In this document: positions 1 to 64,000 of the stretch, piece after piece | Layout: every line of letters starts with the position of its first letter | Position numbering within the stretch: the first letter of the stretch is position 1 | Assembly: GCA_030386875.1 (NCBI GenBank) | Contig: CM059563.1 | Location: 16,014,001 to 16,078,000, forward strand | DNA length: 64,000 bases | Direction of reading: 5' to 3' | Origin: Morinoia aosen | Taxonomy: Eukaryota > Arthropoda > Malacostraca > Amphipoda > Talitridae | Program-made: the position numbers and the translations under genes | Notes under the pieces: model-generated | What the model saw: only the letters and a program-made list of their open reading frames with translations | Database searches by the model: none | What the model was told of the DNA's origin: nothing

Positions 1-888
1 TCAAGGTGATTACTAAAAATCTAAGAGGTTGTTTTTTGATAAGTTGAATAGAAATTTTTTCATTACCATGTAAAGAAATAAAAGTAAATTTTTTCTGCTT
101 TAAATTCAAACTTTGAAAAAATTTTTTCGAAGCGATATCAAAAACTGAATCTGAAATTTGTAGACCAATTCATTGCGAATCAAACAAAAAGAACTAATCG
201 TCTCTATGTACAATATTGACTAAGAAATTAGATTTTTTAGCAATTTCCCTTTGAGAAGGCAAAGGGGGAGCAAATTTTATCATTGGCATCATTGAGGGGT
301 AGTATAGGCAAATTTTAAAGATTTTAGGGCTCGGAACGTCCATTCGAATGTTCTAAACATGTTGTATATCCCTCCAAGCTTATTTCTCTCCTGAATTATT
401 TTTTATTGAGTTTTGAAATTTCAAGAGAAAAAACCCTTCGGTGGCCATTAAATGTGTTCGTCTACTGATTCTTAGATATTAAATTTTTAATTTCAGTGAG
501 TGCATTAAAATCAATATCAACCGATTAGGTAAATAAAATAATCTAAACTATCCTAAGTACACCTAAAAAAAATAACTTAACTTAACTTTGCCATACTGAC
601 ACTGATGGTTTTTAGCCAAAATGACAGCATGTGTTCCGTATAAGCCTTACACCAGAAGATTCATATCAAAACTGCTGTGAATGCTATTCCTACCTGAACA
701 TAATTTATGCTATTTCTCAAAAACTAAACATTTGCTGGCTCAATATCATTTGTGTAAAATGTCTTGAAATATCTTCAATTGCCTAAATGTGGTAACAAAA
801 TTTTGAAAATTGACAACAGTAAAATCAATATTGGCTGTAGATTTTACCCATCTTTATATATTCCAAATTAAGTATTAAAATTTTCCAA
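1..888. other. Non-coding, AT-rich; solo repeat arm inside
   Basis: No exon or long open frame is recognisable. The stretch around 430-530 matches the right arm of the foldback element at 1,199-1,662, so it is a solo or truncated arm of that family. The rest shows no structure that I can name. Confidence 0.5.
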
Positions 889-1198
889 ACCCCTCAGGGG
901 GATGCAACTAATGTATCTATAGGAATTTACACTCCCAGGGGGAAGATGTGAGGACCTGAGATAGGCTTTCCTTCTGGTGAAATAAAACTTTTATTTTTGT
1001 TTAGTTAAGGACCATCTTTTTTTGTTCACTGCTGTCCTGTTTTCAGCACCTCTGACTTTTGACTTCAAAATCTTGTTTCACACCCTTCCTTCTTACCTTA
1101 CTGTTCCTTTGTGCATGGGATCCTTTATGCATAGATTCCACGTTCCCTACTCCATACTAAATGGTGCCTTCATCCTTCCTCTCTTTATACATCTTTAT
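889..1198 (+). repeat. 350-bp dispersed repeat, copy 1
   Basis: First of about 20 copies of one family in the window. In this orientation the family begins with a short CCCCTCAGGGGG palindrome and an ATACAAC...GTATC stretch. Next comes a conserved 'GAGGNCCNGAGCTGAGAG' segment, then CACTGCTGTCCTG and TCCATACTAAATGGTGCC. It ends near GTGGTTAGGGAGGCTTAAAC, followed in many copies by short (TAATC)-type runs. The tail suggests a short non-LTR/SINE-like retroelement, but I see no clear pol III A/B boxes, so the class is open. This copy loses its last part at the foldback element. Confidence 0.75.
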
Positions 1199-1662
1199 TG
1201 GGTCATAATGGAGTTCAATGCACTCACGGGAATGAAAAATTCTGTGTCAAAGAATCACTAAAAGAATTCATTTAAAAACGTTTTACAAGAATGACATTCT
1301 GCTTGCTGATGCATTATTTTCGAGATATAACAATAATTACGTTCAGATAGGAATAACATATCGGTTTGGATAAGTTAAAGGTAAGCTATTTTAGGTTGAT
1401 TTATGTTATTTTAGGTTAGTTTATTTAATTAACCTAACCTCGCCCGTCGTTACATCAACACTGTATAACAGCATATTTACGTGTCTGTTCCTTCACTTCT
1501 ATGTACGACGTTCCTATAACTTCAAAGTTGTATAATTCAAAAATTACACATCAGTGAGCAGAATGTCATTCTTGTAAAATGTTTTAAATGTGTTCCTTTA
1601 GTGATTCTTTCGAATGGAATTTTTAATTTCTGTGAAAGGATTAAACACAATATTGACCACAT
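1199..1662. mobile_element. Foldback/MITE with about 115-bp inverted arms
   Basis: The left arm (about 1,199-1,315) and right arm (about 1,545-1,662) are reverse complements with modest divergence. For example, TTTACAAGAATGACATTCTG at the left pairs with its complement at 1,558-1,577. A TTAA lies inside each arm at 1,273 and 1,584, so the unit may be a smaller TTAA-flanked MITE nested in a larger inverted repeat. The loop contains TTTAGGTTAGTTT and its near complement TTAACCTAACC. Confidence 0.7.
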
Positions 1663-2252
1663 CAATTTCCTTCCATAATTTTCATTACCTTGGTACAGAA
1701 CCAACAGCAGATATATGCTTGATCCAGCTGATTTTTTTATTTGATTAAAATTTGTCTAACTGAAATGAAAAAATTGTTTGAATTATGTTCTTGGGTATTT
1801 TAAGATGTTGGTTACAGTTGAATTTTATACTTCAGCTTGAAAAAACAAGCTATTTTCCATCTTACTCATTGTATTCTTATGGGTTCTTTTAGACTTCAGA
1901 AAGAATTGAAAGGTAGAAGTATGATACATAATCTGACAAAAATCTAATTATATAATTAACAACTCGGTCATTTATGAGGTTTATTTAACACTTTGATGGC
2001 GATGTGCGCCACCGGTGGTACGCAGGGCAATTTTCATAATGCTGCTGACCAATTAGTAGGAGGGATGGAAAAAACCCTGGGTTTTTCAAAAAACCCAACC
2101 CATCTGGGTTTTTTGGGGTAATTTTTTTTGGGTTAAATTCGTTTTTTGGGGTTATATTGTTTTTTGGGTGCTTTATTGGGTTTTTCGTAATACCTGTTTT
2201 TATTTAATAAAGTTATTCACACAGCTCCAGTTGCCTCTATTTCAAATTCATA

Positions 2253-3071
2253 TAGTGGTACCTCGATACTCGACCGCCTCTATACTCGACCAAATCGGTT
2301 TTCGACCAAAAAATTCGAGTAGAAAATGCTTCGGATCGCAAACAGATTTTTGGTACTCGACTAGCCGAGTCGACCCGATCGCGCTCCTCGGCCAGCGGGT
2401 AAGCGTCAGTTCGACTCTGACAGTGAGCGGAGTAAGACGTGCGCAGTTTGTTCGAGTACTGTATTTCTTTCCAGATTTAAACTTTTTGTGTTGTTCTAGC
2501 CCTTAATTATGGGTACAAAGAAAGACAGTGATAAGGGGAAGGCAAAGAGGAAAATAGTGAGGAGCACTATTGAACTGAAGAAGGAAATTATTGTAAAATA
2601 TGAAAGTGGTGTACGAGTGTCCGACCTCGCGTCGCAGTACGAAATGGCAAAATCAACCATTTCCACTATCTTGAAGCATAAGGAAGTGTTAAAGAAAGCT
2701 GATGTTGCAATGGGAGTGACAGGAATTAGTAAGCAAAGGCCTCAGATAATGGAAGAAATGGAGAAGTTGCTTCTTATCTTCATCAAGGAAAAGATGTTGG
2801 CAGGGGACAGCATTAGTGAAGCTTTCATCTGCGAAAAAGCTCTTCAAATTTACGAAGAGCTTTTGTTATCAGGTACTGCTTGTGCAAATTTACGTCTTCA
2901 TTGTTGTTTAGATACACGTTCTTATAATATTTTAGGTATTTTTCCTAATGGTAAGAACAGATTAAATTACTTTCCATTATTTCTTATGGGAAAATTGGTT
3001 TTGTGTTCGAACAAATCAGTTCTCGACCACCACCTCAGAACGGATTATGGTCGAGTACCGAGGTACCACTG
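2253..3071 (+). mobile_element. Tigger/pogo-type DNA transposon, internally deleted
   Basis: The terminal inverted repeats read (C/T)AGTGGTACCTCGRTACTCG at both ends and are flanked by TA (2,251-2,252 and 3,072-3,073), the standard Tc1/mariner-pogo target site. Only the start of a transposase remains, at 2,509-2,880; downstream the frame runs into unrelated sequence up to the right TIR. It is therefore a short derivative of about 819 bp that could move only if supplied in trans. Confidence 0.85.
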
Positions 3072-3087
3072 TATATACACTAATTGA
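2509..3087 (+). pseudogene. Tigger transposase N-terminal fragment
   Basis: ATG at 2,509 opens a Lys-rich start followed by a CENP-B/pogo-type helix-turn-helix, with 'KYESGVRVSDLASQYEMAKS' and 'TISTILKHKE' at about residues 30-65. A second DNA-binding helix region follows ('EKLLLIFIKEKMLAGDSISE', about 85-110). The DDE catalytic domain that should follow is absent: after about residue 125 the frame shows no family similarity and it stops just beyond the right TIR. The fragment could bind DNA but could not catalyse transposition. The match to the Tigger/TIGD/JRK family is from memory of the motif layout. Confidence 0.75.
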
Positions 3088-3757
3088 GTAAATATTGTTA
3101 TTTGATTACTTTATTTCCAAGAATGTATTACATTATTATATAAATTATTGCCTTATGTGAACATTTTATGAATTAAGTTTGACCATCACTATTACCATTT
3201 ATCAATTACCAATAAGTTTAAAAACAAGTCAAATTTAAATAACAATAATAAAACCCTCAAAAAAAAACAAAAAACACGTTATTTAGTGTTTTTTTTTTGG
3301 GTGGGTTTTTTGTATGCCAACCCTGACCAGTAGTAACAAACTCAATTTTCATAAATACTTAATCAAAACAAAATGAAGGCATGATCCAGTTCATGTTTGC
3401 TATTTTCAACATTGTTTACTACCATTAACTTTGAATTTGAGTTGAATATTGAACTCGAGTTTCACCTGCCACATTCTAAGTGTTAATATAAGTTGAGAAA
3501 ATTTGATTATCGCAGTGTAAAATTTGGTGCTCACATGTGTTGAATTAACAAAAGATGAATTATTTGCTAGAGGAATTCAAAACTTGAGATATTGTTATAA
3601 TGTTTATTTTGAAGGATTATGTACTAAACTTGGATTTGATTTCATTAATCTTGAAAACTTTATCCACTTAATATATTTTGATTCATCTTTTTACTATTTT
3701 GATGCATAATACTGTCTATATAACACATTTTTTCCTATTCATTTTCTTGTTTGTTAT

Positions 3758-5455
3758 CTCCTCATGGGTTATAAACTGATGTATCTAGGGGAATTAGCAT
3801 TTTTTGGAGAAAATATGTGAAATTCTGAGCTAAAGGTTGGGTAGGCCTTTTTTTGTATGTAGTAGAATATGATTTTGTTTAGTTATGGACCATCTTTCTT
3901 GGTCCATTGCTGTCCTGTATGTTGGCAACAACTACTTTCTCGTTGAACTTTTACTTTGTTTCAAGCACTTTGTTAAGGAGATCGTCCCACTTTTTCAACT
4001 TTTTTCGTCCGATTCGTTTGAAAATTGGCCAGTATATGTATTTTGTAAAAGTAAACCTTTTTTACTCCTGTCACTTTTTCGATTTAAGGCTTAGTTTTTT
4101 TTTTTTGAAAAATTAGTTTTTTGGTATATTTTATGGATATTTCAAAATGCTACTCGTCTTCGAGTTTTGATGCTAGAACGAAACCAAAGACAGTTTTAGA
4201 ATACTTGGAACATTCCTAACACACTCAGATGGGCTTTTTTTCAAATTCATTTTTTTTTTAAATTTTTCAAAATTTCTAGAAACAACAGTAATTTTTTGGG
4301 TTTAGAGCTATGTATTTTTTCGAAAAATTTGTATTTGGTAAAAAGCCCATTTGAGTGTGTTAGGAATGTTCCAAGGATTCTTAAACTGTCTTTGGTTTTG
4401 TTCTAGCATCAAAACTCGAAGACGAGTAGCATTTTGAATGTTGAAAGTTAGAAGTGTTGGGTATAAGCATAAAACGAAATTTTTGTCAAAGTGTAATATA
4501 ATGAAGAATTTATGTAATTGAATGCAGTTTTAATTTTATTTCGATAATTTCCATACATAACTTCATATTCACACTGTGAATTGTGATTTCCTAACCAAAA
4601 AAATGAAAAATTTTTTTTTCTTTTTTCACATAAATGACATTTTCTTATTTTCAGTCTGATTCTTATGAAATTTGACTATGATATGTAACTTTTGAAAAGA
4701 AACACAGTTTCATCAATTCATTTTTTTGATTTAGGCCTTAGTTTTTGAAAAAAAATTGACATATTGGTTTTTAGGTAGTGATATTTCACTGATATTGATA
4801 TTTCAAGACATATCTTCTCATTCAGTTTTGATGCTAGAACAAAACCAAAGACAGTTTTAGAATCCATGGAACATTCCTAACAAGCTCAAATGAGCTTTTT
4901 TCCATTTCTCATTTGTTCTCTTTTTATATGGGGTTGAAATGGGCTCAAAAATTAAAGACTTAGGTGCTTTTTCACTGATATTGATATTTCAAAATGCTAC
5001 TCGTCATCGAGTTTTGATGCTAGAACAAAAACAAAGACAGTTTTAGAATCCTTGGAACATTCCAAACAAGCTCAAATGTTTTTTTTTCTATTTCTCATTT
5101 GTTCTCTTTTTATATGGGGTTGAAATAGGCTCAAAGTTGAAGATTTTGGTCCCCTTACCCTCCCCCTGGGGGGGGGGGGAAACTATTGTCCGTAGCGCCA
5201 TAAAATTTTAGGACCGAATAGTCCACCACCTAAGGGTTTTTTTCCAACAAAAACATGAAAAATTACCACCTGAGTGACAGGGGCCTGGGCCGGCCTGGGA
5301 CGATCTCCTTAAGTCAACATTTCTATGCATCTTGTGCATAGATTTTGCATTCCCTTGGTCCATACTAAATGGTGCCTTCTTCCTTCCTTCCATTTGAATG
5401 CCTCTGTTGTGGTAGATGATGCTTGGACTAGCTTCTAATCTTGTGTTTGTCCTCA
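3758..5455 (+). repeat. 350-bp dispersed repeat, copy 2, split
   Basis: The first part is 3,758-3,972 and the last part 5,313-5,455. The 'ATGCATCTTGTGCATAG' and 'CCATACTAAATGGTGCC' landmarks resume directly after the inserted TTAA element (3,977-5,308). Confidence 0.75.
3977..5308. mobile_element. TTAA-flanked MITE (family T2), copy 1, with internal 95-bp repeats
   Basis: TTAA at 3,973-3,976 and 5,309-5,312. The ends are GGAGATCGTCCCA and its reverse complement. Inside are four copies of a ~95-bp unit (landmark TTTGATGCTAGAACAAAACC) at about 4,140-4,230, 4,341-4,437 (inverted), 4,800-4,892 and 4,985-5,078. The first two form a large hairpin. There is no coding frame. A second T2 element lies at 48,414-49,256. 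Confidence 0.8.
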
Positions 5456-5959
5456 TTTTGTATAATTTGATAGCAAAAATAACACATTAGATAATTTTAT
5501 TGGTAAAAACTTGTTTTTGTTGTGAAAGCATGTAATATGTGCAATAATCAAACATATTGTATTGCACTGATCATATTTCCTTCATTCATTTGATACATTG
5601 TCTTTCAGAAAGAGTTGAACTTGCAAGTGACTGTCTGGCTGAATTTTGAAAAATTTTTCTTTAATTTTTTATCTTACATGCAAGGTTTCTTATTTCTAAC
5701 CAAATTATCTACCAAAAAGTTTCATCAATCATTCACCAGTTGGACTTATTGTTAGTGTTTGGTAAAGATGGTGCTTGTGAATTTATTTTTCATTAGCTGT
5801 TCTTAATTTTATAATTTAATCAGTTGTGTTAAAAGCATTAAGTACTATCATATAAATAATTTGTTACTAATTTGCTAAATCATGCATGAATTTTGTTCCA
5901 CTTGATGTTTCATTGTTTGTTTCCTTAATGCATTTCACAAATACAGTGCTGATATGTTC

Positions 5960-6101
5960 TCTTATTTTTTTTTTTGGAAAAATTAGTTTTTTGATATATT
6001 TTATGGACATTTCAAAATGCTACTCGTCTTTGAGTTTTGATGCTAGAACAAAACCAAAGACAGTTTTAGAATACTTGGAACATTCCTAACACACTCAGAT
6101 G
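5960..6101 (+). repeat. Solo copy of the T2 internal unit
   Basis: It matches 4,094-4,222 of the T2 element from the T-rich run through the GATGCTAGAAC landmark to ACACACTCAGATG, without the T2 ends. It is a fragment or an independent insertion. Confidence 0.7.
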
Positions 6102-6982
6102 TGTGCATTTTCTCTCTTGTTATAGATCTTGGTTGTAGAATATACTATTAAAGAATTAAATTCCATTTTTATATGTTAGCCTTTTTTTCCAATTTTTTAA
6201 GTATGCAAGCACAATTAACTATTGCACAAAAAGCCTAGAATTTTCCCTAGCCCTTCACTTTTCTTGTGCCAATAAATTAAGCACCTAAGTAGTCATAAAT
6301 CAAAGAGGTAAATGTGTTTGCTCACCATGCTGTGGGGAATATTGATTTCATTCCATTGTATTGGAAAATAGATCATCTGGGATGTGTGCTGGGTTTAAAG
6401 TCATGTTTGTTTTACTGGTTTTACAAGGAGCAGTGAGCAGCTTAATGAAAGAGTGATTAAAATAGAAAATGGTAATTGCAACCTTGAACATATTGTTTTT
6501 AATTGTTTAAGTGTTGTTGAATGTCTTATGAAGATTTTCTATGTAAGAATTATTCAGAGGCAAAATGACTGTCCACTAATAAGCATAATGAATGTATTTT
6601 AAATTGTATAATTGTGTTGAAAAGCAGTGTACATGTTTGTGACCTAGATTTTGCTTTTGACATTAACCAATTGAAACATGCTATTATGGAATGAATTTCA
6701 TTTGATAAAGCATAGTGATCAATGTGGTGATTCAAAAGTATAAGATTGTTGATATTTGTACATGTTGTTTTAAAATAAGCTTTAAAATATTGGCTATGCA
6801 TTTGATATAGGTACTACTTCAATCATGTTAACACAAGAAATTTGTTAACATGATTGGATTGGAAAAGTAATTGTAAATTGGAAGATAGACACTGTAATGC
6901 ACTTTGTACCTACTTGGCACTTTAAACTAGTAATGTTCAACTTTAAACTAGTAATGCATTTGCATGTGTTTCAAATGTGTTT

Positions 6983-7020
6983 CCATCATTCCATGTTTCA
7001 AATGAAACATGGAATGATGG
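6983..7020. repeat. Perfect 17-bp hairpin
   Basis: CCATCATTCCATGTTTC and its exact complement are separated by AAAT. A smaller hairpin (ATCATGTTAACA/TGTTAACATGAT) lies at about 6,822-6,855. Both are in the intron upstream of the Fsn exon; function unknown. Confidence 0.7.
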
Positions 7021-7820
7021 GTGCTGTAATTTTATTTTTTTTAGATTATCAAAAAATGACAATCATTAATTGATCATGTGAATTTAAACATTACATGTTC
7101 TTTACAGAAGGTTTTCTGACACCTGTTTCACATGGTTGAACATTGCACACATGATATTTTTAGGGCTTTAGTGTGCAAAAATGATACAAGAATGATACAA
7201 GTTATGCATTGTCATATTGTCATATTCCAGATAAACATTGTTGGATATGTTTGTGATATATCTTGAAAATACTAAATTGTTGTTTGAAATTTTGTAAAAC
7301 CTTCTTAAAATTTTTGAGTGGAAATTATAATGACTGAGCTGGAAAATAGAGGGTTAGGGGCTTAGAATGAACAAAAAAAAATGTTATTAGATAGAATATA
7401 TTTTGATTAACAGGTTTTTGATCTATTCATCTTGGAATTGAAACACTTTAAAAATGAGTAATCCCATGTTTTGTGTTGTATATAAGTGCTACATTGATAA
7501 CTTACGAGAAATACACATGTCTTTGAAGGTATACAAGTATGTACTTTATTGGATATGCCCTTTATAAGAAAATATGATCACTTATCCCTAGTGTAATCTC
7601 CAACAGTTAAAAAAAAAAGAAGTGGCATACTGGGTCCATATTAATGAGTTGAATACTATTGAACATGTGAGTTTTTAAAATGGCCAATGCAATTGGCCAA
7701 TGTATTGATAAAACGTTACTTTTTTCAATAATCTCTGTTGGAGGACGTGCTGCTGCTTTGAAGAGCCTCAAGTAAAATATAATCAGTTGAACAATGTGTC
7801 ATGCCACTATTCCATTTCAG

Positions 7821-7911
7821 GTTGGTGAGAGAATACGAGTAATTTTGGACTGTGATGACAACACCCTCTCGTTTGAGAAGAATTACGAATTTCTTGGTGT
7901 TGCATTTCGAG
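7821..7911 (+). CDS. Fsn: Fsn (F-box/SPRY protein 1, FBXO45 orthologue), penultimate coding exon
   Basis: The exon encodes 30 residues of the SPRY domain starting '[20 protein letters not shown]' and ending 'FLGVAFRG'. It starts after TTCCATTTCAG in phase 0 and ends in phase 1 before GTAAGA. In the family, Fsn/FBXO45 is the substrate-recognition subunit of an SCF-like ubiquitin ligase with the RING protein Highwire/PHR and controls synaptic growth at the neuromuscular junction; the SPRY domain binds substrates. The match to known insect Fsn is nearly residue for residue, as remembered. Upstream exons (F-box and first part of SPRY, expected to end '...NAPKYQ') were not found in 1-7,820, so they must lie left of the window. 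The exon sits in a CpG-poor block. Confidence 0.95.
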
Positions 7912-8197
7912 GTAAGATGTTTTTGTGTGGCAGTTAGATGTTGTATTAAATGCTGTAAGTGCTATTGGGTTGAATTGTAAGGAACTTCAAAATTTCAATT
8001 TAAGAAAAGCCTGATGTAATGAAACATTTCAAGTCTTTTAACCTCAGCCTGAAATTATTTTGTTAGTACAATTGCTTGATGGTAATTTTTGCATCAATAG
8101 TTTACAGTATGCATTCCTGTTTGAAGCAAATGTTTGTTCAGTTATCCATGAATGAAGTTATCTCGTTATGACTAAAATTACTCATGACCCGACACAC

Positions 8198-8320
8198 CTC
8201 AGGGCAATATAGCTATCGTATCTAGGGGAATTAGCTCACCCAGAGGGAAAATGTGAGGTCTCTAGCTGAGAGTTAGGTAGGCCTTTTTTTTATTGATGTG
8301 GAATGGGTTCTTGTTTCATT
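8198..8320 (+). repeat. 350-bp dispersed repeat, copy 3, partial
   Basis: Keeps only the first third of the family (CCTCAGGG..., GTATCTAGGGGAATTAGC, CTGAGAGTTAGGTAGGCC). Confidence 0.65.
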
Positions 8321-8548
8321 GTACTGTTCAAATCCTGTTCAAAGAAAGATTAATCTCCCAATAGTCAAGCAACATGCATAAATGTTTATTTTTTAAGAAA
8401 AATATTTAGCCCTAATTTGGTGTGTCTATTATTGTTATGAGTGGTGTATTGATGTTTGTTTATATTTGGGTAGTTTTGCCATGTTGGCAGAATTAGATTT
8501 TTTACATTGTCAGTCTTCACTTGCCAGCATACCATGAGACTGTGGATC

Positions 8549-8690
8549 TTGTCTGGATTTATAGCTGTGCTTTTGAAAATCAGCATGCCAAAGAAAAGGG
8601 GCTTATCAGGATTTACAGCTGCAATTTTAGCCTTCAGCATGTCAAAAAAGGGGGGGGGGTTCTTGTCTGGATTTATAGCTGGTGATAAGT
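8549..8690. repeat. Tandem repeat, about 60-65 bp, 2.3 copies
   Basis: The unit begins CTTGTCTGGATTTATAGCTG and ends CAGCATGYCAAARAAAAGGGG. The units are diverged by several bases and the second ends in a run of G. Confidence 0.65.
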
Positions 8691-9270
8691 AAGCTTAAGA
8701 GAATGTGAGTCTTATTTGGATCTACGTCTGTGTTTTTGGGAACTTGTTGCATTGAATTTCGTTTTTCCTTTTGTGTTCTGTCAGTGAGAAAGAAGAGGGC
8801 TACTGGTTATGAGCAGGTTCCATCTGTTCAGGTGTGTGCATTTTCTCTCCATGTCATATCTTTCTGTGGGTGAATTAGGTGGCATTTTTTATAGTCCAAA
8901 TGAAAATATGAGAGTGAAAGTAAATAAGTAAAAATTAGTTGTAACAATGTTTGTTATGGGTTTCTACCCATCATCAGCAAAGAAATAAGTTCATATTTTT
9001 TGTAACTTCAAGGCTCACAGAAACAATGCATTATAAAAAGTGGAACTAAGGCTTTAAAGAAAATTAAATCTAAGTATGTTTTGACACAACGCTGTTTAGG
9101 GGATAGCAATACAGCAATCTGATTTTTAAGTAGTTTGGGTTTAAATAAGAGGTTCTAAAATTCTAAGTTTCAAAGTGTTCAATGCATGCTTCAATATTCC
9201 AAATTGACATGAATCAGGTGAGATGTCACAAAAAATGAACTGTTGAATGACGTGGGTGTATTATTTGGGT

Positions 9271-9550
9271 CCCCTCATAGGGATACAACTATTGTATCAA
9301 TGGGAATTAGCACTCCCAGGGGGAAAATGCGAGGGCCCGAGCTGAGAGTTAGGTACGACTTCTTTTTGTTGAAAAAAGATATTTTTGTTATGTTAAGGAC
9401 CACCTTTTTGGTTTACTGCTGTCCTGTTTTTCAGCACCTACTACTTTCTTTTTCAACTTTTATATTGTTTCATAAACTTCTTTCTCAACGTACTGTTTCT
9501 TTGCCCCTTCTACATAGATTCTGCATTGCCTTTTCTCCGTACTAAATAGT
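9271..9550 (+). repeat. 350-bp dispersed repeat, copy 4
   Basis: Well-preserved first 280 bp, from CCCCTCATAGGGATACAAC to the 'CCGTACTAAATAG' equivalent of CCATACTAAATGG; the last 70 bp are missing. Confidence 0.75.
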
Positions 9551-9698
9551 CATATTTTGCAAGTTTCATTTAGGGGATATTAGTAAAAAGATTTTCAGAG
9601 TAAAAAACTAAGGAACAATTTCCCATGTTTGTGACGCTGCTGAACCATGTTTGGGACATTGATGTTGAAAACTATGAAACAATTTTCCATGTTATTAC

Positions 9699-10055
9699 TC
9701 TCTGGGATATATAACTATTGTATCTGTTGGAATAAGTGCTCTCGGGGGAAGATGTGAAATGCTTAGCTGTTAGAATAATTATTTGTTATGTTACGGACTA
9801 CCTTTTTTATTCAATGTTGTCCGGTTTTTCATCACTTAATGCTTTCTTATTCAACCCTTTTTGTGTTTAGTTAGAAATATTTATTAACAATAGATTTTCA
9901 TCCATGTGGATCTTGTGTGGGAACACCTATAGTGTATAGATTCCTTGTTCCCTTAACTCCATACTGAATGGTGCCTTCCTCCTTCCTCTGGTTAGAACAC
10001 CTTTGTTGTGGTTAGTGAGGCTTAAACTAACTTATCTTATCTAACCTTAAATCTC
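9699..10055 (+). repeat. 350-bp dispersed repeat, copy 5, full length
   Basis: Diverged but complete, ending ...GTGGTTAGTGAGGCTTAAAC then TTATCTTATCTAACC, a degraded short-repeat tail. Confidence 0.7.
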
Positions 10056-10739
10056 AGTTATTAGTACAGTAAACTTGTAAACTGTTTTTGTGAGCATCCC
10101 ATTCCTTGAAAATCAAACCATCTATAGGGAGTTAAGGTTCTCTAAATATTATGGACTCAAAGTATTTTTAAATTATATAATTTCTATGGTTTTTTACGTT
10201 TTCCATATTTTTGTAGTTAATTGGAAATTTAATTTTACTAAGGTTCACTCAAACTTTGTATGTAACTAATGATGTTATGAAACTCTATATGTTTCTGCTC
10301 ACTTCGTATGAGCAGAAAATTGGAAGTCATTTGAAAAAAGGTTACTAGGAGTGTAAAAAATTAATTCCATTATTTTTTTAAATCGATATTTGATGCAATT
10401 CTTTTGTGAAGATTTTTCATGTTCAATACTTCACAAAAGCAAGAAGGTTACAGAGTGTCGATCCTTCAGAGGGCCAAGAATAGGCAATAGGTTTGGGTTA
10501 GTTAAGTTTGTCTACCCATTGCTGAGGAGACTGGCACTAACAGCAAAATACTATCATTTGGTTCTCTCAGCTATAGAAAGGTCTTTGGGATCTCAGTCTT
10601 CTTTACCCTCTAGTGTTCAGGCCTTCTTTGTCATCTCTTCTTTGTTTTTTTTATTCCTTTTTCTTCTTAAGTTGCTTTTCTTATGCGCTGGGGATCCAGT
10701 GCGGAAACAAACCTTGAGCATAGACACATACTTTGTTTT

Positions 10740-10830
10740 CTAGTCCATAGGTACTTGGTAGTCTCTTCTTTTTTGCTCCTCTGAGACTGATTTTGTTGTG
10801 GTTAGGGAGTCTTAAACTAATAAATATAAA
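10740..10830 (+). repeat. 350-bp dispersed repeat, copy 6, 3' fragment
   Basis: Only the end of the family is clear (TTGTGGTTAGGGAGTCTTAAAC). The preceding 10,460-10,740 may be a heavily decayed body. Confidence 0.5.
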
Positions 10831-11046
10831 AATTACAACTGTCGAACATGAAGTGTTGATGCCAACTATCAGTGAGTCTGGAATTGTGCATGGAGTTTTA
10901 ATTGTCCTTTATATAACGTGAAGTAACTCTCATGCTCTCTTCAGTTATCAAGTTAGAAGTATTTAAATTCAATTGCAGGTAAGTTTTAATCATTTATGCT
11001 GATAAATATTGTCAAGCAAACCCTTCTAATTGTGATTTTTTACCAG

Positions 11047-11144
11047 GTCTTCCTACAAAAATGTCGCTGTACCCTTCAGTGTCGGCAGTGTACGGCAACA
11101 CGGAAGTTTCGATGGTGTATTTAGGACCTCCATTTGACGGGTGA
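11047..11144 (+). CDS. Fsn: Fsn last coding exon
   Basis: Joined in phase to 7,911, this exon completes the SPRY domain: '[20 protein letters not shown]' then '[12 protein letters not shown]' and TGA at 11,142-11,144. The C-terminal '...VYLGxPxDG' is the family's exact end, so the stop is genuine and the protein is not truncated. Unlike the preceding exon, this one is rich in CpG. The 3' UTR boundary is not clear; I found no polyadenylation signal in the first few hundred bases that I could prefer over others. Confidence 0.95.
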
Positions 11145-11251
11145 CGCCCTCAGTGATAGCTTAGTATCCTAGATGCTGGCGTGCGTCCTCTATCGCTCTT
11201 GTGTGCTGCCCGCCTGTTGTTTTTCATGTGAAGTGGGGACAGCGCCATGAT

Positions 11252-11507
11252 CACGGTAAAGAAAACAAGGTAGGGCCAAACCAGTTTTTTTTCTTCGACT
11301 GAGTCTCAGTCTAACTTTTTTGCCGCCTGCATGCATGGCTTTTGCCCCCCAAGTAATTAAATCACTTAGGCGGTGAAAAACATGCATGTTCCGGCAAAAA
11401 AGTTGGACTGGGGTGGCAATGCTACCGGTTCGTTGCTGTGACGTCAGCATTGCTACACGGCCAACAAAAAAAGACTTGTTTGACCCTACTTTGTTTTTTC
11501 AACCATG
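11252..11507. mobile_element. MITE family M1, copy 1
   Basis: The ends are CACGGTAAAGAAAACAAGGT and the complement of ...TACTTTGTTTTTTCAACCATG. A better-preserved copy is at 62,638-62,909. The two share internal GTGACGTCAGCA and AAAAAAAGACT blocks. There is no coding frame. Copy 1 is interrupted by the M2 element at 11,307-11,410. Confidence 0.75.
11307..11410. mobile_element. MITE family M2, copy 1, nested in M1
   Basis: The near-palindromic ends are CAGTCTAACTTTTTTGCCGC and GGCAAAAAAGTTGGACTG. An inner palindrome is built on AATCACTTAGGCGG. A second copy is at 36,396-36,510. Confidence 0.75.
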
Positions 11508-12828
11508 CTGATTACCTACACCCAGAAAAGGAAGTTGTAAGCCAGGTGATGGTGTCCAGTGCTATCTACGTATTGCTACTTAGGGGAACTTTAGTGTGTT
11601 CCTTTTACTACTCTCAACGTGAAAATATCTGAATGATAACTCTGAGATTTTCCGTTTTTTACTAGCTGTTAACTGAATTTTGTGGGTCATTTTGGCAGTA
11701 GCTTTTATAAGTGATTATTTTAAAGAACTACACGACTTATTAGTACATCGCGTTCAATGTTATTTTTGTTTATGATTTACTATTGTTCCTGATCCTTGAA
11801 AATGACGGCTAAATCCGTCTCATTGAATTATTTTTATTTCATTTTTCTGACTTAAATTACCGATTAAATTGGTCATTTTATTCTTTTGGACAAAAATTAC
11901 TCTATAAATTGGCTAAATATATGAGATATAGAGGCAGTGTGATGTGAATTAAAAGCATTCTCTCTCATAACCGAAAAGATGAAAATGGGTGCTGAGCGTA
12001 TCTGTGATACAGGCTCCACTACTTTTCAAATTACCAATTGTTACAAAATAACATATCATAAATTCATCAATTAGAAATAATTATGAATCCGAATCATAAG
12101 GTAGTTAAAATTGATTTACTTCTCAAACGTATTTTATGGTGCTTACTGCCTGCAATTGTAGTCAAACATGATAATATATAATCCGTACCATATTGATTCG
12201 CTTATTTTTGTTTTCTTGCGAGGGGCTGAAGCCACATCTGCACCGAGTCATATAGTGTTTCATTCACTTGAATCTTCTATCTTGTTTCCAATCTGATCAC
12301 TCAGAAATTCACTCAATCTAGAGTAGCTTCCTAGTGTCACAATCATTACTGCTAAAGAGCTTCTGTGTCACTCAGCATTGGATGGTGCGTGTCGAGAAAC
12401 GCCAGGCAAAATCACAGGGTGTACCGAGAAGTTTGTGTAATGTACTGCAAACGGGCGGCACGAAAGAGCGATAGGGAAGGTAGACCTGTTGTACCTTTCA
12501 TTTACTTGCCTCTACGGCAAAATTTCCTTAGCTTAATGGTGTCACAATGTCATAAAAACTTGCCTTAAGTTTCTGTTAATGTTATTTATTTTTACATTTT
12601 AAAGCTGGCATTCCAATTTAGGAATATGTAGTTTTAACGGTCACGTCATTTACACCGAGTTATTTTTTAGATATCATTAAAGCTGTTGCTTGCGTCACGT
12701 TTTTGTGGTGGGCGGTTGCTCTTCTCGTCCCAGAACATACGTAAGGCTTCATGATGAGGGTGTTCTTGTTATTCTTGCAACCCTTCTTTTCTTCTGTAGC
12801 ACCAACTTTATTTATTCTGATTTTACTC

Positions 12829-13106
12829 TCGTGGACTGTGAACCCTTTTCCATGGACTATGAACCCTTTTCTGTGGACTATGAACCTCTTTTCCGTGGAC
12901 TATGAACCCTTTTCCATGCATGGACTATGAAGCCTTTTCCATTCCATGCATGGACTATGAATCCTTTTCCATTCTATGTATGGACACTATGAATCCTTTT
13001 CCATGCATGGACTATGAATCCTTTTCCATGCATGGACTATGAATCCTTTTCCATGCATGGACTATGAATCCTTTTACATGCATGAACCATGAACACTTTT
13101 CCATGA
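12829..13106. repeat. Minisatellite, 19-30 bp unit, about 10 copies
   Basis: The unit is GGACTATGAATCCTTTTCCA with an optional extra TGCAT/CATGCAT. The array grades from short units at the left (no TGCAT) to longer regular units at the right, so the expansion of the CATGCATGGACTATGAATCC form is recent. Confidence 0.9.
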
Positions 13107-13623
13107 AGCGTTTTGGTTGAAATCGTCTCATTTATTTCTTCATGTTATCGCGACAGTTGACGTAATTCCCTGTTTGAACGTAGCATAGGTGATGTTGGAG
13201 TGAAACAACGTCATGTCGGTGTTGTAATTTTAAATTTACTGCGTAGATGCGAACACCTTTGGATACTTCTCTCAACTCACGGTAATTCATCATATTAGTT
13301 AGGCTAAGATGCCGGATGAAGGCAGAGCTAGCATATTTTCGCCACCTTTTATACATACTAGTCAGTAGTCTTTCTAATAAAAGAGCAGTGAACCTTTCCT
13401 GAAGCAATGTTAATCTGTGGACTTACGAAACCACGCGTTTAACATTAGTTTATGGTATTTTAATTTGACTAATTTTGATACGTAGCTCCTATTGACAATA
13501 GGATCAAGTTTGTATGGCTCTAACATTGATCCTAACTCACGCAATTTCACTTGTGGAAGCGCTATGCTCTCTGCAACAAATTCCTTCACCTTCCTTGTAC
13601 GCTCTAACATTTCAATACTGCAT

Positions 13624-13990
13624 TCCCCCCAAGTGGCGTTCTACTATTGTATCTATGGAAATTAGCACCCTCGGGAGAAAAATGTGTGGTCCCGAGCTGC
13701 ACGTTAGGTAGGCCATCGTTTTGCTAAAATAGAATATTTATTTTTGTTTTTCATGCAGACCATCTTCTTTCGGTTCAGTGTTGTCTTTTTTCAGCTCCTA
13801 TCACGTTTTTCGTAAACTTTTATCTCATATCACAAGCTTCATTCAATTCTGCTGTTTATGTGCAGGATGTGAGGACACATTTAACGGATAGATTTCTCGT
13901 TTCCTTCATACTATACTAAATGGCGCCTTTCTTCTACCTTTATTTGGAACGCCTTATTGTGGTTAGGGAAGTTCTAACTACCTTGAATTC
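13624..13990 (+). repeat. 350-bp dispersed repeat, copy 7, full length
   Basis: Has all family landmarks, ending ...TTATTGTGGTTAGGGAAGTT. Confidence 0.75.
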
Positions 13991-16317
13991 AAACCATAAT
14001 CTTCAACACTGCTGTATATTTTCAAATGCATTACATATATCATAGGGACATTACTGTTGTATATATATTAACTGAAAAATACTCGTTTTTCGATTCTACG
14101 TTATGCACAAAAGAAGTTCATCAATTGCTTCTTTAGCTTGTGCATTATTTCTTGACTTGAGTTCAACTGAAATTTTGTGTTGTGGCTTGGTCAAATGTGG
14201 GTTCAAGTGCGCTTTGATCGAAGCTCTTAGATCTGCGTACTTCTTCTGCTCAAATTTTTTGGTTGGAAGTCATAAAATGCATCCGAAGGCGGCTTTGCTG
14301 TGAGGGCGCTGTTGAAACCCTATTTATCTAGTAAACCTACTTATCAGGTTTACTCATATCTTACATTCGAAGTCTGAGCAAACTGATACTTATTGGTGTG
14401 TTTGTGTGATGGACTATTGACTATTGTTGACCGAGTGCTATAATTGATCTAATCTTGAGAAAAATTAACGTTTCTTTTAACGTCAAATAGTGATTTTAAA
14501 CTTTGTTATTTTGAAAGGTTTTTAGTCGTCAACGTGTGTATGTGATGAGCTGCTGATGCCCAAGTTTGTCGTCTGTTGTTTGTCTGAATGTATCTTTTTT
14601 TATTATCGGTACGATTCGCAGGTTAATGAATAATTTTCAATTATACTACTCGTTATTCAAGTGTTATTTGGCGGTTTAGCTTTCAGGAGAGCATTCGATG
14701 CGGGCCATCAAGCTCATATTAGGAGTCGATCCTGCTGAGATGAGGTGAAACTTCTTTTTTAAAAAGTCAAAAATTTGAGACTGTGTTGAGTTTCATAAAT
14801 TATCTAACCATTGCTTTGGAATTCGTCGGGAGTGAGGGGAGAATTTCTTTGTGTAAGCCATGTGTTTTTTTTTGTATGAGTACTCGAGCTATGGAAATAA
14901 ATGGAGGATAGAACGAGCGGACAATGTATTTCACAACTCAATAACTTATATGATTATTCCAATTCGATAATAATTTGTAGTTCGAAAACTGTGGCTTAAC
15001 TGTACAACATTACCCAAAGTTTTATGCGGTTAAAAGTTTGAAAATTACTCGTTTATTTCTTTTACTGAGAATTTCTGAATTTATGATCATTAATCTGCCA
15101 TGGCAAACACTGGAGAGTGAAATTGGGCTTGTGTAATGAGCATACTTTCTATTCATATTATTTTTTCGAAGAGACATAAATTTTGAGTGGTCTCAGTGGA
15201 GGTGGTAAATCTATTGCGCCTCGAGGACTGATGAATAACAATGAATTTTGCTACTTATTGATGATATTCAATAATATTGGCAAAAAGTAAAATCCACTTC
15301 AACCCAGTTAATTTGGCAGTCAGAATTTATTTAGTTTTGCTGCTTTGGGATAAATGGTCGGTCCTTAACGGCTTAAAACGTTGACTCGTCTTTCTCTTAC
15401 TCACTCAATTTTTTTTTCGTGTTGGCATACATTTGGTTGTTCACCACCATGTGTTCATTCGTACCTCTAGTCAGGGTATTACTTTTAGCTGTTGTTACTG
15501 TTGATACACATTTGATTTATACGTGCACGTTTTACCAGATTTATTCCCAGTCTTTCTTGTTTTGTAACCGGTTTTAAAAGAGAGGCCTACAGTCCTATTG
15601 CCTGACATGCCATCAACCGTGCTACTCCAATTGCTACCTCACTAGCATCTTTTATTCTACCAAGTACGCGTATTGATATATATAATTACGCGCACACAGA
15701 ATTGTTGAACTTTTGCGGGAATTCTTAGTTTAGTTGCATTGTGGAAGGGAACTCATGCTCTCTGACGTGTGTGTATACCTTCACTACTTCACAAGAAAAA
15801 TGTTTTGTTTCTTCACGCTTGACGTGCACGGGACAATTCACGGAGATGTGCTGGAGAGGAGTGCCCTTCACTCACACTGGAGACGAGGCATACTTCCGGG
15901 ATGCATGTGGGATTACTGTGCTGCAATGCGGCGAGATGAATGCTGAGGGTGTCTGACTTCGTTTCTGAATCTCGAGGAGAGTAACACTTTTCTGTTGTAA
16001 TCTTAACCCTTTTTCGCTCCGCAGGACTTTTCGGCCCTCTTCCGAAAATAGCCTCAATATATCGTAGATATTGTAGTTCTTGTTAAATTTGTTCCCTGGT
16101 GTGTCCTTAGAAATTCTCTGCTGAGTGGCAGTTCCTTCCTCATTCCTATATCGGTGACTGCCTGATGCCAGTGCCAGTTTAGTGGCGGTGGTTGTAAGGG
16201 CGTTAGTATGAGTTGAAAAACACTGACGTTAAAGAGTTGAACACTTCTAACTGAAGCTGTTGCGAGTTTTTTTTTCGGTAGTGTAAATTAACGTATTTTT
16301 TTCATTTTTTCCTTTTT
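13991..16317. other. Intergenic, no recognised gene
   Basis: Short open frames only, none with recognisable domains. CpG-normal. An AATAAA at about 14,898 could serve a long Fsn 3' UTR, but nothing ties it to the gene. Confidence 0.4.
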
Positions 16318-16610
16318 GTTGTAATAAAATTTAGGCTTTCTTTTTGTTGTAATAAAATAGGTTTTTGTTTTGTTACGGACCATCTTTTTCGGTTCACTGC
16401 TGTCCTGTTTTTCAGCACCTACTACTTTCTTCTTCAACTTTTTTCTTGTTTCATGAACTTCTTTCCTAGCATACTGTTTCTGTGCACCTTGTGCATAGAT
16501 TCCGCGTTCTCTCAACTCCATACTAAATGGTGCCTTCCTCTTTCCTCTCTTGGAACATCTTAGTCGTGGTTAAGGGAGGCTAAAACTTTCTTATATAATA
16601 ATATTAATAA
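16318..16610 (+). repeat. 350-bp dispersed repeat, copy 8, 5'-truncated
   Basis: Starts near GGTTTTTGTTTTGTTACGGACC and runs to the family end with a TTATATAATAATA tail. 5' truncation with an intact 3' end is the retroposon pattern. Confidence 0.75.
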
Positions 16611-17769
16611 TTTTATTTTTCAATGGTAGTCATCTGGGTTTAGAACACTCGTGTGCATGTAACGATATTCTCTGTTGATACTCGTCTACGACGTTCACCT
16701 CACCTGAGAGAACCCTAGTTGATTATAATACTGATGCAAGTGGTAGAAAGCTATTATGAATTTGTGTCAATGGACTTTCAAGTCATAGGTGTAATTCTAC
16801 TTGCAAACGGTGCGAGGATGATGCCTGTCAGGCTAATATTCCGCACAGTTGAAAATTGGGTAAGAATGTTTTGAAAGTCAAGCCATCCACCCCTGGTTAC
16901 TGATTGGGCAATAATAATAAACATGAGGTGAAATTAGTAAAATCTAAGTGACTGTTTTCTTTTACATTTATTAACGTATAGTTCTTGAAAGTGTCGTGGC
17001 TTTCTGAATTTCATTGAACTAATCTTTTTGAATTGGTTATTTGAAAAGGATAACTTGTTATTACCTAATTTATCTCAGCAATTTTCAAAGTTATATAAGA
17101 GAAATTAAGGGAAAAAATTTCTTAGCAAGGCTTTACAAAACAAGAGATTTTATCATATATGATATGTATGTGAAGCGGAATTCTACAAAGTCTTTTGACT
17201 GACTGTGAATGCTCAAAAATTTTAGATTGGAAACTCTTAATTATGTAATTCATAGATTTTCTGTTTCGGTATGTTTTCATCAAAAAGTTATACTTCAGCT
17301 ATGCACTTGTGCATATCTTGTCAATAAGGTATGGTTGTGATCGTGGAATAACAGAATTTGGTACCATTTAATGCGTACACTATTATTTGTTTAGCATTGT
17401 CGTCTATAATCGAAAACTTGGGCATTTCTTGCGTTAAAATATTTGGGATTTAGATTTACATTTTCTTTGGTCTGGAACGATTGAGAACATTAGGAATTCT
17501 TTGCATAGTCGTTTTGATATTCGAGGTTTTACTCTTGCAATATCTTTTGTCTCGACTGATTGATTTAATCTTATCTTAAAATGCAGGTCGTTTAATTTGT
17601 CAGCGATACAGAATCAAATATGGGTAAAATTGCTAATCATAAAATTAATGAATAACGATTTTTAATTGACGGTGCAACTTGCACTGTATTCAGTGACGTC
17701 ATGTCATTTTTGAAGGCAAGCTTACCTTAAAGAAAAAACTTATCCTGTACGGTTTGGACTCAACGTTCA

Positions 17770-18022
17770 TTGTTTGGTTATGGACCATCTTTTCTCAGTT
17801 CACTACTGTCCATTTTTCAAACTTCTCAAAATCTTGCTTCCTTTATGCGCAGAGAATAGGGACATACCGTGTGCATAGATTTCTCGGGCCCTTAACTCCA
17901 TACTAGATGTATAACACATTTCGTGCATAGATTCCACTTTTCAGCAACTCCACACTAATTGGTCCCTTCCCTTTTGAACACCTTTGTTAAGGTTAGGGAG
18001 GCTTAAACCAACTTTTTTAATC
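17770..18022 (+). repeat. 350-bp dispersed repeat, copy 9, 5'-truncated
   Basis: Starts at TGGTTATGGACCATC and keeps the 3' end GTTAAGGTTAGGGAGGCTTAAAC. Contains a small internal duplication of the 'GTGCATAGATT...' segment. Confidence 0.7.
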
Positions 18023-19600
18023 AAAAAATATGAATTAATTATGAATTCTTGGTGGAACCATGACTTTTCTAACTTATTTTACTATTGCTCATTTAGCCTG
18101 TGTGAACTAATTCCCTATTTAATCCTTTAACGCCTACATTTTTATACTCATATTACCGCTATCACAACCACTATCACTAAACCGATACTGGCATTAGGTA
18201 GTTACTGTTATCAAGATGTGGAAGGAACTGCCACTCGGCAGTGAAGTTCAAAGAATACATTATTGAACAAATTGAATAAGAAACACAATATATTGTTATT
18301 TTTGAAAGAGGACCGTACAGTCCACTTGGGCGTTAAAGGGTATACTTCAACTTGAGTCTTGAAATAGTCACTAGTTCTTGGGTCACATTTGGGAGGGATT
18401 GTTTGAGACGAAAATTGTTATTAAGTTTTTAATGCTATGTTTAATTTCGTTTCTAGTTGACTCGTCGAGATCTCTTCTTGGTTTAAAATGTATGATTTTA
18501 ATCGATATTCTTTAGTATGAATTGCCTTGTACATTCCCGATATCTTTAGGTGTGATGTACTAGTATGTTTGAACGAGATTGGCCATGATATTTTAATTTG
18601 TGACATGAAGTAAATATACACTATAAGCGAAACCTTTTTGTGAAGACAATGTTGTAGTACGAAGTTAGCTTCTTCATTGAAGCGAGCCTATTTAAATACA
18701 ATTTCCTTCGATGTGGTTTTTGTAAAATTTCTGATTCCTGTCTTTCTTGTGTTCGTTGGATATTTTTTAAATTAATTATTCATGTGATAAGTAAATATGT
18801 TGTTATCCAATCATGTATTTGCGCTCAAACCTCATTAGCTTCAAGAAGTTCTAGTCGGACATTCAAAAGTAAGTGGAGGCGACAAGGATTTGGAACGCTA
18901 CTTCTGCCTCGTGATATCTTCGTCCGCCGATTGCTTCCCGTGTGCTGGTGCTGCTGCTATGAGCCTCGGCATCTCGGTGTTCAATGAGAGGTCAGTGGAA
19001 ATAGTTGGCATTCGCTTCCTTATTAACAGCATCTGGAGTTGATGTAGTAATATCATGCATTTTAATAGGATATAGTCTACTTTAAAATTTGTGCTGAACT
19101 TTAATTACATAAGCTTGAGCAGACAGCACGTTTAGGAAGCAGCTTCAACTGTGGCTAATGCAACTCTAATCACAATGGGGGACGGCTGTTGAGCATTTCC
19201 CTTCATATTTCGGGCCAGTGATTTCGTTATGTGAATCATGACTACCTTTGTACGTCACCAATGCCGTATAACTTTGTCTTGAACTCATTTTTACTCTCCG
19301 CGTATCGGCAAATTTGCAAAAATATTTACAAAATATAATTCCACAATCAAAGTCTAACGTGATATTAATTCTAAAAACTAATTTAATCTGGAACGTTTGA
19401 AACAAAATTAAATTAATGTAATGGAAACTAATTTTACAATAATACCGTACGAATTACTTTCGCTGGGGAATAAACCTCTTTGACTCGTAAATAGGTCCTC
19501 TTAGCCACAGTTGATCTGTTCCCTTCTGGCCGATTTGCACGTGTTGGGGCAAACCCTTGCGATAGAGATGAGACGCCTATTGAGCGACTTGGGTTTTCTC
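18023..19600. other. Intergenic, no recognised gene
   Basis: Nothing recognisable on either strand beyond short unsupported frames. Confidence 0.4.
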
Positions 19601-19607
19601 AGCTTAA

Positions 19608-19828
19608 TACATTGACTGCGATGGGTTAAACTCAAGTTCAGTATTCCACTCGAATTCAAATTCTAAAGTTGTTGGAAATTTTATAAATGCCAAACATTAA
19701 CTGTGTCCATCAAATACCATTAATTATAAAAGATTGTTAAAACTTTTTCAAACGACCTATCGATGGGTCGATCGCAGTAGGAAACACTTGAGCACGACTC
19801 ACCGGTGGGTCGCATCGCAGACAAGGTG
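19608..19828 (-). mobile_element. TTAA-flanked MITE related to family T1, copy 3
   Basis: TTAA at 19,604-19,607 and TTGA at 19,829-19,832. The ends resemble T1 (ACATTGACTGCGATG / complement of GCATCGCAGACAAGGTGT). The inner AAACTCAAGTTCAGTATTCC and ACTCACCGGTGGGT blocks match the other copies in reverse orientation. Confidence 0.65.
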
Positions 19829-20154
19829 TTGAATAGGCTTAATGCGCGACCATCTGTCTCCGTGTAAACAATAATTGATACGAAAAGGTAATTTTGGGGT
19901 TTAGGCTATTTTCGTTGGCTCGCCAGCGAACGTGTCAACTTTTGGGCATCGTTTGAATTTTTTTCACGTTGAAAACTTATAATTTCAATGGAGAATTACG
20001 TTTATGTTAGGTGGGGGTTCAGTAATTAACCAAAGAATAACATGTGTTTATTAAGAACTCATGCATCATAGCGCCAAATACCAGAACAAACTAAGAAAGT
20101 GATGTAACTTGCCATTACACATGCTAAACTTGTTTTAAGCTCCAAATAGAGCAG

Positions 20155-20160
20155 TTTATT
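20155..20160 (-). promoter_or_regulatory. Candidate polyadenylation signal AATAAA
   Basis: TTTATT on plus is AATAAA on minus. It is the first such hexamer downstream of the candidate Gpdh terminal exon (stop at 20,840) and gives a 3' UTR of about 0.7 kb. It fits a minus-strand gene ending near 20,135. Confidence 0.5.
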
Positions 20161-20839
20161 TACTTATCAATAAAGATAACAATGCTGCGAATATATTTAT
20201 ACTCAAATAGTGATAAAAATTTTAAGCCAAGTTCCTTATATTGATGGTACAAGTCAGAAAAACTTTTCAATAACCGCAGCGCATTTCCATAGTAGGAGAG
20301 AATCAAACAGAAATGTCCCTTGCTTAATACTCCACAATAACTAAAAATATTTCTCTCAATGATCAACGAACACAACACATTGCACTTCAGAGTTAAGAAC
20401 ATGTACGTCGAAGAATAATGGTCTCAAAATATTGCAACAATTTACATAAAAACGTTATCATTTACAGGCAGTGACGTGACGAACGAACAAGCTTTATCCC
20501 AAGATTCAACGTGATGTCTATCATCCGTCGAGTTAAAGTCTTCCATTCGTTAAAAGCTTATGGCTTCACAAGTATGCCCAAACACGTCTGACACTAAAAA
20601 CCTCTAAAATTCTAAATCGAATGTGTTAGCCAGTCGCCCCACAAAGAGTAATCTTACTCTGATGTAGCTGATTTACAATTACTATTTCAAAACTCGAAAC
20701 CCAACCTATAACAAATTACAGAAAATCCCTACACTTCCTAGAATTTTCTGACAGAAAATGCCCAAATTACTTAGCTGCCATGCCAGGCTTTTACAGTTGC
20801 AAGCTAAGAGAGTCCTGCAGAAAACGGTGTCCTTCGATT

Positions 20840-20885
20840 CTAATTGCTCTCGCCGATCTTCACATGCTTCAGGTCAAAGTTGCAA
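20840..20885 (-). CDS. Candidate alternative last coding exon of Gpdh
   Basis: On the minus strand, a long pyrimidine tract ending TTCTTCTCTTTTCAG precedes TTGCAACTTTGACC and a GC-richer coding-like stretch that ends with TAG. If the Gpdh donor inside the stop region of exon 9 (after 26,045) is used, the two leftover bases AT join T here. The frame then reads 'ICNFDLKHVKIGESN' then stop, giving a 364-residue isoform. The phase fits exactly, the acceptor is good, and an AATAAA lies 0.7 kb downstream. In Drosophila, Gpdh isoforms that differ only in their last residues are made by alternative 3' exons; that is established. Assigning this exon to Gpdh is inference: it could be the end of an unrecognised minus-strand gene. 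Confidence 0.5.
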
Positions 20886-20899
20886 CTGAAAAGAGAAGA

Positions 20900-23800
20900 A
20901 TTAAGTTAAGAAACACGGTAGTTATTACTGATATAACATCGTTTACGTCATTTAAATATCATAAATTGGCATATTTAAGCCAACTCATTTCATATTTCAA
21001 CTATGAGTCACATTTATCGCAACAAAATTGAAAGTCGTGGAAGAGAAATGACTTTCCACGTGAAACGTACACACTAAGTGCAGGTAAATAGGTAGGTCAT
21101 AAATACGACGATAAGCATGACCAGTATAGTTAAAAAGAGTATGTTCGAACAAGAGGTGCCCATCACACGGTTGTCATGGAAGTGGAGGGAGAAAATTTCT
21201 ATGCAAACTGTGAAAGAAAATTGAGCAAAGGAAATGCATGCGGACGAGTCACCGAACACACTCGCCACCGTTTAACAAATAATACCATCTGCTCTACGTT
21301 AATACAAACTAAAATTACGAAAATCGGTTAATAAAAGTTTATGAAGGTGAATTGCATAGTAACCACTTACCAATCTTCTGTCTTCACTACAGTTTCGACC
21401 TCAAACGTCTTCGGAGCATGAAGAGAAAACAAAGGAATGAATGGATGTAACAGAGGGTGCCATGAGCAACGAGCTTCTCAGACTAAATGCTATTCTTGAC
21501 GGTAACCTACAGATGATGGGTTACGGTTTAGCCACTGCACCAAAGGAGAAGGGGGGGCGGCCTCAATATACATCGTTGCATATGAAAAAACGAAGTTTAC
21601 ACTAATGCATCATACACTACACTTCCATTTCCCCATTACATTTGAAACATTCATCTTCGAGAATAATGAAGGTCTCGCACTTCTCTAGCTTCCGAAATTT
21701 CGATGTCAAAAGTGAAAGCCATTAACTATATATATGCTATCACTATTTGTTGCATATAAAAATTATTTTGATAACTTCCAATATTCAACACAAAGCAATC
21801 ACAAGTCACACACGCGGAGTTTCGAAATCCTCTATTAACATCAACAAAACAATGATGTTTAATTAGCGTTTGACTTGAGTATAAGTCGTAAGCAAAGTGA
21901 TCGCGCAATCGTTTACCCTAGTTAAACGAATAATTTATCGGAAAGCATGAGGCAAAATAGTTAATTAAATTGAAAATGAAATAGCGTGCCTTGACAAGCA
22001 AGCCCAATTTGCAGCCCTCAATATTTTGCTCGCTACTTCAACGACGTCTAAAACAATGAAGTCTGTAAACGTTTGAAAAATGAGAACCATACAATTCCAA
22101 GAAGCAACTATATTGCTAAACTGCACCAGTAAGCATTATTTCTACTTGCAAATTATCTATAAGTTATTGATAATTTACGGAGTTCCTCAACAGAAAAATC
22201 ACTCATGCAATGACCGTGTAAAGCGGCGTAATACTTCTGAGGATCTTCGCCTACATCCAATGCTGACAATTATAGAAGGAACTTGGATCTGTGAGGAAAA
22301 TGAAATTTATCGAACCCTTATCACAGAAGCATACGAACTAGGCACAGTAACTCCTTACTTGCCAACAGATGCAATTACACAAGATGCGTTCAGAATAAAT
22401 TTTATCAAGTAAACAACATTAATGAAGGTTTAGAATCGAAAGTGCGAATGTACAAGACGTTATCTTCGATGTGCGGCCCCTGACAGGAGGGAGCCGATTG
22501 ATTAAAAACGCAAGTAACAAAAAAAATGTCCACAAAGAAAACTACGAGACAACAGATTTTGATCAGGTGTTGAAAAATAAATCGTTTCAATTCATGACCT
22601 GCTGAACTCATTAACGAGCATTCATTGAAGCCAATGGGCAAAAATTTGACATTAACTTTTTCCAATCACTATCAGTCTGGATAATGAACATTAAAATAGA
22701 AAAACAGCCTATCAAAATTTAGGATCAATACGGACTTCCGAACCGAAGGCTTCGTACGAAAAAAAACATTGGTCAAGGAAAGAAATCAGGTTTAGGAATT
22801 TAGACGATTTCAGTCTCTCAACATACAAAACCACAAAACGTAGTGGTGAGATATCGCATACAAACACTATCAAAAGCGTAAATGCTTGAACAGGAAGGTA
22901 AATAGGGCGTTGGATAACGATTTACAGTGATTGGTTTACTATCACAAGGAAAAACGTGAACAAAGAGCAGAAAATCAAAGACAAGCATGAGACAACACTA
23001 AAGTAAGACAAAACAGCGTTTCATGTCAAAATTGAAGCAAGGGATTAAAGGCGCTTAACTAATTTAAATAGAAGGTAAAAGTGAGCGGTAACTAAGACGA
23101 GTGGTTGTAATACAACTGGAATGCGTTGTACCGGGGCTCCAATAGCTGCGCTCCGGGCTGAACTGCTCTCACTTTTAAAATTAACAATCAATGAATAAAT
23201 ATCCCAAACTAAATTTTCGTATTTAGCTAAAAGTGTTAACACTGAAATTAAATCACGCCAATTGCATCTTCAACGAATTGACTGGAAAAACGTTAATCGC
23301 ATCTTGAGTGGAATGAAAGAAAGACCATTAATGAGTTGAATCAGACGAATCGTGTAAATCTCACAGCGTCAATCGGAAGGTAGAAAGCTGATCTCAATTG
23401 AATACGAATAAAATGCGACAACCCATTTAAAGCTTAAAAACAGATATAGTTTTACCGCGTTCCAGCTTGCTCGAGTCTGGAACTAGAAAAAAAATTTTCA
23501 AGGTTAATCTGAATGGAACAAAATATCACAAGTGCGAATACTGAGCATTCGTGAACACTGAAGCCGTGGAGCGGAGTTAGGCAAGCACGTCCTCGATACA
23601 AGGCAACCACAGGCACGAACGATCAGGAGAGTGGAGAAGCAAAAGTAGAAAAGAGAAATGAAAAGACAGACGTACCAGCGAGGCAGTCCAGCCCAAGAGC
23701 GATACGCTCTAAGGAGCAGCCGTGTATTTAAAGCAGTTTGGTATCCTATAGAACAAAGAGAACCAGTGCGTGATTCATCGGATGAAGGAGTTGCACTTTT

Positions 23801-25175
23801 ACTTTTGGCACTGAAAATATTAGAACTTCAGTCCGGGTGTTTCAACATTCTGTACGAAGGAAAGACCTGACTGAAAAAACATCACTTGAATATTATACGC
23901 GAACACAGTTACCTGAACATCGGATCATCCACGAGGAATAATTTTCATGCGTCACAGTTTGTACACATACTTCAGATAGAAAAAAAACGTTAGAGAAAAA
24001 TAATTTCATGGAAGAAATGGAAGAATTTCATGTCCTCACACACGCAGGATATATCGCTTGCAGAGGGTCGATGTCAGACTTCACATTGGTGAATAGAAAA
24101 TATCGTGAAAAACGCACCTAATTCTGCGAGTTTCACTCAATGCAGTCAATATCCGAGCTTATAACAACGATAGCAGTACAAATGGAATCTGTGGAAAATT
24201 AAGGCTCTCGTAGGTTGTTGAGTCCCAGAGAAACAATTACTACAACTCGCCCGCTTCTAGCGTGCGCTTGAATCGCATTGCGACCCCATTATGATAAAAA
24301 AGGTAGTGAAACCCGAAGGAACATTCGCGCGTAAGTGCTTAGAGCTGATCACCGAAAAAACTCATCCACCAGGCTGACAAAAAGTAAGAAATAAAGAATA
24401 ATTTCATGATTTGCCAGACAGTGAAACTAAACCTATAAGGTTGGAAGCTCTTTGGCATGAATGTAAGCATACCATCCCAGACGAAGCTCAGAAATTAAGC
24501 CTAATCGTATCAAAGTGAATGAATGAGTGTCATGGCATACAATAGACATCAAGTGATGCTATCCAAAGCTGACCAGAAAAGACTTCGGAATTTACACTAC
24601 AAAAAGGGATAGAAATTTTCACTGGTAAAATGATGGAGTTGGATTTTTGGCGATAGGCACACTAGTACTTCGAGGGTTTGTTATGAGCTAAATGAGAGTT
24701 CTTAGGAATATGTAACAAAGATCTCTCAGCACATTGTCTCCGTAAAATTTTCTTGGGCTTCTCATAGATAATGCTGCTTTGATAAAAGGCAAAAAGAGAG
24801 TCTTGATGGTGGCCTAAAAAAAGTTATCCTCATCAAGTAACGAAATTGAAATTTTGTAAAGCGACATTGAATATCTATAAAATTTATCATTCTGAAAGCC
24901 AAATACGCCAACGCAAATAAAATAGCGAATATATTTTATCCATCTATCAAACTGTACTTCACCATATTATCCACTTTTGGCAATACCATTACTGTGATTT
25001 TTGGAGCAACCTCTGTTTTCGGCCTCAACTCCATACAATTTTAACACGACTAACTTCCAGGTTTAACTTTCTATTACCAATTCATGCATATTAAGAACGA
25101 TCAAGAAATCAAAAACCATTGACCACTACGTGAAAACATCCAGAAGCACCTAATTACTTGTTACTATACCTGTTA
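20900..25175. other. Candidate 3' intron of Gpdh, or intergenic
   Basis: No gene recognised on either strand and CpG-normal. One weak 27-bp minus-strand exon candidate lies at 23,456-23,482 (see findings). Confidence 0.4.
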
Positions 25176-25474
25176 AGATTATAAATTGGCTTGCACCTCC
25201 CTAACCACAACAAAGGTGTTCTAAAGAAAGGAAGGATAAAGGCACCATGTAGGATGGAGTCATGGGAACAAGGAAACTATGCAAGAGGTGTGTTCCCACA
25301 CAAGATCCCATGCGCATTGAAACAGAACGAAAAAAAACCGCTGTAACAAAGCAAAAGTTCTTTTTTCAAGAAAAGGAAGGCCTATATTACTCTCAGCTCG
25401 GGACCTCACATCTTACCCTTGGGAGCGCTCATTCCCGTAGATATAATACCAGTATCTGCCTGATGGGGACTTCG
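25176..25474 (-). repeat. 350-bp dispersed repeat, copy 10
   Basis: First copy in the opposite orientation: read on minus it begins CCCCATCAGGCAGATACTGG and ends AGGGAGGTGCAAGCC. The middle is diverged and shortened. Confidence 0.7.
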
Positions 25475-26040
25475 TCAGATTTCGAGGTGATTAAAGCGGA
25501 GTCAAAATATATGGCGGCTCGAAACTTGAAGTAAATATTCGGAAACCCATACATTTAAACTGCCCTATTGAATTTACTTTGCTCTGCGGTGTGGCCTGCG
25601 GGAAAAAATTCACACATTTGGATGGATCCACGTAGCATAATGAAAGCATGGAATATATGGCTGCCCCAGCTAACAACAACCCAGAAATTTAAAAACACCA
25701 AAGAGGAATAATATTATAGTAAAAGGCAAAAACGGAGAGGGTGACAGCTCCCCAATAGGCTGTAGAACAACTCTGTAAAAACAAATTAAAACTCCCACTC
25801 TTAGGATAAATCGTAACCCTGCAATTCTTCGAAATCCACAAATTCATAGTACAAACAATAACACAAACGAGTTATAGAGTTATAGCGCAGTCCTCAATCA
25901 AATCCAAACTGAATTTTCATTCCCGGAAACGTGTCATCAAAATAAAACCTGTGAGGGATGGTCGCACTTTCAATTATTTTTCAAAATTCAATAGAACAAC
26001 AAAAGCAAAATAAATCTACAAAAGAGGGAATGCCTCAAAC

Positions 26041-26137
26041 TTACATGTGCTCAGGGTGGTTGCGTATGCACTCAATCATTTGGTCGGGGGTGAGCTCTCC
26101 TTTGCAGATCCGGTCGATGGCAGTGAACAGCGGGAAC
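26041..26137 (-). CDS. Gpdh: Gpdh coding exon 9 (C terminus)
   Basis: After AATATTCAG the exon encodes '[20 protein letters not shown]' then '[11 protein letters not shown]' and TAA. The last bases read CAC ATG TAA GT, so GTAAGT (26,044-26,039) is a consensus donor that removes both the final Met codon and the stop. Unspliced, the protein ends at the conserved 'NHPEHM' as in vertebrate GPD1. Spliced, it ends in phase 2 at 26,045 and needs a downstream exon (candidate at 20,885). No AATAAA or ATTAAA was found on minus within about 1 kb below the stop. Confidence 0.95.
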
Positions 26138-29100
26138 CTGAATATTACGACACAAAGTTTTAGGGGACAGTGTAGGCTCTAAGAACCGAGATTACACGCA
26201 AATTCTTTTCTAACGATTGAGCTGCATCTCTCGGGTATCCCGGCAGTGCCACCCGGAGTGAGAACTCAGCTACAATTTCCCACTCTACCTACACTGTAGA
26301 TGTCGGAAAAAGGTACCAGCTTGTCTAGGGCTAGGTGTAACCGCCATTGCGTCCACATGTTAGTTGTAAGGCATTTGAAAAACCAATGTACAAGATGATA
26401 TGTATCAGGCTAGATTAGAGTTAAACATCCTTTTTTGTGAGCAAAGTGCGCGGGTATTGTTGCTTTACGTCCGAGAAGTAATAGTTATCGAGAGTTCAAA
26501 GTCTAGTCACCCCCAGAAACAGTTAATGAATCTGGTACGGGAAGCTACTGCTTCCACAAGGTTTTTCAAATGAAATAAATGTACGAGGAGTTCGCGTGAC
26601 TCGAACTACGGGCCAAGAAATAACCTCGCCGACACGCTATCGATCACCCTAAAAGATGATCGAAGCCCAACGAAAGCAATGCTTGGCACAGTGAAAGCAG
26701 GCGCGCACTGTCCCGACAGATATATTTTATTCCCTTATGTATCGAGAGTTCAAAGTCTAGTCACCCCCAGAAACAGTTAATGAATCTGGTACGGGAAGCT
26801 ACTGCTTCCATAAGGTTTTTCAAATGAAATAAATTCATGATAAATAATGGGCTATAACCTGCCACTTAGAAGTGAACTTAAAAAAAACAAAACGAAAGCG
26901 AGGAAAATAGGGCATCATACGTCGTGGAAACGCAACGAGAATTATCAAATGATTTATTGAATACGTATACGCGTGAAAAAGTAATCAGCCGTAAAATACG
27001 AGGAGGAAATACCTTTCTTCCATGTCCTTGGACTTGAGCATGAAGTTAACCTCCGCAGCAGTGTGTGGTCCCTGGAGTTTCTGGCCGTTGAGCATTTCCT
27101 TTTCAAGCTCTTCAATTGACTGGAAAAAATAAATAGGGTAAGACTAAGCAAAAATTAGATCCATTTTGTACATCCTCGTGTCGGGTTAATGGAATCTGAC
27201 CAAGCAGTCAATCTGTTTTATGAAGATACAAAGAAGACGATTAGAACGAGCAATTTGATCAACAATCATTTGCTAAAAGCATAAGTACGAATATCGATAG
27301 GCGAAGCGACTATGCTCTGACTATAAAATGCAACTTTTCAACATCTCAAAATGAATAGAAGGAAAATAAATATAGATTAACTACACGTGTAACAAAAACG
27401 TTAAGTGATTCTTACATCATTATAAGTTTTAAATTAATTTATCTCTAGGGAAACGTAATCTACATAAAAACAGAATTATCAAGGAGGGTAAAAACATCTT
27501 TCAAGAAGTCATCTTTGTTTAAATATAAAGCTTTCGAGTACTACTACACTCATCATCAGTATCTGAAACGGAAAAGAAAAATAAACTTTACATCAGGAAT
27601 TATACGAGCACACATGTTAGTGAACAAAACTTAATTAAGAACTTGAAGAGGAACAGATGAATCAGTTGCGTTTAGTGTTGGTTTAATCTGATGAATAAGG
27701 ATGCTTTCTAATAATCTTATATCTTGTCTACTACTGTGCCCTATAATTTCAAAGTTATTCTGATTGATTGGGTGACCAGCTAAATGTGCATGATCTCTGA
27801 TACTACTATGTAATGTTTGGTTGGTAGCTCTACCAGTACGTACGGAAATGCCCTTATGCTCTGCTATGCGCGTTACTAAGTGGCGAGTGGTCTCTCCACA
27901 ATATGTAGCATTACACTGGCTACATGTATATTTATAAACGACGCAACTTTGTAGAGACTTAGGCATCCTATCAGTAAACCGGAAGAAACTACCAACACTG
28001 AAGTCATTGCGAAAAATAATTCTTGACTCTGGCTAATATTTTCCTTTCGCACTACGAACAGCTGTGGTTGAATGATTGTCCTGATATTTTTAAACCAGTA
28101 TATTATAGGAGGTATGTCGACGACACTTTTCTTTTGTTTCGTGATGCCAGCCATATTACTTTGTTTCTAAACTACTTGAACAGCAAACATCCGTCTATAA
28201 AGTTTACCCATGAAAAAGAAACGGGAAATAAGCTCAACTTCTTGGATGTCTGCATTGAAAAGTGTGAAAATTCCTTCAAAACAAGTGTTTATCACAAATT
28301 AACCAATACTGGTCTGGGAATGAAGTTTATTAGTGCAATAAATGTTAACTTTAAGTACAACCTTGTTTCTGGTCTTGTAAATAGAGCTTTTAAAATCTGT
28401 TCAACGTGTGACGCTTTTTCAGCCCGACTTGAGTATTTGCGTTCTTATTTTTGCCGTAACTGTTTTCCGCTCTCTGTCGTAGAAAAAATTTTCCGTGCAA
28501 CCATTGAATGTAACCGCAAGGATAAGATGCCAAATTATGATGTGCAGAAAATTTTTTTATATATATCCGTTAACTATATGTCAAATGCATTAAATCACTA
28601 TGTTAGGGAGGAATTAATATTACTACTGTCCAAATATTACCCACAGCTCAATCTAAGAATTATTTTTCGCAATGGCTTCAGTGTTGGTAGTTTCTTCCGG
28701 TTTACTGATAGGATGCCTAAGTCTCTACAAAGTTGCGTCGTTTATAAATATACATGTAGCCAGTGTAATGCTACATATTGTGGAGAGACCACTCGCCACT
28801 TAGTAACGCGCATAGCAGAGCATAAGGGCATTTCCGTACGTACTGGTAGAGCTACCAACCAAACATTACATAGTAGTATCAGAGATCATGCACATTTAGC
28901 TGGTCACCCAATCAATCAGAATAACTTTGAAATTATAGGGCACAGTAGTAGACAAGATATAAGATTATTAGAAAGCATCCTTATTCATCAGATTAAACCA
29001 ACACTAAACGCAACTGATTCATCTGTTCCTCTTCAAGTTCTTAATTAAGTTTTGTTTACTAATATGTGTGCTCTTATAATTCCTGATGTAAAGTTTATTT

Positions 29101-32100
29101 TTCTTTTCCGTTTCAGATACTGATGATGAGTGTAGTAGTACTCGAAAGCTTTATTTTTAAACAAAGATGACTTCTTGAAAGATGTTTTTACCCTCCTTGA
29201 TAATTCTGTTTTAAATTAACAAAATCTCCCTAGGGTGTCAGTTCCGATAGAACAGGATACATTGCAAATTATTAGTTAGGTTAGGCCTCCTTTAAGAGAG
29301 GTTAGGCCTCCTTTAAGCGAGGTTAGGCCTCCTTTTTTAAGAGAGAAAGAATGAAAGCACAATTTATTAGTTTGGAATTAAAGGAACAAGGAATTTATGC
29401 ACCAGGTATGTCCCCATACCATACACAGAGAAACAGCAAGGTTGAAAGAAGATTAAACAAGACAGAAATTGAAAATGAAAGCAATACGTGATGATTAACA
29501 TAACAAACAACATTTATTTCAATAAAAAAGAAGGCCTACCTAACTCTCAGCTCGGGACCTCACATTTTCCCCCTGAAAGTGACAATTCCCATAGAAGCAG
29601 TTGTATTGGGGACTGAGAAAACGTACCAAAAAAAATTTGCTTCGTAGCAGAACAAAAATCCTTTTCTATTACAACCAAAGGAAGGCCTACTTAACTTTCA
29701 GAACGGGACCTCACAGCTTCCTTCTGGGAGCACTTATTCCCATGGAAAAAATTATTATATCCCTCAGAGGGGATATCATAGGATAAACAAACCTAACTAG
29801 CATAAACCCATTACTTATCGTGTGCTCCTCGAGGGGATAGACTATTGCAATTAGCCTGTTTAAAGTAGCTTAAGATACGTGGAAAAACTTCAAGGAGCGC
29901 GCTGAGGTTCAACTCAAAATCTTATCTAAAATCAAAGAGTTAAAAACGATAAAGTTTATTTTACTTTAGCCCTTTAAACCGAACCGAAAATTTATGTAAT
30001 TAGGAGATGTGCTTGTGCGCTCAAAATAAAGTGAAAATCTAAACGATTCAATAGGCAAATGACTCAGTATGCCAAAGAAGAACACTGAGCATTGTAACAG
30101 TACACGTCCGCAAACATCATCGCATTTAACTTTAGCTTGTACGCTCAAAAAGACACCAAAGAATTCGTAAGCGATTTGACAGGGAAATGAATCTGCTAGC
30201 CAAATGAGAACACTGAAACAGCAGCACAAATGCAATTCATCGCATGGAACGGGACGACAGCAGCCCTTCCGTATTGCTGCTGCTGCTGCATCACGCCCTA
30301 ATGCTGTGTAACCAGAGCTATGCACACAATATTGCAAAAGCAACCTTGCCAGTGGTGACGAAGGCCTCGGCCACTTTTCTGTTTCTGCCGCCGTAGCAGG
30401 TCGTGATGAGGTCGGCTATGCCGCAGCTCTCGAAAAATGTGCCCAGTTGAGATCCTGCATAAAACACCTGGAAATTTGAAAAAAATATGGTGAAACCAGT
30501 GTCACATACACATTGAGGAAAAGTTGTATGGTTTAAATTAAACTTTGAAGATTTTGATGTGGTACTGCGTGGAATGATGTAGGGCAAGTTCATTGCAAAA
30601 GTGCATAAATAATAGGAACGCAGCTAGCCGTTAAATTTTCCCTATACCTGTATCAAATGAATCATCGAGCAACAAGAAAAGGAGAGAGTAAAATTTCTAA
30701 AATAAAAAATACATAGGATACCAGAAGTAAGCAGCCAGAAATACTCGTACACTTGACCCAAACATTGAAAATGCACAGGATATAACTAAAATTTCGTCAT
30801 AAAAATTAACAATAAATTGTACTGCCTAATGCTGCTGAATCTGAAAAAAGTGTGGACGACATACCAAGTATCGAAAAACCCAAGTAAGACTACACTAATT
30901 TTTTCATCCAAACTCATAGCTACACGCTTCTCAGTTAAATGACTAACATATTATATTAGCTTATAAAAACTTCTAAAAATTATTATCACCGCATTATAAC
31001 TGCTCCTTGCTTTAAAAGTTACCCGGAACCCGGAAATAGATATTTAAGAGCCCTAAACTTAATAGAAACGAACATAAACGAACCTAAAGACTGAATAAAT
31101 AACATAAGAAAGTGCTAGTAGTTGGACCGATTGCTAACGTATGGAAGCGACTAAAATTTCGCGCTAGCAAATAATCTTATTATAGCATCATGAATTCATG
31201 ATCCTAGCCTAACCCCTGCAGTCCCAACGTAAATGATTTCAGCAGTGATGTATAGCATTGTTAGATTTAATACGATTTCTGGGCCTTTCATCAGGTCGAG
31301 ACTATGGTTGGTTGATTAGTTATCTAGTAAGCAACGATAACATCACAAGCAAGAGCCGAATTACCTCACAGAATTTAATGATCTCCATCATGCCGAGTCT
31401 GATGATGGCTGCCTTGGTGTTGTCTCCGTAGCCCAGTCCGTCTACGAAGCCTGCGCCCGTAGCTACGATGTTCTGCGGAGTAAAATTCATGGTTGCAACA
31501 CGGGAAAGTTATGAAGTTCACAATATCAATTATTTTAGGAACATAAACACAAAGAATGGCGGGTAAAAAATAAAGAATTTATGATAGTTGTGAAGAAACT
31601 TCGAATGTAGGCATCTCACCCAGTTTTTCACACGGGGTGTGAATGCAACGCAATTGTAAGCGACAGCATGTAATTCTAAATTACTTATTCATTTACAACA
31701 CGAATTTGTGAGCTTCATTTTATGCTTGAATGATTAGCTCATCTAAAAAACACCCTATGTGTGAGACTAGCTTGAGAGACCACTTCTTTTGATGATGTTA
31801 TCGGTAAAGTACGCAGTTGTTAAGATGACTTTTTTCAACATTTGCAATTGAATGTTTTCGAAAATAACATGTTTACTACATAAGGCATTTTTATTTATCA
31901 AAACTAACGTCATCTGAATGTTCATTCATTGATTTCTTTTTTAAATCTAGCAATAAAAAGCGCCAACGAACAAAATGAATACGATTGTAAGTCTGTGTGC
32001 GTGAGTCAATCTTTTAAGAAACGCAAAATGTCGGCATACGGGCCAGAACTGTCACAAACGAAGGAAAGGACAAGGATTCGGCTAATTTAAATACGGACAT

Positions 32101-35100
32101 TTAAAGCCGTAATGACCAGCATTAACACAAAGAAAAGGAAGCAAACGAGTTCAGCAAAGTGAAATGCAGACATACAAAGAGTAATTGACCAGCATGAACA
32201 AAAAAGAATGGAACCACAACAGTCCAGCGTAGTACAACGCGGACATATGAAGAGTATTGGCCATCATGAACACCAAAGACTGGTAGCACACGTTACCTTG
32301 AGCGCGCCGCACACCTCCACCGCCTCCACATCGTCGACGACCACAACTCTGAAGTAGTGTGTCTGGAAGAGCTCCCGCAGGTCTCTAGCGAGCGTCCGAT
32401 CTCTGCACCCTGCACATGCGCGAGTATGGAGAAGCACACGTCTACTTTCGCGTACGCGCAAAAATGACTTATGATTATCAGATTTACACCAATGCTCTAG
32501 CAGTTACATTGTAAATCTACTGTGTGACAATCCTGTCACAAAGGCTCTAACCCGCAAAAGGATCACAAAAGCAACAGTGAACAGCTGTAATGAAATCTAC
32601 AGCACACATGATGGCACAATACACGAATATTTCTGACAATCTTGTCCCGAAGACTGTAACACATAAAAGAGCTACAAAGGCATCAGTGTCCAGCAGGAGT
32701 GAAATCTACAGCACAAGATGGGTCTTGATGACATAATACAGGACTACTCCTGACAGTCTTACCAAGGAAGCTGTAACACATAAGCAAGTTAACAGTGTTC
32801 AGCAGTAATGAAATCTACAGCGCATGACCATACACGAATATTTCTGATAACCATACCACGGAGGCTGTAACACATAACAAAGGCACCAGTTTTCAGCAGC
32901 AATGAAGCACACGCAAAGCACGGCAGGGCAAACTGACCAATGGTCGTCTCGCAGAACTTCTCGTCAGCGACTTCCTTGGCGAGGTTGGCCCCCATCAGGA
33001 CGGACATGGGGATGTTGAGCAGGTTGCCGATCATGCGCGAGATGAGCTCTATGCCGCCCCCCTCTGCGTGGTCAAAGCCCTGGTGAACCAGAAGATATAT
33101 GTTTAGGCAAGAATAGCAAACGGTATTAATAAGAAAGCGAACCGACATTTCACGAATAATTAAAACTACCGTAAAAGAATGCATATGCGAGAAATGCAAA
33201 CGGCAGTAAAAGAATATAAGTAAAACGGTATTTTAAAAAAACAACCCCAAAATAAACACAAATGAACACTAATGGTGCATTATAACAGGCGAGTACAACA
33301 GATTAAAACAACTACAAGGATACTAAGAGAGCAGTATACCGGATTTAGGTCGAGTGGGAGTTCATCCTCGACGTCCTGCAAAGTACGTATTTTATCACGG
33401 ACTGCGTTACTAAACACAATAACCTCAAGTAAAAAGAAAATCATTACACCTAGTGACAGATAATCATATCATAATCAATACCTTCTCAGAATCTAACACG
33501 TTCACAAGCAAAAACGAATGATAAACTCTGGCTTTATACTTAACAATGAACAACGCTATGAGGTAAAATAATACATTAATACAGTAAGTCGACAATTAAT
33601 TACCAATAGAAGAGGTTAAGAAACAAGTCACTAATATGGAGCAAATATTAAAGTCAGCGATATGAGGCATTGTATGTGAAGACAGATTGGATTATACGTT
33701 AGTTTAAGCCTCCCTAACCGCTACTAAAAAAGCGTTCAGAAGAGAGGAAGGAGGAAGGCACCATTTAGTATGGAGATAAGGTAACGCGGAATCTATGCAG
33801 AAGGGGCATAGAAACAGTCAGTTGAGAAAGAAGTTAATGAAACTAAATATAAGTTGAAGAAGAAAGTAGTAGCTGCTGAAAAACAGGATAGCCGTGAACC
33901 GAAACAAGGTGGCCCTTAACATAGCAAAAAACATTTTAGTTGAACAAAAAGAAGGCCTACCTAACCCTCAGCTTAGGCCCTCACATTTTCCCCATGGGAG
34001 TGCTAATTCCCATAAATACAATAGTTGTATCCCCTTGTGGGGCGCAGTGAATTGAAATAATGCAGTAATCGAGTAAGTAGACAATAAATTACCAACAGAA
34101 TAGCTTATGACACGAGTCACTAACATGGAGCAAATATTAAAGTTAGCGATATGAGGCCCTGTATGTGGAGACATGTAGCAACGAAACAAGTAAAGACTTG
34201 AAACAAAGGGCACATCACACAAAGCACCTTGATGAGCGACACGCCCACTGCTGTGGACTTGAGCTTGCCCACCAGCGGGCGGCAGATAGGTTTGATGAAC
34301 TGGTGGGGAAGCACGAACAGCAGGATGTCGGCGTTGGCGGCCGCCTCCACCACATCCGGCAGTGCCACCTGAAACACATTTTATGCGTTACATTCATTCA
34401 TTAAACACTCTTATAAACATATTCATCAAACTTTACCACTGCATTACTTTCAGTGAACATTACCTCTGTTTGCAGCGAACGTTACCATAGCACCACTCGT
34501 AGCGAACATTACCCTGTTTGCAGCGAATTTTACCTCTGCACCACTTGCAGCGAACGTTACCATAGCACCACAAATCATTAAGCAAGTCATTTGTGTGCAG
34601 CACACATGACTCGCAAATCCATGCATTATTCTACACGGAGAAAATGAATGCGCTGAGTGAGGAAAATAATGCCGACGAACACCACATGCTCCGACACACT
34701 CACCGCAGGTTAAGCGAAAAGAAACATTGGACCGATAAAGAGGCATGTCCGCTCAACTACAAGCCTCTCAGGCCTGCTTTGAACATACGAGTACAATGCC
34801 AGCCTCCCGTTAGGACAGCGAAGAATATCGCAGCGAGAAAGACTGCGTTCCGTTCAAACGGAACGATACAAGGACATGTAGTTAGATTAGATTATATGTT
34901 AGTTTAAGCCTCCCTAACCGCTACAAAAAACTCCCAAAACGTTGAAAAAATAGCGTATCGAAGAGAGAAAAGAAGAAGGCACCATTTAGTATGGAGATAA
35001 GGAAACGCGGAATCTATGCAGAAGGGGCATAGAAACATTGAGTTGAGAAAGAAGTTCATGAAAGAAGATAAAAGTTGAAGAAGAAAGTAATAGCAAGGAC

Positions 35101-35733
35101 ATGTAGTACGCTATCAGTTGTACAAAGTTATGGTTAAATAAAACGCGCGACAACGATGATGTTTTACGACATATATATCCATAAATATAGATGCATTAGA
35201 AATGATCTTGATGTAAATTGATTAGCATTACGATAAGAATGGGATCGTTCCATTCCGCATCAATGATTTCTTCCAGGTATCGGTCACCAGCGATATTTCA
35301 GTCAAATAATCTATGTAACGGCTCAGTGGAGGTAGATGAGACTCATTTCAAGACGAGACTCCATATGCATGGTGCTTCTGATGGATATTTGAGATACCAA
35401 TTACTGCCCAAGAGCATTTTGGGCTCAATCGGCATCCTGAGCTTATAGCTCTTCCGTCATATAAGGCATTTCAATACCAGTAAAAACTAGGGTTACTTTC
35501 AATTTATAAACACAAACTTGAAACCCTCTATTATTCAACTAACATTTTCTAATCAGACATAAGAAGCTTGCATATTTAAAGCATCATATTCATCTAACAT
35601 TATTACTTCATTCATTGAACACTATCTGTGCTTCGCTATATTCTCAGTGTATTATTCAAGATTAGATTATAAGTTAGTTTAAGCCTCCCTAACCGCTGCA
35701 AAAATAGAGCGTATCGAAGAGAGGAAGGAGGAA

Positions 35734-35781
<48 letters not shown>

Positions 35782-38700
35782 TTATAAGAAAGTTTTAGCC
35801 TCCCTTAACCACGACAAAGATGTTTCAAGAGAGGAAAAAGGAAGGCACCATTTAGTATGGAGTTGAGGGAACGTGGAATCTATGCACAAGGTACACAGAA
35901 ACAGTAAGCTAGGAAAGAAGTTCATGAAACAAGAAAAAAGTTGAAGAAGAAAGTAGTAGGTGCTGAAAAACAGGACAGCAGTGAACCGAAAAAAGATGGT
36001 CCGTAACAAAACAAAAACCTATTCTATTTCAACAAAAGGAAGCCTACCTAACCTTTAGCTCGGGCCCACACATTTTTCCCCTGGGAGCGCTAATTCCCAT
36101 AGATACAATACTTGTATCCCCCTGAGGGGCGTGTATTATTCAATCACTGACTCCAGAATCATTTAAGTTTGTCACAGTTTCTGCACAAAATTCATTATTC
36201 AATTTGTAGAGGATTTGTTTTCTACGTAAAATTGTACTGAAATGCGCGCATACTACAAAATTACTTTTATATTTCTTGGACAATTCTTGTCGTCAATCTG
36301 GACTTCATTGCTCCATTTCATGAATGCCTCAAATTCTTGCACCACCTCAGCGCTTTTAGCGATCAATTTAGATGTATAGCACTGCTAGACGTATTCCAAT
36401 CTAACTTTTTCGCAGCTTATACGCATTTTTTCGCCGCCTAAGCGATTCAAGCGATTAAATCGCTTAGGCGGCGAAAAACATGCCCGCAGGCGGCAAAAAA
36501 GTTAGACTGGGATGCTTTACAAACAAGATTTGTGTATGGAGAACCTTCATGGAACGATCTACTATACTTCGAAAGTATAAATTAAATGATGCGTTATCAA
36601 ATTCATTACAAATAATAACTTTGTTCAGTATGTAAAATACCGCTACTTAGACAATTTAATCCTCCCACCTGTTCAAAATATACAATAATAAATAATAAAC
36701 CTACAATACACAAGGACTTCACAAGAAAAAATACGCAAGGAAATGACAATTTCGAGCTCAGGTAGCACAAAAATTTTTGAAAAGGCAAAACGTTTGCAAA
36801 GAAACAGCTACACTTAACAAGTCAGACGCTTGAGAAAGAGTGCGTCGCATTTTTTTGCATGTTCAGCAATTAAAAGTTAAAGTTAAGGAACTTAGCAAAA
36901 TGAGAAAATAGTAAATGTGCATGATCAGCAGTAACAGAGAGCAACAATCGATGAGCAGAATTGCAAAACAAGCAAACCGGAGCTTCAGAAAGCAGCCTAA
37001 GCACACACGCTGAAGCGATGCATGCAAAATCGCAAGTTTAGTCCTTTATATACTTCACAAGTTCCATAAATAATTCATGAACTGAAATCATACCCTCCGC
37101 ATACACGAGAAATAATGTATCACATCATTGCCTCCGAAATTCATGCCCGTTAAAAATATTCCAATGGTGGAGCTAAATTTTTTCAACCAATAACGCAGCA
37201 TGGCCATCACTCACACCTGCTTGGAATCAAGGAATAAATTACAATGAATGAGCAGCACACAAGTGTTTTAGAGGGCAGAAGACGAGAGCAATTGAAATGG
37301 TGGAATTTGGTTTTGGCTCGGCGAGGAAGTCTCAAAAAAATCATCTTATCCAACAACCAGACATAAGAGTATGGGAGTGTCATTGGAACTGCAAGTAAAA
37401 ATGTAAACTGTTGTTCTAAGGTGAGAAAGAAAGCACAACTGTCGATATAACGGCGGCCTTGGAGGCTCCAGCAGGTCAGGTTGTGTAGGGTTGCAGCAGC
37501 GATCAATAAGGCGCTCTCAATAATTCAAGAAAATTTCAGACGTCAGTCTCAAGAAAGAGAACCTAGAAATTCTTAGATCAATTTCTAATTCCGTTGACGT
37601 GGTCTTTGTTATAAACGAACTGTATGGAAGCTACTTGGATGCATCAGCCTTAAACTTACCGTTCAGGGTTGAAATATCTTCAATTGGTCCAATATTTTTA
37701 AATGAAGATTATTTTTAACTGAAGATTGTATACAGCTAGACAATAGTTAATTAACACAAAACGTCTTCAATAAAATTTTTCGAACAAGACAGAATTTGTT
37801 TCGAACGAGCATGTCAACACAATTCCATTAATGCTAACCCCAAGTTGTCGAGTATGCTTGTTCTGCGGTACTGGAGGTAGCGTCAACAGTCTCCAATGTC
37901 TCCCAACATTGCCCTTGGTGCCCTAACAATGTCACCAGAAACGCTCGATCACCACAGCGAGACCTTCCACCACGGGTTATTTTCGCAGTTAGTGCAGGCA
38001 TTATGATTGGATCCGCCAAGCCTTCATAAAAGAGATTCTGCAAATTGAATCAGGTTTCTGTGCTTCAGGTGTTATGTATCAGGTACGATGTAACATATCG
38101 GGTTATTTCTTTCTTACGACACCGTGACCTAGTGGACACGAGCGTACGCTTTGCGTGAGGAGGGTTCGAAACGCGGTATTTCTTCCCTCCCGATAGAAAA
38201 CGAAAAAAAGTTAGCCCCAATTTCTCTGCCTACTTAGGTGTTTAAAATGCGTAGCAGCTCGACCAATGATTAGATTATAGATTAGATTATAAGTTAGTTT
38301 AAGCCTCCCTAACCGCTGCAAAAATAGAGCGTATCGAAGATTAGATTAGATTAGTCGTTAGTTTTAGCCTCCCTACCCAGCAACAATTGCGATCCAAAGA
38401 GAGGAAGGAGGAAGGCACCATTTAGTATGGAGTTAAGGAAATGCGGAATCTACGCAGAAAGGCATAGAAACAGTTAGTTGGGAAAGAAGATTATGAAACA
38501 AGATCGAAGTTGAAGAAGAAAGTAGTAGGAGCTGAAGAACAGGACAGCAGTGAACCGAAAAAAGTTGGTCTTTTAACATAACAAAAAACTTTTTATTTCA
38601 ACAACAAGAAGGCCTACCTAACTCTCAGCTCGGGCCCTCACATTTTTCCCCTGGGAGCGCTAATTCCCATAGATACAATAGTTGTATCCCCCTGAGGGGT

Positions 38701-41700
38701 CAGTTCGACCAAAGGCCACCGTCATTCGGTCTTGGCATTAATTATCAGATATTAAAAAATTTACAATGGTACGAAATGATGCGAATCTACGTTATGGGAG
38801 AATAAAACATCCTTTTAATACCAGGTAGGTAGCTATTGAAGGCGAGAGGTACAGCACAAGGGACTTCTAAATTGCTTCTTGATTATGTCCGAAGTCTTGC
38901 GATAACGCGAAGCGCTTTTCGATCTGAGCTCAACGACTTTGGTATTTGCCGGGAGCATAAGCTTTGCCAAGCAAAAACCTAATTCAGACACAAGGATAAC
39001 AACACACACTCTGCATACCGAGGGTCTGTGTGTGATAAGTCGTTGGGAAAAAAACACTTGGCTCTTACCTAGTTCATAACCATAGGACACACATTGAATT
39101 ACGACTGAACTCCCTTCGCGCGGATTATTCTTTTCAAATATCAGAGAAACACTACCGAACAGAATGGCCCTGTATTGCTGTCCGTAACATTTGGACATTT
39201 CCAAAAATTCCACGCGTGGAAAAAAAACATGTCCGCCACATTTCCCCTCCACAGAACAAGCAAACTGCCTACGCACCAACAAGCCCAAATTGAAAATGAT
39301 CCAGAGTTTACAGCGACTTAGGAGCGCTTCATCGCCGCTTGCGAAGCATCACCTAACGAACTACGGCACAAACAAGCGTCACACGATAACAACATCACGT
39401 GTTTCTCAATTTAATTCAATTCTGTGCTCAAAAACCACCAAAATTTCAATTTCCTCCACAGTATCTACTCTCGTAATTAGGCCGAGATTGGTAAGTAGTT
39501 TATGATGGTTCTTATCTTAGACGTGAATCGAATGAACAAACTTATTTAAAGTTGTGCCATTACACTGGTTTTACGCTTTGAACACTTTACTCCGAAAAGG
39601 AAACAATTTTGTAGGACTTCTATTCCCTCACGTGTATGATCCCCTACGAGCAATCTGGCCAACATACCTAAGCCTGTGCATGAAAAGCTTGAAACAATGA
39701 TTTGACGGTGAAGAACATATCCATGTACGGATATATGGCGGCGTCTCCAACTCGTACGTCACACACCCGCCAGACATTACACAAATGGGGAGGTGTAGGG
39801 TCTACCAATCAAGGAAGCTGGCATGAGTTGAAGAATTGGTCGACTCATGGTCAGAGACACCAAAAATTCGTGTATTCTAAAACAGAGCTTCTGATACCCA
39901 AAGATAATGGGGAGACACAGTCTAATCACATCATACCATGACGATTAGCAGCAGAAATGTTTCAATTTAATATAGTTGCGCAGTTTTCGTCAAAAAAGTG
40001 AACGAACGTGTTGCGGGCCAAAAATTAATGAAATCGTTCGGACATACGCCGAACAAGCGTATAGCTTGTGAGTTCGAATAAATGTCACACCAATCGATAG
40101 ACCACTAACGCAGTGGTTAATTTTCTCAAGACAGGCAGATAAATTAGCGCTTTCTGTACTATATAGCTTTGGTAGGTGATTTACAACCTCTTAACCAAAG
40201 GCACAAATGTGTACTCCAGACGACCATAGTGCATGCATTTTCATTCTCGAACTATCTCGCATTAGTACTATACGGGCTGAACAGGATCTACAGGAGCATA
40301 AAAAAAGTGCAAATAAAAGCTTATCTTCACTGGTCACAGAGGCCTAAGCTGAAACCCGCTTTATATCAACAAATTAACTTAACAATCAGCAGAGCAAATC
40401 CCGACAGTCAGAACGGGCGTAGATTTATCTAAGTGTTTACCTCAACGAGGACGTAATATAGAATGATAGGAGCTCGAGAAGTCAGCCATTCAAGTTCATG
40501 AAACGACAACTCCAACGTAGCTGAGTACTTTTCCATTCAAAGCAGAGGGGTGGGTGAAGCCACAAGAGCGTAAAAACACAAGACCCAGGGTCCAGTAAAC
40601 CTGTTCCATAGAGTAGTACCGCGTTGTTGGGTCCTAACGACTGTCTAAAAATACCTCCCGTCAGACCAGTCTCCAGGCAGATGGGCGGGAATGGCATCCA
40701 CGAATACCATTGGAATTGTTCTTGCGCGAGGGGCATACGCTGAACGAGATGGAATAAATATGGCAAATTGTTATAGTGAACTTTCAGCAATATTTGAACT
40801 CAAAATATCGAGTCAGGAAATTCAGCTTGTGATGCAACTGCTTTCAAAAATTACATATTCAAGGATAAAAACTAGAATATAAATAAATATACGAGGGATT
40901 CTCATGTTAAATCAAGGTGTACAAAATTCATTTTTCACTCTGCCAAATTCATTTTTCTTGCTGTAAAAATAGGCGTCTTCAGTCTCTTGAGCTGAAATAC
41001 ATTCGTGCACCGAAAAATGTTCACTAGAGCGCAACAAATGTCACCGAACAAACGCTTTACTAGGAATAACTTCAATCTATATTATTTTTCACTCAAACGA
41101 AGTGCTGTCAGAAATACAAGAACAGCATGAGAGCGTCAGAGCAGCGCTACGTTTTACAGTCCAGGGACCGAATTTCAAAATAACTTACTTCATCGATGCG
41201 ACACAGGCTGGCGGTGTTAGTTCTTCCAAGTCGATCTGCCTACGCTTCGTGACAAAGAGCACTCAGCAAATGGGAATCATGTTCGATTGCCATGTGTCGC
41301 GAGTGGCAACCCTGGAGAGTCGTCACATGCTTTAGTACGTTGCATAGCCGATTGTTTAGTACCAGCAATGCTCGTGATACCGCTACGACGACGGAAATCG
41401 TTAAAAAATCTATTTTCGAGCACGTAGCATAGCCGATTGTTTAGTACCAGCAATTCTCGTGATACCGCTACGACGACGCAAATCATTTGAAAATCCGGTC
41501 CAAGGCCAGTCCCTGGACCCACTGCCCTGAGGGAGAAGAGCGGTCAAAGCAAGGAGATATGCGGCACTCGAGAGGCTGATAAGCTGTCACCGTGTCAGGC
41601 AGAGAGATTTTGCTACCAATATGAATGCTCTCACGAGAACGCAATAAATGAGTGAACGCATCCTCCAAATGAGTTGCCGCGAGGGTTTTCTAGGCCAGAG

Positions 41701-44700
41701 CAAATGAACGAAAAATGTATTTTAAATTTTTGAAAGTCTTCGAATAAAGTTGATCTGTCTAGCTTTTTGTACGATGATTTTAATGATGTGTAGAATTCAT
41801 TTAGCGCAAGTTAAATTGCATAAGGTCCTCGTTCTAAGCCGACTAATTATAGAAAAAAATAGACTGTACGCTTCGCTTTACGTACATGTGATAAAACTTT
41901 CTCTCTCAGCCGACTAAAAACTGCAGTTTATTACGTGAACATAAAATTCTGATCCAAAATATTAATTTTAATAAGAACATTCTAACAAGAAGAAGGCTAA
42001 CGAGTTGGGCCAACACATCGAAGGAAAGTCATGATGACTTGAGGAGACAAAAATCGTACCAGCTGAACGAAAGCGCAGCAGAGAAGATCTCGCATATCGG
42101 CAGATAGCTTATCATGACAGTTGGTTCAAATGAGCATATTTATCAATCGTGGAGAATGACAGTTCCAAAGGTCAAGGCTGACAATGAAAGCAAATTACGC
42201 TGGAGTGGAGTTACGAGTACAACTGGCCAAGGGCAAAAGATCTTCGCTCAACAACAAGTTGGTTTGGCGTCAGGTCGACTGCGATAGGAACAGTAGCGTC
42301 GTTCAGCAGCGTTACGTAGGAGTAATTGAACCAGGAAAACTTTTCTTCTATGTCGTTTTAGATCCCACAGCTAGCAGAGGGGAGAAATAAATAAATAAAT
42401 AAATAATGAAGGCACCTACGGATGCTTTATTTCCAATCAAGCCTGATACACATCACCTCGTACATTGGATTTTCAAATGCCTTATAACTAACGCCAGGAC
42501 GCCATGACGCTTTCCCCCGGTCAAGACCGGTACCCATTTCAGACACCTGGGTAGAGAGGGGTATTGTGCTTGGAATGTTTCTCCTATACATATAAATGAC
42601 GCGTGCATTTACTGGAACAGTTACACGAGAAGCTCCAAGCTATGTGTATCCTACGTGTCAATGCAAACGAACACGTTCCGAGTGTAGAATGATAATGTTA
42701 ATTTTCTATAGACAACATACGTGTACGCCATCTTCACTCGCAGGTCATCAACTCTGCCACGTATACACCTAAAAACAATGTAATCTGTCTCAATGAGGCT
42801 ACTTCAGGACGAGAAGCCCCAGAAATTTCTCAAGCGCTGGATAAAGTACATTATTTATACAACACATTCTGATTAGATCAGATGTTAGTTTAAACCCCCT
42901 AACCGCTAAAAAAAAAGCATTTCAAAGAGAGAAAGATGGAAGGCCCCATTTAGTATGGAGATAAGGGAATGCAGAATCTATAGAAACAGTAAGATGAGAA
43001 AGAAGTTTACGAAACAAAAATAATAATTGAAGAAGAAAGTAGTAGGTGCTGAAAAAAAATACTGCAGTGAACCTCATATTATTTCAACAAAAAGAAGGCC
43101 TACCTAACTCTCAGCTCGGGCCCTCACACATTTCTCCCTGGGAGTGCTAATTCACATAGGTACAATAGTTGTATCCCCCTGTGAGTGCCAATTCCCATAG
43201 ATACAACAGCAACACATTCCGAAGAACAGCGTCAACACAGCGCGTGGAGGCTGTGGCATCCGCCTGCAGCAGAGCAACACCATCTCACAAACGAAGAGGA
43301 AGTACCGCAATTTACCTCAAATTATGCATTCCAAAGAAGTGAAGAAAGACAAACTTTTCAAGAACGCGAGAGTAAATTTTTCAAGAACGCAGGGATCAGT
43401 GTCGGAAGATAGAGGTTAATTATTATCAATACGTGGTGAGTTTTCATACATTACTAACAGAGAAAGTTATCCGCTAAACAGATCTACACCGGTCATGGGT
43501 GCATGAGGCAAGATCCGAAGCATGAACTGAGAATCGCAGTTTGGTTTTCAACACAAATGCCCCTACAAAGAAACAAACGTCTTCTGATCAATTAGAGTCT
43601 CATGGCAACAAAAAATGAAATGCCCAGGTACCAAAACGTGCTCAAGACAGCTTAAAAAATGGGTAAGTTCTACTTCAGCGGCAAAAATTGGCAGGTTTAG
43701 TAGAATTTCTCAGTTGGGAAATGCAATAAAAAGACTTGCCCTGGTAAGTAACAGAGGCACAGGACGCCCCTACAGCATCACGAAGCACACCACAGACGCA
43801 ATTTTATACAAGTCTTTGCTGTGGTAGGTTGATGCCTCGCAAAATTTATCCGTCATATGAGACTCGCAAGAAGCCTAATAACCCACACGAATACTTCAAA
43901 TATGACAGCTTGAACCACAGAACAAATGCTTTTCAAAAGCGAAATAACTTCATATCATTGTACAGTTCATTTACCGCACGCGTTTTGTATACGAACTCGC
44001 ATAAAAATGTCCCCGATAATGGGATTATACATTACGCGACGACAACAATACCAATTCCCACACACACAACCATCACCCAACTGTGTTTTCTCCCTGAGTA
44101 GCCCCGTTCCGTTGTACAGCTGGAATATTTTTTAGCTTCTGGGTTGTTGACCAGAGCCGAGTGCCCGGAGAATCTCTTTGAACACTTTGACCGCAACGTG
44201 CGCCACCGGTGGCCACGGAGGGGATTTTCATAACGCTGCTGACCGACCAGTGGTCACAAACTCAATTTTTAAAAATACTTCACTGAAGCTAAATGAATGC
44301 ACGGTCCAGTTAATGCTTGCGATTATCAAAAGTGCCCACTACAATTGACTTCGAATTGAATATTGAACTTCAGTTCAACCAATTGTGGTCAAAGTGTTAA
44401 ATCGGTAAAAATCTGTCATGATGCTGTCACTCTCGAGGTAAGTGAGAGGGCGGGTATTCACATCAAATTACAAACATGCACATCTGAAGTGCAGGCAAAA
44501 TTGACGTACACAAGAGCATTGGCTCCGATTCCGAGCCTTGACATTGCAGTGGACGGGCATATATTTAGTGTACGCTTGATCGTGCCAACACTCTACTTCT
44601 GATCTCAACGTGCATGTACGTGAATATTGCTGCGCGGTGTGTTCTCACACTGAGCTCTACGATGTAGTCAGAAACACAACTTTTGTCAATTGCGTTGAAT

Positions 44701-47700
44701 TACTTCCTCATGAATAAGACTACGAAAAAATTGAAAAACATCTATCTCCATGCACAAAAATTGTTAAATGTGAGGCACACTGAGGAATGTATGAACACAA
44801 GGTATTTTGCAGCGTTAGAAGCCTTAGTACTTGAATAGAAAAACGAAATATCAAATATAATGAATATTTACATCACTATTTTAAATTAGATAAAAACATT
44901 ATTTAATAGCTTTTCATGGGGGTAAACGATAAAAAAAGGAAATAACGCTTACTTCGTCTAATTCTCAATTGAGTGCAAAAAACAGGATATTATTTGACAA
45001 AAAGAATAAAGCACCGGGATTATTTGCATTTTACTCCCGCCTAAACGCAATAAAATTACGAGAATTCCTTGATGGCAACAGGTGACTTAGGTGGAAGTTC
45101 GCAAGAAGTGCAGGACACTCGAATTCAAATAGGAGGAATCCATGACTAATTTGACGAAGATGAGCGCAAGAACCAGAGAGCAGAAGCCAATAATTATTTT
45201 TCATCTAGCAATTATACTTGCAACTGAACAATGCTGTGTCCGATCTTATTGAACTGTAATTCGCATTTGTGCATCTACCTTAAACGGGGAGTTTGAAACT
45301 GGTCAAATGCATCGAGAGCAATCCATATATAAAAACATTGCATGGATGAATACGTACTTCAATGAGCATGATGCGAAGTCAGGGTCATAGACGACCCACT
45401 CAACTAAGTCCGTTACCGAGCATCAACATAGAAACGTACGAGAGCATTGTTTCAAGCATATTAAGACACAACCGACTGGAGTGAGCATGTAAAGTTTCGA
45501 TGAAAAGTTATCCGTAACTTTAAATACGTTTTCTGTTTTTCTTCAAAAGCATCTACTTTACTTTGTTACTCCTGCGTTGAAAACGGAATTTGACTACAGC
45601 GTTGCACGTGGACTTCGTAGTGCTCATCAGCAACCACCTGTGGAGTCGCAAGTGTTCCCGGCAAGGCTAGCAGGCGGGAAAATCACTCTAGTCATCCTCA
45701 TCATTAAGGCAGCTGAGGTCGCAGCCTGATATGAGACGCAGTTGTTCACCGCAACCAAGGTCGGCGCCTCAGTGTAACTGCACTTACGGGTTGCTCTGTG
45801 CCCTGTGGTTGTTTACTTCTGGTGTGCGCGTATGGCAGCGAAACTTGTTCGCACAGAAATGAAGCGCAAGAGATCAGGCAGTAGCGTAAATACTGTTATA
45901 CTTACGTTTAGCGTTCGTCCTAAAATGAGTAGATTTATCAAGATTCGCGGAGATCATCAAAATTGTTCCATACACGTTCAAGCGTTGTTCGGCAAATTAG
46001 AAGAGGTTGGCTTTTTTGTCATGATCACTCTCCTAACACAAAAATGGCGATGCTCATCCACTCGATCAACCATTTCAATGCAGAAAATAAAATAAAAAAC
46101 GAGAACATCCAGCCTTCCCCTCACATTTCCATCTTTCCAGAACACGCGATGATTCGTAAGTGGAAGTTAGACGCGCAACATTTAGACCCGGTTAAAATGG
46201 GCTGCAGTGAGATGGACTTGTGCCGGCCTAAAGTAGACTGTAACTCCATACTGGACCCCATTGAACCGTCACACAGTCGCTGTCTTGTGCTGCATGCTCC
46301 TGCTGATGCGGCCTCTGCTTGGCAACAGGCTTAGCAATGTGCAGAGACGATAGCTTAATTCTTTAGTTAAATTATTTTAGTAAGTGTTGATACAATAGTT
46401 AGGTCCACAAGGGCTGCTCTGTAGGTTTCAATGCAAAATGTAAGTTGATTTGGATTTTCTGTCTCATAAATCAGAATAAATCTTTACCAAATTACTGTAT
46501 TGCCGGTCACAGAACATAACAACAATCACCAAACAGGAATTTTATTTGCACAGCTAAATAAAATATATCTAGTTCGAGATCAGGTCATGATAAGAAAAAC
46601 AAATTTTTCACCACCGAGTAAAAGACAAAACAAACGCGCCCATAAGATTAGAGTCAGAGAATGCCTTACACTAACTAATAAATGTATACTCACTGAGATA
46701 AGCAGGCCATGACCGCGAGATAAGGGCTAAGGGCAGTTCACAAGAGCAGCATCGTAAGGATTGCCCGGTCTTACCGAATAATATAAGCTCACAGGCAGCA
46801 TGCATCTCCAGCTGCATGCACAGGTCACCCGTTGTAATTATCCACTATTAAAATGCTATCTTAAACCATAAAGATCATGAGTTTTGAAGCTTTGAATTGG
46901 GTATGCAGATTAAGATACCACTTTTAAGGACATGTCTAGATGTTAACTTGCTAGTCTAGCAAATTGCAATTCCAGCTGCAGTAGAACCTCATACTGATTT
47001 AGTATCAGTGCACTTAAGATTTTTCAATTGTAAGAAGTGTAACTCACTGTTATTTCTCTACTTTGATTGAAAGTTTGAAATGCACATTAAACTGGAAGTT
47101 AATTTAACCCTCACTCACTGCAACTAAGGTATTCCAAAAAGAGAAAGGCATCATTTAGTATGGACTTGAGGAAATGCAGTATCTATGCACATGGTGCATA
47201 GAAACAGTAAGTTGAGAAAGAAGTTTATGAAACATGATAAAAGTTTAAAAAAAGTAGAAGGTGCTGAAAAACAGGACAGCAGTTAAGCAAAAAAAGGTGA
47301 TCCATAGCAAAACCAAAAACCTATTTTATTTCAACAAAAAGAAGATCTACTTATCCCTTAGATTGAGACCCCACATATTTCCCCAGGGAGAGCTAATTCT
47401 CATGGATATGTTAGTTGTATCCATCCCCATGAAGAAAGTACTCTACATTCAAGGTAGCTTCCACAAGATGTTGGTTGCCAAATGAGAGCAAAGAAGAAAG
47501 CTATAGGTATCCAACTGCATCATAACAAACTCCAAGTAAACAGGAAGGCAAAATGCTTCACACTCAAGAAATATTATGGGTGTGTAAGGTCAACCATGGA
47601 GAATCCCTCACAAAACAAAAAATTTAATGCAATTACACAATGAAAGGATTCACATTCTATTTCATAGTCCCTCTACTAATTATTAAAAATGATAGATCAA

Positions 47701-50700
47701 TTTTCCTTCTTTCGAGCCAGAAATCCAAAATTATATTTGAACAAATAATCCAAACTTGAAAATTTTGGCCAAGAAAAAAGCAAGTCTGACAACCATACCA
47801 CTAGCATGAAAGCAACAATTGCTTAAGAAGAATCCAAAAAATAGAATACTAGTGAAGAAATCATCTAGAAAATATTTACTTACAACATTTTCTGGAAGCT
47901 TGTGGCCAGGCAGGTACTTCACATTTTCATGCTCTGTGTTGATAATTTCTGTGAGCTTGCGACCATTCACCTCTTCTTCATATACATACATCCGCACTTC
48001 ATTTGTAAAGTTTTCTAGTTGTTTCACATTGCCTCCTACGATTTTTGCAATGGCAGAACCCCTGTTTGGAAAAAATTATCAATAAACACACTTATGGAAA
48101 GCAACATAGCATTAGTAATAATTTAGCAAATTAATAATCAGCTATGCACTTGAAGCTTCAGTACATTAACTAATGAAGGTGAAACTCTTGCAAAAACTAG
48201 CTGCAGATCAAACATTTAAATTCATATGGGTAATCTATCAAAGGTTTACTGATTTTTTTTCTAATATCTTGTACACCCTGGAAATTGTATTAATATGGGT
48301 TTTGATAGAACCAAAACCATTTTAACTCATTAGAAGTTGAAGCCCACACAGTACAAGCAAACTTCTCATCACAGAATTTGACTCCCATAGATCAGCAACA
48401 GTAGGTATCTTAAGGAGAGCGTCCCCTATACGGACTTTTTTCTTTATTATTGAATCTAGAACAATGAAATTTGGTAAACTGATAGGAAATTGAATTTGGA
48501 ATCGTTTTTGCTTAGCGCAAAAGTTCAATTTTCTTGAAAAGAAAATGGGAAATCGAAGAAAACGAAATGTGAGGGGGGTTCAAAAATCTTCTCCTCCTAC
48601 GGTTTTTGAGCTACAGTGATGATTTTAGTATCATTGTATGCGAGAAGACACGGGCTTTAATGGAAGCTAATATTCATTCCAAAATTATTTATTGTTCATG
48701 AGTTATGACGTCATAAAGCGGCACATTTTCGAAACAGGATTTTTTTTCCAATTTTTACACTTTTTCATATTGAAAATGAAAAATTGAGGAAAAAAATTTT
48801 AGCTTCCATAAAAGCCCGTGTCTTTCCGCATCCAATGATGCCAAAATCATCACTGTAGCTCAAAAACCGTACGAGAAGCATTTTGAAACCCCAAAAACCA
48901 TTGTTTACATTATAAGCAAAACAAAGAAACATAAACAATTCAAATGAAAAATTTTGTAAAATTTTTGGTTCAAGTTAGACCCCTGAAATCATTAAAGAGT
49001 AATCCAGAGACATAGGAGATGACATAGCAACTTCGTGCTGTGAAGAAAGTGCCATGGGGGAAGTGTAACATGATAAAATACCACTTCCCCCTCCCCTCCC
49101 CCCCATTCTTTAAACCCCCGTAGCGGGCGAACGAATGAATGTACGAGTCTCATTTTTTGACAGGATGTACCTGACCTCTTACACTTCTTATAGCAGCAAA
49201 AATCCCAGTTTCTCAAGAAATCTGAAAAACATGGATTCATAAGGGGGGTGCTGTCCTTAACCTATTGAGAAGTTTTGAGCAAGTGTACTGACCACATATC
49301 ATACATACTGACTGCATTAATAAAACTATATGGAATGCCCAGTATTAAAAATGATAGAAATTTGTTATACAGTTGGTAACCAGAAATAAAATTATTGTAC
49401 ACAAGCATTAAGAGAGCAGCTATTTGAGTTTGAAGTAAAAACAAGCTTGAAATTTTTAGAGGTTTATGACTTGTTGAAATATATTTTAGTGCAAAAATGA
49501 AGCTCAGAATCATTTTATATTCCAAATTACATTTTGCTAAAATATTTAAAACATTCAAATTAAAATTCTAAATAGGAAGCCAATATTTCCTTACAAGCAC
49601 ATAAATAATTTCAGAACTTAGTGGAGATACTAATTCTCAGCAGGACTAATATTCTATCATTAAATACCCTGAAGGCTAATTAATTAAACTGCTGACATAT
49701 AACTCAATATATAAACAGTTCTCCAAAATCATTACTACAAATTCCTAAATGTTAGATCCTTGGAAACTCTACATTACTTTGCTCTTGCTTAAGATACTTG
49801 CTCTAGATTAAGATACTTTTGTTAAGAAAATGATAGTGCATAAGTTGCATTACTTGTATCTACATACATCTGTAAAATTTTCCATTGAAAACAAATATAA
49901 GTAAGCATCATCCCTTCTAGATTAAGATAATCCATCAACAATAAAATGAATGATTAATTCAAGTAAAAATTCTATTAATCAAACAATCACTTTTTCAATT
50001 CAAGAATTTCTTCGCTAAATTTTCAAAATGGCTGTTGATAATACTGTAACTGATATATAATACTGGAACATTGATATTAACAGAATTTGTATCCTTTTCT
50101 CAATAAACCAATATCCACTTATATCAGTGTAAAATTTTTATCAAAACATTTCTAGATATGACTTATCAAGACAAGCCAGTTCTAAATTCTAAATAATAGA
50201 GTTTATATAGAACACAAAATAAAAAAGAAATTCATTTCAGAAAAGCATCTATTTTAAACCTAGATTGCACAAAATATAAAACAGATTCATTTTTTAAATA
50301 TTTCATTTTCAAAAAATCATTCTTTATTAGCTAACAGATATGCTATAAAATATGAAATAAATTACTGAATTAGTATAAGACTACATATGAACTTACCAAA
50401 ATATGATAGTATTCCTAGATAAAATGTTTACTAATTTTATATCTCAAACAGATTTGATCAAAGGACTCCAATATAATAAAACCAGTAAAATCCATCCGAA
50501 TAATTACAATTGATGTAAAAATGTTTTTCAGTTTCTAAACATTGAGAATTTTCTAAAATCAAAATAAAGAAATTATATAAAGAATTGAATAAATGAAAAA
50601 CAATATAAACTAGCCTAGTACTACAACGAGTAAAAGTTTTATACCAAGACAGCTCAAAATATAACTATTTTCTCTACTTTATTGGTTACTAATGATTCTC

Positions 50701-51097
50701 TAAAATCTCAATTGACCTATGAAAATATTTTGTGTCATTAATAAGAGTTCAAACAACTTTCATGACTGGAATAGCCTACATGAAGAGTAAACATGATGAA
50801 CTATAACTGTTATTTAATTTTGTACATTATTAACGGATATGAAGGAAGAAAGCTAAAGCACAAAAAAGCTTCACACACAGTGACTACAGCTTCTCTCAGG
50901 CAGAAAAAATGATTTCAAAATCTAAGAAGCATTATAAGTACGCTCACAATGTGTTTTTTCCATCATAAAACTTCTTTAAAAGCTCGTGAGTCTTATATAA
51001 ACTTTGAAAATTCTTGAATTGACTAAGTTCTACGCAACATCGTAATCACTTACCAATTTCCTGAACCAACGATGCAAATTTGTTTTGGTGAGCTCAT
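26041..51097 (-). CDS. Gpdh: Glycerol-3-phosphate dehydrogenase [NAD+], cytosolic; complete gene, nine coding exons
   Basis: The minus-strand exons are 51,097-51,054, 48,061-47,884, 34,368-34,228, 33,079-32,938, 32,409-32,297, 31,472-31,365, 30,467-30,345, 27,119-27,013 and 26,137-26,041. They total 1,053 nt, giving 350 residues plus stop. All splice phases agree, and the length equals that of the animal family (about 349-353). The enzyme interconverts dihydroxyacetone phosphate and glycerol-3-phosphate with NADH in the cytosol, feeding the glycerophosphate shuttle of flight muscle and lipid synthesis. Visible family marks are the NAD-binding 'VGSGNWGSAIAKI' (from about residue 10), K121 at the end of 'GVSLIK', catalytic-type K206 in 'VCGALK', and R270-N271 in 'CYGGRNRK'. 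No key residue is missing. The start ATG is the only one giving the family N terminus ('[13 protein letters not shown]'). Exons 1-2 are AT-rich in third positions, while exons 3-9 are GC-rich. The stop overlaps a splice donor (see exon 9). Confidence 0.97.
26298..26415 (-). repeat. Dispersed repeat D1, copy 1
   Basis: It matches 42,435-42,560 in inverted orientation (shared GCCTGATACA...ATC, TTTTCAAATGCCTTA, ACTAAC and the GGTACC block). In Gpdh intron 8; class unknown. Confidence 0.6.
26486..26580. repeat. 95-bp direct repeat, left copy
   Basis: Nearly identical (one clear difference, CACAAGG versus CATAAGG) to 26,740-26,834. The two copies bracket the SINE-like segment at 26,581-26,739. 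Confidence 0.9.
26581..26739 (-). mobile_element. tRNA-like SINE segment between 95-bp direct repeats
   Basis: On minus, an A-box-like TAGCGTGTCGG and a B-box-like AGTTCGAGTCA are about 40 bp apart, near the spacing in tRNA genes. The segment does not fold as an intact tRNA that I can recognise, so I call it a tRNA-derived SINE rather than a tRNA gene. Confidence 0.5.
26740..26834. repeat. 95-bp direct repeat, right copy
   Basis: Second copy of the unit at 26,486-26,580; see that entry and the findings. Confidence 0.9.
27013..27119 (-). CDS. Gpdh: Gpdh coding exon 8
   Basis: Phase 0 start after TTTTTTCCAG, encoding '[20 protein letters not shown]' then '[15 protein letters not shown]' plus two bases of Arg; donor GTATTT. 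It matches the helix-rich C-terminal substrate domain ('NGQKLQGP' is a family signature). Confidence 0.96.
27427..27450. repeat. Left target duplication of the Penelope-like element
   Basis: TTTTAAATTAA...TCTCTAGGG resembles 29,209-29,235 (TTTTAAATTAAC...TCCCTAGGG) on the far side of the element, with small indels. Confidence 0.5.
27468..28025 (-). mobile_element. Penelope-like element, inverted 3' arm
   Basis: This is the reverse complement of 28,665-29,208: the C-terminal GIY-YIG endonuclease coding part plus the 3' tail (CTCGAAAGCTTTATTT, CATCATCAGTATCTG). It is joined head to head with the longer plus-strand copy that follows. Such inverted partial copies are a known feature of Penelope-like insertions. 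The reading frame 27,966-27,631 is still open and nearly identical to its partner. Confidence 0.9.
28026..29048 (+). CDS. Penelope-type reverse transcriptase (C-terminal half) with GIY-YIG endonuclease
   Basis: An open frame of about 340 codons with no in-frame ATG at the left, because the 5' part is missing. The RT catalytic motif YVDD lies at about residues 31-34, followed by '[14 protein letters not shown]' (typical of the family's RT palm/thumb). A Cys-containing GIY-YIG nuclease runs from about residue 236 ('[20 protein letters not shown]' ... 'RIAEHK'), with the acidic '[15 protein letters not shown]' near the end. The full enzyme would be about twice as long, so this copy cannot make a working RT. 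It is transcribed, if at all, antisense to Gpdh. Confidence 0.9.
   Translation, partial: TLANIFLSHYEQLWLNDCPDIFKPVYYRRYVDDTFLLFRDASHITLFLNYLNSKHPSIKFTHEKETGNKLNFLDVCIEKCENSFKTSVYHKLTNTGLGMKFISAINVNFKYNLVSGLVNRAFKICSTCDAFSARLEYLRSYFCRNCFPLSVVEKIFRATIECNRKDKMPNYDVQKIFLYISVNYMSNALNHYVREELILLLSKYYPQLNLRIIFRNGFSVGSFFRFTDRMPKSLQSCVVYKYTCSQCNATYCGETTRHLVTRIAEHKGISVRTGRATNQTLHSSIRDHAHLAGHPINQNNFEIIGHSSRQDIRLLESILIHQIKPTLNATDSSVPLQVLN
28026..29208 (+). mobile_element. Penelope-like element, 5'-truncated main copy
   Basis: Begins inside the reverse transcriptase at '[14 protein letters not shown]' (family context 'GSPLGPTLANIF'), then '[12 protein letters not shown]', and ends after the GIY-YIG domain and a 3' tail. 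With the inverted arm, the insertion spans about 27,468-29,208 in Gpdh intron 7. Near-identity of the two arms says the insertion is young. Confidence 0.92.
29209..29235. repeat. Right target duplication of the Penelope-like element
   Basis: Partner of 27,427-27,450; the two match over most of about 25 bp. Confidence 0.5.
29268..29625 (-). repeat. 350-bp dispersed repeat, copy 11a, with small tandem repeat at its edge
   Basis: Family body in minus orientation. At 29,275-29,338 the AGGTTAGGCCTCCTTTAAG edge is repeated three times. Confidence 0.7.
29641..29792 (-). repeat. 350-bp dispersed repeat, copy 11b, fragment
   Basis: The conserved 150 bp nearest the ATACAAC end, from AACAAAAATCC to CCCTCAGAGGGGAT. 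Confidence 0.7.
30345..30467 (-). CDS. Gpdh: Gpdh coding exon 7
   Basis: Phase 0 at both ends, encoding '[20 protein letters not shown]' then '[20 protein letters not shown]' and K. It contains the substrate-phosphate-binding R270-N271 pair and D261. The donor is GTTGCT, weaker than the others in the gene. Confidence 0.97.
30468..31364 (-). other. Gpdh intron 6
   Basis: No repeat or gene recognised; CpG-normal. Confidence 0.8.
31365..31472 (-). CDS. Gpdh: Gpdh coding exon 6
   Basis: Encodes '[20 protein letters not shown]' then '[16 protein letters not shown]' (residues 207-242), containing the 'GDNTKAA' substrate loop; phase 0 at both ends, acceptor CCGCAG, donor GTAATT. Confidence 0.97.
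32060..32282. repeat. Tandem repeat, about 75-bp unit, 3 copies, in Gpdh intron 5
   Basis: The unit contains GCRGACATAYAAAGAGTAAT-type sequence followed by GACCAGCATGAACA and a run of AAAG. The units are diverged by 20-30%. Confidence 0.65.
32297..32409 (-). CDS. Gpdh: Gpdh coding exon 5
   Basis: Joins exon 4 to read '[20 protein letters not shown]' then '[19 protein letters not shown]', ending with the catalytic-type K206. Of two possible AGs 6 nt apart, the upstream one (exon starting 32,409) is required by frame and by the family's 'TIGC' motif. GC-rich. Confidence 0.96.
32524..32910. repeat. Tandem repeat, about 105-115-bp unit, 3.5 copies, in Gpdh intron 4
   Basis: The unit has the landmarks GTAACACATAA, CAGTGTTCAGCAG, AATGAAATCTACAGC and AATACACGAATATTTCTGA. 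It ends just before the exon 4 donor and so fills nearly the whole intron. Confidence 0.8.
32938..33079 (-). CDS. Gpdh: Gpdh coding exon 4
   Basis: Encodes '[20 protein letters not shown]' then '[20 protein letters not shown]' and 'KFCETTIG'. '[20 protein letters not shown]' is a near-invariant GPDH stretch. Acceptor CACCAG, donor GTCAGT in phase 1. Confidence 0.97.
33550..33688. repeat. About 130-bp direct repeat, left copy, flanking the 350-bp repeat
   Basis: Roughly 80% like 34,048-34,182 (shared ATGGAGCAAATATTAAAG and GCGATATGAGGC). The two lie directly on either side of dispersed-repeat copy 12. Confidence 0.75.
33684..34047 (-). repeat. 350-bp dispersed repeat, copy 12, full length
   Basis: All landmarks present, with an ATTGGATTATACGTTAG tail at the left. 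In Gpdh intron 3, 180 bp from exon 3. Confidence 0.85.
34048..34182. repeat. About 130-bp direct repeat, right copy
   Basis: Partner of 33,550-33,688; ends about 45 bp from the exon 3 donor. Confidence 0.75.
34228..34368 (-). CDS. Gpdh: Gpdh coding exon 3
   Basis: Encodes '[20 protein letters not shown]' then '[20 protein letters not shown]' and 'VGVSLIK'. It completes the N-terminal Rossmann domain and ends with K121. Very GC-rich third positions, in contrast to exon 2. Phase 0 at both ends; acceptor TTTCAG, donor GTGCTT. Confidence 0.97.
34453..34570. repeat. Short tandem repeat, GCAGCGAACGTTACC-type units
   Basis: About five 18-30 bp units built on GCAGCGAAC(G/A)TTACC with interspersed TAGCACCAC or TCTG spacers. 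It lies close to the exon 3 acceptor. Confidence 0.75.
34881..35097 (-). repeat. 350-bp dispersed repeat, copy 13, partial
   Basis: The end nearest TTAGGGAGGC plus the middle; preceded by GTTAGATTAGATTATATG, the family's AATCT-type tail. Confidence 0.75.
35660..35735 (-). repeat. 350-bp dispersed repeat, copy 14, fragment
   Basis: Only the tail end (AGATTAGATTATAAGTTAG...) and first 60 bp; runs into a (TTA)n microsatellite at 35,736-35,781. Confidence 0.75.
35736..35781. repeat. (TTA)n microsatellite, about 15 units
   Basis: An uninterrupted TTA/ATT run between repeat copies 14 and 15. Confidence 0.95.
35782..36132 (-). repeat. 350-bp dispersed repeat, copy 15, full length (best reference copy)
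   Basis: A clean copy from AAGTTTTAGCCTCCC to GTATCCCCCTGAGGGG; good for a family consensus. Confidence 0.85.
36396..36510. mobile_element. MITE family M2, copy 2
   Basis: CCAATCTAACTTTTTCG to CGGCAAAAAAGTTAGACTGG, almost one large palindrome around GCGATTAAATCGC. Same family as 11,307-11,410. Confidence 0.8.
38119..38250 (+). mobile_element. tRNA-derived SINE head
   Basis: An A-box-like TGACCTAGTGG and a B-box-like GGTTCGAAACG are about 42 bp apart, with tRNA-like arms between. Followed by unrelated AT-rich sequence. Not an intact tRNA gene. Confidence 0.55.
38270..38341 (-). repeat. 350-bp dispersed repeat, copy 16a, fragment
   Basis: Same short tail-end piece as copy 14 (AGATTATAAGTTAG...GCGTATCGAAGA), interrupted by copy 16b inserted at its end. 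Confidence 0.75.
38342..38702 (-). repeat. 350-bp dispersed repeat, copy 16b, full length
   Basis: Complete, with a TTAGATTAGATTAG tail directly abutting copy 16a. Confidence 0.85.
41337..41495. repeat. Tandem duplication, 85-bp period, 1.9 copies
   Basis: CATAGCCGATTGTTTAGTAC begins at 41,343 and again at 41,428, followed in both by CAGCAAT-CTCGTGATACCG. Only a few differences, so young. Confidence 0.9.
42387..42408. repeat. (AAAT)n microsatellite
   Basis: About five AAAT units. Confidence 0.9.
42435..42560 (+). repeat. Dispersed repeat D1, copy 2
   Basis: Matches 26,298-26,415 in opposite orientation; includes GGTCAAGACCGGTACC. Confidence 0.6.
42871..43206 (-). repeat. 350-bp dispersed repeat, copy 17, nearly full, with end duplicated
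   Basis: The CCAATTCCCATAGATACAAC end segment occurs twice (43,145-43,177 and 43,187-43,206). Confidence 0.8.
44183..44396. mobile_element. TTAA-flanked MITE family T1, copy 2, uninterrupted
   Basis: CACTTTGACCGCAACGTGCG at the left; the right end GTTGTGGTCAAAGTG equivalent is followed by TTAA (44,397-44,400). The left site is TGAA, a degraded TTAA. The ends are inverted repeats (CACTTTGACC / GGTCAAAGTG). Confidence 0.8.
47093..47435 (-). repeat. 350-bp dispersed repeat, copy 18
   Basis: A full copy whose CpG sites are mostly lost (for example CGGGACC to GAGACCC), in line with its CpG-poor surroundings. Confidence 0.8.
47884..48061 (-). CDS. Gpdh: Gpdh coding exon 2
   Basis: Completes W15, then '[20 protein letters not shown]', '[20 protein letters not shown]', '[19 protein letters not shown]' (residues 16-74). 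'[21 protein letters not shown]' is a near-invariant GPDH stretch. AT-rich codons. Acceptor CCAAACAG, donor GTAAGT in phase 0. Confidence 0.97.
48414..49256. mobile_element. TTAA-flanked MITE family T2, copy 2, with internal hairpin
   Basis: TTAA at 48,410-48,413 and 49,257-49,260; the ends are GGAGAGCGTCCCC and the complement of GGGGGGTGCTGTCC. Inside, 48,598-48,680 and 48,800-48,880 form a large inverted repeat (GAGCTACAGTGATGATTTT and complement). It sits in Gpdh intron 1 and is CpG-richer than the sequence around it. Confidence 0.8.
49261..51053 (-). other. Gpdh intron 1, unique part
   Basis: Very AT-rich with almost no CpG (I count four in 49,261-50,940) and no recognised element. Confidence 0.8.
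51054..51097 (-). CDS. Gpdh: Gpdh coding exon 1 (start)
   Basis: ATG at 51,097-51,095, then '[14 protein letters not shown]' and two bases of W15, before GTAAGT. It carries the start of the dinucleotide-binding GxGNWG motif, which is split by intron 1. Just upstream, TTCTAG could be either 5' UTR or a splice acceptor for a non-coding first exon. Confidence 0.96.
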
Positions 51098-51452
51098 GAT
51101 TCTAGAATTTGTAGCGGCGATAAAACTTGAGTGTATAGAGCCAGGTATAGCAGGGCAGCTCACGGCACAACCAATCCTCCCAACGGTAGAAGTGACTTGA
51201 ACTTGAACTTGAACTTGAAATTGAGGGCCGACAGCGTCGGGGCCTTTGTAACGGCCTACAATTCCCTCCACAGTTATCACACAAAGAGTTCAGCGCCTGG
51301 TACCAGACTTGTCCACTAAACTACTCAGGATTTACCAATCCTTGTCACAAGCTGCCATTGGATGGCGTCACTGGGATAGCCAGTGCGTCAAAACACCATC
51401 CCCAGGCATATTGGGTCATTACTGACCATTCTACCTGACTGGCACATTCCAG

Positions 51453-54400
51453 TCACTGTCTCTTACTCCAGGCACGCACAAGAAACAATTTCATAGCTTC
51501 AATGATACTCAAATTGCACTCCTGATCCAATCCAGCAAGACAGCTTATACCGCAATCATCTTCAGCACATCTGGCATACCACTCATTCTCTCCATACTGC
51601 TCAAGCACCACATTCATAAAACTTTCTCTCTCTTGCTCATACTTACTACATTCCAGTACAAAATGCTCAATTGTTTCCTCCACTCCACTAATACACTGCC
51701 GACATAATCTGTTATTATTCTCATTCCACCTCCATGTACGTCTGTTCACACTCAATGACTTACATCTCACAGCAAACAAGAGTTGACTTCCAAAACTACC
51801 ATCATAGAACATCTCAAACTTAGGCGCTTCTTTTTTCATATACCAGTCAAGTGTAGGCTTCCGCACCATGCTAAGCCTCCACTTATTCAATCCATACTCT
51901 TTTGTTTTCCTCTCAATCTCTTTCTTCCACCTCTTGCAGTCCCACTCAGGCCCTACACCTCCAGGATTTATTAAACTCCAGTCATCCACAGGTCTCCCAA
52001 TTCTAACATGAATAATCTTTTGCATACTAAGCTTCCTTGCATGCCCCCAACACACTTTCTCCCAATAGCTTACACTCAGATTCCATTCAAAAATTCGCTT
52101 TACCCATCTGCTATTCTGCATTCTTTCAATTCTCACCTTATAATTCAGCACTGCCTTCATCATTCTTTCTGAAAATAGGCTCCACCCAAGGTCACCTCTA
52201 ATGGCTTCTGTAGCTGTCCATTTTGGAGCACCCAATGCTAACCGTCCTACCTTATTTTGTATTACATCCAGCTTTTCAAGATCACTTCCATTCCAGGCAA
52301 GAGCACTCATACCATACATGACACTAGGTACAGCAACATACTTCCACATTCCTCTCACACATTCATACTTGTTTGCTCTGTATCTGGCCACGCTACTTAA
52401 TCGTCCACTCCACTGCATAGCTTTTGCCACTTTCTCACCCTTAGTTCTAGTGCATCCATCTTCACTTATCATACAACCTAGATATTTGTATTCTTTTGTT
52501 CTACCTATTCTGATTTCTCCAATATTCCACAGTCTGTCTCTATCAGTCTCATCACTATTTATAACCATAACCTTGCTTTTGTCGGCACCGAAGTTCATCT
52601 TGAAATCTGTACTATATCCGTTCACAATGTCAAGCATCCTTTGCAGTTCATGTCCACATCCACTAACCACAACCACATCATCAGCATACAACAAACAGCT
52701 CAGTCTCTCATTACCAACTTTCAGTCCTAAGCCACTCCTTCTCAGTCGAACTGCTAATTCTTCTGTGTACAATCCAAACAACAGGGGAGACAGAGTACAG
52801 CCCTGTCTCACTCCTCTAACACTCCTCACTTGCCCCGTTTCCAAATTTCCTAACCTGTATATAGCGCTTGTGTTCTCATACAGACTTTGTACAATTTTTA
52901 CTATTTTTCTGCTAAACCCAACTTTTCTCAGAACTTCAAGGAGCCTAACCCGATCCACTCTGTCATACGCTTTTTCAATATCCAGGAATGCTAAATACAC
53001 CTTCTTATCATCCTTCCTCATTCGCTCAATTATTTCACTCACTACAAACAGATTATCTTCCCCACGTCTATCCTGCCTAAAACCATTCTGTTCTTCACCT
53101 AGGACTCCTAATTCCTCAACTAAATTTTTCATTCTCTCATTCAAAATACCACAAAATATCTTACATACAGTGTCACCCAGTGCAATTGGTCTGTAATTTT
53201 TAAGTTCTTTCATACTCTTATGTCCACCCTTATGCAACAGAACTACATTACACTTGTTCCAGTCATCCGGTACTCTTTCACTCTTCCATATCTCATCAAA
53301 TAAACATTTCAACATACTGACCACACTCTCTCCTCCAAATTTATAGAACTCATATGGGATCTTATCAGGGCCACATGCCTTTCCATTTTTCACTTTCTTC
53401 AAAAAACTTACAATCTCTTCACAAGTGATTTCGTCTTCCATTTGCAGTTCACGTTCATCAATCAGAAAATTTATGGGTGCATTATCTGTAACCTGCTCAT
53501 TCATTCCACCAATGTCCTCCCAGTATTCTTCAACTGCTTTCACCAGTTGCATCCTATCTTGCACACTGCAACCATTAACTACTAATTCATCAACTTGAAC
53601 TTCACTACTTCTATCATTACCTTGTATAAACTTATACCAATCTTTTATTCCATCCGGGCCTTTCTTTCTTAGATTTTCAACTTGGTGTCTCTCCTCTTTA
53701 ACTCTAGCCTCATTAATCATTCTCCTTACTTTCTTCTGCTGGTCCTTGTACTCATTCCATGCACTCTGCCATTCATCCTCAGTAATTCTGTTTCTTTCAT
53801 ACATTTTCCTCATACTGCGTTGTTTCTTATTTAAAGTCTTTCTTCTCATTCGTTCTTCCTTTATCTCACTTGTAAACCACCTGGCATTCCCTGTCCCTTT
53901 CCTACATTTTATTCTACCAATCTTTTGCTCTGCCACATCATACAAGGTTCTTGCAATCTCACCATTTAGGTCATTTACATTTCCACACCTGTTCCAGTTA
54001 TACCTACTCAATTCATTCTTAAATTCTTCCCAGTTTGCCTTTTTTATCTGCCAACTTTCTTTCACACTACTGACCTTTTGCATTGACTCCTTTCTACCCC
54101 AGTTATATTCAAGCACAAGCATTTTATGGTCACTATCAATATCAAAATCATCTTCATCTACAAACATTTCATTGACACACTCTCTTGCTCTACTATTCAC
54201 AATCATATAGTCAATGGCAGTTTTCCATTCCCTGCTTTGCCATGTATGCAAGCCATTTCCTATTGTTACATTCAGGTTTTCAAGTTCATTCTCATCACAA
54301 AAATCTATCAATTTTTGTCCATTTGCATTCACCGGCTCACCAAGTATACCAACATGGCCATTCATGTCACCCATCACAATCAGAGGGCACCTGCAGTGTT

Positions 54401-54869
54401 CTCGTACAATCCTTGTTAATATTTCATACTTTTTTACATTCTCTTCATGAGCTAAAATCCCATCAGTTGTCATATAACATACAATCACAACAATACATTC
54501 TCTGGCATGCATTCTTTCACACTTAATCGCTAACAAATCTTCACTTTCAGGTTCATTTCCAACAGGAAGTTCCTCTAATTTCCAATTTAGAGCATTCTTT
54601 ACAATCAAACCAACTCCACCACCTCTTTTTTGCCAATTTACACGCCCTTTTCCTATCATATGATACTTATTCTCCTTACATGTTAAACTGACTCTATCAC
54701 GCATTTGGGTCTCTACTACACCAACACAATCCAATTTTCCATTCTCAAATTCTACTACGAGGTCATCTAACTTTCCTGCATTCCATCCACGCACATTTAT
54801 ACTTCCAAACCTTACAACACAATTGGACAATTCCAGACGTTCCTCACTTTTGCTCTGACGGATTTTCAT
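51453..54869 (-). CDS. LINE ORF2: endonuclease-reverse transcriptase, 1,138 aa
   Basis: Residues 18-255 are an exonuclease-endonuclease-phosphatase (APE-like) domain: 'INVRGWN', E53 in 'VVETQ', 'GDMNGH' (167-172), 'DYM' (220-222) and 'SDHK' (246-249). From about 485 to 800 lies a non-LTR RT: 'GKACGPDKIPYEFYK', 'NYRPIALGDTVCKI', 'NGFRQDRRGEDNL', 'FLDIEKAYDRVD', 'GVRQGCTLSPLLF' and the catalytic 'YADD' (728-731). A CCHC-like finger near 1,060 ('CRQCISGVEETIEHFVLEC') precedes the end. It nicks target DNA and primes cDNA synthesis there. I see no RNase H domain. The frame has no break and follows ORF1's stop directly. Confidence 0.95.
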   Translation of the reverse strand: MKIRQSKSEERLELSNCVVRFGSINVRGWNAGKLDDLVVEFENGKLDCVGVVETQMRDRVSLTCKENKYHMIGKGRVNWQKRGGGVGLIVKNALNWKLEELPVGNEPESEDLLAIKCERMHARECIVVIVCYMTTDGILAHEENVKKYEILTRIVREHCRCPLIVMGDMNGHVGILGEPVNANGQKLIDFCDENELENLNVTIGNGLHTWQSREWKTAIDYMIVNSRARECVNEMFVDEDDFDIDSDHKMLVLEYNWGRKESMQKVSSVKESWQIKKANWEEFKNELSRYNWNRCGNVNDLNGEIARTLYDVAEQKIGRIKCRKGTGNARWFTSEIKEERMRRKTLNKKQRSMRKMYERNRITEDEWQSAWNEYKDQQKKVRRMINEARVKEERHQVENLRKKGPDGIKDWYKFIQGNDRSSEVQVDELVVNGCSVQDRMQLVKAVEEYWEDIGGMNEQVTDNAPINFLIDERELQMEDEITCEEIVSFLKKVKNGKACGPDKIPYEFYKFGGESVVSMLKCLFDEIWKSERVPDDWNKCNVVLLHKGGHKSMKELKNYRPIALGDTVCKIFCGILNERMKNLVEELGVLGEEQNGFRQDRRGEDNLFVVSEIIERMRKDDKKVYLAFLDIEKAYDRVDRVRLLEVLRKVGFSRKIVKIVQSLYENTSAIYRLGNLETGQVRSVRGVRQGCTLSPLLFGLYTEELAVRLRRSGLGLKVGNERLSCLLYADDVVVVSGCGHELQRMLDIVNGYSTDFKMNFGADKSKVMVINSDETDRDRLWNIGEIRIGRTKEYKYLGCMISEDGCTRTKGEKVAKAMQWSGRLSSVARYRANKYECVRGMWKYVAVPSVMYGMSALAWNGSDLEKLDVIQNKVGRLALGAPKWTATEAIRGDLGWSLFSERMMKAVLNYKVRIERMQNSRWVKRIFEWNLSVSYWEKVCWGHARKLSMQKIIHVRIGRPVDDWSLINPGGVGPEWDCKRWKKEIERKTKEYGLNKWRLSMVRKPTLDWYMKKEAPKFEMFYDGSFGSQLLFAVRCKSLSVNRRTWRWNENNNRLCRQCISGVEETIEHFVLECSKYEQERESFMNVVLEQYGENEWYARCAEDDCGISCLAGLDQECNLSIIEAMKLFLVRAWSKRQ

Positions 54870-56009
54870 TCATCCAGTTCCAGCTTCCATTATGACATGA
54901 GTAGCCCTGATCCACCGGATATATTTCTTGGAGAGTTTCATCTCACCTTCTTTTGTAAGATGGACTCCATCTCCAAGAAAACACCCATCCTGGATCACGC
55001 TATCCATGTCAAGGAAGCTGGAACCCAGCTCACGCTTTCTCACACTCTCAGCTCTCATACTCATAATCCTTTCATGCAACTCTCTATTCACCTCCTTTCG
55101 CACCCTTTCATACTCCTCATCACACGCAGGCCTTCTTAGGAGGCTAGTCACTGCCACTCTAACATTCTTCTTCCGAGCCCTATCAACAACTTTCATAATT
55201 GCATTCACCGTACGTTCTCTCCCACATTCAAGCAACCCATTGCCACCTCCTTGCAGTACAACCATTCCTTCATCCATTCCATCTATCACTCTCTCAGCAT
55301 GCCTACAAATCTCCTCCACTCCTTTCCCTCTCATGCTCATACATCCACTACTGTCACTCATACATACGAACCTATCAACATTCTTCACCATGCTATCTCC
55401 ACATATTCTAATCATAGGTCTTACTCTCCCTTTCATGCTACTCTTTCGCTCACTTCTTTCACTCAGATCATTCTTTCCATTCATCTTCCTTTCATTCGCT
55501 ACCACTACAGGCTCCTGCACCTCATGTGGCACCACAACAGGTGGCTCATTCACTCTCTTTCCATTTTTACCTCTTTCATCATGCTCATTCATCCTTCTAC
55601 TCTCATCTGTCACATTTGCACCATCATTTACTTCATTCACACTCCTTGCACCATCATTTGCATTATCATCCACTTCATTTGCACTCCTTGCACCACCATT
55701 TACCTCTTCAGTCACTGCATTTGCACCATTCTCATTATTTCCTTCGTTCAGCTTCCTTTCATCCTTCAAGTCAGCCTCTAAAGCAACCATCAAAATTGTC
55801 AATCTCTCAACCTCCTCTTTCAACTTCTTACTCTCATCATTCAAACATTTCCAGCACGTAAACACAAGATCACTCAACTTTCTCCGACTCATTTCTCTCA
55901 AACCTTTGCATGCATCTATATCTATCCACTCTTTACAAGTCATGCACTCAATCTCCTCATCCATTCCACTTGCACCTCCCTTCCTACGACCAGTCCTATT
56001 TCTTGCCAT
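54870..56009 (-). CDS. LINE ORF1: zinc-finger plus SGNH/GDSL-esterase-like protein, 379 aa
   Basis: The start ATG is at 56,009-56,007 ('MARNRTGRRKGG'). Cys pairs at 22/25, 34 and 52/55 make a PHD-like finger, followed by a short coiled coil (about 56-90) and a low-complexity Asn/Glu/Ala linker with imperfect 'NEVNDGA' repeats (100-140). An SGNH-hydrolase fold follows: 'RICGDSMVKNV' (block I, Ser206), 'VLQGGGNGLL' (block III, Asn257) and 'LGDGVHLTKEG' (block V, Asp347/His350). All catalytic-type residues are present. Esterase-bearing ORF1 proteins are known from CR1-type LINEs and are thought to aid RNP or membrane interaction. The stop TGA is followed at once by ORF2's ATG in the same frame. 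Confidence 0.92.
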   Translation of the reverse strand: MARNRTGRRKGGASGMDEEIECMTCKEWIDIDACKGLREMSRRKLSDLVFTCWKCLNDESKKLKEEVERLTILMVALEADLKDERKLNEGNNENGANAVTEEVNGGARSANEVDDNANDGARSVNEVNDGANVTDESRRMNEHDERGKNGKRVNEPPVVVPHEVQEPVVVANERKMNGKNDLSERSERKSSMKGRVRPMIRICGDSMVKNVDRFVCMSDSSGCMSMRGKGVEEICRHAERVIDGMDEGMVVLQGGGNGLLECGRERTVNAIMKVVDRARKKNVRVAVTSLLRRPACDEEYERVRKEVNRELHERIMSMRAESVRKRELGSSFLDMDSVIQDGCFLGDGVHLTKEGEMKLSKKYIRWIRATHVIMEAGTG

Positions 56010-56450
56010 CCTCAAACACAGACTTCTCTCTCAGTACAAATTTCACAGGCAGAAGAAGTCTTCACTCACCAAATCTACTGAAAATCAAGTTATCAAACCA
56101 AAAGAAACAAAAACGTTTCCTACTACTCTCACAGTCACTCACTACAGTGTCACACACTATACTCTTTATATGCAAAGAAAGCTTACCAGTCAAAACACCT
56201 CAGTCAAAAATTGCAAGTCACCACACCAAAGTCCAATGCTCAGTCTCAACTCTCACGCAGCAAAAAAACTACTCTCACGAGCACTCCATACAAAGTCACA
56301 CACTGTACTCACGTGAATATACAAACTATACCAGTTTTTCAGCAACTTCACTTTAATTCACCACAATTTTCGTCACAATTTGCCAAACACTAGTAAACAC
56401 GAGAGCCTTACCTGTGTTCACACCGTAACGTAACACCACCCACGACACTG
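56010..56450 (-). other. LINE 5' region
   Basis: Non-coding, GT-rich on minus, with GTGTGTGACT-type repeats. The 5' boundary is placed near the CpG-rich GTGTTACGTTACGGTGTG and is uncertain by about 100 bp. Confidence 0.5.
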
Positions 56451-57340
56451 TGGTGCCGCGAGACCTGCAGCAGCACCTGCTGCGATGTAAACATTGGTCT
56501 AATCTTCGTCAGCAGCTGATATCGGGTACAACATTTTCTCTTCACAGATAGTAGGATTTGACAAGAATTACCTACAGCCATTCAGACACATAAACAGAAC
56601 TGTTAATTATTATACAAGAGAAGTATTTGGTAAGCAAGGACGTCAAATGTCACTAGTACATAGCTCACATGACATAGCTCGATAGCTTGTAGCAGACGAT
56701 TACTCACGGAAAACCGTCCTACAACAAACTGCAAGTCCGCGACAAGGACTTTCAATCGGACGCAAAGATTTACTTCTAGAAATCGCTTGACAATTGTGAT
56801 AACAAGCTAGATTTCTTCCTCATTTAAAGAAATGGATTATTAACCTTTCAATTTTTCGGATGAGGGATAAAAAGACAAGATGTTTCGCGTAATTATACGC
56901 GATTATCTTTAAATGATTCAAAAATAGATCTATCACTTCCCCAAGAGGGCGTTTCTGTGAATCGGATTAATGTCAAATATAATTAAGGAAATAAAGTGCA
57001 ATTTGAGCATATGAATCGTAGTAAAATTATCTTTCTGTCCGTATGTCTTACAAGCTATGAATTTTGATATTGAGTATATATTTGTTTAACCATTTCTACC
57101 AATATTTTGTAGATTAATACAAATACAAATATCTACACAACTTGTAGATATTTGTCAATCATGAGTGGTAACCGGCTTACACTGTATCTCTATTTTATCC
57201 CATGTACCCATGTCCGCATGATGTGGTGAATATCGAGAAGATATGAAATATGTTTTTGGTGGTGATAGGGCTTTGCATATTTTTAGGGCATATTTTTCAT
57301 TTCTCATTCAACTACCCTTGACAGAGATAGACTATTGGCA
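56451..57340. other. 5' flank upstream of the LINE; possible original Gpdh promoter region
   Basis: CpG frequency rises sharply here (for example 56,690-56,790). No exon or core promoter motif can be assigned. A hairpin ACAAATATCTACA/TGTAGATATTTGT lies at about 57,127-57,157. Confidence 0.35.
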
Positions 57341-57342
57341 CG

Positions 57343-57540
57343 CCACGTATGGTTTGTCTATTAGTGCGCCTCGTATATTTTATCTATTAATCTGCCTCGT
57401 ATGGTCTATCTATTTGTACACCTCTGATAGCTTGTCTATTAGTACACCTAGTATAGTTTGCCTATTATTATGCCTCGTATGGCTTATCTATTTGCACACC
57501 TCTGATGGTTTGTCAATTAGTACTCCTCGTATGGAACATT
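57343..57540. repeat. Minisatellite, 26-bp unit, about 7.5 copies
   Basis: The unit CCTCGTATGGTTTGTCTATT plus six variable bases. Alternate units share a CCTCTGATG variant, suggesting growth in pairs. Confidence 0.9.
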
Positions 57541-59670
57541 TGTTTTAGGATGTCCTGAATTAAGAAACTTTTTAAAAGCCAATATGTTGGCATGTATCTC
57601 ATGTGACAACTTGGAAATAGACATTTTTGATTTTTTTCTTTGTAATATACACTATATATGATTTTATTAAACAGAATGGGAAAATGCAAGACAATGACAC
57701 GGACCAATTTTCATTTCATATAAAACGTGTCAGTGAAATATAGATCATGAAAAATAATTGACCAGACGAAAATTATTTAATTTCAGTAGGGTGGTTTAAT
57801 ATAGTGAGTTTTAACGATATCAATATATTATGGCGAAATAGAAGATTAATGATACTGGCCGCAATATACAGCGAGCAAACCGCACTCAGCTAGTGCCCAC
57901 TTGCTGCAGTTTGAAATTTAAAAAGTTTAAAAGATTAATTGAGTTTGTCGACGTTCGACTGAATTTGATTCAAGGAAAATACAATGTTACCCAAGGTATC
58001 ATTAATCTTAATTTACAATAATGTAAGTTAACGAAAAAAGCATTTGCAATTTCCTACCACTAAAGCAATATCATTGAAGCCAACATCCTGTTGATTTCTA
58101 TGAAATAACTGGGTGAAGCAGTGAACCATAAACAGTTGGCTCTAGGACAGATCCTGATATCTTGCTATGTATGTGCATTCATGTACACAGCAGATGTCTT
58201 ACACCGATCTTCAGTCATATATCCTCGGTGTAAATGTTCTTATTTTTCAAATATTGTTCATGCTCAGAGTTGTGCTCAAGTATTCTTCACCAAGACATTG
58301 TAAAATTGATTTAAAATATCAACCTTCAGTACTGAAAAAATTTCTCATTTTTTGTATAAATATTCAAGTGTTGGAATGGTTTTAAGCTCTCACAGTGGCA
58401 AATAACATTAATGTGTCATTATAACGTCAAAAATTTAAAATGCGCAGGTACTTAATTTTTGTGGTACATTGAAGTAAAATTCAATTATCTGAAAAAATGT
58501 ACATTTTTATCGTTTCCACAATCGATTAACTAGACGTCAATATCAAAATTTTACAGTTTCTACTTATACTCTCGTATTTAATATTACCGAAACATTGAAT
58601 TATGCATTAAGAGTTAGTTTATGAATTATTGACCAGAAAGGTTGGTATTAAATTAATATTATATTAGCATGCCCAAGACTCTAGCCACATCATAGGTGAT
58701 CTCAACAGAGCGACAAGAAAGAACCATTTACTATGATCTGTAAAAAACGAAACATCTATGTACAAGATGTGTTCCCGCAAAAGATACCCTGCACCTAGAA
58801 AGTGATTCAAGTGGAAAAATAAAGGAAATCCGTAAAAGTGAAGGCAAGTATGGGGTGAAAATTGGAAAGATCAATAAAATTGCGAAAACCCGAAGGCTTA
58901 TTCAAAACGGAGATAACACAACAGCTCCTCCCTCTCTCAAGGGCTGCCAGTCTCTTTAGTTTAGGCGAGACAAATTTAACTAACCTAAGCCTAATTTAAT
59001 GCTTGTTTTATGCCCAAAAAAGGTTTCGCATTAAATGCGCCACTAACTTGGAGATAAGGGTTATTAGACTTCAATTTTTTACACGTAGAAGGTTTAGTAA
59101 AGTATAGGTGTAAATACTTCTCTTTTGCAACATTAATTTGAAGAGGGACTATTTAGTTCAAGAATATTTTTCTCAAGAGTTTTTATTCAACTTATTAAAT
59201 CTTCCAAATTTGAACTTTCATAAATATTCAAGACTTAGAGCATTAAATTTTTTTATGATGTACGAGTTTTTTCGTCACGATGGAAATTATTATTAGCTTC
59301 CTCACATCTAGATAAAAAAGAGCTGGGGAATTGAATGAGGAGCGATGAACTACGTAGTATTTATTTAAATTTTGGGTTATTCATTATTTCTTATTTACTT
59401 TACACTTTTCGTGTATAATTTGAGAGTTACTACATCTTGAGCAGTTGTGTGATAGAGATACTAGGTTACGTTACACAACTTGAGCAATGCCTAGCGATAT
59501 TACTGTCAACTGCAAAAATTGATTCCCATCCAACACTTACAAATTTTTATTCAATGCGCGGCATCTTGAAAACAGAACAAACGTATAAATTTTGTCATAT
59601 ACCCATACTCTCAATTAAAATATCCTCGATATTAAAATTAGTTTAAATAACCAGATTTAAGTGAGTTCAG
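57541..59670. other. Intergenic, no recognised gene
   Basis: AT-rich. 58,690-58,920 may be a heavily decayed minus-orientation copy of the 350-bp repeat (ACCATTTACTATG, GTACAAGATGTGTTCCC). Confidence 0.4.
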
Positions 59671-59685
59671 AACTAGGGTAGGCAA

Positions 59686-59794
59686 ACCGGCGCGCCATTT
59701 TAGAGAACCCATCTAAGATCCTTCGCGAATTACCCTGACAAAAAGGGTAATTCGCGTAGGATCTTAGATGGGTTCTCTAAAACGGCGCGCCGGT
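59686..59794. mobile_element. 109-bp hairpin MITE with perfect 9-bp target duplication
   Basis: Two 51-nt arms beginning ACCGGCGCGCC pair with only two or three mismatches around an 8-nt A-rich loop. GGTAGGCAA flanks it exactly on both sides (59,677-59,685 and 59,795-59,803). A 9-bp duplication suggests Mutator-like transposition. Almost no decay, so very recent. Confidence 0.9.
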
Positions 59795-59940
59795 GGTAGG
59801 CAAGATAAACTAACTTTTGGTTTCTTAGATTTATTTACTTCAGCAGATATACAAACGACAGGGCACCTTCGACGAAGATTTCTACCTAACTCGGTCGCTA
59901 AAAATCAAGTTTCAATAAGGAATTCACCCGACATCTTGCA

Positions 59941-60550
59941 ATGAAAAAGCGCGCCTCAGAACTGCGTAGAGACGTCAAAAGAGTTTTTCAACAATTTATT
60001 GAAGAAATTCAGGTTCTATGGAATGAAATAGAATATGAGCCCAAAATGTAGCAAAGGATTGCGTAGAAGAAAATTCAAAGAGACTTGAGAATGTTTGTCG
60101 TCATGCTGAGACCCTGAATAATGACGATTGGTATGTACAGACAATTCAGTAACTCTTTACAGAGGATGAGATCAAACGACTTTAGACTTCACCACCATAA
60201 GGGCTTCAGAGCGTCAGAAATAAATAAAAAATTTCAATTTTTACTGCTGATTTAAATGAAAATGAACAAAGGACCTAATGAAAGTGTGAGGCAGACCGAA
60301 CGAGTGAAAGTTTATCGTACAAAATACTAAGAAAGTTATTATGGAATTTCCGATTTAACTGCGAATGCCTCGTAACGAAGAAAATCTGTACACGGAAGCT
60401 CGATGACGAATTTGAGAGTCCGCGATGAAGCATAACAGATACATTTGCATTTTTTCCCTTTAACAAGAAACTGCTGCTAAAAATATACGTGATCGAATCG
60501 GTCAAGTTCACTGCGCAGCGTATCATGCAAAACACAGTTTCTAAAACTGG
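59941..60550 (+). other. Interrupted open frame, unrecognised
   Basis: From ATG at 59,941 a charged, helix-like frame ('KKRASELRRDVKRVFQQFIE') runs about 36 codons to a stop; further short frames follow. I cannot assign it to a family. It may be a decayed element or gene fragment. Confidence 0.2.
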
Positions 60551-60687
60551 TAATATTCCTGTGTCAAAGTTATATGAAGAAGCTTTGGTTCAATAATCAA
60601 AATATAAATTGAGTAGTGAAGAGTAGGCATATTTCAAGACGTGGTGCTTATCTCACTCTGAAGAACGAAGAGAGCAAATGGGTTGAA

Positions 60688-60975
60688 TTAGATTAGATAA
60701 GTTAGTTTAACCCTCCCTAACCGCAACAAAGGCGTTCCGAAGAGAAGAAGGAGGAATGCACCATTCAGTATGGAATTGAGGGAACGCGTAATATTTGCTC
60801 AAATTCTATAGAAACAGTAAGTTGAGAAAGAAGTTTATGAAACATGATAAAAGTTAAAGAAGAAAGTAGTAGGCGCTGAAAAACTGGATAGCAGTGAACC
60901 GGAAAAGGTGGTCCTTAGTAGAACAAAAAAAAACATTTCATTTCAACAAAAGGAAGGCCTACCTAACCTTTCGCA
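60688..60975 (-). repeat. 350-bp dispersed repeat, copy 20
   Basis: Well-preserved with a GATTAGATAAGTTAG tail; loses the ATACAAC end. Confidence 0.8.
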
Positions 60976-62250
60976 GCAAATGGGTTGGAATGCGGTGACC
61001 TGATTGCAGGGTCGCCGGGATGGCACACTGGTTCCGCTCCCAGACCCAAGCACGAGATATGAGAAAGAACAAACGCGTAAATTATTGAAATAAAACATTC
61101 TCAGAGACAGATTTGTTCCTAAATTAGGTTTTGGTGAACATAGCTGCTTCAGCTAAACTGAAATTACCCCATTGATTACTTATTCCCTTAAGTGTCTTAG
61201 ACGAGTTCCGTCTCTGCAACTGGGCGGTACTTGGGCCAAAAGAAGACGTTTTCTCCTCGAGAATTAACTGGCTGAGAGTTCGCTCACGTACTAATACAGG
61301 ATAACCCATTTGGAAGTTTATCTGTTCAACTGGTTGAAAGCTCGCTTACATACCAATACAGGAGAACTGATTTAAAAGTTCGTCTGTTTCAAAACTCCTG
61401 AGATATCTTGATGAGTCTGTATATAAAACGTAAAAAGAGGCGGGAGTGAGCATTTTATATGGTTCCATTTTCCAAACGTGTCAAGTTGTCCCATTGATGA
61501 AAAGTTACAATGTGCAATTCGCAGCACAATTTTGACATTTTTTCTCAAATTCGTTCAGCAGCGCTAGAAATTAACGGTAGCTGAATTTGAATAAATAAAT
61601 GTAAAATTGAGCGAAATTCAACATAGACCTACGGAAGAGCACTCCGCCTCACGTCAAAATTCAATAAATTTTCCACGGTAAAAAGGAAGAAAGTTTCTTC
61701 TCTGACACCGGATGCACGTTGTACGTAGCGGGAATGTACGAATATCTAGTTCCGTCAAATAAGAATCAAATTGAAGTTGTTGAGAATTATTCAGCATGAA
61801 GTGATAGCATGAAGTTCATCTCTAGAACAATTACTATAAATCGAATTTACAGTAGACGTACTTCATTTTTGTACGCGTTTGCCCCACAAATAGCATCTTC
61901 AAAGCGAAAATTTACTTGACTTATTGACCATGAAAAATTCACCAAAGGGATGTAACTGAAGTTCTTCAAAACTTGAAATTCAATCAAAAATGTAGTAGAG
62001 GGACAGAAAAATAATCGATAAATAAATTTTCACGGTAACTACGCATCAATACAGCACTTGTATTACATCTACCGATGCCTGACGGGTTTTAAATAGGCAT
62101 AATTTTTTACGACTTTTTCAATCGCAATTTTCTACATTGTGTTTTAGCAAGAAACATAACGTTCGTTAAACCATTGCACCGGTTCTTCGATACAATAAGT
62201 TACGAACCGAGACTAGCTACTGCTGAGAGGATCAGCCCCCAGGAGGACTT
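60976..62250. other. Intergenic, no recognised gene
   Basis: A GGTTCCGCTCCC at about 61,030 resembles a B box but lacks a convincing partner. Otherwise nothing recognised. Confidence 0.4.
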
Positions 62251-62251
62251 T

Positions 62252-62407
62252 TAGCTTGATGGAAATGAACTTGATAACATTTCGTTTGATGGAAATGAAC
62301 TTGATAACATTTCGTTTGATGGAAATGAACTTGGTAACATTTCGCTTGATGGAAATGAACTTGATAACTTCTGGATTGACGGAAATAAACTCAATAACTC
62401 GTGGATT
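62252..62407. repeat. Minisatellite, 30-bp unit, 5 copies
   Basis: The unit TTGATGGAAATGAACTTGAT plus AACATTTCGT. The first three units are almost identical and the last two diverged. Confidence 0.9.
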
Positions 62408-62637
62408 GCTGGCAAGTGCTTGATATCCGGTGGTTGGATACACACTAAGAAGAAGACTTGTTGTGTGGTAGTCATTGAGTTTACTCAGTCTTGCTGCTTT
62501 GTAGCGCTCATTGTTACCTGGAACAATGACATGATATTTCAATTTAATGCTCGTCACCAACAACCACAAAATTCTACAATTTGACGGTGTAGAAAAGACA
62601 AGGGGAAAGGTTAGGAAACAAATAGAAGAATGCTAGC

Positions 62638-62909
62638 CACGGTAGAGGAAACAAGGTAGGGTCATTTCTATGGGAGAAAATACACCTTCTCTTGTTCGGT
62701 TAGCCAATAGAAAGGCTTTGTTTCTAACAAACTTTATGCCGTCACCAAAACGCCATGTCGTAAGGCCAATAGTGGAGCTAGGCTTAGGGGTAGCAGTGCT
62801 ACCAGATGAAATATGAGCGCTGCTATTGGTTCGCTGCCGTGACGTCAGCAAAACCACGTCGTCAACGAAAAAAAGACTGGTTTGTACCTACCTTGTTTCC
62901 TCTACCGTG
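62638..62909. mobile_element. MITE family M1, copy 2
   Basis: CACGGTAGAGGAAACAAGGT and its near-exact complement at the ends; shares internal blocks with 11,252-11,507. No coding frame; lacks the M2 insert. Confidence 0.85.
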
Positions 62910-64000
62910 ATACTAGCTCATATTTTAGGAATTACATAAAGCGTTTTATTAGCTTGGTCGTCACGGGCATCTAACACACTTTACTAAGCAGGGAACGAGT
63001 AACATTTCATAGATCCCATGAATTTATTTCATCCTCTGTTGAGGTTTCCTCATTGTTGCTTACCCATCTTTTGCAATAGGTGTCTACATAGGGTGCGAAA
63101 TTCATTGTTCCGTTTACAAACACCCACGTCAATCGAGTAAATAATTAGGAAACAAGAAAGATTTCACCATCGCCGATGCGAAGTGAGTAAAATTTGAACA
63201 TCATCGCTCAATAACAACTCCAATAACATACTAAGCAGTTAGGAAATTCATAATTCACAAGTGTACATCATTCGTGCACGCATTATGCAAAATAATACAA
63301 GGCTTTTTAATTCACACTCTTTTCTGATTCTTGCGAGAAACTTCACTAATATCGACGAAGAAATGCTCTCGGGTGACAAATGTCATGAAGACAATTGTTA
63401 TAATGACCTGGCCTCCTATAAAAGTCTGGGAGCATCGCATAAGCCTCAACCTTAACGAGACGGTATTTTAAATACTGTTAGTATTCGACGTATTTTTAAT
63501 TCCTCATCGAGGGTTACTAGCTGCAGAAAACCTCTCAAGAATACTCCAAAAGTAGTCGAAAGTTGGCCATCCATCCAATGGGCTGACGCACGAGGCTATA
63601 ATGATGCAAACCGGAAGTTTTTTTTGGAGATTTCAATGCGTGTTCGTTATACTTAAATGTATTAAGTTACCTGTCTAGAGCCAGCTAGAATGGATAAAAT
63701 CTGGAAGAAGTAACTAATACTCTGCTTTAAAAGTCTCATAATAATACAACAGGAAAGTCGCTGCGAACACTAACAGATTCAACAGATCTTTGACTATCAC
63801 ATATGCCAATTTAATTGGGCAGGGGAGCTCATTCTACTAGATTATTAGTATTTGAATTTTACATCTAGTCTGTACTGTACACCATTGCTTCAGAGTCGAC
63901 CCTGATGCGTGAACCAGATACTGAACTTATCCTTGCTGAAAATAATGCTTACGCTTGAAGTAGAAGAATTTGAATGGTGTAACCACGATGACCGCTTCCA
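62910..64000. other. Intergenic, no recognised gene
   Basis: No domain, repeat or RNA gene recognised. Confidence 0.4.

Follow-up and report, generated by a model that had tools for sequence, protein, structure and literature searches.

The three glycerol-3-phosphate dehydrogenases of Drosophila, GPDH-1, -2 and -3, differ at the C terminus, and the tail tripeptide of the fly enzyme, QNL, directly follows HPEHM. As far as the available text of the sources goes, these isozymes arise from one gene and one primary transcript by alternative splicing (PMC4708006), flight appears to require particular GPDH splice forms (PMC5632299), and GPDH is among the genes differentially spliced in chilled honeybees (PMC11677483); the GPDH passages of PMC9339270, PMC4192631 and PMC11545850 concern matters other than the tail. 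The accessible part of a review gives Drosophila Gpdh1 a variant type 1 peroxisomal targeting signal (PTS1) at its C terminus and calls its peroxisomal trafficking unconfirmed (PMC7477296). A C-terminal PTS1 gained by an alternative 3' splice is described for fungal glycolytic enzymes and Drosophila Nurf-38, in a paper whose available portion contains no occurrence of GPDH (PMC4207609). Protein ends may also be changed by composite terminal exons, in which an unrecognised donor lets the exon extend into the intron up to an early stop; 80% of such events in human cells accompany AAUAAA or AUUAAA, according to the part of the study at hand (PMC5928244).

The gene described here shows the anatomy of alternative in-phase 3' exons, as read from DNA. 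With Drosophila Gpdh1, in so far as the consulted excerpts describe it, it would have in common ends that vary by 3' splicing from one gene and a PTS1-like terminus in one form; it differs in its tails, CNFDLKHVKIGESN and RLRSKL as against QNL in the fly, in its apparently crustacean host and in forms that are predicted. With the fungal enzymes and Nurf-38, within the same limits of the source, it shares the combination of a housekeeping enzyme and a PTS1 acquired by alternative 3' splice choice, but here the stop codon is overlapped by the alternative donor, and import is a prediction.

The gene lies on the minus strand of the window (the whole stretch of DNA analysed, 64,000 nucleotides), is complete with nine exons and, by its sequence, is a cytosolic NAD-dependent glycerol-3-phosphate dehydrogenase, Gpdh/GPD1.

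51054..51097, minus strand: Gpdh coding exon 1, ATG at 51097
47884..48061, minus strand: exon 2, carrying Pfam NAD_Gly3P_dh_N
34228..34368, minus strand: exon 3
32938..33079, minus strand: exon 4
32297..32409, minus strand: exon 5
31365..31472, minus strand: exon 6
30345..30467, minus strand: exon 7
27013..27119, minus strand: exon 8
26045..26137, minus strand: exon 9, to the AT of the split codon AT/G; frame end aligned with the end of human GPD1

The protein exceeds the cut-off of the NAD-dependent family model TIGR03376 over its full length (494 bits against 285.5), matches both Pfam domains and finds human GPD1 with an E value of about 1e-151; the exon 8 and exon 9 pieces, each searched alone, gave no Pfam match. 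The vertebrate GPD1 chains 1x0v and 6e8y align with it from end to end, their final HPEHM being the end of the unspliced form, and these chains are tail-less; nothing in the aligned structures corresponds to the alternative ends proposed below.

The original prediction placed the stop codon of exon 9 inside a splice donor, and the coordinates bear this out: with ATG at 26046-26044, TAA at 26043-26041 and GTAAGT at 26044-26039, the exon end reads CAC AT/GTAAGT and the TAA falls within the donor.

26039..26044, minus strand: donor GTAAGT over the Met and stop codons; best of the nine Gpdh donors, with 8 of 9 consensus bases matched

The remaining Gpdh donors match 5 to 7 consensus bases. Human GPD1 also ends at the position of the overlapped stop, and an ancestral C terminus, HPEHM followed by a stop, may have been turned into part of the donor. 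None of ten splicing-factor motif patterns was clearly over-represented in intron 9. If the donor stayed unused, translation would stop at once, with the vertebrate-like end HPEHM and 350 amino acids; joining exon 9 to an acceptor at 20885 would instead yield HPEHI-CNFDLKHVKIGESN and 364 amino acids.

20840..20885, minus strand: tail exon, coding part, in phase with exon 9 (I-CNFDLKHVKIGESN and stop); stop TAG at 20842-20840

This downstream exon had likewise been proposed beforehand, and its opening at 20885 after TTCTTCTCTTTTCAG, its phase and its coordinates were confirmed. It ranks first among 621 in-phase acceptor candidates between 26020 and 15000 (~11 kb), and its score was attained in 3 of 1500 simulated introns and in none of 200 in another simulated set. 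Across the whole window, both strands included, 6 of 7266 in-phase AG sites reach that score, the other five opening frames that run across Gpdh exons in sense or antisense direction. Its acceptor is the second-best of nine; the acceptor weights behind these scores did not derive from a tool. The coding part is unique to the two copies of the Gpdh gene. These features of the DNA give good support to a second, spliced C terminus, and we consider it quite probable that the tail exon is spliced. A scan of acceptors from 26030 to 20000 gave no in-phase tail ending in QNL. Two further candidate tails, ILEQAGTR and stop at 23476 (score 9.7) and MPHRRAK and stop at 25595 (score 7.1), were discarded as chance matches, their scores being attained in 18 and 165 of 1500 simulated introns, respectively.

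A whole gene would fit into intron 9, and the 20885 exon could in principle be part of another gene on the same strand. No support for this was found, and the reading is extremely improbable: the exon is in phase with exon 9, and none of five nearby open frames compared (out of 20 of 70 amino acids or more) matched Pfam.

Downstream of the tail exon, AATAAA is present twice: at 20160, some 0.68 kb beyond the tail stop, and at 20052, some 0.79 kb beyond it.

20155..20160, minus strand: AATAAA, likely polyadenylation signal 1
20047..20052, minus strand: AATAAA, likely polyadenylation signal 2

Intron 9 (5.16 kb), read on its sense strand, has no AATAAA where 2.2 are expected (P 0.11, weak alone), and AATAAA and ATTAAA together occur once against 5.2 expected (P 0.03), the sole ATTAAA lying at 21863, 4.2 kb past the exon 9 stop. 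The claim that no hexamer lies within 1 kb of that stop stands for AATAAA and ATTAAA and fails for weaker variants, since AGTAAA (25578), AATATA (25388), AATAGA (25075) and AATGAA (25921) are all found there. Because the intron is without AATAAA, the short form would be harder to make, and a retained form would need either a weaker signal inside the intron or a 3' UTR of ~6 kb; given these nearer variants, a weak internal signal may serve it.

These observations bear on another arrangement, in which exon 9 is spliced to 20885 in all mRNA, the tail is a 14-residue extension of this lineage and the in-donor stop is never used, ATG TAA being a by-product of a GTAAGT donor that follows AT. The exon 9 donor as the strongest of the gene, the rank of the tail acceptor and an intron without AATAAA, with two past the tail, all agree with such constitutive splicing. 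Against it, human GPD1 ends at exactly the same Met, which would make a protein with the short end functional, and the fly C-terminal isozymes arise by splicing, in the available account (PMC4708006). On balance we think constitutive use of the tail unlikely.

A third end is suggested by a candidate microexon within intron 9.

21371..21408, minus strand: candidate 38-nt microexon, in phase with exon 9 (I-RLRSKL and stop); stop at 21389-21387

Splicing to 21408 would produce HPEHI-RLRSKL, and a second AG at 21399 would give HPEHM-SKL; either would end in a PTS1, and with the microexon in use the tail exon would become 3' UTR. A post hoc search for alternative in-phase exons that have splice signals and end their protein in [SAC][KRH][LM] returned RLRSKL, the acceptor and donor criteria having been set after the match was seen. 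The HPEHI-RLRSKL end is, by its residues, a canonical peroxisomal signal on a candidate exon. The acceptor (score 1.1) is inside the range of the Gpdh acceptors, yet below seven of the eight, and is preceded by 63 bases without AG. The donor, GTAAGT at 21370-21365, is the only GTRAGT of intron 9 apart from that of exon 9; with 2 such motifs against 2.5 expected, this context is common. Of 3000 simulated introns, 0.27% produced an SKL end with comparable acceptor and donor; a strict PTS1 tail of any kind came with acceptor and donor in 1.4%, and irrespective of them in 30%. In the window, over three phases and both strands, the SKL microexon is the sole strict PTS1 tail with both splice signals, and it has one place per Gpdh gene copy. 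Its codons fit the Gpdh gene poorly (score -9.2). We regard its use as about evenly balanced; the SKL end would be predicted to direct a share of GPDH to peroxisomes.

In the original prediction, one site was either spliced or left in a retained intron, and this choice made the switch. The second spliced C terminus survives; the single-site scheme is probably incomplete, with a candidate RLRSKL exon within the intron, and is one among several possibilities. A two-state version, with retention or a composite terminal exon (HPEHM and stop) opposed to splicing to 20885 and the SKL exon a coincidence, draws on the same tail exon evidence (first of 621; 3 of 1500 simulated introns; 6 of 7266 window sites), and the ATTAAA at 21863 and the weaker hexamers could terminate the short form. 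Unlike described composite terminal exons, the locus has no AAUAAA or AUUAAA within 4 kb of the exon 9 donor, and the sole ATTAAA 4.2 kb on departs from the human pattern, as given in the part consulted (PMC5928244). Full retention would moreover extend the 3' UTR to about 6 kb, and we find this version quite improbable. Use of neither exon, the enzyme ending in HPEHM as in humans and the donor, tail and SKL being coincidences in an AT-rich 3' region, would fit the modest chance probability of each feature taken alone. It is at odds with a tail matched in 3 of 1500 simulations together with a perfect GTAAGT, and with 5.2 kb past the stop devoid of AATAAA, and we judge it very unlikely. We lean slightly towards Gpdh as a gene whose C terminus is switched by splicing between two, probably three, predicted ends; the production of at least two of them likewise seems somewhat favoured.

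A second, near-identical Gpdh copy has no AATAAA and one ATTAAA in the corresponding intron. Around the tail and SKL exons the two copies are identical, which is uninformative on selection because the whole stretch is nearly identical. No further intron-containing Gpdh was seen among the best candidates. Pattern searches of viral_contigs and genome_contigs found no arthropod Gpdh for comparing exons: the C-terminal half gave 32 and 154 matches, and with a human segment added 600 and 44, none confirmed, and the tail pattern had no match in viral_contigs.

The gene had been framed by comparison with related insects, which does not hold, the host being apparently a malacostracan crustacean. Its hemocyanin reaches 713-725 bits with 1hc1 and 6l8s (326 bits with the next best chain), and its arginine kinase 640-648 bits with the single-domain chains 5zhq, 8yx0, 4bg4 and 4bhl, with 584 bits or less for the remaining single-domain chains except 4am1 (629) and summed scores of 710 and 643 for the two-domain proteins 4rf6 and 4wo8. 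We take 1hc1, 6l8s, 5zhq, 8yx0, 4bg4 and relatives to be crustacean. Together with a strongly rearranged mitochondrial gene order, these results led us to reject an insect origin; the insect odorant-receptor family gave no match in a search without positive control, which does not itself establish absence. Splice forms of cytosolic GPDH have reportedly been described in a swimming crab, and none from crustaceans appeared among the literature matches listed. With an apparently crustacean host, the flight-muscle frame is not transferable.

More tentatively, a stop-swallowing donor may be the basis of an old three-way switch of C termini in arthropod Gpdh, with the HPEHI-RLRSKL branch leading to peroxisomes. 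Were this so, a single splice decision at a stop codon would set the workplace of a central redox and lipid-precursor enzyme, and the PTS1-like fly terminus would be related to a true peroxisomal isoform and not a flight-muscle curiosity. The switch would then exist beyond flying insects, and flight muscle alone would be insufficient to explain it. The tails described here would make it testable whether arthropod GPDH reaches peroxisomes, which the available part of the Drosophila peroxisome review calls unconfirmed (PMC7477296).

The minus strand of the window (C8:16014001-16078000, in a genome of 1.99 Gb and 29 contigs) carries a complete gene for cytosolic glycerol-3-phosphate dehydrogenase (Gpdh), whose nine coding exons run from 51097 to 26045. 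Its 350-residue product reaches 494 bits with TIGR03376 and contains both Pfam domains. The alignment of the spliced 364-residue form with human GPD1 spans residues 4-350, up to where the human chain ends (E ~1e-151). Exon 9 ends in CAC AT and is directly followed by GTAAGT, giving an ATG TAA GT that is Met-stop and splice donor at once. This donor agrees with CAG/GTAAGT at 8 of 9 bases, and the other eight Gpdh donors at 5 to 7 of 9. Since human GPD1 terminates at the identical Met, the exon 9 stop is probably ancestral.

Downstream, a predicted alternative terminal exon starting at 20885 (the tail exon) is preceded by a strong pyrimidine tract. Its in-phase reading is I-CNFDLKHVKIGESN-stop, confirming the original observation of a stop codon inside a donor with an in-phase exon beyond it. 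All AGs from 26020 to 15000 were rated on acceptor quality, using hand-set weights, and on the fit of the in-phase frame to Gpdh codon usage. With 12.9, the tail exon came first among 621 candidates, the runner-up reaching 9.7, and its acceptor score ranks second among the nine acceptors scored. Simulated introns of the same dinucleotide content matched the tail score in 0 of 200 cases in one run and 3 of 1500 in another. Across the whole window, with both strands counted, 6 of 7266 in-phase AG sites did so; the frames opened by the other five overlap Gpdh exons or run antisense to these. Intron 9, between the exon 9 donor and the tail exon, also holds a weak second in-phase tail (ILEQAGTR-stop at 23476) and, at 23504-23827, an open frame of 107 aa that matches no Pfam family, both on the minus strand.

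Intron 9 (5159 nt) has no AATAAA hexamer on its sense strand (0 against 2.2 expected, P 0.11), so a transcript ignoring the donor must either use a weaker internal signal or carry about 6 kb of 3' UTR. AATAAA and ATTAAA together occur once, against 5.2 expected (P 0.03), and AATAAA is found at 20160 and 20052, both beyond the tail exon. Weaker candidates within the intron include AGTAAA at 25578, AATATA at 25388 and ATTAAA at 21863.

According to a review of Drosophila peroxisomes (PMC7477296), fly Gpdh1 has a variant C-terminal PTS1, its traffic to peroxisomes being unconfirmed. We therefore listed in-phase tails with peroxisomal endings, the strict PTS1 motif being [SAC][KRH][LM]. Within intron 9 this motif ends only one frame, which two acceptors share.

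Acceptors of the candidate SKL exon
21408, minus strand: acceptor 1, reading I-RLRSKL-stop, score 1.1
21399, minus strand: acceptor 2, reading M-SKL-stop, score -5.8

The score at 21408 falls within the range of the eight Gpdh acceptors (-0.36 to 5.36) and is lower than seven of them. It is preceded by 63 bases without AG, and 13 of the 241 inter-AG gaps in the intron reach at least 60. The GTAAGT at 21370 is the sole GTRAGT in intron 9 apart from the exon 9 donor, against 2.5 expected for the intron. Positions 21408-21371 would thus form a candidate 38-nt microexon with its stop 16 nt ahead of the next junction. Under the usual 50-nt rule, a stop this close to a downstream junction would not trigger decay.

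The chance level of such an exon was estimated on 3000 simulated introns, requiring an acceptor no poorer than the weakest of Gpdh and a GTRAGT within 300 nt. SKL with both was found in 0.27% of them, and 1.4% combined both with any strict PTS1, in a post hoc test whose criteria were picked once the hit was known. SKL with an acceptor alone occurred in 1.5%, SKL after any AG in 4.3% and any strict PTS1 after any AG in 30%. A control on 209264 bases of real sequence (the window and 11 hemocyanin or arginine kinase loci, both strands, three phases) returned 72 strict PTS1 tails, 12 with a good acceptor and six with a donor too. Among these six, the candidate Gpdh exon is the sole one in the window and the sole SKL; the remaining five sit in three hemocyanin loci. 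The codon usage of Gpdh counts against the SKL exon (score -9.2).

Contig C8 carries Gpdh a second time, at a distance of 1.39 Mb and in unchanged orientation, and most of window 1-64000 is repeated at C8:14622556-14680450. The identity is mosaic: 7.6 kb agree to 100%, the 16.7 kb of 34525-51196 to 99.97% (16672 bases with 5 mismatches), and 23793-27391 diverges by about 3%. Across 15000-27437 the copies show 110 grouped differences, 105 of them in 23793-27391 and 5 below 23793. A comparison that took in exons 2 to 9, plus 45 of the tail exon's 46 coding bases, showed two differing sites in all, CTG/TTG and GAA/GAG, both synonymous as read by eye. The surroundings of the tail exon (201/201 bases) and of the SKL exon (141/141) are identical, which is uninformative on selection because the entire stretch is nearly so. 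The two copies look like unpurged haplotypes in the assembly or a recent (segmental) duplication. The second copy lacks window stretches 27437-29208 and 51196-56444. By eye, the former appears to carry a Penelope-like reverse transcriptase fragment (342-aa open frame); the latter, 5.2 kb long, has its start 99 bases before the Gpdh ATG and resembles a non-LTR retrotransposon, with two minus-strand open frames (1138 and 386 aa).

The marker genes bear on the host group. For one hemocyanin the best chains are 1hc1 and 6l8s at 713-725 bits; 3ixv comes next with 326, and insect storage proteins reach about 250. For one arginine kinase, the single-domain chains 5zhq, 8yx0, 4bg4 and 4bhl give 640-648 bits, 4am1 gives 629 and the remaining single-domain chains at most 584; summed scores against two-domain proteins are 710 (4rf6) and 643 (4wo8). 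The top chains, 1hc1, 6l8s, 5zhq, 8yx0, 4bg4 and relatives, we take to be crustacean. The mitochondrial genome (C28:1-20000) has a strongly rearranged order, with ND2-ND3-COI and CytB ahead of ND6. Hemocyanin, arginine kinase and this order speak against an insect and suggest a malacostracan crustacean, perhaps a peracarid. TTAGG repeats are plentiful, and a search of the genome for the insect odorant-receptor family, run without positive control, gave no match. Hemocyanin genes cluster at C23:9.01-9.06 Mb (5 of 17 matches) and C13:64.80-64.90 Mb (10 of 17). As with the Gpdh copies, the arginine kinase genes of C17 occur in two pairs, 2.65 Mb apart, again suggesting unpurged haplotypes or a recent segmental duplication. 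A tandem array of units of about 209 and 161 bp lies near the rRNA side of the mitochondrial genome; further COX1 copies lie on C29, and others that contain stops on C26, C22 and C11. Contig C27 holds, at 55-72 Mb, four intronless gpsA-type frames (329-363 aa) and seven uninterrupted COX1 matches (E <1e-100), and looks like unplaced sequence including bacterial genomes of a symbiont or contaminant.

Taken at the level of sequence, these features support a C-terminal switch built on the stop-overlapping donor, with the 14-residue tail firmly predicted as its alternative end and RLRSKL as a further candidate whose chances we consider evenly balanced. The interpretation first proposed, retention against splicing at a single site, is partly supported: the mechanism is plausible, but its insect setting was apparently wrong and it perhaps counted one state too few, given the SKL candidate. 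The sequence collections searched yielded no arthropod Gpdh. PTS1 forms produced by alternative splicing are described for other enzymes, such as Drosophila Nurf-38 (PMC4207609), and three fly GPDH isozymes are described as arising from one gene through alternative splicing (PMC4708006). Three ends in the Gpdh of this apparent crustacean would mirror those three fly isozymes.
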